Origin: Catonia carolina
Lineage: Eukaryota; Arthropoda; Insecta; Hemiptera; Achilidae
DNA length: 64,000 bases
NCBI GenBank assembly: GCA_035578175.1
Contig: JAQMRL010000006.1
Coordinates: forward strand, 53,649,001 to 53,713,000
Direction: 5' to 3'
Shown: one piece after another, positions 1 through 64,000 of the stretch
How the letters are laid out: the number at the start of each line of letters is the position of its first letter
How positions within the stretch are numbered: position 1 is the stretch's first letter
The notes under the pieces: generated by a model
What the model saw: the letters and a program-made list of their open reading frames with translations, nothing else
What the model was told of the DNA's origin: nothing
Database searches by the model: none
Translations under genes and position numbers: made by a program

Positions 1-15
1 ATCGTGGCCTTAGTA

Positions 16-1285
16 CGAGGGTTGCCTTTTATATTTCGGGAATAGAAAACAAAAAACAAATTAATCAATGTAAATGGCTTTATTGTTTTTCAAAATATTC
101 TCCATGATAATCAATACATATTTACATGCGCTTGAACCAATTTTCGAAGCACTTGTTCCACTCCGATTAAGGTACCTCCAAAATGTGCTTTTTGAATGCA
201 TCAACTGCTTCTTCAGGCGTCGAAAAACATTGACCTCTTTATTTATTTTTGATGAGCAGGAATAAGAAGTCGTTGGGTGCCAAATCAGGGTTGTATGGTG
301 GATGACCCATCAATTCAATTTTTTTATTTCTCAAAAAGTTCATTGTTTCAGCTGAGAAGTGAGAGCTCGCATTGTCCTGGTGGAGAATGATTCGTTTTCA
401 GGGGTTGGTTTCCCTTATTTTTCCAAAAACGTCTGGCAAACAAATGGTTGTGTACCATTCAGAGTTGACCGTCCGATGTTCCACTTGTGGTACAGTTGCC
501 ACATGCCCGGTTTTTCCAAAAAGAACAAGCGACCATTTGCTTGGAGGTGATTCATGCACGAAGAACTTTTGTGGGATTTGGTTCGTCTTGAAAGACCCAT
601 ACGGTCGACTGCTGTTTAGTTTCAGGTTTATAGGCATATATCCATGATTCGTCACCCGTGACGATGTCATAAACGTGTTTTGAAGCACCGCTATTGTATT
701 TCGTGAGCATTTCTTTCAACCAATCGACACGAGCCTTTTTCTGAGCAATTGTCAAATTATGGGGAATCCAACGCGAACAAATCTAATAATAATATTGAAT
801 GTATGCTGGACCCACTAATGCCCAAGGATGCCGTAATCTCACGATATGTTATATAACGATCTTGCATAATCAGTTTATGCACAGCATCAACATTTTCTTG
901 AACAACAACCGATTTTGGACGACCTTCGCGAAATTCATCACTGAGCAAACCACGGCCACGATTGAATTCCGTATACCACCGATATACAGAGGTTTTCGAT
1001 AGTGCTTCATCGCCAAATGTCAAATTAAGTTCAATGGTGCACTGTTGTTGAGATAATCCACGTCGAAAGTTGAAAAAAATAATTGCACGAAAATGTTCAC
1101 GACTAAACTCCATTTTTTGACCGATATAACAATTTCAAGTCACTACTAAACAACACAACAATGGACTGTACGAGCGAAACAGAGTGCAATCTATCGAAAA
1201 AAAGTCAAACTTTAAGATAACGATATTGACTAACAGATTGCAGCACCAGCATTGTCCATTCCCGAAATATAAAAAGCAACCCTTG
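16..1285 (-). mobile_element. mariner element A, DD34D, near full length but decayed
   Basis: Terminal inverted repeats of about 30 bp: the left end begins CGAGGGTTGCCTTTTATATT at 16 and the right end is its imperfect complement at about 1251-1285. A TA dinucleotide precedes the left end; the right TA looks mutated. The length of about 1.27 kb is normal for mariner. The transposase is on the minus strand and broken. Nothing after the right end suggests a host gene. Confidence 0.9.
97..1113 (-). pseudogene. mariner transposase (element A), frameshifted
   Basis: A cut-and-paste transposase acting in the nucleus on its own TIRs, now broken. The N-terminal helix-turn-helix part (from MEFSREHFRAIIFF at 1113) reads open to about 757. 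The reading frame then shifts; 755-552 carries the first catalytic Asp in TGDESWIYAYKPETK. A further shift leads to the second Asp in LHQDNASSHF and the third in PPYNPDLAPNDF (about 270-380). There are 34 residues between the second and third Asp, the classical mariner DD34D spacing. At least two frameshifts mean it is inactive as written. The start is the first Met after the 5' TIR region. Confidence 0.88.
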
Positions 1286-1394
1286 AATGCATCTTACAAC
1301 AAAAGTGTATAGAATAAAAGTTACAGAATATAAAAAATCTACACCTTTCACTTCAAGCATTTTCTTCTAGAGTTTAGTTAGGCGTCAATTAGTG
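1286..1394. other. short AT-rich gap, nothing recognised
   Basis: No open reading frame or repeat boundary is visible between mariner A and the repeat fragment that follows. Confidence 0.5.
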
Positions 1395-1575
1395 ATTTCT
1401 TGTATTTTTAAGTCCATAGAGGATGATTTTCATTTTGTGTCATTCACTCATGATTAAAATTAGGTTGTGTTTTTCATTTTACATTATTTACTAATGATTA
1501 AACATAAGTTATATTGTTCATTATTTACATTGGCAAGAGAAACTCGTTGAAGTGTTTCACACCAGATCTTTTAAT
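1395..1575 (-). repeat. fragment of the GGCAAGAGAAAGT interspersed element
   Basis: Reverse-oriented remnant of the family seen in full at 37.36-38.32 and 38.78-39.69 kb. It keeps the segment around CACTCATGATTAAAATTAGG, the subterminal GGCAAGAGAAA and the terminal GTGTTTCACACCAGA. Confidence 0.75.
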
Positions 1576-1830
1576 TAGGGTTACAAAAACCATGCTATTG
1601 GGATTTCATTTTTGTTGCCACCATGGAACAGGTATTTAATATTGATTGACTCAACAGTATTTTGTGAACAGTTTGGGAAAAAAATCAGATAAAGTTAAAA
1701 AGAAGTGGTGAAAGAACATAAATCTGCTGCACCCCTTCCTTACAGAAACAAATCACTAAAACTATTATTACTGAAGCAAATTTAAGAACAAATCATTTGT
1801 TTTGTACTAATCTGTAAGAAATAAACTTAC

Positions 1831-3529
1831 CTGTCAATTTCAGCAGACATTGCTGAAATGTCTGCAATTTTTTTTCCTGCAAGTTTTCTTTCTTTCCAGC
1901 GTTAACATAAAATTTATTATGACATTGTAAATTTCCAACAATGGATATCAGATTTTTATGTTCTTCAGAAGTTTGGTGGTTAGCATATACTTCATCAACA
2001 CAAACCAACGAACATTTACAAAAACATTTAAATAATTTATTATCTGGTTTCAAGTTCATATTGTATTTATGATCAAAACTGTTAATATGATTTTTCCAAC
2101 CATGAACTTGTTTTGTCGAGTAACAACAAACGCTACAATAATTGAACCACCAATTTCTATTTCTAATTTTATTTTGGTGGAATAAAAATAATTGTAATAG
2201 TTCTTGAATACCATTTTTAATCATCTCCTTGTGATTGTTTTTATCTATATTAGCGTAGTGTTTTGAAACACTCCTGTTATTGACAATCAGTTTTAAATAC
2301 ATGTGTTCTTTTGCAGTCAAATGTTTAGAAAAAAAATCATTATCACAAAAATATATACGATCACAATCGCAAGCAAATGTTTTATTACTTGGTTTTAAAA
2401 ATTCAATACGTTTGTGATCAGGAGTAGTAAGGTGTCTATTCCAATTGGATAGCAAAGAAACCTGAACATTACAATTAGTACAGTAATTGAATATACAATC
2501 TTTAAAATTAACATTTTTCCTCTTCTCCAATATTTGTAAATTATCCAAAACACCATTTTTTAAAATTTCTTTAGAGTTGATGTTACTTAAGTATGGTTTA
2601 GGAACCAGACCATTTTTAGCGGCCAGTTTTTTATTTACTTTAACACTTTTTAAACATACTCTGTGTTCGTTACTTTGATTGTGATACAAATAAAAATCAA
2701 AACTGCAAAAGAATTTTATACTACAATCGTTACATGTATTCCATGTGAATTTCATAACCGCAAGATTAACTTTGAGATTAGTAAACTGTTCGTGCTGTAA
2801 TGAAGTGGCATGTAAATTTATTTCGAAATCCGACGCTGGAAATTCATAGTAATTACATGCCTGACAATAAAATATAATAAAAGTTTTTTCAATGTTGGAG
2901 ATTCTTCCCATAAATTTGCTGTGTTTATCTATATCTGCTTTAGAGGTTTGTTGTTTTGCCTTATTTTTCAGAGTATTTTTTTTGGGAACAATGTTACTAC
3001 TTTTAGAGCGCTTAGTAGTTGATGAAGAACTTGGCATTTCTAATGATTTCAAACCAGACTCTATTTTTATATTAGGCACACGTTGTGGTGATTTATCATT
3101 GAAGTTAAACCAATGGGATTTTTCACTAAAATGATTCAACAAATTCGAATGTAGGTCTAGATTGATTCCACAAGGGTTGCAAAAGAATGTGTTATTGTCA
3201 ACATATTCTATAAATTTGCCGAACGAGTACTTGGAAAAATATAAATTATGATTAGTCTTAATTTTATCATCAATCAAAATTTTAAATCTGTCGAAATGCA
3301 AAAAAAAATGTGATGGCTCATTTAAATGTCGACCCAGAGCTAATCTGCAATCGAAACCAATTTTACAGACTGCACAAAATAAATCACGATTACGAATGTT
3401 TTTTTGTAACACATAATGAATACAATTCTCATAGGACATCCATTTTAATAAATCATAGTTTGGCAATAACGAATCCCTAATCTCGTGACATTTATTTGCT
3501 AACTTAAAAACATCCCAGCACGATAACAT
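1831..3529 (-). CDS. multi-U1-type zinc-finger exon, paralogue with broken 5' end
   Basis: Paralogue of the first coding exon of the 26-45 kb gene. The open frame from the internal ATG at 3529 to the conserved donor (CAG then GTAAGT, exon end 1831) encodes about 566 residues. All eight fingers keep their ligands, for example FCAVC...H-x5-H first and the CxC-x5-C-x7-H-x5-H type sixth and eighth. The linker between fingers 2 and 3 is about 50 residues shorter than in the partner. Upstream homology continues to an acceptor at 3743-3744, but the partner's ATG codon is TTG here (3688-3686) and an in-frame TAG lies at 3565-3563. It must either start at the internal Met or be a young pseudogene. Downstream exons are not visible in the window. 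Residues read past 1831 are intronic. An RNA-binding role is only inferred. Confidence 0.7.
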
Positions 3530-3742
3530 ATTGCAAAATTTTTCAAAAGTTTTATTTAAACTCTATTTTACATCAACTGGTCTATCATTAGGATTTGTAC
3601 TTTTTAATTGTATCAGTAATTTATCAAAATCACTCAAAGTTTGTTCTAAAAAATCTCTATTAATTATTTCTGATTGTTGACAAGCCAAATGTTAAAATTT
3701 CACTTCTCATGTAAACAAATAACCAATTGGTTGAAACATGAC

Positions 3743-4072
3743 CTGAAACAGAAAAATATCATTTTGATTTCATTTTTTTTAGTAAAGGTCCCATCAACAT
3801 CTTGTTCATAGGGAATTCTGTGGGTAAGAACGTGTATACCTTCATTCTGCTTTGAAGTCTAGCATGCTAAACACTACGCCACAGAGTTGGTGGTCAATTT
3901 TAATTTCATCTCACAAATGTATAGTTATGTTACATGCTTTTGAAATACAGTCTGCACAGCCACAACCATTTGAGCAAACTTGAGCATAGTTCAATAATCA
4001 GAGAAAAAAGCTCTTGCAATTAAATTAAAATTAATCAAGGTTGTTTATTATTTTCATTGTTTATGTATCAAG
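3743..4072. other. duplicated intron sequence with SINE remnant
   Basis: Matches the sequence upstream of the partner exon at 45.37-46.5 kb. A degraded tRNA-like SINE remnant lies around 3840-3890, where the partner keeps a fuller one. No coding potential is visible. Confidence 0.5.
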
Positions 4073-4139
4073 GCGGCGCAATCGCTTGTATGCAAAAGAA
4101 AACAATTTTCAAAAATTGCTGAGACAATCTATTTTTAAT

Positions 4140-4522
4140 TTCCCTTGGTTAAATCAGGTGTACCACAAGGATGTGTTGTTGGCCCGTTTTTGTATCTATT
4201 GTTCACAACTGACTTCCCTACTACTCCAAACATAACCATAGTGACCTTTGCTGATGACACGACCATTCTCACTATCCATGAAGACCCAATAGTTGCATCA
4301 CAATTCTTTCAAGAATACTTTACATCTTTTGAGAAATGGTTAATAAAGTGGAGAAGGAAAATTAACGAAAACAAATCAACACGTATCACATTTACACTAT
4401 GGAAAAATGACTGCCCGCCAGTAATGTCAAACAATATTGCACTTCCACAGAACAGAACAGTACAATACTTGGAATTATATTTAGATCCGTCGCCACGCAT
4501 AGAAACAGCACATAATAACTAA
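4140..4522 (+). pseudogene. non-LTR retrotransposon reverse transcriptase fragment
   Basis: Carries reverse transcriptase motif B (VPQGCVVGPFLYLL) and an intact motif C (FADDTTIL), followed by the downstream KCxxM-like region in degraded form. The fingers/motif A region and the endonuclease are missing, so this is a fragment of a Jockey/CR1-type ORF2. It interrupts sequence that is continuous in the partner duplication near 46.63 kb, so it inserted into copy 1 only. Confidence 0.8.
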
Positions 4523-4534
4523 AAGAAAATTAAT

Positions 4535-4615
4535 TACTAATGATTAAACATAGGCTGTATTTAACATTGGTAAGATAAAGTTGTGTGTGTTTCACACCAG
4601 ATATTTCATTAAATA
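4535..4615 (-). repeat. small end fragment of the GGCAAGAGAAAGT element
   Basis: Contains ACTAATGATTAAACATA, a degraded GGTAAGATAAAGT and GTGTTTCACACCAGA, the same end as at 1.5 and 58.8 kb. Confidence 0.6.
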
Positions 4616-5039
4616 TGTGATACCAAATATGAATGCAGATAATAGCCGAATCAATGGACATAATAAAAGAGCAATCCTACAGACATTCTGCAGTGTTTAA
4701 ATTCATTTATGAGGGTGAATCAAATATTCAAAAAGTGGTCTGTGATAACGGGTTGAACACTCCCATAGCTGATACCTATTTGTGACAAAATTTCTTGAAC
4801 AGTTAACTGGCAGTCACCTTCAATAAGCTCTCGTACGGCTTTTTTTTCTACTGTTTCTATATTTATTTTTTCTATGATGTTTCTATATTATTTATAATTT
4901 TTCTATTGGTGGTAGCCCGCACTTTCATGCTAGGTGTAGTTGTGAGCGATTATTGTTTGGTTTATTAGGAGTGGAGGAACCAACTTAGTTAGCGACTGCG
5001 CTCGGTTCTATCATCAGTACAGCCATAACCAAGCAAGAG

Positions 5040-6475
5040 GTATATCCATCTGTTGCGCAACGTATTGTCATAAAATTTTCAACCAATGAAGGCGTTAAAC
5101 CTTCGTAAATTTTTACTTGTTTGCAGGTACAGTTCGGAGACACTACACTGTCTCAGAATCGATTGTATACGTGGGCCAGAGAATTTAAGGGTGGGCGAGA
5201 AGGCGTCAAAAATGGAAGTCACTGTCGACACCCCAGGTCAAGCCTTACAGGTGAAAACATCAGGGCCGTACGAGAGCTTATTGAAGGTGACTGCCAGTTA
5301 ACTGTTCAAGAAATTTTGTCACAAATAGGTATCAGCTATTGGAGTGTTCAATCCGTTATCACAGACCACCTTGGCTACAGAAAAATTAGTGCTCGATGGG
5401 TTCCGAGGTTGTTAACCGAAAATCAAAAACAAGTCAGGTTAGAGATCACTAAGAGACTTCTGAATCGATTTCAACAAGAAGGTGAGGATGTTTTGAGACA
5501 CATCGTCACACGTGATGAGATGTGGGTCCATCATTATACTCCCGAATCGAAAATGGCAAGTAAAGAGTGGTGAAGGGAGGATGAAGGCTGCCCAGTTTAG
5601 GCCAAAACTCATCTTTCAGCCGGAAAAGTTCTTGCAAAGATTTTTTTTTGACTCAAGGGGACTTTTACACATTGATTTTCTTCAAGATCAGCAAACTGTG
5701 AATGCGGCTTACTATTGCCAGTTACTACACGCATATTTATCTATTCACTCCTTGGCCGACTACGCCCATTCCGAAGGAATTTAAGCAGCTTAGTGGCCGC
5801 AGAATGCTACCTAGCAGGCGAACCCACAACCCCTGAGAGGCCAACCCAAATGAGTGGAAGCGGTCACGTCCGCAGGGCGCCCCACTCCCCTCAGTACTCG
5901 TGTAAACATTGGACAAGTAGCCATCGAGCTCATTACGCCGCTAATGCTTTGCACGTGGCTCTACCACACTTGGAAGTACTACACACAACCATGTACTACG
6001 AATAGCACATGGAGGTGCTACGGCCAGCACTCATTACCTCGAAAGCAGGCGAGGATAGGGTAGTTAAACCGCAGTTTTATGGGCACGCTCTGTGTGGTCT
6101 GGGGCATGCCCCCTGACAGTTACTACAGTCAGCAAAAATCGCCTACCAAAACAAAAGACTAGGTATGCCCATTAAAGATGTCATCCTTCTCCATCACAAC
6201 GTGTTGTTAACAAGGGATAAATTGGAAAAAATGAGCTGGGGAAACTCTCGAATACCCTCTTTACAGTCCAGACTTGTCCCTGTGTGACTATTTTGTTTGT
6301 GCCCCTGAAAGAATCACTTTGAGAAAAACAATTTGAAAGGAATGAAGAAATCCAGGAGCATGTGCACAATTGGTTGACAACTTGTCCTCAATCTTTGTAT
6401 GAACAAGGAATATTCAAGCTTCCAAATCGGAGGCAAAAGTGTGTAGATAACGCAGGAGACTATATTGAGAAGTGT
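5040..6475 (+). pseudogene. mariner transposase (element B), broken
   Basis: The helix-turn-helix region is present but frame-shifted near 5100-5125. The longest open part (5121-5573) runs from FGDTTLSQNRLYTW through the linker motif WVPRLLTENQK to the first catalytic Asp in VTRDEMWVHHYTPESK. It then ends in a stop at 5571-5573. Beyond the insertion the frame continues with MPIKDVILLHHN, where the second catalytic Asp appears replaced by His, and YSPDLSLCDYF, the third Asp region, in another frame. It ends near 6475. It is inactive. Confidence 0.85.
5729..6116. mobile_element. 388-bp GC-rich insertion with 10-bp target duplication
   Basis: Lies between two copies of CAGTTACTAC (5719-5728 and 6117-6126). 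Removing it restores continuous mariner coding sequence. It is clearly richer in GC than its surroundings. No TIR, A-tail or polymerase III box is clear, so the class is unknown; a retroposed fragment is possible. Confidence 0.7.
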
Positions 6476-6549
6476 TAAATGTATAGATTGTGTATAATAT
6501 CATTAAATACATATTTTTAAAATTACCGTTTATATTTGATTCACCCTCA

Positions 6550-7086
6550 TATTTACAAAAACTCATAGGTAGTAAATGCTATGTTTAATAACGGCACAGT
6601 AGATTGTCTGCCTACAACTGATCCTAGAGACAAAAATTTGAACTCAAGAAACATCTGTTCAACCAAAACATTGTTGTGCAAATGTGCACATTTTTCTTTC
6701 TCATTACAAAATTAATTTTTGGCACACAAGTACAACAACATTTTGAAAATGCATGATTAAAATGCACTGGACTTCTAAATGGCAAAACCTTAAAAAATTT
6801 TAAAATGTGACTGAGTATTGATTTTTTGGTTCAAAAATGTACATACAATCAATAAATGTACATTTATACAATCGCCCATAAAATTATATTAATTTCATTA
6901 GCAATTAATTATTGCTAATGTAAAAATTCCATAGGTTTTAAAAAAATTATTTTATAATTTTGGCTGTTAGATAATATGGGACGCATCGAATATAGTAAAT
7001 ATGGTAATTAAATATATAATATACTGACAAATAAATTTTTAATTAAATATTTTTCGTGTCCAACTGTTTTGCAATTGATGTAAATA
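6550..7086. other. duplicated non-coding sequence
   Basis: AT-rich sequence matching 47.64-48.1 kb. No gene is seen. Confidence 0.6.
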
Positions 7087-8381
7087 CGAGGGTCAATTAC
7101 TATCCGGAATTTAGTTATATTTTTGTTTATGTTGGCAGTACTGTCGTTTTGCGTTGATGATTCATGCTTTGTTTATTTGTGGTTATATGTATGCAAGTTT
7201 CAAGCTGCAAGGTTAGTTTCGTTATCGCTGTCGTGCTGTTAGTCATGGCTGCTCCGCTTTCTATTTGCACCAAAGAAGAGCAACGTTCACTGATCCGTTT
7301 TTTGTGGTCGGAAGGTGTATCAGGGGCCGAAATTCATAGAAGACTTTTGGTACAGTACAGGAACAGTGTTTTGCCACAACGGAGTGTCTACGAATGGATT
7401 GAAAAATTTAAAAATGGTCGCACAAGTGTCACGCACGATGAAGGAGTCGAATGACCGTTTACCGCCGTAAATGAAGAAAACATTGAGTGTTTATGTAAAA
7501 TGATTCTCTTAGACAGACGAGTAACTATTGACGAAGTGGCAAATCGTCTGCAAATTAGCCACGGTTCTGCTTACGAAATCATTCACAACACACTTGGGTT
7601 TCATAAATTTTGTGCAAGATGGGTCCCAAAACAACTGATACTGTTGCATAAACAAACGCGCTTGGACATCTGCAAAAAACATTTGGATCGCTATGGTAAC
7701 AAACGGGACAACTTCTTAGACAGGATCATTACTGGTGACAAAACATGGATCCATCATTACGAGCCGGAGAGTAAACGGCAGAGTATGGAATGGAAACATC
7801 TAAATTGGCCATGCAAGAAAAAATTCAAGACCCAACTGTCCGCAGGAAAACTGATGCTTACAGTTTTTTGGGACTCACAAGGTCCAGTACTGGAACATTA
7901 TCAGGAAAGGGGCACAACAATAAACAGTGTAGGTTACAGTGAAATGCTTACTGCCAAGCTAAAGCCTGCAATTCGAAGCAAACGCCGAGAACTGCTGTCA
8001 AAAGGTGTTGTGTTGTTGAACGACAATGTCCGTTCGCATACTGCTGCAACGCTCCAGAAACTCAATTTTGAAGTACTGGCTCATGCTCCATATAGTCCCG
8101 ATCTTGCTCCTTCTGATTATCACTTGTTTGGTCCACTCAAAGAGGCATTAAGGGGCCATCGATTTACCTCGGATGAAGCATTGAAAGAAGCGGTGCATTC
8201 CTGGCTCGCATATCAACCAAAAACCTTCTTTTATTAGGGCATCAGGAAACTTGAACAACGATGGACCAAGTGCATTGAAAAGCAAGGGGACTATGTTGAA
8301 AAATGATGTACTTGTAAGTTTCCTATTTGATTACAATAAAATTTTATAACCACATTGCGAATAATAATTGACTTACCCTGG
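7087..8381 (+). mobile_element. mariner element C, youngest-looking copy
   Basis: TIRs begin CGAGGGTCAATTACTATCC at 7087 and end as the imperfect complement at 8381, with TA on both sides (7085-7086, 8382-8383). It is 1,295 bp. The partner duplication lacks it, so insertion followed the duplication. Confidence 0.92.
7245..8306 (+). pseudogene. mariner transposase (element C), two nonsense codons and a short deletion
   Basis: One frame runs from ATG 7245 to TGA 8304-8306, about 353 codons, close to the usual 345-355. It is interrupted by TGA at 7452-7454 and TAG at 8235-8237. Domains in order: N-terminal helix-turn-helix, the linker WVPKQL, first Asp in TGDKTWIHHYEPESK, second in LLNDNVRSHTAA, third in YSPDLAPSDYHLF. 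Only 30 residues separate the second and third Asp instead of 34, which suggests a 12-bp deletion after RSHTAA. The first stop fits decay of an Arg CGA codon. It is inactive as written. Confidence 0.92.
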
Positions 8382-8534
8382 TACAAACCAATGACAGGTG
8401 ATCAAAAATGAGTGATGAAAAATGCCAATCTGGCAACTGAACCTAGGATACTCGGCATAAAAGCCAATTATGCTGTCTACACTACTATAACAGTCTAAAT
8501 TTCTGTTTGTCAAGGCAACATAAATTTTACATCC
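8382..8534 (-). repeat. degraded tRNA-derived SINE, shared with copy 2
   Basis: The reverse strand keeps a box B-like GGTTCAG...CC region. The same remnant is at 48.13-48.25 kb, where CTGAACCCAGGATGCC is better preserved, so it predates the duplication. Confidence 0.5.
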
Positions 8535-9371
8535 TGTACCATTATAAAAGTACAATATTGTACAAACAATGGAAGTTATGGTAATTCCCAATTACTACAA
8601 CTTCCATTACTCAGTTAAGACATTAAGTAATGCCTGGGAAAAACCCCATTGTTAGATTAAGTTACAATAGAATAGTAGTTAGGCAATAAGTTGTAAATAT
8701 AGCCAACTGTCAATCATCTGATATTGTTAAGACGGGTGTAATTCTCCCTCCGTGTTTTTGGGCCTTTCTTCCACCTACAAACTTTCAGCCAATCATTGGG
8801 GTAGTTCTCCTTCCCGTTGGCTCTCCAGGTTGGTTGGGCGGTTGGTGGGAGAGGGAGGCTTGTCAACCAGAGGTTTCCTGGTTCAAACCCAGGAAATTCA
8901 CAATCAGTTCCCTTGGGACTTAAAAAAAGAATCGGTTAGTTAAGAAGGAGTAGAATTTAAAGAAGATACAAGGAGAACGAGGAGTCTAGGACAACAAGGA
9001 GTATAAGAGAACGAGGGTGACCAGGAGAACGAAAAGAAGAAGAAGAAAGGTGAGACATTTAATTCGAGGTAATTCATTTGTTTATTTATTAAGGGTTTTT
9101 AACTTCTTGTTTTTATGTTAACATCGCGGCAAAAAAGGTTGGCTATATTTTAAAATAGGTTAGGGTAAATTAAGGATAATTTTGTTAGTAGTTAGGTGAT
9201 TTAGTAAGTAGTTTATTATTCATTAAATATTTACTGTAAGTAAGGATATATAGTCTTTTTTATTTATTTCTCATGATCTGCTGACAGAGCTGGCGCCCAA
9301 CAATTTTTATTTATCATTTTTTTAGTTCACATTCTAGTCTTTGCCCACCGGTCGAAGTTGAAGGTGGTGCA
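8535..9371 (+). mobile_element. LTR-retrotransposon-like insertion with primer-binding site
   Basis: Starts TG and ends CA between two copies of ATCC (8531-8534, 9372-9375). The empty site is seen at about 48.26 kb. Inside, a purine tract (about 8941-9050) is followed directly by TGAGACATTTAA..., ending CTGACA at 9286. Four bases later comes TGGCGCCCAAC (9291-9301), a tRNA-Lys-type primer-binding site. The order polypurine tract, short LTR (9051-9286), primer site is what a one-LTR junction would show, but no gag or pol coding sequence is present. A box B-like GGTTCAAACCC is at about 8880. Confidence 0.55.
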
Positions 9372-9636
9372 ATCCTATCCTAAACTTCTTTGCAAACACA
9401 AAGAGTCTCTACAACCCATCAACTGCTGGAGGATAACAGGTACCTACACTGGATCTAAGTTATCTTAGCGTGATGTATGAATGCGCAATAGTACATCTCG
9501 TGGCGTTAGTAGGCGAGGCATCGTTGTAGTGGGGGTACAAAGCGAACTAATAGCCTAGCCCACGTCAGTCACATTCCAACCTTAGGTCTGTTAACACTGA
9601 AGAGTATACGTTTCGCTTCACTAGTATTTTCAATAC

Positions 9637-9870
9637 AATTATTGGAATCAGTATTTTTCAGTACTACAACAAACAGTATTTTTCAATACTACTACAAACA
9701 GTATTTTTTAATAGTACTACAAACAGTATTTTTCAATACTACTACAAACAGTATTTTTCAATACTACTACGAACAGTATTTTTTAATACTACTGCAAACA
9801 GTATTTTTCAATACTACAACAAACAGTATTTTTTAATACTACTACTACTACTAACAGTATTTTTTAATAC
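9637..9870. repeat. tandem array of a unit of about 26 bp
   Basis: About nine degenerate copies of AACAGTATTTTTCAATACT plus a TACTACAA spacer. Each copy contains a small inverted repeat. The same motif occurs once next to the related transposase fragment at 61.43 kb, so the array probably grew from a transposon end. Confidence 0.85.
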
Positions 9871-9898
9871 TGCAGTCACCAAAGAGTGTTTTTCAAAA

Positions 9899-10104
9899 AT
9901 GCCTCAGCCGAGATCTGCGCGTCGACTTGGTCAAGGAATTTCTTTAAAAAGTCAAACTAAATGCGTGATAATGAATATTTATAACAATATCTCTTCTGAA
10001 ACTCCCGAAATGTCACGCCCAGAAATTCAGAGTCGTGTTGCTAGTCTTTGCGGAATATCGGTTCATTCGCATTTGTATCCGAAGAAAAACAAAATTGAAC
10101 ATTG
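9899..10104 (+). pseudogene. N-terminal fragment of a Tc1/mariner-type transposase
   Basis: Begins MPQPRSARRLGQG and resembles the 61.47-61.73 kb fragment (MPQPRSNCRLGRG), which extends into a helix-turn-helix ending SVHTVRKI. Only the first 60 or so residues are recognisable. There is no catalytic domain nearby. Confidence 0.6.
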
Positions 10105-10639
10105 AGAGATATACTGTACACACACGCTTCCTTACTCATAATGCTATCTCTCTCAGGTACTCAATCTCTCTCACTCAACTTCTCCACCACTCCAATACCA
10201 TCCATCCCTACTACCTGCGCAGAAATCACGCTAAGATAACTTAGTTATATAGTCATCTGTACACTAAAATACCAGACATCAGCCAAAAGTGAGTGGAACA
10301 TGAATAAAAAGACAAGCAACAATGAGTATAATTCAATAATATTCCCACCATTGATGTCATGTAACCAGGACACAACTACATTGAATACGAATAAAAAAAT
10401 TTATTTCACATGTTACAGAAAGATACATTAACAATATAAGAATAAAACAGAACACAAAAATAATATAAGATATTCTAATTGTAAACAATAAAACAATTAT
10501 AATTAATACGTTTAATCATAATTGGTATGTTTAATCGTATAACCTAACCACTACATCAAACTATAACTCTGAACAAAACATATATCATTACAAGATATGT
10601 TACAGTTTACAATGAATTTACATTTTTTAAAATTGCTTC
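10105..10639. other. duplicated non-coding sequence
   Basis: The part from about 10230 to 10620 matches 48.35-48.60 kb. It is AT-rich and has no gene. Confidence 0.5.
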
Positions 10640-11998
10640 CAACAGACTCTTTGGAAAGTATGGGACATGTCATGAAGTTATATACACCTGAAATACATAT
10701 TATAATCACACATTGTTCTACTACTACAATTTAGAAAGAAATTCTTGTACGCTATAAAAAATTTCACCAATCAAGTAATTTTTCAGATTTTTTTAAAGGA
10801 ATGTAAATTATCACATTTTAAAAATTGGGGTAATTTATTTATGTATTTTCTTTTCGCATTAATAAGTTTTTCTTCAAACAATTTTTTGGTGTGGATATCC
10901 ACATAATATTTGTTTTTGTTTCTTATGTTATGATAGCAGACATTGAAATTTTGCATAAAAGTATTTTGCCTAACATGGTACATTATCACCTCAAAAATGT
11001 AGAGTGAGGGAACCATAAACAATTTAAGCTCCTTAAACAGTGGTCTGCATGAGGTGAGCTGGTTAGCCCCAACCATACATCTAATAGTTTTCTTTTGAAT
11101 TTAAAAAACCCTTTCATATTGCCCATGCTAGAATTACCCCACACTAAAACCTATAATGGATATGAGACTGAATTAGACCATGATAAGCTGCTATTAGTAA
11201 TTTTTAATCATTTAATCTACCAATTTGTTTTTTTGAAAATACTCCAGATGATATTTAGAATAGATACTAGAAACTTTTGATTGGTATAGAAATCCCATGA
11301 CAAATATCTATCTTGTGAACTGCTAGGAACTTCACTTGTTTCTACACACTCTAGACTATTGTCATGAATAAATACATCACTTCTCTACTTTCTTTAGTTA
11401 TATTTGTTTTTCAACAGCAAGTATTGAGACTTTTTCCCATAAGCTGTTAATAACGTTCGATTCAAGAACTGTCCAACAGACTCTATATTAACAGGCGTAT
11501 TTACTTCAAGAGTATCTACCAGTAAACTTTTATTGATTACTAAAGTATCATCAGCAAACAATAAAGTTCTTACATTAGTTATGATTTCTGTTAACCTATT
11601 AATGTACAATAGAAACAAAATTGGACCTAAAACTGACCCTTGTGGAAGACCTGCTTTGACTTCAAGCTTTCCAGATATCATCTGTGGAAGTTTACCCCTA
11701 ACAACTCTAGTTAATTCCACACATTGTATTTTACCAATAAGGTAAGACTGAAACCATTTCAGTTCTTCAACCCTAACACCTAATGACTAATGGTTTTCAA
11801 TAAGATTTCACGATCAACACCATCAAACGATCTACTCAGATCTAAGAACACAGCTAATGCTTTCTCCCCTGCATCCAATATATCAACTACTTGTTCAAAA
11901 AGTGAGACTATTGCAATTTTGGTTGATTTACCTTTTTAGAAACCATGCTGATTCTCTGAGATAAGGTTTTCAGTTAAGAAACTTATCAACCTAATCTA
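10640..11998 (-). mobile_element. 5'-truncated LINE fragment (same family as 14.9-18.2 kb)
   Basis: The minus strand keeps motif B (LPQGSVLGPILFLLYINRL) and an intact FADDTLVI at 11394-11720, and the C-terminal MVGANQLTSCRPLFKELKL region at 10783-11076. Frameshifts separate them. The 3' end near 10640 matches the 3' UTR of the longer copy. The 5' end is cut within the reverse transcriptase at about 11998. It is absent from the partner duplication. Confidence 0.85.
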
Positions 11999-12179
11999 TT
12001 TATTTATTTCCATTTATTTTGAACAAATCAGTAATTATGTGACATGACAAATGAAATTTTTATTTCACCTTCAAATCGCTTCAGATATAAAGACGTGAAC
12101 GTAAAATCATACCAATTAATCTACCTTACCTTTCTACGAGAGTTTTTAAGACTGCAATTTATAGATTACGTTTCTTACC

Positions 12180-12430
12180 TTTCGCTCAACACCGACATGA
12201 AAATCAGTTGCATTATATTAACAAAGATGTTAAAACTGTCGTTTTCTCAGACTGGTAATATTCATAATTAAATCACACATCCGAAAACACCATACATAAA
12301 TAATAATGACTACTGCAAAGATAATGTAAACTACTGTACTGTACTGTGCTGTGATTGGCTGTAATAATGGTTTCTTTTGTCTGATTGGTTATACGGGAAA
12401 CAGCTGGAGTATTGCCAACATTCAAATTCC
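12180..12430 (-). other. possible untranslated first exon, copy 1
   Basis: On the minus strand GCGAAAG is followed by GTAAGAAAC (exon end about 12179), a good donor site kept in the partner at 49253. It lies at the upstream limit of the duplication. The exon itself is inferred and no start codon is claimed. Confidence 0.25.
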
Positions 12431-13505
12431 CAGCAAACAATAGTATAGATGGGAACTCACTTGATTGCTAGCGTAGGAATTCGGTTGGAGAGGATTGTTT
12501 GTACGATTCCCCTCCTCTTATAACCTAGTAGCAGTAATAATACCATTAGTACGCGCCTTTTTAAAAATATTAGTCACAAATATCTAATAACTATAGAGTA
12601 TTTTGTCGTACTCTGACTTTTAGGGCACCTATAATCCGTAAACTGAAATGAAAAAAATATTCTTAATTCTGAGAAAAAACTTGAAAACTACCAATTTATC
12701 ACAAAATATACTTACAAGTGTATTAAATAAAAAAGTAAAGAAGACGAAAAGACCAATAAATATGACGGTTGATGCGACGCTGTGTTAAGAGCTACTTGAG
12801 AACAGCGCTCGAGATTCTGTGCCGCTGACACTTCAAGTAAGACTGTTCCATCACACGTTGCAGTAATATAACATGTAAGTAAAGTATTTAATAGTAAATT
12901 GAATTACCTACAACTTTTATTTCCCTTATTTAGTCGAAATATTTAGCCGTTTTGGTGTTACTTAAGTTTCAAACGAGTTCTAGAAGAATTTTTTGCAAAA
13001 AATTCAAAATTTACTTATGAGAGACTGATCCGTCTCCCACGTAATAGTGTTTATAATAGAATCGTTAGACGGATTGGGTGCTCGTTTCCATTGAATATAC
13101 TGAGCTGTTAGAAATGAGTTCAAAAACACTTCCCCAGTCATTGTTCGTGATTTACGTGTTCCGATTGAGTCAAAAATGAGTTGGTGAAACTTGACCGCTT
13201 ATTATTACTATTACATAATATTGACTATTATTATACTTTATTATTACATTATTAGTCATGTTTTAATATTATACAATGAAAAATCATTTTATCTTTCAAT
13301 TTTTTTTGGTTTTCATAATAAAATATTTTTTGCATTGTAAAGTTGACTCTCGTCGGTGCCTCTATGTAGACAACTGGTAAGTACTCAAGTATACCGAGTA
13401 TACCACTCGCCGAACAACTGCTTGATATAGAGACGCATCATCGATATTTTTATGTTGTTTTATTGAAAAATACCCCCAAAGTAAATTATTTATAAAATAC
13501 ATGTA
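12431..13505. other. intergenic, nothing recognised
   Basis: About 1.1 kb of AT-rich sequence with no convincing ORF, TIR pair or SINE boxes. Confidence 0.5.
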
Positions 13506-13955
13506 CAGGATGATTCACGAAGATATGCAGAAACTTTGAGAGCTCATTGTACATGTAAAAATAATGAAAAAAGTTTATATAAACATGAGTCCGGAAATGC
13601 TTCGTTACCGAGTTACGGCTAGCGAAAGATTTCGCCCGGATTTCAGCTCACCAGGTGAAATAAGGCCTTCCTGAAATTCTGGTAAGCTAGATTAAAGGGC
13701 GAGTTCAATCGTTTCTTATGGTTTTTGACCTGATAAATTGAATGCAACAGGTACCAGAACTGTAAGTTGTGGTTTTTGATAAAACCAGTGTCAAATGCAA
13801 AAATGGAGTGAACAAAATACATTTTTTCATGTTTGGGCCACAATAACTTTATTTCACCAAGAAACAGATAAAAATTTTGAATAAAACTTGTAGAAAATTT
13901 TATTCTGAACAAAACGATGTAAATAAAGTACTACACAGAAAGCGAATAGATGTTT

Positions 13956-14160
13956 TTTTTTTTTTATTTATTTAACGTCGCATCAACATCAAAGGTCATT
14001 AGCGACGACGTTGGGGTGTAACTGTGTGTAATGAGGATGAAATGATTATTTGTAACGTATGAAAATATGCCGTGCCTAAGTGGGATTCGAACCCAGGACC
14101 GCATGATGAGAGGCGAGCACGTTACCAACTGCGCCAATGCGGCCGGCTATAGATGTTATA
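13956..14160 (-). repeat. tRNA-derived SINE inside the DD41D left TIR
   Basis: Flanked by GAATAGATGTTT direct repeats (13944-13955, 14161-14172). The minus strand has a box A-like TGGCGCAGTTGGTAACG, box B GGTTCGAATCCC and a terminal A-run. Confidence 0.88.
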
Positions 14161-14284
14161 GAATAGATGTTTGATTAAATGAATTTTTATTCATAACAGT
14201 ACAACACACGTTTTACATTTGACTGACAATAACTTTGTAAATTACCCATTAAACAAATGAAATTTCTGCATCAATGCCCATCGC

Positions 14285-14826
14285 TTGGAGTACTGCATTT
14301 GGTTAAGCACCTATCGTCGACTCTGTAAGTATATTTTATTTACCGATGAGTCACAATTCACTCGTGATGGTATCACCAATTTTCGAAACCAACATTCATG
14401 GGCAGAAGTGAACCCTCATGCTACAATTGAACGTAACTTTCAACAGTGTTTTAGCATTAACGTATGGTGTGGTCTTATTCATGATCAGCTGATTGGACCG
14501 TTTATTTTTTAACTGTGTTTAACAGGTCAGGCATACTTACGTTTCTTCAAGAATTAATAATTGAAGATGTTCCTCTTGCAACACGACGTACTTCCCAACA
14601 TGATGGTGGATCGCCACATTTTTCAAATATTGTTTCCACCTACTTGAATCAACAGTTTCCAAATAAATGGATCGGTCGTGGAGGTCCTATACGCTGGGCA
14701 CCCAGGTCACCAGATCATACACCGTTGGATTTTTGCATATGGGGATGGATGAAGGAGAAAGTTTACGAGGTCAAAGTTAATTCCTGTGAGGTGCTACTTA
14801 GATGTATTAATGAAGCTTTTGCGTAG
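14285..14826 (+). pseudogene. DD41D transposase, copy 1, broken
   Basis: Catalytic-domain remnant of an IS630-Tc1-mariner transposase: FTDESQFTRDG (first Asp), SQHDGGSPHFSNIV (second), RSPDHTPLDFCIWGW (third). A stop at about 14510-14512 and a frame change in the middle break it. The paralogue at 51.3 kb shows 41 residues between the last two Asp, placing it with the DD41D (rosa/Visitor-type) group. The helix-turn-helix part is not readable here. Confidence 0.85.
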
Positions 14827-14992
14827 TTAAAGGAAAGCCCTGATGAACTACAGAAAGCACCGAGAGCCATCCTTAAACGAGCAGAAATTTTTTTTTTTTT
14901 GCGCCCTGGAGACTCCAGGAGGAGTACCGTATAGGACATGTCAGATATAACACCTGAAATACATATAAGAATCACACAATGTATCACTACTA

Positions 14993-17191
14993 TCAAGAAA
15001 GAAATTCTTGTACGCTATAAAAATTTTCACCGATCAAGTAATTTTTTAGATTTTTTTTAAAGGAATTCAAACCCTCACAACACTTTAAAGATTGGGGTAA
15101 TTTATTTATGAATTTTCTTCCTGCGTAAGTAGGTTTTTGTTCAAACAATTTTGTGTAGTGATTAGCCACATAATAATCATTCCTGTTTCTCGTGTTATGA
15201 TTGTGAACATTGAAATTCTGCATAAAATTATTTTGCCTAACATACATAATCACCTCAAAAATGTAGAGACAGGGAACTGTAAGCAATTTAAGCTCCTTAA
15301 ATAGTGGCCTGCATGAGGTTAGCTGGTTAGCTCCCACCATACACCTAATAGCTTTCTTTTGAATTTTAAAAACCCTATTCATATTACCCATGCTAGAATT
15401 ACCCCATACTAAAATACCATAACGGATATGAGACAGAATGAGGCCTTGATAAGCTGCCATTAGTAATTTTTTATCATTTAATCTTGCAATTTGTTTTAGT
15501 GCAAATACCCCAGATGATATTTTACTACAAACTTGATTGGCATAGAAGTCCCAAGACAAAGATCTATCTAGAGATACGCCCAGGAACTTCACTGTATCTA
15601 CATGCTCTAAACTATTATTATGAATAAATACACCCACTTCTCTACTTTCTTTAACGTTATGTTTATTTTTAAACTGCAAGTACTGACACTTTTTCCCATC
15701 AACTGTTAATAACATTTGATTCAAGAACTGCACTACGGACTCTATGTTAACATGTGTATTTACTTCAAGAGCATCTATCAGTAAACTGTTACTGATTACT
15801 GAAGTATAATCAGCAAACAACAAAGCTCTGCCATTAGGTATGACTTCTGGTAACCTATTAATGTACAATAGAAACAGAATTGGACCTAAAACTGACCCTT
15901 GTGGAACGCCTGCTTTGACTTCAAGCTTTCCAGATACAACCTTTGTAAGTTTCCCTCTAACAACCCTAGTTAACTCCACACACTGTAATCTATTAATAAG
16001 GTAAGATTGAAACCATTTCAACTCTACATCCCTAACGCCTACTGACTCTAGTGTTTTCAATAAAATTTCATGATCAACACAATCGAAAGCTTTACTCAGA
16101 TCCAGAAACACTGTCAATGCTTTCTCCCCGGCGTCCAATATATCATCTACTTGCTCCACAAGTGAAACAATTGCAGTTTTAGTTGATCTACCTTTTTGGA
16201 AACCATGCTGATCCTCTGAGATGATTAGGTTTTCAGTCAAGAAACTGATTAACCTAATAAATACTACCTTTTCAAAAATTTTACTGATTTTGTTTAAAAT
16301 ACTTATGGGCCTATAATTTTCAACTAACTGGCTATCTCCATTCTTAAATATAGGCAATATTTTAGCCTCCTTCAGTTTGTTTGGAAATTCACCTGCTTCA
16401 AGTGAGAAGTTAATCAAATGAAGGAGAGGAGTAATTAAAAGATGTTTACATTCTTTAACAATTATACTAGAAATCCCATCTAACCCACATGTTTTCTTAC
16501 TTTTCAAATTATCAATAACTGATTCTAATTCCTCCCTTGAAACTAGGCTAAATAAGAATTGATTTACTACCTTGTTACCTTTTGGATCATAACATCCCAC
16601 TGTTTCCCTAATCTGTTGTTTAAGTTTTAAAGCTACTTCCTGGTAATATTTGTTAAAATAATTACAAATTTCTACACCATCCTCTATAAGTTCATTGTTT
16701 TTGTTAACAATATTAGGTATGTCAGTAAAACTTTTGTTGCTAACTACACCTCGATTCTTATTTACTATTTCCCATATTGCTGAGTTTAGATTTGGTGATT
16801 TATGAAGGATTTCAGCAGTTTTTTTACATTTAGCTGTCTGGACTTCTCTGGCATAATGTTTTTTAATAGTTTTGTACCTTTGTTTGTTAAAGGTAGTCCT
16901 ATGTGAAAGAAAATCTGAGTATACATCTCTAACTTCAGACCTCATTTGCAAAATTTCCCCTGTGACCCACTCATCTGTTTCACTGACAATATTTTTTACA
17001 TCTTTCTTTTTAATTGGACAACTATTATTATAGTGAAATTTTAATGTCTCAATAAAATTATGATATTTCTGATTAATGTCAGAAGAATTGAAAACCGTCT
17101 TCCAATCCTCTTTGGATAAACTGTAAGAAACAATTAATATTCCCTTGGTCTTCCTGCCTAAATTCTTTAATATTTTTTTGATTTGGGACAT
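14993..17191 (-). pseudogene. LINE ORF2 reverse transcriptase, active-site mutated
   Basis: A 732-codon frame holding the whole reverse transcriptase and C-terminal region. Visible motifs: GLDGISSIIVKECK, YRPISILNKISKIFEKV, motif A FLDLSKAFDCVDHEIL, motif B GVPQGSVLGPILFLL, then motif C as FADYTSVI where the family has FADD, so the second catalytic Asp is Tyr. Thumb-type sequence KFLGVSLDRSLSW follows, then SHIRYGILVWG. The endonuclease is in separate frames upstream. It is long and open but predicted catalytically dead. Confidence 0.9.
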
Positions 17192-17252
17192 GACTACCTA
17201 AATCCTGAATCTCTAATACTTGGTAGCCGTGATCAGAGAGCTCTGAACCCCT

Positions 17253-18076
17253 TTACCTAACCTGACAACTCTCCATATTTGTTAAAATATTATCTATTAT
17301 GGTTTGTGAGTGACTAGTAATTCTTGTATAACTTTTAACTTTTATATCAAGATTGTTCATCTCCACAATATCCCTAAACTCTTCAGCCATTTTATTTTCA
17401 TCAGCAAGATTTACATTAAAATCGCCCAAAACTACCACTTTTACGTATCGTTCTGTTAAAACTTCCAGTAGTTCACTGAACGATGAACAAAACTGACCCC
17501 AATCACCATTAGGGGATCTATAGACACCCACCACAACCATCTTTCCCCTCTTTTCTAACCTAACTTCTACCCCAGCTACTTCAATAACCATTTCCCGAGA
17601 AAACCGTTCTAAATAAGGTAAGTTACGAGTGTCAAGTTTCTTACTTGAATTAGCTAATATACAAACCCCCACTTTTGTGCATTTTCTTACAATATGAAGC
17701 AATAATAGAAAACCCTGAAAAGTTTATTAGTGACATCTCATTACATTTTAACCCGTGTTCTGTTAATACCACCATATCTGGGTTCTCAGAACTTAAAAAT
17801 ATATCTAACCTGTCTATTTTATTACTTAAATACCTATTGAATATTTTGATGTAAAATAGAGAAGTGGGATGCATTATTTTCCTGATTGTTTTGGTTATCT
17901 ACAACTGTGTTGACTCCAATTATGGAAGCTGGTCGCAGCCTATTTACTAATCTGACATCATGTAAACCTAACCTACCGTTACTGTAATTAAAAACCTGTG
18001 ATCTCTTCTTCAGTTGTGTTTCACCAATAAAACCTAACCTTATATTTCCTATCTCTTTACCCCTTGTTTCAGCCAA
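17253..18076 (-). pseudogene. LINE endonuclease domain and upstream frame, frameshifted
   Basis: Minus-strand pieces: ILHQNIQ...KIDRLDIFLSSENPDMVVLTEHGL (about 17.74-17.9 kb) and VVVGVYRSPNGDW...VVVLGDFNVNL (17.25-17.70 kb) are signatures of AP-type endonuclease. They lie in different frames, and a stop separates them from the reverse transcriptase. The 5'-most frame (18076-17834) has no recognised domain and may be the end of a preceding ORF. Confidence 0.82.
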
Positions 18077-18779
18077 CTCATTAAAAAAGACTCTTTAGCT
18101 TTTAATTTGTCAGGGAGTTTACAAGTGACGAGGGATGCTATCCTATCACACAACACGTTTAAGTGTGGAGACACTTTTGAAAATTTACTGTAATTTGGTT
18201 GAATAGGTTTAGATTAATGTTTTTTCGGTTAAATTTACTTTGTACTGTTATTAATAAAAATTCATTTAAACAAACGTCTATTCGCTTTCTAAGTACTATA
18301 TTTACACTGTTATGTTCAGAATAAAATTTTCTACAAGTTTTATTCAAAATTTTTATCTGTTTGTTGGTGAAATAACAGTTATTGTTACCCAAACATGATA
18401 AAATGTGTTTCTTTCACTCCATTTTTTTCATTTGACACTGGTTTTCTTAAAAACCACTTAACTTACAGTTCTGGGACCGGTTTTATTCAATTTATCAGGT
18501 CAAAAACCATAAGAAACGATTGAATTTGCCCCTTAATCTAGCTTACCAGAATTTCAGGAAGACCTCATTTCACCTGGTGAGCTGAAATCCGGGTGAAATT
18601 TTATGCTAGCCGTAACTCGGTAACGAAGCATTTCTGGACCCATGTTTATATAAACTTTTTTCATTATTTTTACATGTGCAATGAGCTCTCAAAAAATTAA
18701 TTAGAAAACCAAAAGAATCTTAAAATAGGTGTGGGTGTTTTAAGCAAAATTGCAAAAATTGCCTTGGTAGTCAACCTGT

Positions 18780-18915
18780 TAAGCAGCTTTGCAACAAATA
18801 GTAATCAATTCTGTTTCTCGTGTAGAGGTTGTGCATTGAAAATCTGTAAAAAGGTATTTTGCTTCATGTAAATTATCATTCCAAAGATGTACAAAGAAGG
18901 AACAGTGAATAGTTG
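18780..18915 (-). repeat. old LINE 3' fragment
   Basis: Diverged match to the C-terminal part of the LINE at 15.1-15.3 kb (the GTTTCTCGTG...TTGCATTG region). Confidence 0.55.
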
Positions 18916-18929
18916 CCAGTATTCAAATT

Positions 18930-19150
18930 CCTAGCATATTCTATATTATTGCTGTAACTGTTGTTCAATGGTTACTGGTGTACTTTGATGGTTGGGGTTC
19001 AATTAATGATACTCTCTCAGAAATGTTCAGCCTGAGTCTGTACAAGACTATGCCTCATTTGCACCCCATAAATTTATCATCCTCGTCTCATTGGGTAGTT
19101 TATTGTTCTTGAACAGATTGCCATGTACACACATTAGGGTTTAAAAAGAA
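18930..19150 (+). repeat. SINE family A tail
   Basis: Matches the body of the SINE at 61.20-61.37 kb and the reverse copy at 62.34-62.54 kb, around TACTTTGATGGTTGGGGTT and CTCATTGGGT. The tRNA-like head is missing. Confidence 0.75.
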
Positions 19151-19642
19151 AATCTGTTTGTGTTTATTTTATTATTAAGTATTCAGATTACTTAACTAAC
19201 AAAAATTGTTTATAAATACGAAAAAAGTCTGTGTTTTACACAATTGAAGTACGGAATGGGCTTAACATAAGAATATAAAAAAACTAAAAAGGCCTACCCT
19301 AATATTGAAAGCACATTCACAAAATATGTAACTTGTATTTCCACTTCGAGAGGTGGTATCTATTGTTGGCCAGGGCAAATTAATCAGAATTATTGAAACA
19401 CATTCTCAACAAAAGTATGCTTCCTCAGTGCCTCAGTTGTACTCAAGCTCCCACATTCAATCTGGAAAACAGTTTTTCCTATTGCTCTTAAAAATAGTTC
19501 ACACAGAAAAGTAGTTTGCCGTTATCAGATTTTCCTAACTTTACGCCTTCAAAACGGCATTTTAGGTAAATTTTGATTAGCAAAACGTTACAGGTACTTA
19601 TAGCATCACGGGTAATTTTTTAAATTTTAAAAAGGGGTCCAA

Positions 19643-20767
19643 TAGGGGTTGCTACTAGAGAAGAGACAAAAGAACTGTCACTGTGAACGAGTCACGGTTA
19701 CTTATAAGTCACGGTGACCACAATTATTCAGATAGGCGAGTAACCGTTCCCCAGTCACTGTTACATAGATCGCTTACTCTTCTGTCACTGGATGACAGGA
19801 CAACACGGGGAATGTTCACCGTACTATTCTACAATATAGCACAGCCTCTCGTTCCCCAGTCACAGTTACAAAGATCTCTCGTTCCCTAGTCACAGTTACA
19901 AAGATCGCTTACTCATTCACGGTTTAAGGCAGGACGACACGGCGACCGTAATTCTACAGTTCCTTCAATCACTTTTACAATAATCAGTTACTCATTCGCT
20001 GTTCATTGTCACTTTTAAGAGAACGAATTCTTTACCTTAGGAACTAGTGAACAAATTCACTCGCTCATTCATTGTTCACAGTTAACAGACAAAACGACAT
20101 AATATGCTTACTCTTCTTCAAGGCCCCTATGATAGCTACGTAAGACATGTTGGTCTGTTCACTGGGCTTAGTGCTCTCCTTGTCGCCTCTCCTTTGATAA
20201 CCGGCACGTCCATTATTTTTTTACTTCAATCTTTACGCACTCTTCTCTTTCTCTCTCCCTCTCTCAGTCTCTTCCCCTTGTTATGTTTGTCATCTACTAA
20301 ACTAAACAAAACAAGGGTAGTTCCTTTACATCTCTGATCGCGGTAACACAATTACATTACAGTATTATTTTTATTGCACGCCACGTTCTACCTAGCTATT
20401 TTATTTATAATGTGCGTTGTTATTTTTCAGTTGTAAATATTGTTTCTTGTACTTTCTCTTTTTTATACAAAATGTTATTTTTATTACTATTTTAGGATAC
20501 CTTGTGTTAATCAGTTTTAGGCTAAATTTTTATTTTAGTTATATATGAAGCCCATTTTTTTAATTTATCAAAACTTCATTTATCATGAAATAACAACTGA
20601 AAACATTATTATTGTTTCATGATAACAAATGAAAAATGTACTTAGAAAATACAAAGTTATTGCTAAATCACTAGTAACTATTTGTAACGGTGAACGCAAA
20701 ATCACTGTCACCGTGATCACGGTGACTGGTTGAAACAGTGAACGCTCTTCACTAGTTGCTACCCCTA
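19643..20767. mobile_element. hAT-like MITE of about 1.1 kb
   Basis: Ends TAGGGGTTGCTACTAGAG and its complement TAGGGGTAGCAACTAGTG, near-perfect for about 20 bp. Inside are several copies of AGTCACAGTTACAAAGATC-like subrepeats and many GTCACGGTGA palindromes. There is no transposase. A related uninterrupted flank occurs at about 21.02-21.27 kb. Confidence 0.7.
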
Positions 20768-22509
20768 TCCAAAAATTATGAAATTTCTAAATTTTTAGAA
20801 TACAAAATATATTTTAACGGCATGTTTTCGATGTTAAAAGTTAAATAAAAATTTGGTAACGCGAAAACTTTCAGGTTCCACCACCTTACCTTTGGTAAAG
20901 GGTAGTATTTTTTACCTCCTGAACAGTGCTTCGCAGCGAAAAATTGTATAGAATCTTTTTTTTGTGCTTCTAAAGTACTTCAAGGCCATGTAGCTAAAGT
21001 TGCCCTTAACCTACCCGTTTTCTGAGAAAACTCAAAACACTAGCATTTCAGCTTTTAGGGCTTGCAGTTTTCATGTTTTTCTTTCTTTACACCTTCACAA
21101 TGATTTTTTTCGCAAATTTTTATTGACAAAACGTAACACATACCCGTAGTCACGGAGAATTTATTAAATTTAAGAATGGGGTCCAATGGTAATTGCTGCT
21201 ATCCCAACAAAATTTTAAAATTTTCGGAATACAAATAATATTTTAATGGCATGTTATTTAGCGAAGAAAATTACATAAAAATTTGGTAACCCGAAAATGT
21301 TCAGATCGCAACCCTAGTTCGCATGAGAAAACGAAAAACTCAAAATATCATACATTCAAAGTTGAAATTTTGAAACTTCAAACTTCATCTTTAAACTTTC
21401 ATATCTTTAAATTTCAAAATATTGTGATCCAACCAACCCCTTTGGCGGCCGAACTTCACCTTGTGGCAAATGGTTCTGATCTACTTATATGAATTCTGAT
21501 CCACCTATCCCTCTGATGCCGAGACACGTAAGCGGCATGAAGCGCCGCTGGAGTGGCGAGTATACTTAATATATTTGTCACTAACTTCCCTAATCACATT
21601 TACTGGAGATTAAAACAATTACCACTTACCTGAAAATGATATAAGTTATGTGTATCTGAACTCTTTAAGTGTAAGAACATTTGAAGAACAAGTATTTCAG
21701 CTAGTTTGTATATAAACACACACACACACAAAGAGAATAGTTTTGTAGTACAATAACAACACACAAAGAATTTCAAAAAATACTTTTATTTACATATCAT
21801 CAAAACAAAATTTGTACGATAAACCTTAAACATAACTTAAAACTTATTTTACAGTACAATAATTAATAACATACTTTAAGAAAAGCTACAAAATTCTGAT
21901 AGTAAAAGAATATTTTTTAAACTTTAACAAACTAAAAATTAAATGTAAAAACTTACATTCTTTTTCAACTAAATATTAAATAAACTACTAATCTTTTTTG
22001 AATTTCAAAGCATGCATAATTTAGCAGTTTAAATCACTTAATAATTAAATATTTTGAAATTCTCCCTTAATTGAGTATTTATTTGATCCCTTAAAATTCC
22101 TACCGATTCGAAAGTTTCCTCCATAATTTGAAAAATTTCATGGGCATATTTATATTATGAAAACATTTTTCGAGGGAAAGAATTTACATACTGTACACAA
22201 TATCAAATGAAGCATTTGTTGGAATCATAGCTCATGATATAGCAAACATTAATTCTATAAATGTAAAGCTTGTGAATTTTGCCTCATGATGTACGTTCAT
22301 TTAAATGCATTTAGGTCATCAGTACAGAGTGAAAATGCTGTTGACTTATAAAAGAGAACTAAAAAAGTAAGACTATTTAATAAATTATTAAAAATATGCA
22401 AATTTTTTTTTTGTTATTTATTTGATACAGAAATTTATTCCAGAAAACAGGCATCTAATGGAAATTCTCAACGATCGGTACATGAGGATTGGTGAGGTAT
22501 TTGTGGAGG
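20768..22509. other. AT-rich, no gene; part of a local duplication
   Basis: 21.02-21.27 kb resembles 19.48-19.64 plus 20.77-20.83 kb (shared GGGGTCCAAT and GGCATGTT contexts). A short CA run lies at 21717-21731. No coding sequence is seen. Confidence 0.5.
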
Positions 22510-23150
22510 GTTGTTACTGTATATTTTGTGGAGTTTACTGAATAAATGTAAATTTTTCATTTAAATTTCCATAAATATTTGACGAAGTTACAAAATGTTC
22601 AAAATTCATTTTGGAAGGCGAAGGGATGGTATTTTAAATTCTTTACGGTGACGTCACAGAGCCATTATTACATCTCGGTTTCAGCTGTAAGCAATTGTAA
22701 TGTAGGAAATTCTTTTCTCTACGACATTTTTTGAACAATTCTGTAGGAGCGGTAAGACGAAAGCCATTACAATTTCCTTGCAAAGTGTTAAATTTTTTGA
22801 CTGGGTGATTAAAACCCCTTCCTGAACAGTAAAATGAACTTGTCTAACACCACCAAAGGCAAATTTCGTAACAGAATCATCATAGCTTCAACACAAACTA
22901 AAGAAAATGCATGTACGTTGACTTACACACGAGCTGGACTTCCATTCAAAACAAACAACTCACAAACAATCAATGCTACCTACACACTAAAGACGGAATA
23001 AAAACTTTCCCTGTTATGATATTCTATTTCTGTAAACAATATTAGATGCGTTAAAGAATTCCCTACTAGAAAAGTACAATATTTACCATTTTCCCAACTT
23101 ATAATGATCTAGCTGTAGCACGTCGCATCCCTCACCATCAATTGTGCATG
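22510..23150 (+). repeat. unclassified 640-bp dispersed repeat, copy 1
   Basis: Imperfect reverse complement of 46.68-47.35 kb over its full length. It has no protein motif, TIR or A-tail that I can recognise. Confidence 0.7.
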
Positions 23151-23249
23151 GCCTAAAATAAGATCCACGGTTTGAACCAGGTTAAAGTGCATTGTAAAAA
23201 TTTGTACATTACCATGTATTAGTGTCGAGAAGAAAAGAACGACGTAATT

Positions 23250-23772
23250 TTCAACGGCGCTTCATGGTGACATTATATTTTCCGTATACAAATATTCTAA
23301 CCTTCCAATGCAATAAAAAACTTCATCTCCTACATTCTCGAAATACGCCTGTAAACTACACAGCATTTTCATCTCTTCCTGGCTGTTGTGCACGGGTGCT
23401 AGTTCGCTATCTTTTTCATCATTGCTCTCTTCTTTTTTTTCAGTTTCCATACCTTCCCGCCTACTAGAACTTCATTAACAATGTCAACATCGTTTCTCTC
23501 ACTGGTAACAAATACATAGTCATCTACAGAAACAAACATGGAAAATGGTAGGGTATCGAGTTCATCTTCATCAGGTAGATTTACCAAAATTTCCGTGCCG
23601 TCACGTCATTTGCTAAACTTAGAATAACGAATAAAAACTTTGAATTAACAAAAATTTTATTTCAAAATTTAAAATTACGAAGTTAGATTTAACATTAGTT
23701 TGTAAACAAAATGACGGGGACAAATAATTTCTTCGAATTAATGAAAATTTTGAATTACCAAGATTTCACTGT
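23250..23772 (-). pseudogene. Tigger/pogo transposase C-terminal fragment
   Basis: Minus-strand frames contain VNLPDEDELDTLPFSMFVSV-type sequence and an acidic tail with LQAYFENVGDEVF, resembling the C-terminus of Tigger transposases. The element's outer end is probably the GAAATCTTGG...-type terminus finishing CACTGTA at about 23772. Frames are broken and no catalytic domain remains. Confidence 0.55.
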
Positions 23773-23916
23773 AGTTTTTTTAACATTATTTATTATATTG
23801 AAATATTTCTTTATTATGATGAATTTAAATAAAAGACACATTATACACCTAATTTGTTTGTGGTCATAGAGCATGACCAAATGGCGTCAAGTTTCGGAAT
23901 TCTTGTGTACAGAATA

Positions 23917-24692
23917 TAGTAGGCCCTCACATTACGATCGTAATTCGTTCCGATGAACAATCGTAAAGCGAAAATATTGTATTGTGAGACCAATCATTAG
24001 ACCTATATACAATTCCACATGAAATTTATATTCGCCTGTACCTACAGATAACCCTATACATTCTTCAAATAGCGCTGATTTCAGTACAAATGATTTGACA
24101 ATAGGTATAATTATAAAAAAATGCCTTTTTGAATTGTGTTTGATCTATCAGACACTTTAACGTCTTTTAAAACTGACTTTTGCTTTACAATCGTGGAAAT
24201 TGTAGACTGGGAATAACCATACTGGCGAACCAATTCATTTATCCTAGCCCCTTCATTATGTTTTTTTATAATTTCTTGCTTTTCTTTAATAGAAAATTTA
24301 CTTTTTATGCGTGATTTAGGACCCATTTTCACTATAACTACAGTAACGTACACAGGAAACATGGTACCAAAACTATAAAGAATACGTATGTATAATAACA
24401 CGACAGACACTACGGCACAGATGCTAAACCGATAACCAAGGCGATACGCGTAACACTACTAATTAGTATTGGTGCTATGATAAAACTAAAATACAGAAAC
24501 AACCTTAGCTGATGATGAGAGGGTGTGGGTAGCATGGTCGAGGGTATCTTGACAAGAGAGAGGGAGTACATTCGATCAGAACTTCTTACTGTAGGGGTTG
24601 ACGATTGGCGGGTCAGGTGTGACTTTGGGAATCCGATAACTAATTTGATGACACATCGTAAAGTGAAATATCGTAATGTGAGGATCCACTGT
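23917..24692 (-). mobile_element. short Tigger/pogo-type element
   Basis: TIR CCTCACATTACGAT at 23925-23938 and its complement ATCGTAATGTGAGG at about 24670-24683, ending CACTG then TA. It is about 776 bp and keeps only the DNA-binding end of the transposase. Confidence 0.8.
24111..24326 (-). pseudogene. CENP-B/pogo N-terminal helix-turn-helix remnant
   Basis: From ATG 24326 the frame encodes basic SRIKSKFSIKEKQEIIKKH, then LVRQYGYSQSTISTIVKQK, a typical pogo/CENP-B N-terminal helix-turn-helix. It stops after about 71 residues, before the second DNA-binding and DDE domains. It could bind its TIRs if expressed but could not transpose. Upstream residues in the frame (24410-24329) are unlikely to be coding. 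Confidence 0.75.
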
Positions 24693-24736
24693 ACAACTTT
24701 TTAATACCCACGTAGTATTCAATATTTTAACACTAA

Positions 24737-25948
24737 AGCCGAATGTACACGGTTCAATTCGGTTGCTCAATGAAATTGAATAGTATACATTATATTTCAA
24801 CCACATTTTATTCAATAAAATTAAACATTGACTGGCTTTCTACTTTTGTTCAATGTCGTTGATCAATACGGTAGATTCAACAAAATTGAATTGCGTAATC
24901 CGTGCGTGTTCCGGGATTTAGGCCGGGCATATACTGGAGTGCAGGTGGCACAGGTCATTCGAGACGGACACGAGCAGGGCAGGGCAGGCAGAGCAGATAT
25001 TTCTCCCAGCGTATACTGGAGATGCAGGAAAGGCGAATATTTTTTTCAGGTTCAAAAGTAGCTCATGTTTGGCCATTTAGCGCATTGGATCATTTTAGTG
25101 TGAGTAATAGGTTAGTATCGGATTCGTCTGATTCCGTTATAGAATTAATTTTACTTGTATTGTAGTGAATTACTCAATTGTACTGTAATTCAAAGCGAAT
25201 GAAGAAAATTTTATGGCAAAGTGACTTTATAAAAAAACGTAAAACGCTTAGTAAGTTCAGTTAACACAAGTTTGACGATACTACATTCAAGAATTATACT
25301 AGGTTTACAACTGAATAGTTTTTCATGTAATCAGCACAAATTGTATTAGCTTCTCTTAGACCAACATGTTTCCTGCTCAACGCGTGTACTAAAACTGTGC
25401 CTCGACTACAAACTGTGGCTGCTCGACACAAGACACGTTGCTGTGCCACATATGTCTGCCTCCCAATATACGGTACGCTACAGACAACAATGGGTGCACA
25501 GTTTTCGCTCCTGCCCTGCCTGTCCAGAACTGCGCCACCTGAACTCCAGTATATATCCGGCCGTAAAGGCGGTGAACTGCATTTTAATTTTTAGTATGAT
25601 AGCTTTGAGGTTTGTCACACAGTTGTTCAAAATGTATAATGGACATATGTAAATGTCTCGAGGTCTTCTTTTTAAAGTTCTTTTAATACATTTTCAGAAG
25701 CGCCGAATAAAAAATTTAATTTTCTTTCCAATATTCCTGATCATGTCTAAATAATACCACTGTTGCTTTTTGTGCATCTTTGCGATTTTATGCACATCTC
25801 TATTAAGTTTTTCAAAATTATTCGAACTACTAATCTAATAACTTCATTTGATACCATGGTTTTAACATTAAGCCTAACTGTTCAATTGCATTGAACCATG
25901 TAGATGAATTCAATTGATTCAACCCCACTAAACTGTGTATATTCAGCT
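24737..25948. mobile_element. outer MITE with TAA target duplication
   Basis: Ends AGCCGAATGTACACGG and the complement of AGCTGAATATACACAG, with TAA on each side (24734-24736, 25949-25951). This suggests PIF/Harbinger type. It has no transposase and contains an inner MITE. Confidence 0.65.
24921..25562. mobile_element. inner GC-rich MITE
   Basis: Inverted repeats of about 65 bp starting GGCCGGGCATATACTGGAGT. TTA precedes and GTAA follows. The arms are much richer in GC than the surroundings and contain GCAGGGCAGG-type repeats. It is nested in the outer MITE. Confidence 0.75.
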
Positions 25949-26097
25949 TAACTTTAGAATTCTACTGATAAACTCAAAATCTGTTAACTTGTAAATGAAC
26001 AAATTTGTTGAAAATGAATGTTCTGTAAAAGTAGAAAATTATTCGTAAAAGTTTACAATATTTGTAAGATTTAATAACCAAGTATCATATTTATTTT

Positions 26098-26179
26098 CAT
26101 AATCAGAACTTACGAAAGGCAATTTACTTCACTAACATCTTCATCTTCATAATCAGAACTTACGAAAGGCAATTTACTT
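26098..26179 (-). repeat. 50-bp tandem duplication at the 3' end of exon 6
   Basis: AATCAGAACTTACGAAAGGC occurs at 26101 and 26151. Each unit contains TTTC followed by GTAAGT on the minus strand. The second unit shifts frame and supplies the stop codon. Confidence 0.9.
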
Positions 26180-27853
26180 TTAATTTCTTCAAGTCGTTGA
26201 GAAATAATTAATTTTAAAACGTAATGTTCAATCGATTCTAAGTGACGCGAATAAAAATTTTCATCGCATATTAAAGTAATGCAACAATCGCACTCGTATA
26301 TTTTGGTGTCTTGATTAGAAATAACATTATTATTATGAGTATTACTTCTTACATGACGTGTGTACACAGATTCTCTGGTTTCAACAAAATCGCATGGATT
26401 ACATAAAAATAAATAACGTATTTTAAGTCCTTTAGTACCACACATCGTATCGAAAAATAATTTCTTACAAATATTCACTATTAAAGATTTAAATTCTTTG
26501 TTAGAAACATTATTTATGGATGGTTCAAATTCTGATTTAACTTCTTCAAAAATGTTTCGATTAAATTTTTTATTTTGGATATTCAAATGAATGTAAGAAT
26601 ATAAAAAATCAACATTTTTATGTATTTTCGTGGTTGTATGATATGAATAAAATGCATCATTACAGAATATTACTGAGTTACAATGACAACTATGAAATTT
26701 CATATCTAAGTCAGAAATTGAGTTTTTCTTATGATCTTCACCATCAACATGTTGTAACCATTCAAGCTGGTTCGATTCAATATAATTACAAGGAAAACAA
26801 AAAAAAATATAATATCCATTTAATTCTAAAACATTTATGTCGTCAATTATACTTTCAAAAAAGTTATCAATTAGTACAGAACTCAACTTATAATCCATTT
26901 TTTTTAACAATTTTCTTTCAATGTGATTTACTGAAGTATTGCACTTAGTTTCGTTGACATCTACATTTCCAGAGTCTTGATCGGTCTTGATGTTCATTAA
27001 TTTTTGTTGAATAATATTTTTTAGTGCTTTATGTCCATCAGATATTTGATGTTTACAATAAAAATCTTGATTGCAAATGATCGAGATACCGCAATCACAA
27101 TTATATTGTTTATAATCCGGTTCTAAAGTTTTGTTGTATTTATGAGAATAATTTTTTAAATGGTTTGAACAACTGTTATTTTTTAATAAAGATTCTACGC
27201 ATAAACAACAAAATAATCCATAGTTTATTTTACTATCTGTTGTAGAAGATGCGATTGTAATTCTTTCGATCACATGTTGAATGTGATTGTATAGACCAAC
27301 AGTATTATTATAAAAATCGATTGATTTTATTAAATCGCTTGAAACCGATACACCTACATTCGGATTTTGTTCGCCAAAATTAATTTTTCCAGTGGTGATT
27401 TCTAGTATTCTAGATGAAATAACATTTTTTAATCTATCATGTTCTTTTGATATTTTATGAACTGAAAAAAATATATCATCAGATAAGATTGTTGTGAAAC
27501 AATCACAAAAACGTACCTCACATAACAAGTTCGAAACTTTATTTTTATGCTTAGATTTATTAATATGAATATTCCAATGATTTGATTGTTTAGCGGTGAA
27601 GTTACATGGGACACAACAAAATGCATATGTTTGATTACGTACATCAATTCTTGCTGGTTTGTCTGTGTAAAACTGTACGAGTTCATTGAAAATATCTCTG
27701 AAAACATTAACGATGGTAATATTAGACAGATTAACGACTCTGTATTTTACAGTACGCTTTTTTACACAACCTTCAGATTTCTTCAACTCAATTTTGTAAA
27801 ATAAATCCTTTATTAAAATTGTACTTGTTTCGTTACCAAAATCAATTTCTGTC
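26110..27853 (-). CDS. zinc-finger/RRM gene, exon 6: C-terminal eight-finger array
   Basis: Starts after the acceptor TTTTTTCCAG (AG at 27855-27854). The one-base overhang joins exon 5 in frame (AG|G gives Arg). The first 60 residues or so complete the RRM-like fold. Four pairs of fingers follow. The first of each pair is C-x2-C...H-x5-H; the second is CxC-x5-C-x7-H-x5-H, for example YNCDCGISIICNQDFYCKH. In the first pair's second finger the third Cys is Ser. The stop is at 26112-26110 and a minus-strand AATAAA follows at 26095-26090. A GTAAGT donor also lies about 60 bp before the stop, so a further exon is possible. The upstream TTG at 27786 is not a start; the exon is internal. RNA or dsRNA binding is inferred from the U1-type fingers plus RRM. 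Confidence 0.85.
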
Positions 27854-27973
27854 CTGGAAAAAATAAGAAGTTAAATATTATTCGTAATAAAATTTTTAAA
27901 TAAAATATGACTGTCTTCCAAGTTTTTTAAAATTTGCAAAATAATAAATAGTTTTTGGTTGAAAAAAATACCG

Positions 27974-28780
27974 CGCTTCTCAACAAATTTGACGTATAGG
28001 GAAATTAACATTGGATAATGTACTGTAAAAATTAATTTTATAACAAGGGTGTAATCGTACTTTTATTACTCCAGTTGTTTGAAAACGGAATAAAAATGAG
28101 TCTACAAAAGATTTCAATAGCTAATAATTTAATTATTTATAAATGAAGGTAAAAACGTTATTAAATTTTGATATAGCACAATACTTACATAAGAAAAAAA
28201 TTTCGCACGCATTGTTCTTTGAACATTAGCCAGGCATGTGAAGTGGTTAGTTAATTTTTACTTTTGATATTACCATACGAGGGGCCGTGAGTTTGAATCC
28301 TACATGCACATGCACACACACACACAAAATTAAAAACTTTTTTTTTGCTAAATAATTTGTTGACTTACTGAAATAAAAAAAACTTTACTAGTTAGTTATA
28401 TTCTGTTGAATTAAAAATTACAATATTATAATTTCAAATGTTTTTCATTATTTAATTAATAATAATTAATGATCAAATAATTAAAAATTAAATAAAAAAG
28501 TTTCAATATGTAGCATTCAAACTCACAGCCTCTCGTACCGTAATATCAAAAACTAAAATAAACTGACCACTTTAACGCTATATTGAAATTGAAAAACACT
28601 CTGGCCTTTATTTATTAATAATTAAATTATTAACTATTAAAATATTTTGTAGACTCATTTTTTATTCTGTCTCCTAATGACTGTAGTAATACAAGTAAGA
28701 TTACACCTTTGCAATATGACTAATGTTGACAGTACATTGTCCAATTTCAATTTCCCTACACGTCAAATTTGTAGGGAAGA
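27974..28780. repeat. foldback element in intron 5, arms of about 300 bp
   Basis: Left arm 27974-28305 is the imperfect reverse complement of right arm 28506-28780. Terminal motif CAAATTTGACGTATAGGGAA. The loop is AT-rich. The nascent gene transcript would form a long hairpin here. Confidence 0.8.
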
Positions 28781-28788
28781 ATGGTATA

Positions 28789-29693
28789 CGAAGAGTGGCT
28801 ATTAAATAACAAGACTGACGATGTAAAAAATTATATTTTTATTTTATACATAATCGCTTATTGTCACCTTTAATATACACTCCTTCTCTATCCCTTCAAC
28901 ACTCCATGCGAATTTTCCATTGTTGGAAACAGTGCTGGAAGTCATCTTCTATCAGAGGACACCTGCCGCTCAAAAATGTTTGTACTGACACTTTGTACCA
29001 GATTGAAAATGACCCAAATTTTTTGGAAACGATCATAACATGTGATGAAACGTGGTTTTTTACTTATGATCCGGAAACAAAGCGCCAATCCATGCACTGG
29101 AAGAGCCGAACTTCACAGAGAGCCAAAAAAGCTCGAATGAGCAAGTCAAAATTTAAAGCAATGATGATTTGTTTTCTTTGATATCCCTGGGATTGTGTAC
29201 CTTCATTGGGTTCCTGAAGGTCAAACTATAAATCAATATTACTACCTTGAGGTACTTTCTAAACTTTCAAAGAGTAAGGAAAAAACGCCCCGAAATGTGG
29301 AAGGACAAATCGTGGGTTCTCCATAAAGACAATGTGCCAGCTCATTCCGCGTTATCTGTCTAGAGGTTCCTAGCCAAGTACAGCATCTCAGTGTTAGAAC
29401 ATCCACCTTATTCACCAGATCTTGCACCATGTGACTCTACCTGTTCCCTAAGGTGAAATCTGAATTAAAAGGGACAAGATTTGAATCTGAGGAACCTGTA
29501 AAAGAGAAAGCGGCACTTGTCCTGAAGGAGGTGACAGAAGATGACTTCTAGCACTGTTTCCAACAATGGAAAATTCGCATGGAGCGTTGTAGGGATAGAG
29601 AAAGAGGTTATATTGAAGGTGACTGTAAGAGTGATTATGTATAAAATTAAATTTTTTATAACGTCAGTCTTGTTATTTAATAGCCACACCTCG
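28789..29693 (+). mobile_element. mariner element D, palindromic deletion derivative
   Basis: Ends CGAAGAGTGGCTATTAAATA and its complement, with TA on both sides (28787-28788, 29694-29695). The first 185 bp or so are an inverted copy of the last 180 bp, so the normal 5' end and transposase N-terminus have been replaced by the inverted 3' end. It is 905 bp. Confidence 0.85.
28930..29460 (+). pseudogene. mariner transposase fragment (element D)
   Basis: Keeps the first catalytic Asp in TCDETWFFTYDPETKRQS and, after a frame change near 29180, INQYYYLEVLSKL. Degraded second and third Asp regions follow (HSALSV, HPPYSPDLAPC). The helix-turn-helix N-terminus is absent. It is inactive. Confidence 0.8.
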
Positions 29694-30000
29694 TATAAGC
29701 ACATTGCCATATAAAATTATAAATAAGTCAGTAAAATTGCATTATTGTACAAGGATTTCAAATTTTTGGACTATTTTCGAACATGTAATTTTGAACCATT
29801 ATAACTAAAGTAAAAATGAAGCAATTTTAGCGAAATTTTAAAAGAAGTAAAGCTTGTATTCTTGTAAACTTTCATGAATTTTTTTAAAAAATGGCTGAGG
29901 GATGAGAGTAGGAGATAAGAAAGATTTGAAGCTGGTGTTTGGTTGTTGTTTACCGCATATCTAGGGTTAACATTTTAGTTCAATAAATTAAAGTACTTAC
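29694..30000 (-). other. remainder of intron 5
   Basis: AT-rich intronic sequence ending at the exon 5 donor (AAG|GTAAGTAC, GT at 30000-29999). No feature is recognised. Confidence 0.6.
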
Positions 30001-30115
30001 CTTGAAAGAATAAGTAACATTGCTAAATTTGGATGACACTTTTTTAAATATCTAATTTGTCCTAGATGTTCAAATGCTTCCGATATTTCATCTTCCATTA
30101 CATCAGGTGGCAGAC
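30001..30115 (-). CDS. zinc-finger/RRM gene, exon 5: core of the RRM-like domain
   Basis: A 115-bp exon between acceptor TTTTATTTAG (AG 30117-30116) and donor CAAG|GTAAGT. Two leading bases complete a Gly codon with exon 4 and two trailing bases join exon 6. It encodes LPPDVMEDEISEAFEHLGQI then RYLKKCHPNLAMLLILS: end of strand 1, helix 1, strand 2 and the start of strand 3 of an RRM fold. The aromatic residues usual in RNP1 are not obvious, so RNA contact may be non-canonical. It is too short to be found as an ORF. Identification rests on splice sites, phase and fold pattern. Confidence 0.82.
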
Positions 30116-30276
30116 CTAAATAAAATACTGAAAGTTATTCACTACAAAGTTATAATCCACACTGTGATAAAAAATTTAATGTGAAACACTCACACAACTT
30201 TCTTGTGCTAATGAAAATTATGAAAAATACAACCTAACATTAATAATAAAACATTAGAAATAAAAAACATAAACTA

Positions 30277-30911
30277 ATTTTAATTGAAATATATATTTCT
30301 AACCACCAGAATACGGTAACTTGAAACACTTACCAATGTTTATAGCCCTTTCGTGTATCTTGTACACATCTTCAGTAAATTAAAATTTTTTACGTCAAAA
30401 TTTAAAACTTCCTGCTCCTACCATGGTAGATAAGGAATAGTCGATTCTTATATTTAAAACAGTCTTGCCAACTTAATCAATTGATTGTCATATTCAATCT
30501 GTGTGTTCATTAATTTATCCCTGTTATTGTATTTATAAATATAAATTTTTCCAAAATTTCAATTTCATTTTGTCTGTAAAATATTATTATTATTTCATCT
30601 GTAAAATATTATATTTATAAATACAATAACAGGGAAAAATTAATGAACACACAGATTGAATATGACAATCAACTGATTAAGTTGGCAAGACTGTTTTAAA
30701 TATAAGAATCGACGATTCCTTATCTACCATGGTAGGAGCAGGAAGTTTTAAATTTTGACGTAAAAAATTTTAATTTTCTGAAGATGTGTACAAGATACAC
30801 GAAAGCGCTATAAACATTGTTAAGTGTTTTATGTTACCGTATTCTGGTGGTTAGAAATATATATTTCAATTTTAAATAATACGGCTGTTTAAAATCTTAC
30901 ATAGGATGTTT
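30277..30911. repeat. foldback element, arms of about 270 bp
   Basis: Left arm (about 30285-30545) and right arm (about 30598-30880) are near-perfect reverse complements, with shared CTACCATGGTAG and CCACCAGAATACGGTAA. The outer right end is ACATAGGATGTTT. A shorter relative is at 52.67-52.99 kb. Strong hairpin potential in intron 4. Confidence 0.9.
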
Positions 30912-32127
30912 GAAAAAATAAAAACAAATTTTAATCACGAGTGAATAATGCAAAATGAAAACCAACCTTAGGGTAAGTGCACAGTGAACACTGGTTGCTT
31001 ACAAGTGGGAGCCTGCTAATAGGAATAGGCCATTATATTTTAATCGGACGTCTCACAGTAAACGCTGGTGGAGAAAGCTGCGCGCTGGTCATTTGCGCCT
31101 ATCAGCTCATTGGTTTGTTTTGAATAAACCTGCCTGCTGCTTGCTGGCAGGTTGCTAAATGTACTTGGCGTCGTATAATACATATTCATAAATAATAACA
31201 ACTTGTTAATTAATTTTTAACAAATGTTTATAAAACTAACTTTAAAAGATTATTACTGGCCACAATTACGGGGTAGTCAAAAAGTTCAAAATATGTTTAA
31301 AATATTCAAAGTAATCACAAATCTTTCTGCCGGTAATATTGGTTGCTTGTACAAGTTGCACCATTGTTTTTGAAAACAAGTTCTAGTTTAGACAATATAA
31401 AATTAAACGTTTCCAGAGTCATTCTCATGTATTTAAAATACCTATCTCTATCTTTTTTTAATTGTGGAAAAAGATAATTAGGCCGAACAATTTTCTGTTC
31501 TTATTAACACGTTCAGCACGGATGCCACCTTAAGGCGTCAAATCGAGGTTCATTCCAGAGACGAATGACGCCTTAAGGCGTCATATACAATACCACATTT
31601 CTATAGCTTTTTATAAATCGCTGGTATACTGGCAGTGATAGTAAAGGTTGTTAAGGGGTTCAGATCTATTCTACGAGCGCCACTGTGAAGATCGTCTTTC
31701 GTTACCAACTGCCGGGAATTTTTGACGAATTTTTTAAATTGTAGTCTATTCGAACGTCCTAGTGCCGTGTAATTTTATTGTTTTATTTAATTATATCAAT
31801 TATTCTACGAATTTCTTCGTTTCCAGTGACTTCTTTACAAATAAAACGTAAGAATAATACATTTTTACGTAAAAATAGTTTAATTATTACTCAAAAGAAA
31901 AATTTCTGTTACTTTCTGAACTCGCGATTTCTATGCACTGTGTTTCTTTTGCAGGTTTTTGTGTTTTTATAAAGTAATAAGCTTTATTACTACTGTATTA
32001 CTTAATTATTTAATGTATTTTATTTATTTAAATTTTTTGAATTAAATAAACATAACATAACATAACATGTTTCATTATCAAACATAATTGTATTTTTCTA
32101 TTTTACACAAGACAATAATTTTCATTT

Positions 32128-32665
32128 TTTTTTTTTAGGCCCTCATTGGAGCAAAATTAATCGATTTATAGAAGATCCCTAGTTGTTTCTCCTATCCGCC
32201 CAGTAGTTCTTCATCCTTTGCGACACTCTCGCCCTATCCTCCACAGTCCAATGTCTGTTTGTCTGCCTTTTAGGTACTTCTGGAAATTTCGTGTTTGGAT
32301 TTTTGATCTTATATCCTTCTTCTCTGTTCAAAATCTGTGTCTCTGAGATATCCAGGTCCTGCAGATCCTGTTGAACTTCCTCAAACCAGGCGTACTTGAC
32401 TTTGGTTCTCAAAAAGAAATCCAGTACCTGTCTGGTAAATCTGGATTCTGGCAGTCTCCTAAGATGTCCAAAGAACCCAACTCTTCTCTTCCTCATTATC
32501 TCTGAAATTTCCTCATTTTCCCTGTATAGAACCGAATTTGGCAACAACCTATACTCATTGTCTACTCTGTGCTTTTTGTTTATTATTGTTCTGAGGATTC
32601 TTCTCTCTGTCTTTCTAAGGTCCTCCATCCTCCCACAGTGCCTCAACCTGCCCAAAGTCTCACAC
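32128..32665 (-). mobile_element. 5'-truncated LINE inside the piggyBac-like element
   Basis: A T-run at 32127-32138 is the poly-A tail of a minus-strand LINE whose C-terminal coding end follows. The 5' end is truncated near 32665. Confidence 0.8.
32179..32655 (-). pseudogene. LINE ORF2 C-terminus
   Basis: An open frame of about 158 codons: TERRILRTIINKKH, then IMRKRRVGFFGHLRRLPESR, a common C-terminal region of RTE/Jockey-type insect LINEs (R-R-I-L-R ... F-x-G-H-x-x-R). It then becomes basic and ends YWADRRNN. The reverse transcriptase and endonuclease are missing, so it is a remnant although open. Confidence 0.8.
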
Positions 32666-34064
32666 GTTTAATAATAATTTATTTAATAATTTATACGTAT
32701 TAATTTTTCTAATAACTAAAAAATGAATTTCAAATATAAATTTCGTAGAAACAACAAACGTGTATAATACCGTACTGTATTTAGCCGGTGAGTAGATGAG
32801 CAAATAAGTAAGATCGTTCCGGGGACGAATGACGCCTTAAGGCGGCATGGTATTTTTTCACTGCAATGGCGGGTCGGCACAGCGAAGCATCCGTGATTCC
32901 AGCCGCCGTGCTGAACGTGTTAATGGTATAGTCTTTAAATAATAATAATTTTGTGGAAACGTTTTCCATTAGAAATAATTCATCACTGCTGCTACTGGAA
33001 CTCATATTGAATACAGACAGCTGAATGAAGGTTAAGAGCGCGCGTAGTTACATGCTCCCACTATGCGCGTTCGCCATCGTGAATCAGTACCTGCGACCAG
33101 CATTCACTGTGTACTTACCCTTAGTTTGGCTTAATAATACAGAAAATCACCCTGACACTAAAATAGGCTCTGTAGAGAAAAATGCTTTAAATAAAAGTTG
33201 TAGATCTTTTAATTTCCTATAAATTTGATTATATACATTTTTGTTGTATAATGCATACTAAGGCTGAAATCTTTCAAAAATCAATCACAGTAAACGCTAG
33301 TGGAGAAAGCTGTGCACTGGTCATTTGCGCCTATCAGCTTACTGATAGGCGCAATTAATTTAATTGTACCTATCAGTGAACTTTCTCTTTTTCTTGAGAA
33401 AAAGCACGTTTTCTTGAGAAAAAACAGAAAATCGCTAATTACCGCTAAATGACGCATTATACAAAAAAATGTTTGAAATAAAAGTTGTAGGATTTTACAT
33501 TCTCTACAACTTTAATTGAATAAACTTTTGTGCTAAAATGCATATTAAAGCCGCAATCTTAAAAAAACAATTTTTTTACGTGAAAACAGCCTCACCAAGA
33601 ATTTCAGCAAACATGGCGCCTACTCTATCTTGTAAAGCATAAAAAAATGTAGTAAACGAGGTAATTTAAAAAAAAAAATCATTATTTTTGCGTTTTTGAG
33701 AAAATCGCAAAAAAGTGAAAAATTACACGAATAAACTACTACTTCTGGTTGACCGATTTTGATGAAATGTTCGTGTTGGGTCTGGAAGTGGTACGTAATT
33801 TAATTTTTAAGTTTCAAGTTCGTACGATGTTCCGTTCTTGAGATATTCTGTTCACACACACACAGACCAATCGCTAAAAACATGTTTTTTGGGTTCAGGG
33901 GGTCTGAAAACATGTAAATCCGGTGAAAACTCGATTTCAAAAAATCAACATGAAAACAATACTTTCCTTCCTATATATTCATATAGGCAAGAGAAAGTAT
34001 AAAAGAATTTAACCGTACTAGAAATATTAAAACTTGATTTAATTAGGCCAATATTGGTTTTTGT

Positions 34065-34200
34065 AAGTTTATTTTTTTATGTCGCATCTACAGCTCTATT
34101 AGCGACTACCCTGGGATTTAACTTGGGAAATTCCCAGACTGTAGCCAGGAATCGAACCCAGGACCTCCGTATTGCTACCACAATACTATAGAGGAGGCTT
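34065..34200 (-). repeat. tRNA-derived SINE remnant
   Basis: The minus strand has box B-like GGGTTCGATTCC and the same AGTCGCTAATAG...GATGCGACAT 3' motif as the SINE at 13.96-14.16 kb. Confidence 0.65.
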
Positions 34201-34680
34201 AATTATATTGTATTACACTAAAAATATATGATTATAATACCGATTTACAACTCAAATAATATCATCATTTATACAATAATGATAATATATTATAATAATA
34301 AAACTTCCATCATCATTCAAAGACATGTTGCAAAACGATGAACTACGCACGCGCTGCACAAAATAAAAAATTTGTAGGTTATAAACAAACTTAGTAAACA
34401 TACGTTAAAATAACCACATACAGGAAATAAAACTTTCGAGAAGCGCTTTAGTGGTGTATTTTACAGCTAAAAATTTAAAATAATGTTTATAACATAAGAA
34501 ATGTCGTCCATTTACGTTCAATCAGTTAATACAACGTGAGGAATTTGAAGACGCCAAATGACGGGATTCGCAAAACAGAAAAATTTCATGACTATATCAA
34601 TAAACAGGGTCAGCAGCAAAATTTGTTAACAAGAAACAATAGTAAACGATCCAAGCAGCAGAAATGAAGTTCCATAGACC
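34201..34680. other. intron 4, nothing recognised
   Basis: AT-rich and without repeats or ORFs that I can place. Confidence 0.5.
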
Positions 34681-34935
34681 TGTTAAAGGATGTCCGAAAC
34701 AAGACCACATAAGGAATCAGGTGAAAAGAGAGAAATGTGGAACGAACCACTAAATGAGCTCTTCACAAAATATAAAGGACAATGGACAAATCATTTATTT
34801 AGAATATCACAAGACCTTTGAGTGCATGGCTTTATGAACCAAGAAGCACAAGAGAAGTGGGGAGACCAAGGAAGAGATGGACGCTGGAACAGGCTCAATT
34901 ACAGCATAATCCATGATGGACGACGATTAAAGTTG
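34681..34935 (+). pseudogene. degraded LINE C-terminal remnant
   Basis: The plus strand reads with shifts as a KGQWTNHLFRISQDL-type segment followed by a Gly/Arg-rich RPRKRW-like end, the usual C-terminus of RTE/R1-type LINEs. It has several stops and lies just downstream of exon 4 on the other strand. Confidence 0.5.
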
Positions 34936-35000
34936 GGTGGTTGCATAGTTGAAATTGTACTGTGCTACTTAAATTTTAAAAGAAAAAGATGATAAATCAC

Positions 35001-35377
35001 CTTTTATTTCAAACCAGTACCTTGAGACAGGTTTACTTTTATTATTTTTGTTCCCTGAATTTGTTTCGGGATCGTCATCTTCATCATTATCATCATCATC
35101 ATCATCATCGATTTGTAACCGCTCATGCTCAATAACTGAGTCAGCTGGAGCATCATCACTGATGCTAGATTTTACTGTATTTCCATCATCATTGGAACTA
35201 CGGCCAGTTCTCTCACTTCCACCATGTGATTCACAATCCGTAACCCAATTATCATCGTCATCATCTTCATCAACATCATCAGAATTTCCTTCATCATGTG
35301 AATGTAATTCCATTTTAGAGGGCATGCCTTTTAAACTGATTTTAACATTGTCATCCGCTTCCGAACCAGAAAAAGAT
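35001..35377 (-). CDS. zinc-finger/RRM gene, exon 4: acidic segment and first RRM strand
   Basis: Starts after acceptor ACATTTTTCAG (AG 35379-35378). Its first base completes Lys with exon 3. It encodes SFSGSEADDNVKISLKGMPS, two runs of Asp/Glu (one coded by a GAT repeat at 35085-35112), Ser-rich stretches, then KSKPVSRYWFEIKG. The chosen donor AAAAG|GTGATT (GT 35000-34999) keeps frame with exon 5. The alternative CAAG|GTACTG at 35021 would put a stop into exon 5. FEIKGLP across the junction fits the first RRM strand (RNP2). The acidic part is low complexity and probably disordered. Confidence 0.82.
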
Positions 35378-35399
35378 CTGAAAAATGTTAGGTTTGTAA

Positions 35400-36300
35400 C
35401 AATTTAATGAATCATAAAAATTACAACTATACTAAACTTCTATTACCATGTTCAATGCGGCCAGGTGTAAAGTCATTCGCTATGACGGAGCAATCTTTCA
35501 ATGGTAAACTGGCTTGACGCCATTATATTTGTATACAAAAATGTAATTATTTTTGCAATACTTAATACTTACATTTAATTTTGCGTAATTGAGTAATTGT
35601 AACGCACGTAATGTCATAAAATAAATTTTTATATTACTACTACGATTAGAAAACAGAAAAATTGTGTAAATGCTTAATAAGTTTTATAATGCTCATAAGT
35701 TTTCTTATGTGATTATAAGAATGTAGATGAAATAATATATAAAAATATTTCATTAAAAACTAATCATTTATTAATGACAAATAAAATTGCACGGAAAACT
35801 TCAAACTGAGTTGTAAATATATCGGTTTTTAAAATTCTGTCAAAAAACCCGTGACATCTGTTCAAGAATTAATCGCTTATTGGCATAGAATGAATTTTTC
35901 TAGGACAGCACAATAACAGAAATACTATTCATCCTAACTGAACAACGAAAGAAGAGGTAATAAAATATAGACGGGCCATAGTTTTGTGTTCGCCAATCAC
36001 TTGGTAGTGTTCGATAAACCGCATAAATGTGCCCACCGCACTGAACGCATTTAAGTCAGATTTTTCTAATTTGAATCTCAAGGCATCAATTCTTTTTCAT
36101 TGATTTAGGAAGGTTTCACTTTAGAAGTAAAATACTGGAATTCAAAAAATGTGGATAAAATTACACGATTAAACACAAATGCATATTATTCCTTAGTATT
36201 AATCTTATGTTTTGTTTTATACAGTAAGAATACTGTATTTTATTTTAGAAAATAACATTACCTACCCATAAAGGGTAGACTATTATTTAAGGAACTTCAA
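35400..36300 (-). other. intron 3, nothing recognised
   Basis: AT-rich sequence without identifiable repeats, ORFs or splice-bounded exons. Confidence 0.5.
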
Positions 36301-36309
36301 TTGCTTACC

Positions 36310-36587
36310 ATCCCTTCTTTGTAAATTTTTGGAGTGACATTGATTTTGATAAAATTGTTCGTGTTGGGTCCGATAGCGGTATCTAACTGAGTTTCAAGTT
36401 TCAAGTTCGTGCGATGTTCCGTTCTTGAGATATTCTGTTCACACACACACAGACCAAACGCTACAAACATGTTTTTTGGGTTCAGGGGGTCTGAAAATGT
36501 GTAGATCCGGTGAAAACTCAATTTTGAAAAATTGACATGAAAACAATACTTTCCTTCAAATATATTCACATAGGCAAGAGGAAGTAA
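36310..36587 (+). repeat. 3' part of a GGCAAGAGAAAGT element
   Basis: Collinear with 38.04-38.32 kb, including GTTCCGTTCTTGAGATATTC, a short CA run and the terminal hairpin, with GGCAAGAGGAAGT at the end. The 5' part is missing. Confidence 0.8.
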
Positions 36588-36664
36588 AAAAGAGCTTAAG
36601 ATGGCTAGAGACCTCTAAAAATTCTTGCAGACTTGAATGAATGTGTGTACAGTGATCTGGCAAT

Positions 36665-36802
36665 TCAACTAACTTCGAACCATTTTCATGCGGGTTATTT
36701 TAGTAGATCGATGTGCGATTGAATTATGTACTTCAGGTGTTATAACTTCTTGACATGTCCAATACTCCCTCGGGAGTCTCTTGGACACAACAAAAAAAAA
36801 AA
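36665..36802 (+). repeat. LINE 3' tail
   Basis: TTCAGGTGTTATAACTTC...CTCGGGAGTCTC and an A-run at about 36789-36800 match the 3' end of the 14.9 kb LINE in opposite orientation. Confidence 0.7.
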
Positions 36803-36938
36803 TGAACCAGCCTCGTCGGTACTGATAATGCAATACCTTTTCTTTAAAACTCACCAACTCTGAGTTGATTCATAAATAGATCCCAAAAAAATTAATTAAA
36901 CTACAGAAAATATAAGTATAATACAAATTAAATCTTAC

Positions 36939-37041
36939 TTGTCAAGAACCTTAGCAGTTAAATTAGGCTCAACAATGTTTCGAGTAGCTCCATTTTGTGT
37001 TGAAGCTGTCGGAATTTCCTCTATAGTATCAGCTTGAAGAT
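36939..37041 (-). CDS. zinc-finger/RRM gene, exon 3: short linker exon
   Basis: A 103-bp exon with acceptor GGTTTCCAG (AG 37043-37042) and donor GACAA|GTAAGA (GT 36938-36937). It joins exon 2 (G|AT gives Asp) and exon 4 (AA|A gives Lys) in frame, and is open only in that frame. It encodes LQADTIEEIPTASTQNGATR and NIVEPNLTAKVLD, a Thr/Glu-rich linker with no recognised domain. It cannot be found by ORF length. The call rests on splice sites and phase on both sides. Confidence 0.8.
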
Positions 37042-37361
37042 CTGGAAACCAACAAATTATAATTACTTGTTGTTTGGGTCATCAGCTGAAAGGCTGTTTT
37101 GAAACTCTCAATGCTTTACTAAGTAAAACGGGGAATGAGGTGGTAGCGGTGTCTTCTTCATTGCGTGGAAAAGTATGCATATCAGCATGACGGGCCCTCT
37201 CAAAAGCATCTACTTTCCACCTTGCTAATGACAACTTCACTTCACTCACCACGGGGTTTGGCTGTATAATAAAATTCATTACTCTCAGAGGAGATAACTC
37301 TGAATGTCTACCTCTTCTGTCCTTAAATGCTCCAGTCAAATAATTGGCTGACCATATGATA

Positions 37362-38323
37362 AAAATCTGGTGTGAAACACTCACACAACTTTCTCTTGCC
37401 AGTGCAAATAATTAACAATAAACCTAACATTAGTAATAAAACATAAGAAATAAACAAAAAACTAACCTCAACAAACATAACCTAATTTTAATCATGAGTG
37501 AAAGACGCAAAATGAAAATCAACCTCAGTTTGGCTTAGAAATACGGGAAATCACTCTTTCTCTCTAAACTAGGCTCTGTAGAGAAAAATGCTCTAAATAA
37601 AAGTTGTAGATCTTTTAATTTTCTATAAATTTAATTATATACACTTTTGTCGTAAAATGCATACTAAGGCCGAAATGTTAAAAAAATCGATTTTTCTCAC
37701 GTTTTCGTGAGAAAAAAAAACAGAAAATCGCAAATTACTGCTAAACTAAGCGTTATACAAAAAAATGTTTGAAATAAAAGTTGTAGGTTTTTAAATTCTC
37801 TACAACTTTTATTATATAAGTTTTTGCGCTAAAATTTATATTAAAGCCGTAATCTTAAAAAAACAACGTTTTTACGTGAAAACAGCCTCACCGAGAATTT
37901 CAGCAAACATGGCGCCTACCCTATCTTGTAGAGAATAAAAAATTGAGTAAAATAGGCGATTTTAAAAAAAATCGTAGGACCAGTTTTTGAGAAAATCGCA
38001 AAAAACTGAAAAATTATACGAATAAACTACTACTTCCGGTTGACCGATTTTGATGAAAATGTTCGTGTCGCGTCCGGTAGTGGTATGTAACTTAAGTTTC
38101 AAGTTTCAAGTTCGTACGATGTTCCGTTCTTGAGATATTCTGTTCACACACACACACACACACACAGACACACACACACACAGACCAATCGCTAAAAACA
38201 TGTTTTTTGGGTTCAGGGGGTCTGAAAACGTATAGATCCGGTGAAAACTCGATTTCGAAAAATCGACATGAAAACAATACTTTCCTTCCTATATATTCAT
38301 ATAGGCAAGAGAAAGTAAAAAAC
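37362..38323 (+). mobile_element. GGCAAGAGAAAGT element, full-length copy 1 (Helentron-like candidate)
   Basis: Starts TCTGGTGTGAAACACTCACA and ends with hairpin CCTATATATTCATATAGG then CAAGAGAAAGTAAAA. A 13-bp subterminal inverted repeat (ACTTTCTCTTGCC / GGCAAGAGAAAGT) lies inside both ends. The left end also forms the hairpin GTGTGA-aacac-TCACAC. A CA microsatellite (38143-38182) is internal. It has no coding sequence. Confidence 0.78.
38143..38182. repeat. CA microsatellite
   Basis: Nearly pure CA repeat inside the mobile element; it is much shorter in the other copies. Confidence 0.95.
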
Positions 38324-38777
38324 AGAACTATTTTTTGTAGCCCTGGAACTATCAAGTGCAAATAATTTAACACTTCACCTGCCTGTTATGGGCATAAGTA
38401 TTATTCATTACAGTAAAACAATTATTAAAAGGAAAAATGTGCAAAACAAAACTTAAAGAGCCTCTAGTTTCAAAAATATCCAACAGAATGCAGTATAAAT
38501 TGAAGCAAGTCATTCAAAACAAACCAACGTTATAATAATCCTAATTCCAAATATTACTCTATTGAGTAATAATACCAAAGACACAAGGAGTACTCATGCT
38601 TTGGTCACCAGGACTATTTAAACCAGTCAGGCTCAGAACTCAAAAGTGTTAAATTAGGGTTACAAAGCCATGATGTTGATATTTTTATTTCAGTTGCAAC
38701 CATGAAAAAGTATTTAATATTAATTGACTCAACACAATTCTGTGAAGAGTTTGGCAAAAAATCAGACGAAGTTAAAA

Positions 38778-39695
38778 AATCTGGTGTGAAACACTCACAC
38801 AACTTTCTCTTGCCAATGAAAATAATTGACAATATAAGCTAACATTAGTAACACAACATTAGAAATAAAAAAAACCAACCTCAATAAATATAACCTAATT
38901 TTAATCATGAGTGAAAGACGCAAAATGAAATTTAACCTCAGTTTGGCTGAAAAATACAGAAAATCACTCTTTCACGCTAAACTAGGCTCTGCAGAGAAAA
39001 ATGCTTTAAATTAAAGTTGTAGATTTTTTAATTTCCTATAAATTTTATTATATACACTTTTGTTGTAAAATGTATACTAAGGCTGAAATCTTAAAAAAAA
39101 TCGATTTTTTTACACAATTTCGTGAGAAAACAACAGAAAATCGCTAATTACCGATAAACTAAGCGTTATAGAAAAAAATGTTTGAAATAAATATTGTAGA
39201 ATTTAAATTCTCTACATTTTTTGTAATATATACATTTTTGTGCTTAAGTGCATATTAAAGTCGCAATCTTAAAAAAAATATTACGAGAAAACAGCCCTAC
39301 CAAAAATTTCAGCAGACATGACACCTACCCTATCACGTAGAGAATTCAAAATGTAGTAAATGAGGTGATTTTAAAAGAATTGTAGGAGCCGTTTCTGAGA
39401 AAACTGCAGAAAAGTGAAAAATTACACGAATAAACTACTACTTCCAATAGACCGATTTTGATGAAAATGTTCGTGTCAGGTCCTCTAGTGATATCTAACT
39501 TAAGTTTCAAGTTCGTTTGGTGTTCCGTTCTTGAGATATTCTGTTCAGACACACACAGACCAATCGCTAAAAACATGTTTTTTGGGTTCGGAGGGTCTGT
39601 AAACGAGTACATCTGGTGAAAACTAGATTTCGAAAAATCGACATGAAAACAATACTTTTCTTACTGTATATTCATATAGGCAAGAGAAAGTAAAA
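38778..39695 (+). mobile_element. GGCAAGAGAAAGT element, full-length copy 2
   Basis: Same ends as the 37.36 kb copy. Sequence on either side (…GAAGTTAAAA and AGAAGTGGTGAAAGAACA…) is continuous at about 1.69 kb in the duplicated block, which gives the empty site and shows any target duplication is limited to the A-rich TAAAA. Confidence 0.85.
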
Positions 39696-40250
39696 AGAAG
39701 TGGTGAAAGAACACAACCCTACTTCACCCCTTCGATGTACAACCAGGGTCACTAATACTATTATTACTGAAGGAAATTTGTTAATTTCATAGAATCAGGG
39801 TTTCCTTATAAATTTTAATGTTTATTTACACGTTTATGTGTGCTAAATCCGAACCTGCAGTTAATTTTGCGTGTAAATCATTACATTAATTTATACGTGG
39901 TTTTTTATTGTTGACCGATGTCCTCAGTTTCCCACAACTTTTTAATTTACGAGGTTATATTTAGTATACTATACTTACAAATTGTAGGATGCAAGTTAGT
40001 TAATACTGATTGACAATAAACAAATACTGAACAAAAAAAAAAGAAATTAATTAGATTTTCGCACAATTTAACTGCTAAACTCTTCACCATATTATGGCAC
40101 GGTGTAATGATGTCATAGACTACAGCCCGATTCACAAAGAAAGCACCCGTCTTTAAACAGTAATATCTTTTGAACCGTTGTATGTAAAAACAATTACGAT
40201 ACATCAAATTAAAGCTCGTTTTATAGGTGGTAATAGGATCACATTAATAA

Positions 40251-41002
40251 AGGGCGATTCAAAAAGAGCGCCGGTTTTTAAACGGCTGGTAAATTTTTGT
40301 TTATTGGTTGGCAACATTGTTTGACCTCATTTCTATTTTGGAGAACATTCCGATTGACGATTCAGTTGTAGTTTCTCTTGTATGCACAGCGAGTGACAGT
40401 TTGGTGCGGCTTTTGGTCGGGCGGTGTCATCGGCCCTTACTTTTTTGAAAATCAAGAAGGACAAGCCGTGACAGTAAATGGAGACCGATACCGTACGATG
40501 ATTAGGGAGTTTTTGTGGCGTCATTTGGATGGAATGGACATTGACGAGTTGTGGTTTCAGCAGGATGGTGCCACCTGTCACGCTGCACGAGAAACAATGT
40601 TGTTGCTCCGTGAACGGTTCCAGGATCCCATCATTTCTCGTAATTCCAACCATCAATGGCTACCAAGGTCGTGTGACTTGACGCCTTGTGACTTTCCTCT
40701 TTGGGGTCATCTGAAGTCATTGGTGTATGCCAATAAACCCCGAAACATCAATGACTTGAAGGAGGAAATTCGACGGGTTATCGGGCAAATGGAAGTCGAA
40801 ACTTGTCGTGCAGTAATATCCAATTTCATGGACAGAGTTGATGCATGCCAGCGCAGTAGAGGAGGACACATGCATGACATCATTTTTCATACATAAAATC
40901 GGAAGGCAAGATGAACTTGTTGATGTATTTATTTTCAGTTTTTCAATAAAATAAATCTCTTAATTTGATAAATCAAAACCGGCGCTCTTTTTGAATCACC
41001 CT
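40251..41002 (+). mobile_element. short DD41D transposon between 87-bp direct repeats
   Basis: TIR AGGGCGATTCAAAAAGAGCG and the complement AGGGTGATTCAAAAAGAGCG. The 87 bp at 40163-40249 recur, apparently identical, at 41003-41089 directly after the element. It is 752 bp and lacks the transposase N-terminus. Confidence 0.88.
40378..40899 (+). pseudogene. DD41D transposase, C-terminal catalytic half
   Basis: Open for about 172 residues: VTVWCGFWSGGVIGPYFFE, second catalytic Asp in WFQQDGATCHAARET, third in RSCDLTPCDFPLWGHLKSLV, then the C-terminal INDLKEEIRRVI region. Exactly 41 residues lie between the last two Asp. The DNA-binding domain and first Asp are deleted, so it is not autonomous, although this part has no stop. 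It differs from the transposase at 51.3 kb and so belongs to another DD41D lineage. Confidence 0.88.
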
Positions 41003-41213
41003 ATATCTTTTGAACCGTTGTATGTAAAAACAATTACGATACATCAAATTAAAGCTCGTTTTATAGGTGGTAATAGGATCACATTAATATATAATACTTA
41101 TTAGCCCTATACACTCTAAAGTACGCGTGAACAAAGTAATAGTACCTTGAAGTTGGGTATACTGGAAAAGTGGTTAAAAACAGGGTACTTTATGTGTAAT
41201 TCGTTATATTTAA

Positions 41214-41756
41214 CCCCTTGCCGGTTCCCAAGGGAATATAACGTCGCACCGATAATGCACGATAAAGGCCGCTGACGGAATATTACGTCAGGAGTTTTTG
41301 TCCCATTTTATTTTGTTTTGTGTCGGCTTATTACGTCGATAGCATTAAGTATTTCATTTCACTGTCTTTCACAATGATATAGAGCGCTAGTACGTAGCTT
41401 AAAAGTAGTCTACGAATATTATCACGAACGCGAAGTGACATTGTCGCTAGTTACGGTGGTCCATGTGCTCGAATAACCTATAAATGTTAATAATTATTAT
41501 GTAAATAAAACAATTATGGACTAATATTTTATTTTATGGACTTACAGACTTTATTTCAATAATACAACATTAAGATAGGTTAGGTAACCTATCTACCTAC
41601 CTTGTTTTAAATTATGAATAAAATATATTTTACATGCAAAAATGTTGCTTTTAATATCATATTTGGTCATAATTAGCTGTAATAATTGTGTTAAAGGCAA
41701 AAAAAATAAAGCAAAATAGTATTCATTTCTGAAAAAAATAATAAACCGGTAAGGGG
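41214..41756. mobile_element. piggyBac-like MITE
   Basis: Ends CCCCTTGCCGGTT and AACCGGTAAGGGG, flanked by TTAA (41210-41213, 41757-41760). It has no ORF. Confidence 0.85.
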
Positions 41757-42302
41757 TTAATACAATATTAATTTCCAAAAATATTAATATATCATGTAAC
41801 CAATAATAAAACAAGCTTTAATTTGATGTGTCGTAATTGTTTTTACACGCAACAGTTCAATAGATATTTGTGGTTTCTCTCGTGAATCGGACTGTAGTAT
41901 AAAGTAAATATTGTGAACAGGTTATCGGTTAGAATGTGCAAATATCTAAATAATTTCTCTTTCTTGATTAATATTTGTTTATTTTTGATCAATATTAACT
42001 AACTTGCATAGTAAAGTTTGTAAGTATAGTCTACTGAATATAATAGCGTAAATTAATAAGTTGTGGGAAACTGAAGTTACGTTGGTCGACAATAAAAAGA
42101 AAGTGTTTACAGTTGAGCCATTGTTAGTTTGCTCCTACTGTCAACAAACAAAAGCCACCTACTACAGGGTGCACGTTAGAGTCTTTGACTTTACGGATGT
42201 CGTATTCCTATTAAGTTAACAATTTTTTAAATTATAAGTACTTGAAGTACTAAAAACATCACTCATGATATAATGTAGGCCTAACAATTTCATTTAGAAA
42301 AA

Positions 42303-43050
42303 TACTTTTAAAAGTATTTTGTATTTAAATACTTTTGAAAGTATTTTGTATTTAAATACAGGGGCTCCTCAACTTACGAACATAATGCGTACCGACCGAG
42401 TGTTCGCAAGTCGAATTGTTCGTAAGTCGGAATACACGTCAGTAGATTTCGTAGCGGACACTAGCGACCTAATTGCTTTTCATAACGTACAAAAACTAGC
42501 ATACTTAGTGAAATTGTAATCAGCAACTAAATAAAGATAAAATCTGTTAAATTTTTTTATTCGTTTTTAATATGTAGGCCTACTTATAGTAACTTAATAC
42601 ATACTGTATATACTTTTAGCAACTGAATACAGTTAACACATAAATACATTGAATACTTTATACAGAAAGAAAAGACCATTAAAAATAAAAAATAGCAAAA
42701 ATAAAAAATAAAAAATAAACATTTTCATAAAAATTTAAAACATATTGAAGATGGTTTTACAATATTTACAGCTTTGGCTTTGTTTGAAAAAAGTTTTGAA
42801 TGGATGTTTGAACTGTTACAAGTTTCTTTTCTTCCAAAATAATTTTGTAACACATGACAGCTCTAAACTCATTGACCGCTCTAAACATTGTTTGGAAACT
42901 TTGTTGTAATTACATTCCAAATAATATCAAGTGATAAAAAAAAATAGTTTCTGGCGTTCGTATCTCCGGATGTTCGTAAGTTGAATGTTCGTAAGTCGAG
43001 GACCCACTGTACTTTTGAAAGTATTTTGTATTTAAATACTTTTGAAAGTA
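42303..43050. repeat. 27-bp minisatellite split by a Tigger-like MITE
   Basis: About four copies of a 27-bp unit (ACTTTTGAAAGTATTTTG plus TATTTAAAT). Two lie before and two after the insertion at 42359-43009. Confidence 0.88.
42359..43009. mobile_element. Tigger/pogo-like MITE
   Basis: Starts CAGGGGCTCCTCAACTTACG and ends with TTCGTAAGTCGAGGACCCACTG, with TA duplicated (42357-42358, 43010-43011). TGTTCGTAAGTTGAA-like subrepeats occur at both ends. There is no transposase. Confidence 0.85.
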
Positions 43051-43329
43051 TTTTGTTGTTACTTTTTAATCAGCGTGTACACATTTTTATATAATGCGCA
43101 TGCTCAGTGACGTCATTATTTGTTTACATTAGGAGCAAACTAAGAGAGGCTGGACTATATACATAATTGCAGAGTGATTTGTGGGCAAAATTAACCTCAG
43201 ATTCCGATTTAGCACACATAAATGTATAATAAAATATTAAAATTGGTGACGAGCCCTGATTCTATACAATTATCTGAAATTTATGAACAAATCTTTTGTT
43301 TTATAGGAATCTACGAGAAATAAACTTAC

Positions 43330-45313
43330 CTGTCAATTCCAGCAGACATTGCTTCAAGTTACTGTTCTTTCCAGCGTTATCATCAAATTTATTATTACAA
43401 GGTAAATTTTCAACAATCGCTCTTAGATTTTTATGTTCTTCAGAAGCTCGGTGGTTAGTATAAACATTATCAACGCAAATAAAGGAACAATTACAACCAC
43501 ATTCAAATAATTTATTATCTGGTTTCAAGTTCATATTATATTTATGATTAAAACTGCTAATATGATTTTTCCAACCATTAACTTGTCTCGTCGAGTAATA
43601 ACAAACGCTACAATAATTAAACCTACAATTTCTATTTCTAATTTGTTTTTGGTGGTATAAAAATCGTAATAATTCTTGAATCCCATTTTTAATCATCTCG
43701 TCGTGGTTATTTTTATCTCCATCGGATGCACCTCGTTTTGAAGCATTCAAATTATTGACAACCAGTTTTAAATTCATGTGTTCATTTGAAGCCAAATGTT
43801 TAGAAAACAAATCATTATCGCAAAAAAATATACAATTACAATCACAAGCAAATATTTTATTTTCTCGTTTTAATGATTTATTATGTTTATGATCCGGAGT
43901 AATAAGGTGTTTATGCCACTTGGACAGCGAAGAAACCTGAATGTTACAATTAATACAGAAATTGAACATACAATCTTTTAATTTAACATTTTTTCTCTTC
44001 TCCAATAGTCGTAAATTATGCAAAACACCATTCTTAATAATTTCTTCATAATTGACATTACTTATGTCTGGTTTAGGAACAATTTTATTAGGGACCGGTT
44101 TTGCATTTACTTCCGAAACACTATTTAAAAGTACTCTGTGTTCGTTACTTTGATTGTGATACAAATAAAAATCGGAACTGCAAAAAAATTGTACATTACA
44201 GTTGTCACATCTATTCCAAGTGAATTTCATAAACATAAGATTAACTTTGAGTTTAGTAAACTGTTTGTGCTTTATTGATGTGGCATGTAATTTTATATCG
44301 AAATCCGAAGATGAAATTTCATAATAATTACATGGCTGACAATAAAATTTAATAGACGTTTTATTAACATTAGCGATTCTCGCCATAAAAACTCTGTGTT
44401 TATCTTTATCTACTCTAGAGGTCTGTTGTTTTTCCTTATTTTGCGGAGTATTACTTTTTGGAGCAATTTTACTACCTTTAGAAAACTTAGTTGACGAAGA
44501 ACTTGTCATTTCTAATGATTTCAAACCAGGCTCTATTTTCAAATTACGTTCTGGTGTTTTATCACTTTCAGTTTTTGTAATTCTTTGAGAGTTCTTAGTA
44601 TCCTCCTTAGTTTGATTTTGTTCAGTTTTCTTTTTTCTTTTCGTTAGTTCCGATAACTTATCAGATTCATCGTTAACGTTGTCATTTGTTACCGTATTAA
44701 TATCAATAAATTTAAAATTGGCTACTTCATTGAAATTATCCCAATGGGATTTTCCATTGAAATGATTTAACAAATCTGAACGTACATTAATTCCACATAG
44801 CTTGCAAAATAACGTGTTATGGTCGACATATTCTATAAATTTGCCGAACGAGTATTTGAAAAAGTATAAATTAGGATTATTCCAAATTCTATCATCTATC
44901 AATTTTTTAAATCTGTCGAAATGCACAAAATGTGATGGATCGTTTAAATGCTGACTCAAGACTAATGAAGTACAATCGAAACCAATTTTACAGACTGCAC
45001 AAAATAAATCCTGGTTACCAGTACTTTTTTCTATCACATAATGAATACAATCCTCATACATATATTTTAATAAATTATCGTTTGCCCATAACGAATTGTT
45101 TATCTTATAAGGATTATTTTCAAACTTGTTAAAAACATCCCAGCATGATAACAAATTGCAATATTTTTCAAAAGTTTTATTTAGACGTGATTTTACATCA
45201 ACTGGTATATCATTAGGATTCGTACTTTTTAAGTGTATCAGTAATTTATCAAAATTACTCAAAGTTTGATCTAAAAAATCTCTATTCATTATTTCTGAAT
45301 GTTGACTAGCCAT
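43330..45313 (-). CDS. zinc-finger/RRM gene, exon 2: start and N-terminal eight-finger array
   Basis: ATG 45313 (MASQHSE) is preferred over the in-frame ATG at 45340 because homology to the paralogue begins there. The exon acceptor is CTGTTTCAG (exon starts 45368) and the donor is CAG|GTAAGT (GT 43329-43328, phase 1). It encodes 661 residues plus one base. An N-terminal region of about 100 residues has no known domain. Finger ligands, numbered from the upstream Met, are C114/C117/H131/H137, C179/C182/H193/H199, C334/C337/H352/H358, C378/C381/C387/H395/H401, C462/C465/H478/H484, C499/C501/C507/H515/H521, C577/C580/H593/H599 and C614/C616/C622/H630/H636. All have the H-x5-H of U1-type fingers. 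A Lys/Ser/Thr-rich linker of about 135 residues separates fingers 2 and 3. Residues read past 43330 are intronic. Confidence 0.88.
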
Positions 45314-45399
45314 TATTTTAACGTTTTTCTTCTCATGCAAACAAATAACAACTTGGTTGAAACACGACCTGAAACAGAAAAGTATTGTTTTTATTTAAT

Positions 45400-45560
45400 T
45401 TCTTTTTAGTTTAAGTTGCATCACCACCATCGTCCAAATAGGAAATACTGTGGGTTTGAACACATAGTAATTCACAAACCCTAGCAGGAAATTGAATCTA
45501 GGACCTTCTTCTTTGTACATTACAAAGATAAATACTATGCCACCGGAATGGAGATAAATT
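45400..45560 (-). repeat. SINE remnant upstream of exon 2
   Basis: A degraded box B-like region (AAATTGAATCTAGGACC on plus). It is shared in worn form with 3.80-3.90 kb. Confidence 0.45.
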
Positions 45561-45647
45561 TAAATTGTATTCCACAAATATATACTTATTAACATACTCT
45601 ATTTACCAATAAATTCTTGTAATGCATCCTGCCAACTGTTTAATTCA

Positions 45648-45962
45648 TAAATAATTATTTCTTACCTGTTTTTTTTTGTTGGTATTTAGTTTTTGTTCAA
45701 AAACTTATGATCATTATCGTGGTACCACCTTCTTCAGAGTAAGAGATTAAATTCAGAATTGTTTTTCCATTGGAATGACCAATCTGGAACATTCTGAATT
45801 TTAATTTTATGATTACTCTGAAGCACTGTCTGCATTAGCAGAAATTGCAAAACAGTCAGACATAAAACAAAAAAAAGCTCTGAAAAAGGTGGTACCACCA
45901 AAACGATTACAAGTTTTTGAACAAAAACTAAATACCAACGAAAAAAGAGATAAGAAATAATC
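45648..45962. repeat. 315-bp inverted-repeat element
   Basis: Arms of about 95 bp (45648-45742 and 45870-45962) share TTGGTATTTAGTTTTTGTTC and GGTGGTACCACC. The centre reads as a short Lys-rich coding-like stretch but has no recognised domain. Confidence 0.75.
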
Positions 45963-45965
45963 ATT

Positions 45966-46375
45966 TATGTTGTTGTTTAGGTCAATAGCCGATCGGCTGG
46001 TTTGAACCTCTAGAGGTTTTACTAGGAAAAACAAGAAGTGAAGTGGTTTACTATTACCTTCTTCACTGAGTTAAAAGAGTATGCTTATCAGCATGCCAGG
46101 CCCTCTGAAAAGCACCCACTTTCTATCCTGCAAATGACACCTTCACTTCATTCACCAAAGGGTCTTGCTGTATAGTGAAATTCATTACTCTCAGAGGAGA
46201 TAACTCTGACTAGTGTCTTTTACACCTCTACCTCTTCTGTTCTTAAATAGTTCAGTCATATAAATTGGCTGACTATGTGATAAGAAACAGAACTATTTTT
46301 TGTAGCCCTGGAACCAACAGATTAAGTGCAATTAATTTAACATTCCACCTGCCTGTTATGGTAAAATCATTTATA
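45966..46375 (+). repeat. SINE family B copy
   Basis: Collinear with 60.78-61.17 kb: GGTCAATAGCCGATCGGCTG, AGTGGTTTACTATTACCTTC, then AGAAACAGAACTATTTTTTG and CCTGCCTGTTATGG. Confidence 0.85.
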
Positions 46376-46679
46376 TTATAATTTATTTACATGCTTTTGG
46401 AATAGAGTTGGCATAGGCACAATGTACACTAACTTGAGAACAGTTCAATAATCAGAGAAAAAAGCTCTTGCAATATAATTACACCAATAAAAAAATAAAC
46501 AAAGGTTGTTTAGTTTAAATTATATGATTTTTAAAAAACCACCCCTCAGATGCAAGCAATAAGGTGGCGTGAAGCTTTGACGCAAATGCTTGTATGCATA
46601 AAAAAATTCAAAAAATGCAGAGGCAATCTATTATAGATATTCTGCAATGTTAACCCTATTCACACTGGTAATTAATTTT

Positions 46680-47350
46680 AGAAGATGCCGAATGGATTGT
46701 GGTTGGGATGATAAAACATGCTTCTGCAAGATCAGTATAAGTTGGAAACCAGTAAATATTGTTCTTTTCTAGTAGGGAATTCTTTAATGGATCTAATAGT
46801 GTTTACAGAAATAGAATAACTTAACAGGGAAAAGTTTTATTCCCTCTACAATGTGTAGGTAGCATTGATGGTTTGGGAATTGTTTGTTTTGAATGGAAAT
46901 CCGTGTAGCTCACGTTTAAGTCAACGTACATGCATGTTCTTTAGTTTGTGTTGAAGCTATGAAGATTCTGTTACAGCGTTTGCCCTTGAAAAAAGAAGAC
47001 GAGTCCATTTTACTTTTCAGGAGGGGATTTACCATCACAAAGGCAAAAAATTCGACACTTTGCCAGGTTGCAAAGGACGTGTAACGGCTTCCTTTTAACT
47101 GCACCCACAGAATTTTTCAAAACACGTGGTTGTAGGAAAAAGAATTTTCTTCATTGCTTTGCTTACAGCTGTAACCTAAACATAATAGTGGCTCGGTGAC
47201 ATCACCGTAAAGAATGTAAAATACCATCCCTTCATGCTTCCCTGCGATGTGAAAATGGACTCAAGTTGAACATTTTGTAACTTCGTCAAATATTTACAGA
47301 AATTTAAATAAAAAATAACGTTTATTCCAGTAAACTCTTGTCACCAAAAC
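46680..47350 (-). repeat. unclassified 640-bp dispersed repeat, copy 2
   Basis: Reverse complement of 22.51-23.15 kb. It is absent from duplication copy 1, so it arrived after the duplication or was lost there. Confidence 0.7.
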
Positions 47351-49252
47351 ATGTTTTATAAATTTTTTGATAAACTGAAATTTAAGCCCATTATAGTAAA
47401 AAAATATAAAGTAAACAAAAATTATCGCGGTTGAAAATTTTGCTCACCTTAACGCAAAGAAATATCAAGCAATTTTGTTGTAATTATATTCAAAAGGCGT
47501 GTATGTATTATATGAATCAACTAATATTTTCAGAATTTTTCATCAGTAGTGATGTTAGATAAAACAGTTGTTTTAAGAGCGCGTTTTGAATTTTGCAATT
47601 CTTCTGTTTAACGAGTAACAGTCCGTTTCCAAAGGGTTAAAATTCATTTTATTACATAAACACATTGTAAATTCTATGTTTAATAATGGTACAGTAGGTA
47701 GTGTCTGCCTAAAACTGGTTCTACAAACAAAAATTTGAACTTGAGATACATCTGTGTAGGTAAAAACATTTGTTATCACAAATGTGTTTATTCTTTCTCC
47801 TCTAAATTTTGTTTTTAGCACTTACAATGTTTTGAAAATGCATGATTCAAATGCTCTAGACTTCAAAGTATGGGAAAAATTTTCAAAATGTGACCAAATA
47901 TTGATTTTGTGGTTCAAAAATGTACATATGGTGTATTATTATAATTTTTTATAATTATTGCAAATGTAAAAATTTTAAAGGTTTTCAAAAAAATTATTTT
48001 TATAAATTTGGCTGTTAAACGATGATTGTGTGAATTATAATAAAGTAAATATGGTAACTGTTACTTATACATAATTATTTTCCAAGACCAACTGGTTTGT
48101 AATTAATATAAATTCAACCAATGAAGGGTGATAAAAATGAGTAATAAAAACATCCCAGACCTGAACCCAGGATGCCCAATTTAAAAGCCAGTTAGGCTGA
48201 CAACAATAATGTAATAGTTTAAATTTCTGATGGCCAAGGCAAACATCAATTTTACATCCTATCCTAAACTTCTCTGCAAACACAAAGGGTAACTCTCTAT
48301 AACACATCAAAGGCTGGTGGATAATAGGTAAATTGGTCTACACTTAAGTTCCCGCTACCTGCCAAAAATGAGTGGACATGAATAAAAAGATGAGCAAAGA
48401 TGACTGATTCAACCTTTAGGAATATAACCAAGATTGATGTTATGTAAACAGGAATCAACTACATGCGTATGTTTACTTTTATAATCTAAATACTACAGTA
48501 ATCAATCTACAATTAAACTCTTACTCTGAATAAATCACATAGCACTAATTTCCTTTCCTATGCAACAAGATACGTTGCAGTTTACAATGAATTAACCACT
48601 ATCATGTGCTAACCTGGTAGATATTGTACTCTTCAACAAATCCAATTGTTTTTAATGGAGACTCAAATTTTAAGGTAGAATTACAGACGTGAAACTTTTT
48701 TGTAAAAAGAAAATTGATAATTTTCATGACAGTCTGAAGTGAAATTTTTAGTTCACCTTAAAATCCCTACTGATATAAAGATGTGACCATAAAAAACAAA
48801 AAACCACATTATTAGATTTACCAATTGATCTACTTAAATAACAAACCGAATTCATAAAATTCAGTATGAATATAAAATATCTACATTACCTTTCTACGAG
48901 AAACCTATTTACGAAAAATGATTGAACGTATCCAATTTACCAAACTTTTTTAACATAAATACAGAACTCTTTAAAAATATGCTTACGCAGGATTACTTCA
49001 TAACTTGTACTGTTAGTAGGCACACGTTATTTTCATTAGAACCGTTAGCATTTATAAATAGCGCGATATAATCTGTACATTGTTTCATTTTAACACAATG
49101 AACAATTAAATTACAAAACTATGTAGTTAACGTTATACATGAAAATGCTAAGGTTGATCCCTCCTTGATCTATACGAGAAAATTAATGATAAATACGAAC
49201 ACTTACATTTCACGTCTTAGAGATTTTAAAACTAATAGGTTATGTTTCTTAC

Positions 49253-49480
49253 CTTTTGCTCTACACCGACAGTTAATCAGCTGCATTCATTAACAATGAT
49301 ACTAAACTGTTGTTTTCTCAAACTGTGAGTTTCATTAATAAAGCACACATCCGAAAGTACCACGAATATACTATGACTGCAACAGCTGTGCTGTGACCAT
49401 GAATTCTTTGTTTGATTGGCTATTTGAGAAACAGCTGGAGTATTGACAGTATTCAAATTCAAATTCCCAGCATAGTACGC
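49253..49480 (-). other. possible untranslated first exon of the zinc-finger/RRM gene
   Basis: Minus-strand GCAAAAG|GTAAGAAAC (GT 49252-49251) is a good donor, conserved in copy 1 at 12179. It would splice to the exon 2 acceptor at 45370-45369. The transcription start is unknown and the exon is inferred. Confidence 0.3.
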
Positions 49481-49972
49481 TATGTTCCCAGTAAGCCATA
49501 ATTTATTATTGTTTTATCTGTTGTTTATATTATATTTTGCCACGGAGTACAAATTTCAACAACTCTATCGGTTGTTACCGGTAGGCTTACCATAATTATT
49601 TCTGGACTCCAATCCCGGATTTTTTTTTGCAAGGGGCTGTTTTTTTTAGAAAATAAAATAAAAAGTACTTTTTGTTTATTTAATAATTATTTTTCCCCAT
49701 TGAAATATTTTGCGATAAATTTTAAATTATTATTTTTAGGATAATATTAACTAAAGGTAGGCACAAACACATCTAAACATTTACTTAGAACTAGGTCCTG
49801 CGGTTTACAACATTTGTACCATCGGGTTCTTTTTCTTGCCCTGGAACTGGGTATTTATCAAACGATAGTACTTTTTCAAGGAACACACCTTATCAGTTTT
49901 AATTTTTTCGTTCACAAAAGTCCACAAAATACATCTTTGAATTAACTTCTAACGGTCTAACATCGCTGAATA
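49481..49972. other. intergenic, nothing recognised
   Basis: AT-rich. No TIR, SINE box or coding frame is seen. Confidence 0.5.
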
Positions 49973-52458
49973 GAGAGTGATTCACGAAGATAGGCAGAAA
50001 CTTCGGGAGCTCATTGTACATGTAAAAATAATGAAATAGTTTATATAAACATGAGTCCGGAAATGCTTCGTTACCGAGTTACGGCTAGCGAAAGATTTCG
50101 CCCGGATTTCAGCTAACCAGGTGAAATGAGGTCTTCCTGAAATTCTGGTAAGGTAGATTAAGAAGCGAATTCAATAGTTTCTTACGGTTTTTGACCTGAT
50201 AAATTGAATAAAACAGGTCCCAGAACTGTAAGTTTAGTTTTTTGAGAAAACCAGTGTCAAATGCAAAAATGGAGCGAGAAAACACATTTTTTCTTCTCTG
50301 GGCAACAATATTTTTGTTATTTCGCCAAGAAGCAGATAAAAATTAAAAATAAAACTTGTAGAAAATTTTATTCTGAACAAAACGGTGTAAATAAAGTACA
50401 CGGAATGCGAATAGATGGTTGATTAAATGAATTTTTATTCATAACAGTACAACACACGTTTTACATTTGACTGACAATAACTTTGTAAATTACCCATTAA
50501 ACAAATTAAATTTCTACTGAGATTGTATAAATTTCAACTCTTAAATGAAAAATTATTTTATAGAGTAGATTGATTTTAGCAATGCATTCAGGTGCTGCTG
50601 GCATACTGTACGACTTGATTTAATTTGATTTAAAAACACAGAATGTTGTTTTGCGGGAAATTTTTATTTCATAAGTTGGCAATACAAAAAGCAGCTGTTC
50701 AACGATGATGTGTTTGAATTGTAGAATTCGAATTATTTTGAGATCTAACAACTAAGTTTCAGTCCATGAAACAAGTGAAGAATACGCCGATATGGTGTTT
50801 ATAATGGCGTATGTGAAGGCAGTGCGCTACGGCCGTTGTTGAAGAATACAGACAACGTTAACCGTACCGCAGAATTCCAAATGCTAGAACAATTTTAGTG
50901 CTACATTTCTTACGTTACGGGAAACAGTATCATTTCCTAGTATAAAGTTCCAGTATGACCACTCTCGCCAATATTATGTCATTGTAGAGGAAAACATTGT
51001 TGCTGCTGTTGAACATAGTCCAGGTATTAGTACAAGACGTATTTCTAAATGGTTCAGGGTTACACAAAGTAAAGTATGGAGAATACTCAATAATAACAAG
51101 CTCTATCCCTTCCATAAACAAAAAATACAGCATTTACATCCAGGAAACAATGCCCATCGCTTGGAGCACTGCAATTGATTAAACACCCTTCGTCGACTCT
51201 TCCTCTTAAATTATATTTTATTCACCGATGAGTCACAGTTCACTCATCATGATTGTATCAACAATTTACTAAACCAACATTCATTGGCAGAAGTGAACCC
51301 TCATGCAACAATTAAACGTAACTTTCAACAGCGTTTTAGCATTAACATATGGTGTGGTCTTATTCATGATCAGCTGATTGGACGGTTTATTTTTCAAAAG
51401 CGTTTAATAGGTCAGGCATACTTACAGTTTCTTCAAGTAGAATTACAGACATTGCTTGAAGATGTTCCTCTTGGAACACAACGCCAGCTGTACTTCCAAC
51501 ATGATGGCGAATCGCCACATTTTTCAAATATTGTTTCCACCTGCTTGAATCAACAGTTTCCAAATAAATGGATCGGTTGTCAAGGTCCTGTACACTGGAA
51601 ACACAGGTCACCAGATCAAACGCCGTTGGATTTTAGCATATGGGGATGGATGAAGGAGAAAGTTTACGAGGTCAAAGTTAATTCCCATGAGGCGCTACTT
51701 AGACGTATTAATGAAGCTTTTATGCAGTTAAAGGAAAAGCCCTGATGAGCTACGGAAAGTACCAAGAGCCATCCTTAAACAAGCAGAAAAATGCATTGAA
51801 GTTGGCGGAGACACTTTTGAAAATTAACTGTAATTTGGTTGAATAAGTTTAGATTAATGTTTTTCCGATTAATTTTACTTTGTATTGTGAATAATTTTGT
51901 ACTAAAAAGAAGTAAAGAAATGTAGAAAATAAAAGATTAGGACATGCTAAACACTGGATGATGCGGTGCGTGAATCGTAATACTTGATATGAATAAAAAT
52001 TCATTTAATCAAACATCTATTCACTTTCTGTGAACTTTATTTACACAGTTTTGTTCAGAATAAAATTTTCTACAAGTTTTATTTAAAAATTTTATCTGTT
52101 TCTTAGTGAAATAACAAAAATTTTGTTGCCCAAAGATGAATAAATGTGTTTTTCACTCCATTTTTGCATTGACGCTGGTTTTCTCAAAAACTACTTAACT
52201 TACAGTTCTGGGACCTGTTTTATTCAATTTATCAGGTCAAAAACTGTAAGAAATGATTGAATTCGCTCGTTAATCTACCTTACCAGAATTTCAGTAAGAC
52301 CTCATTTCACTAGGTGAGCTGAAATCCGGGCGAAATCTTTCGCTAGCCATAACTTGGTAACAAAGCATTTCCGGACTCATGTTTGTATAAACTATTTCAT
52401 TATTTTTACATGTACAATGAGCTCCCGAAGTTTCTGCATATCTTCGTGAATCACTCTG
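49973..52458 (+). mobile_element. long-TIR DD41D transposon, copy 2, both ends present
   Basis: Both ends read GAGTGATTCACGAAGAT..., next to TA (49971-49972, 52459-52460). Inverted repeats of about 480 bp (49973-50450, 51990-52458) share TTCGTTACCGAGTTACGGCT. It is 2,486 bp. Confidence 0.92.
50780..51745 (+). pseudogene. DD41D transposase, copy 2, several frameshifts
   Basis: The N-terminal part, in pieces, shows an MVFIMAYV...TAVVEEYRQRYPYRRIP-like helix-turn-helix region. The middle shows STRRISKWFRVTQSKVWRIL, then FTDESQFTHHD (first Asp). The long open part (51284-51745) has YFQHDGESPHFSNIV (second Asp) and RSPDQTPLDFSIWGWMKEKV (third), with 41 residues between them. Stops occur near 50947 and 51180, so it is inactive, though better kept than the 14.3 kb copy. 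Flanking TIRs and orientation agree. Confidence 0.87.
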
Positions 52459-52479
52459 TATATTCCTATTTAAGTAATA

Positions 52480-52667
52480 TCTACACGGCTCGCCTGTCTG
52501 GTTGCCTCTACCTTTAAGGACCAACAAAAAGGAATTTTTCTCATTCCACAATCGTGTCCTTCGCATCATCTTGGGTTTCCACAACCTAATTCCAAATTCC
52601 ATTGCATAAGAACATGTTTTGACCCCTTCGCTTCATGACTATCCGCAACACGTCCAGAATATATATA
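52480..52667. other. short spacer, nothing recognised
   Basis: It shares a short CACAACACGTCCAGAA motif with 53.17 kb. No other feature is seen. Confidence 0.4.
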
Positions 52668-52992
52668 TATTTTATTAAACATCCTATGTAGGATTTTTAA
52701 ACAGCCGTATTATTTAAAATTGAAATATATATTTTCTAACCACCAGAATACGGTAAAATAAAACACTTACCAATGTTTATAGCGCTTTCGTGTATCTTGT
52801 ACACGGTATAAGGAATCATTCCTTATCTACCATGGTAGGAGCAGGAAGTTTCAAATTTTGACTTGTAATAAATTTTAATTTACTGAAGATACACACTGAA
52901 GATACTGTACAAGATACATGAAAGCGCTATAAACATTGGTAAGTGTTTTATTTTACCGTATTCTGGTGGTTAGAAAATATATATTTCAATAT
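52668..52992. repeat. foldback element, shorter relative of 30.28-30.91 kb
   Basis: Arms share TAACCACCAGAATACGGTAA and CACTTACCAATGTTTATAGC with the intron 4 foldback, but the stem is about 130 bp and the outer right part is replaced by a TA repeat. Confidence 0.88.
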
Positions 52993-53025
52993 ATATATAT
53001 ATATATATAAATATATATGTATATA
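52988..53025. repeat. TA microsatellite
   Basis: ATATATAT run linking two inverted-repeat elements. Confidence 0.9.
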
Positions 53026-53414
53026 TGACAGTGGTTTCCGGTTTTCCACATTAGTAATAAAATTAACATCATAAAACCCGGTTGGGCAGGCAGAACTAGC
53101 GTTGATATATAATTATACGTTCTAACTACGATGAAAGTTGAACACTACAGATAGCTTCATGCTATATCCACAACACGTCCAGAAATCTTCATGAGCGGGA
53201 AGGACCTCTGACATTCGAGATCATTAGGAATATTTGTGGAGTACATCAAACGGAGATTTTTCGGACCCTGCCATTCCATGACTATCTGTAGTGCACGACT
53301 TTCAGCCTAGTTAGAACATATAATTATACATCAATGCTAGTTCTGCCCGCCCAACCGGGTTTTATGATTTTAATATTATAACTAATGTGGAAAACCAGGA
53401 AACCACTCTGTCAT
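53025..53414. mobile_element. MITE with inverted repeats of about 105 bp
   Basis: Arms share TATGACAG, GGTTTTCCACATTAGT and AAAACCCGGTTGGGC, 53025-53130 against 53310-53414. It has no ORF. Confidence 0.85.
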
Positions 53415-53643
53415 ACTTAAAGAAACCCAAACTAAAGTGGTAAATTTCTTAGCACTATAATAAAAACAGCCTTATGTTTTGTGTTGACAATTATAAAAAC
53501 AAACTCTGCAGAGTAAACTATAATTATTCAAAAATAAATCTTTATAATGCATCCTGCAGTTTGAAATATTTCTATTTCATATAATGAATTAATATAATAA
53601 TTTCACTAACCTTCTTTTTAAACTGCGTCACCTTTATTTTATT

Positions 53644-53687
53644 CCTACTTACACGTGTTTCGGTGGATCCACCATCATCAGAGTAAA
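53644..53687 (-). ncRNA. hammerhead ribozyme motif (left, minus strand)
   Basis: On the minus strand CTGATGA (53681-53675) is followed by stem II GGTG-GATC-CACC, then GAAA, a short self-pairing ACACGTGT (stem III) and TAAGTAGG, which pairs with the upstream TTTACT as stem I. The core is complete and stem II is perfect. Cleavage would fall just after the TA following stem III. Confidence 0.75.
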
Positions 53688-54156
53688 TGAAAAATTGAAA
53701 CTAAAAATTTTTTTCATTTATTTAAAATTTACAGAAGATGATACAACTTCAGTCACTTGTATAAAACTGATTTAAAATTAATTTATTTTAATTTATCCCT
53801 TCTCATATTTACTGTAGATAGCAGCAGCAGTCAATATCACTTCATCATTCCTAAATTTTATCTGTTCATTCAAAATGTCCTGCTTTTGCTCTTTTAAATA
53901 TTTATAAATATGGAACATCTCATATTTTTCAATTTTATTTTTATTCTCTATATTACATTGTTCTATTATATTGAAATGTTCATCTATTTTACCAAATTTA
54001 TGTTTTTCTTCTTTTATATGATTGGTGTAGTTAGATATAATGTAGTTACATTTCAGTGCTTTTTTATGTTCATTATACCAAAAGAATGGGTATCATGAAA
54101 AAGAAATAAATAAAGTAATAAATAAAATTAAAAACAAACTACATTTTAAAAATAAC

Positions 54157-54720
54157 TTGAGAACCACCCTTATATTAGATAATAAAATAAAACATAAACC
54201 ATTTATTGCATTAAAATACAATAAAACTATTAACAATAAATTATACAGAACATTAAATAAATTTTATAAAATCGCATGCACATGTAATAATAAAAAACTA
54301 CTGTCCACAAATATAATTAAAAATAATATAAATGAAACACTAAGCAATAAAAAGGGTGTGTATAAAATAGATTGTGGTAATGAGGATTGTAAAAAATTTT
54401 ACATTGGTATGACTAGTCGTAATTTTCAAGTGAGGTATAATGAACATAAAAAAGCACTGAAATGTGACTACATTATATCTAACTATACCAATCATATAAA
54501 AGAAGAAAAACATAAATTTGGTAAAATAGATGAACATTTCAATATAATAGAACAATGTAATATAGAGAATAAAAATAAAATTGAAAAATATGAGATGTTC
54601 CATATTTATAAATATTTAAAAGAGCAAAAGCAGGACATTTTGAATGAACAGATAAAATTTAGGAATGATGAAGTGATATTGACTGCTGCTGCTATCTACA
54701 GTAAATATGAGAAGGGATAA
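54157..54720 (+). pseudogene. Penelope GIY-YIG endonuclease, C-terminal ORF
   Basis: A 187-codon open frame carrying a GIY-YIG nuclease: GVYKI (residues 67-71), FYIGMTSRNFQVRYNEHKK (about 81-99, with the catalytic Arg and His) and the metal-binding Glu in KIEKYEMFHIY (about 146). C41/C43 and C73/C78 match the Cys pairs typical of Penelope nucleases. It would nick DNA to prime reverse transcription, but the reverse transcriptase is absent upstream (5' truncation), so only the nuclease could be made. The frame is clean. Sequence before 54157 still resembles the RT-to-nuclease connector. The short ORFs on the opposite strand are shadows. Confidence 0.88.
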
Positions 54721-54824
54721 ATTAAAATAAATTAATTTTAAATCAGTTTTATACAAGTGACTGAAGTTGTATCATCTTCTGTAAATTTTAAATAAATGAA
54801 AAAAATTTTTAGTTTCAATTTTTC

Positions 54825-54870
54825 ATTTACTCTGATGATGGTGGATCTACCGAAACACGTGTAAGTAGGA
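54825..54870 (+). ncRNA. hammerhead ribozyme motif (right, plus strand)
   Basis: CTGATGA at 54832-54838, stem II GGTG-GATC-TACC with one G-T pair, GAAA at 54852-54855, then self-complementary ACACGTGT and TAAGTAGG pairing with upstream TTTACT. It has the minimal form reported for Penelope-like elements. Confidence 0.75.
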
Positions 54871-54984
54871 ATAAAATAAAGGTGACGCAGTTTAAAAAGA
54901 AGGTTAGTGAAATTATTATATTAATTCATTATATGAAATAGAAACTATAATTAATTATACAGCTAAAAGCAATTTGACTATTCT

Positions 54985-55520
54985 GATCATGGGCGGATTT
55001 AAGGGGGTGGCACAGCACCCCCAGATTTTGGAATGTTTGAATTTATATCCAAATACCTCATATCTCTGCCCATAACAGACAGGTAGAGTGTCAAATTATT
55101 TACACTCAATCTGTTCGTTGCAGGGCTAAAATAAATAGTTCTGTTTCTTATCGCATGGTCAGCCAATTAAATGACTGAATCATTTAAGAACAGAAGAGGT
55201 AGAGGTGTAAAAGACACTAATCAGAGTTATCTCCTCTGAAAGTAATGAATTTTATTATACAGCCAGACCCTGTGGTGAATGAAGTGAAGGTGTCCTTTGC
55301 AGAGTGGAAAATCTGTGCTTTTCAGAGGGCCTGGGCATGCTGATAAGCGTACTTTTCCACTCAGTGAGGAAGGCAATGGTAAACCACCTCACTCCTCGTT
55401 TTACTTAGTAAAACCTCTACAGGTTCAAACCAGCCTTTTGGCTGATGACCTTAACAACAACACCTCATATCTTCTGGTGAGCTCGCACCCCAGATATCAA
55501 CACCTAAATCCGCTCATAAT
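54985..55520. mobile_element. short MITE hosting a SINE
   Basis: ATGGGCGGATTTAAGGGGG near 54990 and the complement of ATGAGCGGATTTAGGTG near 55515. Without the SINE it is about 130 bp. The boundaries are uncertain. Confidence 0.5.
55066..55462 (-). repeat. SINE family B copy with exact target duplication
   Basis: Flanked by CCTCATATCT (55056-55065, 55463-55472), which fixes both ends of the family at about 397 bp. The minus strand reads AGGTCATCAGCCAAAAGGCT...GGTTTGAACC...GTCTGTTATGGGCAGAG. Confidence 0.92.
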
Positions 55521-55531
55521 TCTGATATCAA

Positions 55532-56509
55532 CCCTAGAATCATAACGCGTTGTCTACCAGACTACACTACTTTTAAATTATCGTTTTTAACCTTTTTGTA
55601 GTGCGGTGTTTGAGACCGTTCTCCCTCTACCTTCCTATCTACTCTAATTCTTAGTGCTGACCTTGACTGCGAAATGGTAACTTGTGTCATTGGTTGTGAA
55701 ATTGGTGTTCATCGTCTGACAGACTACGCGTTATGATTAATGTACTTTTTTCGTTTATGTAAATAGTTCAATTTTTTGTTTTTTATCTTGTAAATACAAA
55801 TTTCTCAGCTGTAAATTTGTACATACCTACTTACAAATATAGTACATAAATTATTGGAGAAATAGTTTTTAAAACTATTTCTCGGTGCAGTAGATACATT
55901 TGCTGAAATATCTGCTGCGATGGCATGCTCTAGGAAAACCAGGAGATGGCCCCTTTGCATTTTTTATGGTATAATTAATAGTACACTTATAAACTCATAT
56001 ATTATATATGTACATCAGTCACTGAAAAATAAAAAGATGCCAATGTCAAGAAGAGCTTTTGCGAAAACTATCAGCGAGCCACTCACAGAGGAACACCTTT
56101 TGCAGAGACAAAAATTGACAAATTTTTCTAGGGGCCTAAAGCGATCCATTGACGAAGTTCTTGGTAAAAGTAATGAAGTTGAAGACAACATCCCTCAATC
56201 ATCGGAATCAAGAAAGATTTGTGCTTTTTGCCCTAACAAAAAACGAAGGATGACTCGTTTTGAATATACGAAATGTAAAAAGCATATTTGTATGGAGCAC
56301 CGTTCAATGGTATGTGTTCATTGCAGCCAAAATCAGTGAGAGGCTTCAAACTGGCTTAATATCTTTTAAAATATGTAAATTTATTATTGTATATGAATTA
56401 ATAAAGAAATATTGAAAAATTATAATTATTGTGAGTATATTATAGCGAGTAGTCTGAGAGACTACGCGTTATGATTACTGTACCTATTGATAGAGTTATG
56501 ATTCTAGGG
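55532..56509 (+). mobile_element. piggyBac-type element, internally deleted
   Basis: TIR CCCTAGAATCATAAC and the complement GTTATGATTCTAGGG, with TTAA at 56510-56513 (left side mutated to TCAA). CAGACTACGCGTTATGATTA recurs inside. It is 978 bp. Confidence 0.87.
55890..56339 (+). pseudogene. piggyBac transposase C-terminus
   Basis: The frame enters from the deletion point (DTFAEISAAM...) and continues to TGA at 56337-56339. KTRRWPLCIFYGIINSTLIN matches the end of the piggyBac catalytic domain; Asn stands where the family usually has the last catalytic Asp. The C-terminal zinc-binding domain is complete: CAFCPNKKRRMTRF...CKKHICMEH...CVHC. The N-terminal two thirds are gone. It could bind TIRs but not cut. 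Confidence 0.85.
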
Positions 56510-56559
56510 TTAAGTATTTATTTTGACTTTAAAATCAAGAGTATGCGCATAGTAGAACG

Positions 56560-56772
56560 TTTTGCAACTCACTATAAAAACTGCTCCAACCACTATCTGT
56601 GCGGGAATGCAAAGACATATTAAATTTTCTTTTTGCAATTGCTGCGAATGCAGACTGTGATGATACATGAAAATTATTGATGAAAAAATGCCAGACCTGA
56701 CTGGGAATTGAACCAGAGAGTCCGGCGTAGAAGCCAGTTGCGCTAACCACTACGCCAATGGGTCGGCCAAGA
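56560..56772 (-). repeat. tRNA-derived SINE family C
   Basis: The minus strand starts GGCCGACCCATTGGCGTAGT with box A TGGCGTAGTGGTTAGCG and box B GGTTCAATTCCC. The body ends around TTGCAAAAAG. It resembles the worn SINE shared by 8.4 and 48.1 kb. Confidence 0.85.
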
Positions 56773-57069
56773 CATATTACAGAGGCTTCTATTGATATTA
56801 TAGTCACTTGAGTCACGAGTTTGCAAAGAAGGGTAAAGAGGGAATCGCATCAATATGCATGCACGACTGCTTTTATTTCAGTACGACAAACATAACTTAT
56901 ACTATACCCAGAACATAGCCTGTATATCGCGGAACCTTTTGTAGGTTAACGGTACGAATATAACTGTTACCGTAAACAGAAATGTTAGTTTCTCGAAAAT
57001 TTGGGCATACTATTCACAGTGCTGAACGAAGTCTAATATGTAGTGTAATAAAATGCTGTGAAGTTTAAA

Positions 57070-57245
57070 CTAAACAAAAATGCCTTTCACTGCCTCTTAA
57101 CAAAAGCCATGAGCAAGTGGCTAACTACTGTGATGTTTCTCTTCCCACCATACGAAAAATAAAGGAAATTAAGGACATGAAGAACCTATTCTTCAACAGT
57201 TTTGTTGACACCTGGTAAAAAAAGGAAACAGCTAGGTAGATATTA
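57070..57245 (+). pseudogene. transposase N-terminal remnant
   Basis: A segment reading NYCDVSLPTIRKIKEIK resembles the helix-turn-helix of the 9.9/61.5 kb transposase family. It has several stops. Confidence 0.5.
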
Positions 57246-58650
57246 GTGAGACTGATAGTGAAAGTAGCTGGAAATTACAGTAAATTAATCATTTCTAGCC
57301 ATGAAATTAAGATATAGGCATTATTACAGGTCATATTTCTTATAAGGTTTATGAAGAAAATTTTCTCGGATTAAACCATAGCTTACAAAATGTATGTAGA
57401 AACTGCACGGTAGTGAAATGTACGAGTAGTGTCTCACTGTTGAGGTTAGCAGCACTGTCATAACACTTCCCTTCCTCACAGCCCATCCATATGCAAAAGG
57501 CAATCTTGTGACTTCAGTATCTACACATATGGTATAGTACCAATCATCCAGTTTAATACAATATTTATCAAAGAAGGATAATAAAAATACATATTTAGAA
57601 AGAATAAACATTAATTTAATAAGAAACATACCATGTAGGCGGTTCTTACAATTATAAATTAGAAAAATTAAATTTTAAACAGATTTCCAAACATTATAAT
57701 GTCAAGATAATCATGAATTCATAATTTCATGTAAAAAAACTATTCTTTGTACTTATGTTTGATATGTTCCCACAACTTTCCTTTGTTTATCTCGTTGTAT
57801 GCATGCTCACATACCATGTCAAAAGTTCTTTCAAAGAAAAATGTTGCTGTTACACAACAAAGAGCAAACGATGAAGATTTTCTAAAAAGTAAATTATAAA
57901 GAGCAGTAATACCAGACATTATTAATCTAAAACTTTTCTCACAGATTTCTTTATAATCAAGCCTTAAATTTCACTCATAACAACAATGAAGAAACAGCTG
58001 AACTTTCTTACAGATATTATCAAGAAAAGAGAATAGAAATTGGAATTTTTTTTTATTATATTACTATAATTTTTTTAACATTAAATTCTTTTTTGCAATC
58101 AGTTTTTTTTAAATATAATTCTAAACTTTAAGCAAAGATGAGAAAATTTTGAGTTATATTCTTATAATGAAAATATAAACCATACAGTAGTGTGTTCTTA
58201 AGACTTAACTGTGAAGAAAAAAAATAATATAAAACCAAACTTCATGAATTGCAAATGTGACTGTCCATTTGACAAGGAACCCTATCTTATAAAACTAAAA
58301 TTAGGTCAAAAAATGACATTTTCTGTTTAAAATATTACTTATTATTTTCTCTGTATAAAAATAACCCTATTTTCTTTTCTCTTGAATTTCAAACCTGATT
58401 AGATTCCCAAAAATAGACAGTACGTCAAATAGCAAAAACAGACCTTGAAGTTAAGATCCCTTTTCTGTTGGATACATAAAAGACTAACAAAAAATTCTGG
58501 TTCAAAACATGAAAAAAGTAAAACAAAAAAAAAACAGGAGAAAATCTTTATAAGAAAATAGTTAAGATTGGTGCTTTCATCACTTGACAAGAAAAACAAC
58601 AAAATTCTCAGAATATAAATTAGACCTATTTCCAATTTTGTTATCTTTTT
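57246..58650. other. AT-rich, nothing recognised
   Basis: 1.4 kb with only short, low-complexity frames rich in Phe, Leu, Lys and Ile. No repeats could be placed. Confidence 0.5.
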
Positions 58651-58657
58651 ATTTTTT

Positions 58658-58853
58658 TTTACTTTCTCTTGCCTATATGAATATATAGACTTATGGAGGT
58701 TGATTTTCATATTGCATCTTTCACTCATGGTTAAAATAAGGTTATGTTTTTATTTATTTCTAATGTTTTATTACTAATGTTAGGTTATATTGGTCATTAT
58801 TTGCATTGGCAAGAGAAAGTTGCGTGAGTGTTTCACACCAAATTTTTTAGATT
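58658..58853 (-). mobile_element. internally deleted GGCAAGAGAAAGT element
   Basis: Both ends are present within 196 bp: ACTTTCTCTTGCCTATATGA at 58660 and GGCAAGAGAAAGTTGCGTGA to TTTCACACCA at 58846. It shows the two ends belong to one element. Confidence 0.85.
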
Positions 58854-59007
58854 AGTTTCTTAAATATTATTTCAATTACTAATGCAATTTGTTAAAAGAG
58901 AAAAAAATTAGTAATGTTTTATCTTTATCATTTATCAATTTTTTGTCCGTCCGTGAATTTTTACATTTGACACGAATCTCAGAAAATCTACTACAGAATT
59001 TTAAATA

Positions 59008-60123
59008 CAGTGGAACCTCTCTAATTCGTCTCGTTCGGGACCGAAGGAGTGACGAAATACAGAAAGTGACAAATTATGGAATTTTGCTATGCACGGTTAA
59101 TAAATAACATACTCATACGTATATTAGATTAAAGTCGAATTACATAAATGAAACTTACATTAACGATAAACACAATAAGTAATCCTAAGTCCTATAACTA
59201 CAGTAAATTTGTATTAGTCTACGTATCTAGTTTTATACTACTTCAGAAATTCTGTATATGGTTGTACTTACATTTTCTAATTTGTAGAAGGCACAACACA
59301 GTACACGTTACCGAATATAAAATTACAATAGAAAAAGTATACATTTGCAAAATCGATGAAACGAATCTTTAACTATGTATCACTTAACACTACAAAAAAA
59401 TCACATTAAAATTTAGAAAACGTTACTTAATTACACTAATATGTATGTATGTATGTAAAATGCAAAATTTATTTCTTGAAAAAGTGAGTTATCTTCTTTT
59501 CTACCAACGAGTTCTTTTCTTTTTCCACAGCCAACTGGCGAATTTGTCGTATTACAATTAATTATGATAACTCTGCTTCTTTCTGTCTCTCATACCATTC
59601 GATGCACTTCGTCAGCATTCCTTCTATTTCTCGATTCGTACGAATATTTTCAGGGCTTGAAACATATTCTTCGTTGCTATCTTCCTCAACAGGTGAATCT
59701 TTGTTTTGAACGTAGGGCACAATTTCTTTGTCACTTAAAATCTCATACTCAAGTTCGTTAGCATCTTGCTCTATCCATTCAACTAATTCCTCGTCGGTAA
59801 TATTTTTAGTCACAGGTATACTCTGGCACACTTCTTTTAATTCTGATAAGACATTGTTTGTTTCATTGTAAGAACGGATGCTACTAGTTTCTTCTCGGTC
59901 AGCCCACAGATTGTTCCAACAAGACTTAAGTGTTGTTTTCAAAATGTTATGTCATGCTTGTGATATGTTATATATAGCATCCTTTGATTGTATACTTTTT
60001 CCAAAATTCTTGAACCTGCGTTTCATTTTCGGAAAATATCAAACTCTGCAGAAATATTTTCCTATAATGAACTGGGGAGGGCTGACGAATTATAGAAGGT
60101 GATGAATTAGAGAGGTTTTACTG
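59008..60123 (-). mobile_element. Tigger/pogo-type deletion derivative
   Basis: CAGTGGAACCTCTCTAATTC at the left and GAATTAGAGAGGTTTTACTG at the right, with TA on both sides (59006-59007, 60124-60125). It is 1,116 bp. Confidence 0.88.
59562..59942 (-). pseudogene. Tigger transposase C-terminal region
   Basis: An open 126-codon frame: LKSCWNNLW, then an acidic region ELVEWIEQDANELEYEILSD, then a C-terminal IEWYERQKEAELS helix. This matches the tail of Tigger-type transposases after the DDE domain. The DNA-binding and catalytic parts are deleted. It is open but not a functional transposase. The Met at 59942 is simply the first in frame. Confidence 0.78.
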
Positions 60124-60256
60124 TATTTCAAATATCAATTATTTGAAAACATCAATAGATTCAGCAGAAAATTTTAAATAAGTAAGATATGACATCTGAC
60201 ACAGACAAAAAAAGTAAATATATGTACAGTATTCAGATCTATATATATTATCTATG

Positions 60257-60529
60257 ATTCAGATGAACTAATGTCCCCTAGCCGTGGGAGAATGCATAAT
60301 ACTCTCACTCGCACAAGCCATATGCGCGCCGTTCCAATTACATTATCTTAAATTTTACTCATTGTTGTGAGCAAGCGTTTATGCATGCAGTAAACTAACA
60401 AGCAAGATAACGACTGTAGTATGTTTTTAGATTTGGATTATAACGGTAAAGACCTTTGAGCGCATTTGTAGTTATGCCACATATCTCCCTCTCACTCGCT
60501 CGGCTAACGGACATTAGTTCGTCTGATAC
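60257..60529. mobile_element. 273-bp MITE
   Basis: Ends TCAGATGAACTAATGTCC and the complement TCAGACGAACTAATGTCC. GAGTGAGAG motifs lie just inside both ends. It has no ORF. Confidence 0.8.
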
Positions 60530-60683
60530 CTACATATACTATTGAACAATATTATCAACCTTTAATTGCAATCCCGAAAACAAGAGTTTCATAAACTTCA
60601 TTTTAAAAATTCTTTAACTTTTTTATAAATGATGATAAAAAGAAGGTAAACATATCAATGTTTTCAGCATAAAATTCTCTAAC

Positions 60684-61395
60684 CACCGGGTTGGTCTAGA
60701 GGTAAAGTCGTCGCCAAAATCAGCTGATTTTCAGAGACGAAGGTTCCTGGTTCAAATCCTAGTTTAGGTTGTTACTTTTGTTTTTGTTTAGGTCATCAGC
60801 CGAAAGGCTGGTTTGAACCTGTAGAGGTTTTACCAAGTAAAACGAGGAGTGAGGTGGTTTACAGTTGCCTTTCTCACTGAGTGGGAAAGTACGCTTATCA
60901 GCATGCCGGGCACTTTGAAAAGCACATATTTTCCACTCTGCAAATGACATCTTCACTTCATTCACCACAGGGTCTGGCTGTGTACTGAAATTCATAACTT
61001 TCAGAGGAGATAACTCTGAATAGTGTCTTTTACACATCTACCTCTTCTGTTCTTAAACGATTTAGTCATTTAATTGGCTAACCATGTGATAAGAAACAGA
61101 ACTATTTATTTTACCCCTCAACGAACAGACTGAGTGTAAATAATTTGACACTCCATCTGTCTGTTATGAGCAAGTTACTTTTATATGGAGTTGAATACTA
61201 GACAGTGCTTACTGATGTACTTTGATGGTTGGGGTTTAATTAACCATACTTTCTCAGGAATGGTCGGCCTGGGTCTGTACAAGACTACACCTCATTTACA
61301 TGTAGGCTAATATAAATCATCCTTATCTCATTGGGTCATGGGGTTGCTTATTGTTCAGAATTGCCCCAGTCGCTCTCTGCACTGACACTATTTAC
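60684..61395 (+). repeat. SINE family A copy, split by a SINE B
   Basis: tRNA-like head CCGGGTTGGTCTAGAGGTAA (box A) and GGTTCCTGGTTCAAATCC (box B), then after the insertion TTTTATATGGAGTTGAATAC and the family A body. The complete reverse copy is at 62.33-62.66 kb. Confidence 0.88.
60780..61173 (+). repeat. SINE family B copy inside SINE A
   Basis: Flanked by GTTACTTTT (60771-60779, 61174-61182). About 394 bp, the same ends as at 55.07 kb. Confidence 0.9.
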
Positions 61396-61419
61396 ATGTG
61401 TTTGGTCAACGTTTTGACA

Positions 61420-61735
61420 GTTTTCATAAACAGTATTTTTCAATACTCTTCGCAATTTCTTAAATAGTATTCACAATGCCTCAGCCAAGATCGAACTGCA
61501 GATTAGGACGGGGAGTGGCTTTAAAATTCAAACTAAATGTGTAATTATGAATGTTTATAAAAAGATTACTGAAGAAAATCCAGAAATGTTACGGTTAGAA
61601 ATTCAAGCTCAAGTGGCTGACCTTTGTGACATGTCCGTTCATACGGTGCGAAAAATTGTAACAGAAGCAAATAAACTGGGTGAAAATGAAAATTTCAGTA
61701 CGCCGAGAAAATCTTGCAAAAATTGAAGAAGAAAG
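61420..61735 (+). pseudogene. Tc1/mariner-type transposase N-terminal fragment
   Basis: Preceded by the CAGTATTTTTCAATACT end motif. ATG at about 61476 reads MPQPRSNCRLGRGVALKF, then after a one-base shift TKCVIMNVYKKITEENPEM and SVHTVRKIVTEANKLGENEN. It is a helix-turn-helix domain without catalytic part and ends at a stop near 61724. It pairs with the 9.9 kb fragment. Confidence 0.7.
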
Positions 61736-62329
61736 TTAATACTGTATTGATAACTTTCAAAGATGTGCGTTGAGAAATATTGTGTACAATTTCCACAAAG
61801 AACTTTAGAACCAATAAATTAAAAATCCGCATACGTACTCCTTGCTACTTTTCCTTTGTTATTAGATAAATAAAATGAAAAAATGCAAAATACTATAAAA
61901 AATAACAAATTGTTTACTATCGGTAAACCAAACAAGACTAGTCGCTACACATGCGTTCATGAGCGTAGTGTGTTGGTGAATGCAAGCGTGCGTACGTGAA
62001 TGTGTGAACATTCATTGTCTTCCCACTACGGCACCATCCTACAGAAACCTAACCACATTCTGGGCGTTCATTGCGCCTTCTTAACATTGATGGATTATAC
62101 TAAAACAATTACCGTACTAACCGGTGTATAAGACACACAGGTTTTCAAGGAATTAATTCTTTAATGTTAAATTTTATGAAAGGATAAGAATTTTATTTTC
62201 TCATAAGTAATTTATTTTTCAAAACAATAAACATGTATCTGTATTGCTAAATCAATGATTTAAAAAGATCTAAAAATATATTTAAAGATTGCTACATGTA
62301 AAAGATTAAGATAATGTAACAGTAGTAAA
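61736..62329. other. nothing recognised
   Basis: About 600 bp without clear features. Confidence 0.5.
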
Positions 62330-62656
62330 TTGCTACTCCTTTTTTTTTAATTTGTGTACGTTGCAATCTGTTCAATTTAGAACAATAAGCAACCCCATGA
62401 CCCAATGAGATGAGGATGATGTGTATGACATGTAAATGAGGTGTAGTCTTATACAAACCCAGGCAGACCATTCCTGAGAGAGTATGGTTAATTAAACCCC
62501 AACCATCAAAGTACACCGGTAACCACTGTCTAGTATTCAAATCCGTATAAAAGTAACTACCTTTACTAGGATTTGAACCAGGAACCTTCGTCTCCGAAAA
62601 TCAGCTGTTAAACAGCTGATTTTGGCGTCGACTTTACCTCTAGACCAACCCGGTGG
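62330..62656 (-). repeat. SINE family A, full-length copy
   Basis: The minus strand begins CCGGGTTGGTCTAGAGGTAA, box B GGTTCCTGGTTCAAATCC, body GTACTTTGATGGTTGGGG, and ends in an A-rich tract at about 62340. It is about 327 bp. A hairpin CAGCTGTTTAACAGCTG lies in the head. Confidence 0.92.
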
Positions 62657-62712
62657 GTTACTACTTTTTAAGCAACACTATTACTCATAGGCTTAAATAA
62701 AAAAGAAAATTC

Positions 62713-63087
62713 TTGCTAATACATTATTACAATAGACATCAATTCTGGTCAAAGTCACCACCACTTAAAGAATTTGAGATGGTTTCAAACAATAAATCAT
62801 CTTCAGTTCCATCCATAGAATTACTGATGAAGCACTTCTTGAAAGAATTCACAACAATTTTAGTCAATAATGTTCCAGGAAGTTTTAACCCATTCACAGA
62901 GCTGAGTTATGGAAGGACGTTTAAATTTCCCCCTTGTGTCATTTCTAGTCCCAGTGACACTATTTATTCCATTTGCGAAGAAGGAATAACAGTTAATACC
63001 TATCTCCGACATAAGAAGCTAATGCAATTTTTATTCAATGACATTTCAAAGGAAATTACTAACCAGACAGCGATGAGACATCAGTAA
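62713..63087 (+). CDS. unknown protein, 124 residues
   Basis: An open frame from ATG 62713 to TAA 63085-63087. The composition looks more protein-like than neighbouring AT-rich frames: mixed polar and hydrophobic residues, Pro-rich FKFPPCVISSPSD, and an amphipathic C-terminal LRHKKLMQFLFNDISKEI. There is no recognised domain, signal peptide or membrane segment. A CAATAG sequence at 62729-62734 could be a splice acceptor, so it may be an exon rather than a complete gene. It sits between a SINE and a Helitron, so a transposon origin is also possible. It may not be a gene. Confidence 0.3.
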   Translation: MLIHYYNRHQFWSKSPPLKEFEMVSNNKSSSVPSIELLMKHFLKEFTTILVNNVPGSFNPFTELSYGRTFKFPPCVISSPSDTIYSICEEGITVNTYLRHKKLMQFLFNDISKEITNQTAMRHQ

Positions 63088-63120
63088 TTTTGTATACTGT
63101 ACTTGATTGTTGGCTCATTG

Positions 63121-63876
63121 TCTATACTAATATAATAAAGAAGAAACGTCTGTTTGTTTGTTTCTATGTATGAGGTAATCTCAGAAACTACGGAACAGAT
63201 TTTAAAAAATCTTTCATTGTTGCGTAGCTTAGAGCTTCCTGATCAATATAGGCTATTTTACAACTTTAATTAAGTGAGTTAAGCAACTTAAACTGCGACG
63301 ATTTCGCATATTTTAGTCCATTGGGTGCATAGTCATTTATTTTTCTAAGTTCTCTGGGTGGTGGATTTTTTGGGATAGAAACACGATTCAACTTTTATAT
63401 TTCATAGAAAACGTGAAGAATAGCATTCGATTCCAAAAACATTAAAAATTCGGAAATATTCAAAATTTTTAATTTTGTACTGTATTTCATTATTTGGTTT
63501 GATTCGACAGGAAGTGAACGAGTCATATTTCCAGTTACTCTGCATACTGCACCCACATATTACTGTCTCTTATATCTAAGCCATAAATCAACTGTATCTT
63601 TATTTTCCATTGGTATTCTCCTATGCATTCTAGTCAACTCTGTTAAATCACAGGGACAAACATTTAAAACGGTGGGCATCGATTTGAGACGAGTGCTTCC
63701 TTCACTCATGGACGATTATATGTCGAACTTTTTAGAGCTGGAAGTGCAGAAAAACAATTTATTTTGCTGCCACAAGGCAACAAAACCACAAATATTTTAT
63801 AGTATAGAGAAGATTTAAAATAATTTAATGAGGCCTACATTAGCTGCTGTGAAGCGAAGCGAGCGGGGGTTGCTAG
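63121..63876 (+). mobile_element. non-autonomous Helitron
   Basis: Begins TCTATACTAATATAATAAAG and ends GCGGGGGTTGCTAG followed by T. A 5' TC, a 3' CTAG before a T, and a GC-rich GAAGCGAAGCGAGCGGG region near the end fit the Helitron pattern widespread in insects. It encodes no Rep/helicase. Confidence 0.8.
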
Positions 63877-64000
63877 TCTTTATAGTGGAGCTGCAAGGAG
63901 AGCAACGAGATAGCAAAGAAGTGAACACATATAGTAGAGCGGTGAGGAGTGCGATGCGGAAGGCGAAACATCTCAAAATATCTATGTTGAAGGAATGTAA
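63877..64000. other. window end, nothing recognised
   Basis: A purine-rich tail with no feature. Confidence 0.4.

Follow-up and report, generated by a model that had tools for sequence, protein, structure and literature searches.

A tandem family of zinc-finger and RRM genes in Catonia carolina, probably descended from a TUT1/Tailor-type terminal uridylyltransferase

Introduction

What kind of protein is encoded by five minus-strand segments in a 64,000-nucleotide window of contig JAQMRL010000006.1, and from what did it arise? An earlier note on this window (the whole stretch of DNA analyzed here) had joined the segments into one large gene for a protein with 16 U1-type zinc fingers and an RRM-like center, and had taken it to be an undescribed large RNA-binding protein with mirrored finger arrays, in an order known to it from no family.

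Results

We recovered all five segments of the earlier model (1984/103/377/115/1744 nt), with GT-AG borders at 4/4 junctions and junction phases of 1, 2, 1, 2. Joined in one frame, they give 4,323 nt of coding sequence (1,440 codons plus stop) with 0 internal stops, and an AATAAA follows the exon 5 stop within 20 nt. We refer to this gene as copy A; its features and those of a tandem copy are as follows.

43330..45313, minus strand: exon 1; N-terminal domain and fingers 1-8; ends in phase 1 with an RRM strand-1-like QCLLELT(G)
43433..45001, minus strand: first finger array; fingers 1-8, residues 105-627
36939..37041, minus strand: exon 2; 103 bp, part of a cassette, entered in phase 1 and left in phase 2, GT-AG borders
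35001..35377, minus strand: exon 3; part of the cassette, an acidic linker and then a second RRM strand 1, RYWFEIKG; donor GTGATT
30001..30115, minus strand: exon 4; RRM core (helix 1 to strand 3), entered in phase 1 and left in phase 2
26110..27853, minus strand: exon 5; end of the RRM, fingers 9-16, stop
26224..27615, minus strand: second finger array; fingers 9-16, residues 940-1403
1832..3688, minus strand: exon 1 of tandem copy B; 70% amino-acid identity to copy A (421/602 aligned), indels in threes

At 33% GC, the gene holds open frames of 661 and 581 codons. Under set site rules, 2/306 candidate internal exons of at least 300 nt were open on phase 2 entry, both starting at 35377 and ending at 35001 and 35037, and 17/473 candidate exons of 50-700 nt were open on phase 1 entry. 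Frames of this length at such a GC content, together with the scarcity of open candidate exons, argue that the model did not arise by chance; exon 2 is its least secure exon.

Further support for a real gene came from the same genome, since indels in a tandem copy come in threes and the phases of the RRM exon agree between copies. At least six related copies, the window gene included, lie on this contig, so the gene is not the isolated novelty that it had seemed. Copy B retains exons 1, 4 and 5 in that order (exons 4 and 5 to the left of the window) and keeps the exon 1 donor, GTAAGT. Copy B has an exon 5 with an open frame (69% identity), and copy C has two. The A/C exon 5 DNA gaps are in threes in 6/14 cases, and we attribute the remainder to alignment at Ks above 1. 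The copies most likely form a fast-evolving tandem family under weak purifying selection, with the zinc ligands retained.

We then examined the fingers. The U1-type assignment was borne out by an H-x5-H spacing in 16/16, with C-x2-C in 10/16 and C-x-C in 6/16. The fingers are arranged as 8 pairs, and 14/16 lie in 7 homologous units of ~100 residues each; an alignment of the 7 window units with 3 units from copy B had exactly 8 invariant columns, C C H H C C H H. Exon 1 matched exon 5 with a best E of 6e-17, and the two arrays are thus direct homologous repeats rather than mirrored ones. AlphaFold2 models of one first-array unit (pLDDT 81) and of the last unit of the second array, unit 8 (pLDDT 78, two beta-beta-alpha fingers), both had JAZ ZF3 as their top match in a VIA structure comparison, with a U1 snRNP chain also among the best; Z was low, and the lower rows were partly unrelated (protein G, Fab and designed proteins). 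A Foldseek search with the unit 8 model returned 0 matches at E 0.001 and 54 matches up to E 10. The finger profile gave weak matches to TUT4 and TUT7, among others.

A Pfam scan of the 1,440-residue model listed only zf-C2H2_REST and RRM_1. The earlier note had proposed a profile search for an RRM and jaz-type fingers, and the RRM half of this expectation held: RRM_1 scored 15 bits in the whole protein, and the domain as spliced in the five-exon form, scanned by itself, reached 21.5 bits against a Pfam cut-off of 20.7. By contrast, zf-C2H2_jaz was not listed for the window protein, and scored 9.7 bits in one distant member (cut-off 22.6). The scan found a single RRM stretch and no second RRM, and a comparison of the RRM with the PDB gave chance-level matches only (nucleolin 0.039). 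RNA binding by the window protein is a prediction from sequence, tempered by the RRM itself: with the register read by eye, the stacking position of RNP2 does not hold the aromatic residue that is usual there.

The RRM is assembled across exon borders, and exons 1 and 3 each terminate in an RRM first strand. Exons 2 and 3 form a phase-neutral cassette, and joining exon 1 directly to exon 4 also stays in frame; the resulting 1,280-codon form is therefore equally legal, and the five-exon splice path is not unique. Without the cassette, the isolated domain scored 19.8 bits for RRM_1. The acidic linker of exon 3 has D/E at 39/124 residues. Searches of the other copies, including copy B, found no counterpart of exons 2 and 3; one mid exon in copy C shares, by eye, the entry and exit phases of exon 3.

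To what family, then, does the gene belong? The N-terminal domain of exon 1 was matched in distant members over residues about 9-212. Two of these members (far1 and farB, at 7.75-7.83 Mb of this contig) have the order zinc-finger array, RRM, nucleotidyltransferase, PAP-associated region. The finger-RRM order of the window gene is thus that of a known enzyme family. With four exons joined, the catalytic part of the distant members matched Drosophila Tailor, its closest solved relative, at E 2.5e-12 (query 62-319), and a Lycorma Tailor-like protein at E 4.1e-45, whereas the match to TUT1 itself reached E 0.03 only. Pfam NTP_transf_2 and PAP_assoc fell below cut-off, and PDB searches with single nucleotidyltransferase exons or the first two joined gave chance matches only. 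The domain order and the Tailor match make a TUT1/Tailor-type terminal uridylyltransferase the probable ancestor of the family. Aligned to Tailor, far1 has W in place of the first Asp of the catalytic triad and R in place of the third, and farB has the same substitutions in its own sequence. The catalytic domain is under purifying selection despite the loss of 2/3 catalytic Asp; the enzyme part looks catalytically dead. A nucleotidyltransferase-like stretch in a third distant member, far2 (E 0.017-0.042), is interrupted by a stop and was counted as chance.

Where the distant members continue into the enzyme, the exon after the RRM in the window gene encodes fingers 9-16 and then stops. Across the 124 kb cluster around the window copy, queries with the distant members' nucleotidyltransferase exons and the Lycorma protein gave no nucleotidyltransferase match better than E 0.4, and the distant members' exon gave no PAP-associated match; the Pfam scan of the window protein listed neither domain. 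A resemblance between the start of the Lycorma protein and that of exon 5 was rejected, as shuffles scored as high in 1,630/2,000 (A), 1,634 (B) and 1,220 (C) cases.

A protein homology search with the full window model or exon 5 returned no homologues at E 0.001, and our literature searches turned up no account of this family. Matrin-3, RBM20 and ZNF638 have two U1-type fingers flanking two tandem RRMs. The window gene resembles them in having U1-type fingers around an RRM, a likeness for which the sequence comparison consists of the Pfam and PDB scans only, and differs from Matrin-3 and RBM20 in its single RRM stretch. The ZFR (Zn72D) family is defined by a DZF domain, which the Pfam scan of the window protein did not list at E up to 5. 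JAZ/ZNF346 and U1C-type proteins share the C-x2-C ... H-x5-H beta-beta-alpha finger; unlike theirs, the window fingers are paired, with a preceding helix and a second member that is mostly C-x-C, and are accompanied by an RRM.

In TUT1 (Star-PAP, the U6 terminal uridylyltransferase), as in the window gene, a zinc finger lies directly N-terminal of the RRM, and, as in the two distant members, nucleotidyltransferase and PAP-associated regions follow in the same order (excerpts of PMC10415362 and PMC5467268). The window gene departs from TUT1 in having 16 fingers instead of one, a second array after the RRM and no nucleotidyltransferase that we could find, and the distant members depart from it in missing two catalytic Asp. 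Tailor and Monkey King are described as having arisen from TUTase6 (TUT1) through duplication accompanied by the loss of domains (PMC5509036). Tailor is active and has lost its RRM, whereas here the RRM and fingers persist in increased number and it is the enzyme that looks dead or is missing. The Lin28-interacting module of TUT4/TUT7 combines a U1C-type finger with an inactive nucleotidyltransferase that serves RNA recognition, but has one finger and is joined to a second, active enzyme module (PMC6488673). In Aedes, the lineage-restricted insect protein Q17D57 partners Dicer-2; its C-terminus is Tailor-like and its N-terminus unrecognized. It is likened to our family by description alone, and excerpts of its account report no fingers (PMC7411624).

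Discussion

We think it reasonably probable that the window gene is a real protein-coding member of a multigene family that arose from a TUT1/Tailor-type terminal uridylyltransferase (ZnF-RRM-nucleotidyltransferase-PAP) and is now an enzyme-less RNA binder, by inference one whose targets are structured or double-stranded. On either side of an RRM-like hub, RNA would be gripped by the first finger pair and by seven units of the TUT4/JAZ/U1C kind, each made of a helix and two fingers, and the acidic, phase-neutral cassette would probably be spliced in or out, swapping the first strand of the RRM. The gain and decay of tandem copies, together with zinc ligands that are kept under otherwise weak purifying selection, could reflect recruitment into fast-evolving RNA control; candidate roles are to compete with or redirect RNA tailing, or to restrain transposon or viral RNA. 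A bolder scenario, which we put forward tentatively and consider rather doubtful, is that a uridylyltransferase lineage lost catalysis and then the enzyme, and was rebuilt with 16 fingers in two arms that clamp structured RNA, an alternatively spliced cassette exchanging RRM strand 1 to alter binding; the family would then be one of fast-evolving RNA receptors in an RNA arms race.

One genome appears to hold the stages of such a conversion, namely nucleotidyltransferase genes that lack Asp yet are still selected, and tandem copies with fingers in the place of the nucleotidyltransferase; these would make the change from enzyme to RNA-binding protein directly testable. Parallels are the inactive half of TUT4/7 and, in Drosophila, Tailor and Monkey King, where duplicates of the same enzyme lost domains. 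The window gene may also offer an RRM strand that is naturally swappable.

The RRM-like core might instead be a protein-interaction hub, with fingers that fold mainly around protein partners and bind little RNA. The RNP2 position is non-aromatic in five aligned copies (register read by eye) and the cassette form has a large acidic linker, as this reading would have it; however, finger class and family origin indicate RNA, and the ZF-RRM unit of human TUT1 recognizes RNA directly (PMC10415362), and we consider the hub unlikely.

That the whole cluster consists of decaying pseudogenes under little constraint is quite improbable. Exon 1 of copy B has lost its start ATG and carries one in-frame TAG, and omega is 0.67-0.75 (the exon 5 interval reaching 1.02), or 0.84 (0.47-1.84) between the two copy C exons. 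Against this, all 1,440 codons of copy A are stop-free, A/B indels come in multiples of three, and between A and a copy C exon 5, both with open frames, Cys/His are preferentially kept (34/53, other residues 141/528).

Fast-changing tandem C2H2 clusters are typical of DNA-binding zinc fingers, and CTCF and REST fingers were also among the weak profile matches. Nevertheless, H-x5-H in every finger, the placing of 14 fingers in helix-containing paired units, the JAZ ZF3 and U1 snRNP matches (at low Z), the central RRM and the two relatives with an RNA 3'-end enzyme part leave only a small chance that the family comprises sequence-specific DNA-binding C2H2 transcription factors rather than RNA binders.

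Very improbable is a pair of eight-finger genes, exon 1 and exon 5, with exons 2-4 due to chance or part of either: the exon 1 frame does stop ~9 codons beyond its donor and the junctions are predicted from sequence, but copy B has exons 1, 4 and 5 in order, the RRM spans the junctions with exon 4 phases equal in 6/6 copies, and the first exon 5 Met comes only at residue 286 (A), 229 (B) and 146 (one copy C exon). The copy comparison thus makes separate genes unlikely, and the earlier proposal of one large gene stands for exons 1, 4 and 5. In the other exon 5 of copy C, a Met as early as residue 33 weakens the argument from late Met. Finally, an acceptor ~55 nt 5' of the ATG is conserved between copies A and B, and suggests a further, non-coding exon upstream of exon 1.

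Copy A is a five-exon gene with a second legal structure

The gene model of copy A, the minus-strand gene that the earlier note had assembled from five segments, is correct as described there: the joined segments span 4,323 nt, with AG/GT at 4/4 junctions, phases of 1, 2, 1 and 2, and one stop, which is terminal.

Exons of copy A (window coordinates)
45313-43330, minus, exon 1, GT donor
37041-36939, minus, exon 2, AG/GT borders
35377-35001, minus, exon 3, AG/GT borders, donor GTGATT
30115-30001, minus, exon 4, AG/GT borders
27853-26110, minus, exon 5, AG acceptor, terminal stop

The splice borders appear strong, with the exception of the exon 3 donor. Under one set of splice-site rules, the locus has 306 internal exon candidates with a minimum length of 300 nt; 2 of them were open on phase 2 entry, both from the exon 3 acceptor at 35377. 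Among candidates of 50-700 nt, 17/473 were open on phase 1 entry.

Exon 1 ends in QCLLELT(G) and exon 3 in RYWFEIK(G), each readable as the first strand of the RRM. Since both end in phase 1 and exons 2+3 (480 nt) are phase-neutral, a direct splice from exon 1 to exon 4 is also legal in frame, giving a product of 1,280 codons. The five-exon structure is thus legal, but one of two possible structures, and exons 2+3 would form a cassette whose inclusion brings in a linker and exchanges the first RRM strand. A sequence search for these exons in copy B, a tandem relative, found none. The layout is similar in copy C, a second tandem relative, where exon 1 ends in ECWLEIKG and a later exon, entered in phase 2 as judged by eye, ends in YYKFKITG.

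An RRM-like core lies between repeated finger arrays

Three exons contribute to the RRM of copy A: its first part is the end of exon 3 (or exon 1), followed by exon 4 and then the opening stretch of exon 5. In an isolated scan against RRM_1, the five-exon form scored 21.5 bits, above the 20.7 cut-off, but the cassette-less form fell just under it at 19.8 bits. The RNP2 position holds the residue that usually stacks on RNA. With register and stacking rule assumed from established knowledge, no aromatic was present there in any of the five sequences compared (copies A, B and C and the distant members far1 and farB). We therefore call the central domain RRM-like and do not treat it as a demonstrated RNA binder.

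The exon after the RRM exon encodes the RRM end, eight further fingers and the stop. The two finger arrays had been described as mirrored; with homology between them (best E 6e-17), they are repeats and not mirror images. Given the similarity between units, the second array appears to have arisen by copying of exon 1 units.

Tandem copies flank the gene

A homologue search of the 1.47 Gb genome found relatives in two regions of the window's own contig, with counts being lower bounds.

Copy B
window 3688-1832, minus, exon 1, directly downstream of copy A
past the left edge of the window, exons 4 and 5

Copies A and B differ at ~18% of bases in aligned exons, and their indels come in threes (exon 5, 4/4; exon 1, 13/13). 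Copy B retains the exon 1 donor and the exon 4 borders. For exons 1 and 5, respectively, omega was 0.67 (0.50-0.88) and 0.75 (0.55-1.02), and Cys/His residues were retained at 48/56 and 44/53 positions versus 369/605 and 346/528 for other residues. Because its start ATG is lost and one in-frame stop is present, copy B may be decaying or translated from a start further in.

Copy C, upstream of copy A, comprises exon 1, a one-pair exon, exon 4 and two near-identical exon 5s. These tandem last exons (contig 53,716,587-53,722,367; Ks 0.034) each carry an acidic tail and a stop, which suggests either that they are alternative last exons or that they were duplicated very recently.

Intron 1 of copy A holds a transposase-like stretch (window 40248-41006) that is 98% identical to one in a copy B intron. 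This identity is far above the ~82% of the gene copies, so the stretch was evidently moved or copied after the A/B duplication.

Two distant members carry an enzyme part lacking two catalytic Asp

Distant members
contig 7.40 Mb, far2
contig 7.75-7.83 Mb, far1 and farB, head to head

Exon 1 of the distant members is homologous to copy A exon 1 (E 2.8e-47, 6.6e-26 and 8.9e-20) and ends in a similar strand followed by a donor. RRM exon phases were identical in all six copies examined, distant members included. In far1 and farB the RRM-end exon is phase 2 in and phase 1 out and joins in frame, by eye, to exons that in far1 contain GSRATGLADADSWFDVFVDVG and CRIYFCDRIVVINTELI; two exons with PAP-type motifs come after these. 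As order, strand and phase agree in two copies, we infer that the finger, RRM, nucleotidyltransferase (NTase) and PAP exons share one transcript, the phase evidence stopping short of the last two junctions.

The joined NTase-PAP part matched Drosophila Tailor (E 2.5e-12), TUT7 (8.7e-7) and TUT1 (~0.03), with Pfam scores below cut-off. Relative to Tailor, the first catalytic Asp is replaced by Trp and the third by Arg, and the second is retained. The third is the position mutated in one Tailor chain; a D343A mutant of Tailor is described (PMC6326804). Between far1 and farB, omega of the catalytic part was 0.39 (0.27-0.56) over 310 codons. Exon 1 and the RRM exon are present at far2, with no trustworthy NTase match in the 30 kb searched there. 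Judged by these comparisons, the distant members would explain the origin of the window gene.

The only database relative found was a Lycorma delicatula "terminal uridylyltransferase Tailor-like" protein (36% identity), in which Leu and Lys stand at the same two Asp positions. Provided that the genes are orthologous, this shared replacement would place the loss of catalysis before the split from this fulgorid planthopper. Going by this one hit, the host would probably be an auchenorrhynchan bug. With two of three catalytic Asp missing, the automatic name of the protein probably overstates its activity.

Copy A may have kept and multiplied the RNA-binding part

Neither the NTase exons nor the Lycorma protein gave a match better than E 0.4 in the 124 kb around copy A; a strongly diverged copy nearby, or one beyond this region, is possible. 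At the level of sequence, we regard as established the gene structure, the repeats, the constrained ligand columns and the kinship, as well as an enzyme part devoid of two catalytic Asp in two relatives, with none found at copy A.

Human TUT1 is described as reading U6 RNA through a ZF-RRM unit (PMC10415362), without which most activity is reported gone (PMC5467268), and TUT4 is reported to have an RNA-recognition module made up of a U1C-type finger together with an inactive nucleotidyltransferase (PMC6488673). Another lineage-restricted Tailor-like protein is reported as a Dicer-2 partner in Aedes (PMC7411624). In Drosophila, Tailor and Monkey King are reported to derive from TUTase6 (TUT1) by duplication, both having lost the RNA-binding domain and Monkey King the PAP domain as well (PMC5509036). 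This setting fits the window family, but losses there seem to have run opposite to those in Drosophila, with the binding part kept and multiplied in copy A.

We consider an RNA-binding role for copy A somewhat favoured. Its many fingers would bind structured or double-stranded RNA, the RRM would act as a hub and the cassette could work as a splicing switch. The gene might have been recruited into fast-changing RNA control, for example in competition with RNA tailing or, alternatively, in control of transposon or viral RNA. The observation in the earlier note is confirmed; its interpretation is borne out in part.

Other open frames lie in the window. Between copies A and B, a 734-aa frame (14993-17723, minus) has a second frame just upstream; we take these to be reverse-transcriptase-like and endonuclease-like, respectively, and to form a fairly intact non-LTR retrotransposon. 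Two plus-strand frames, at 54046-54720 and 55866-56339, are presumably GIY-YIG-like and piggyBac-like C-terminal, respectively.
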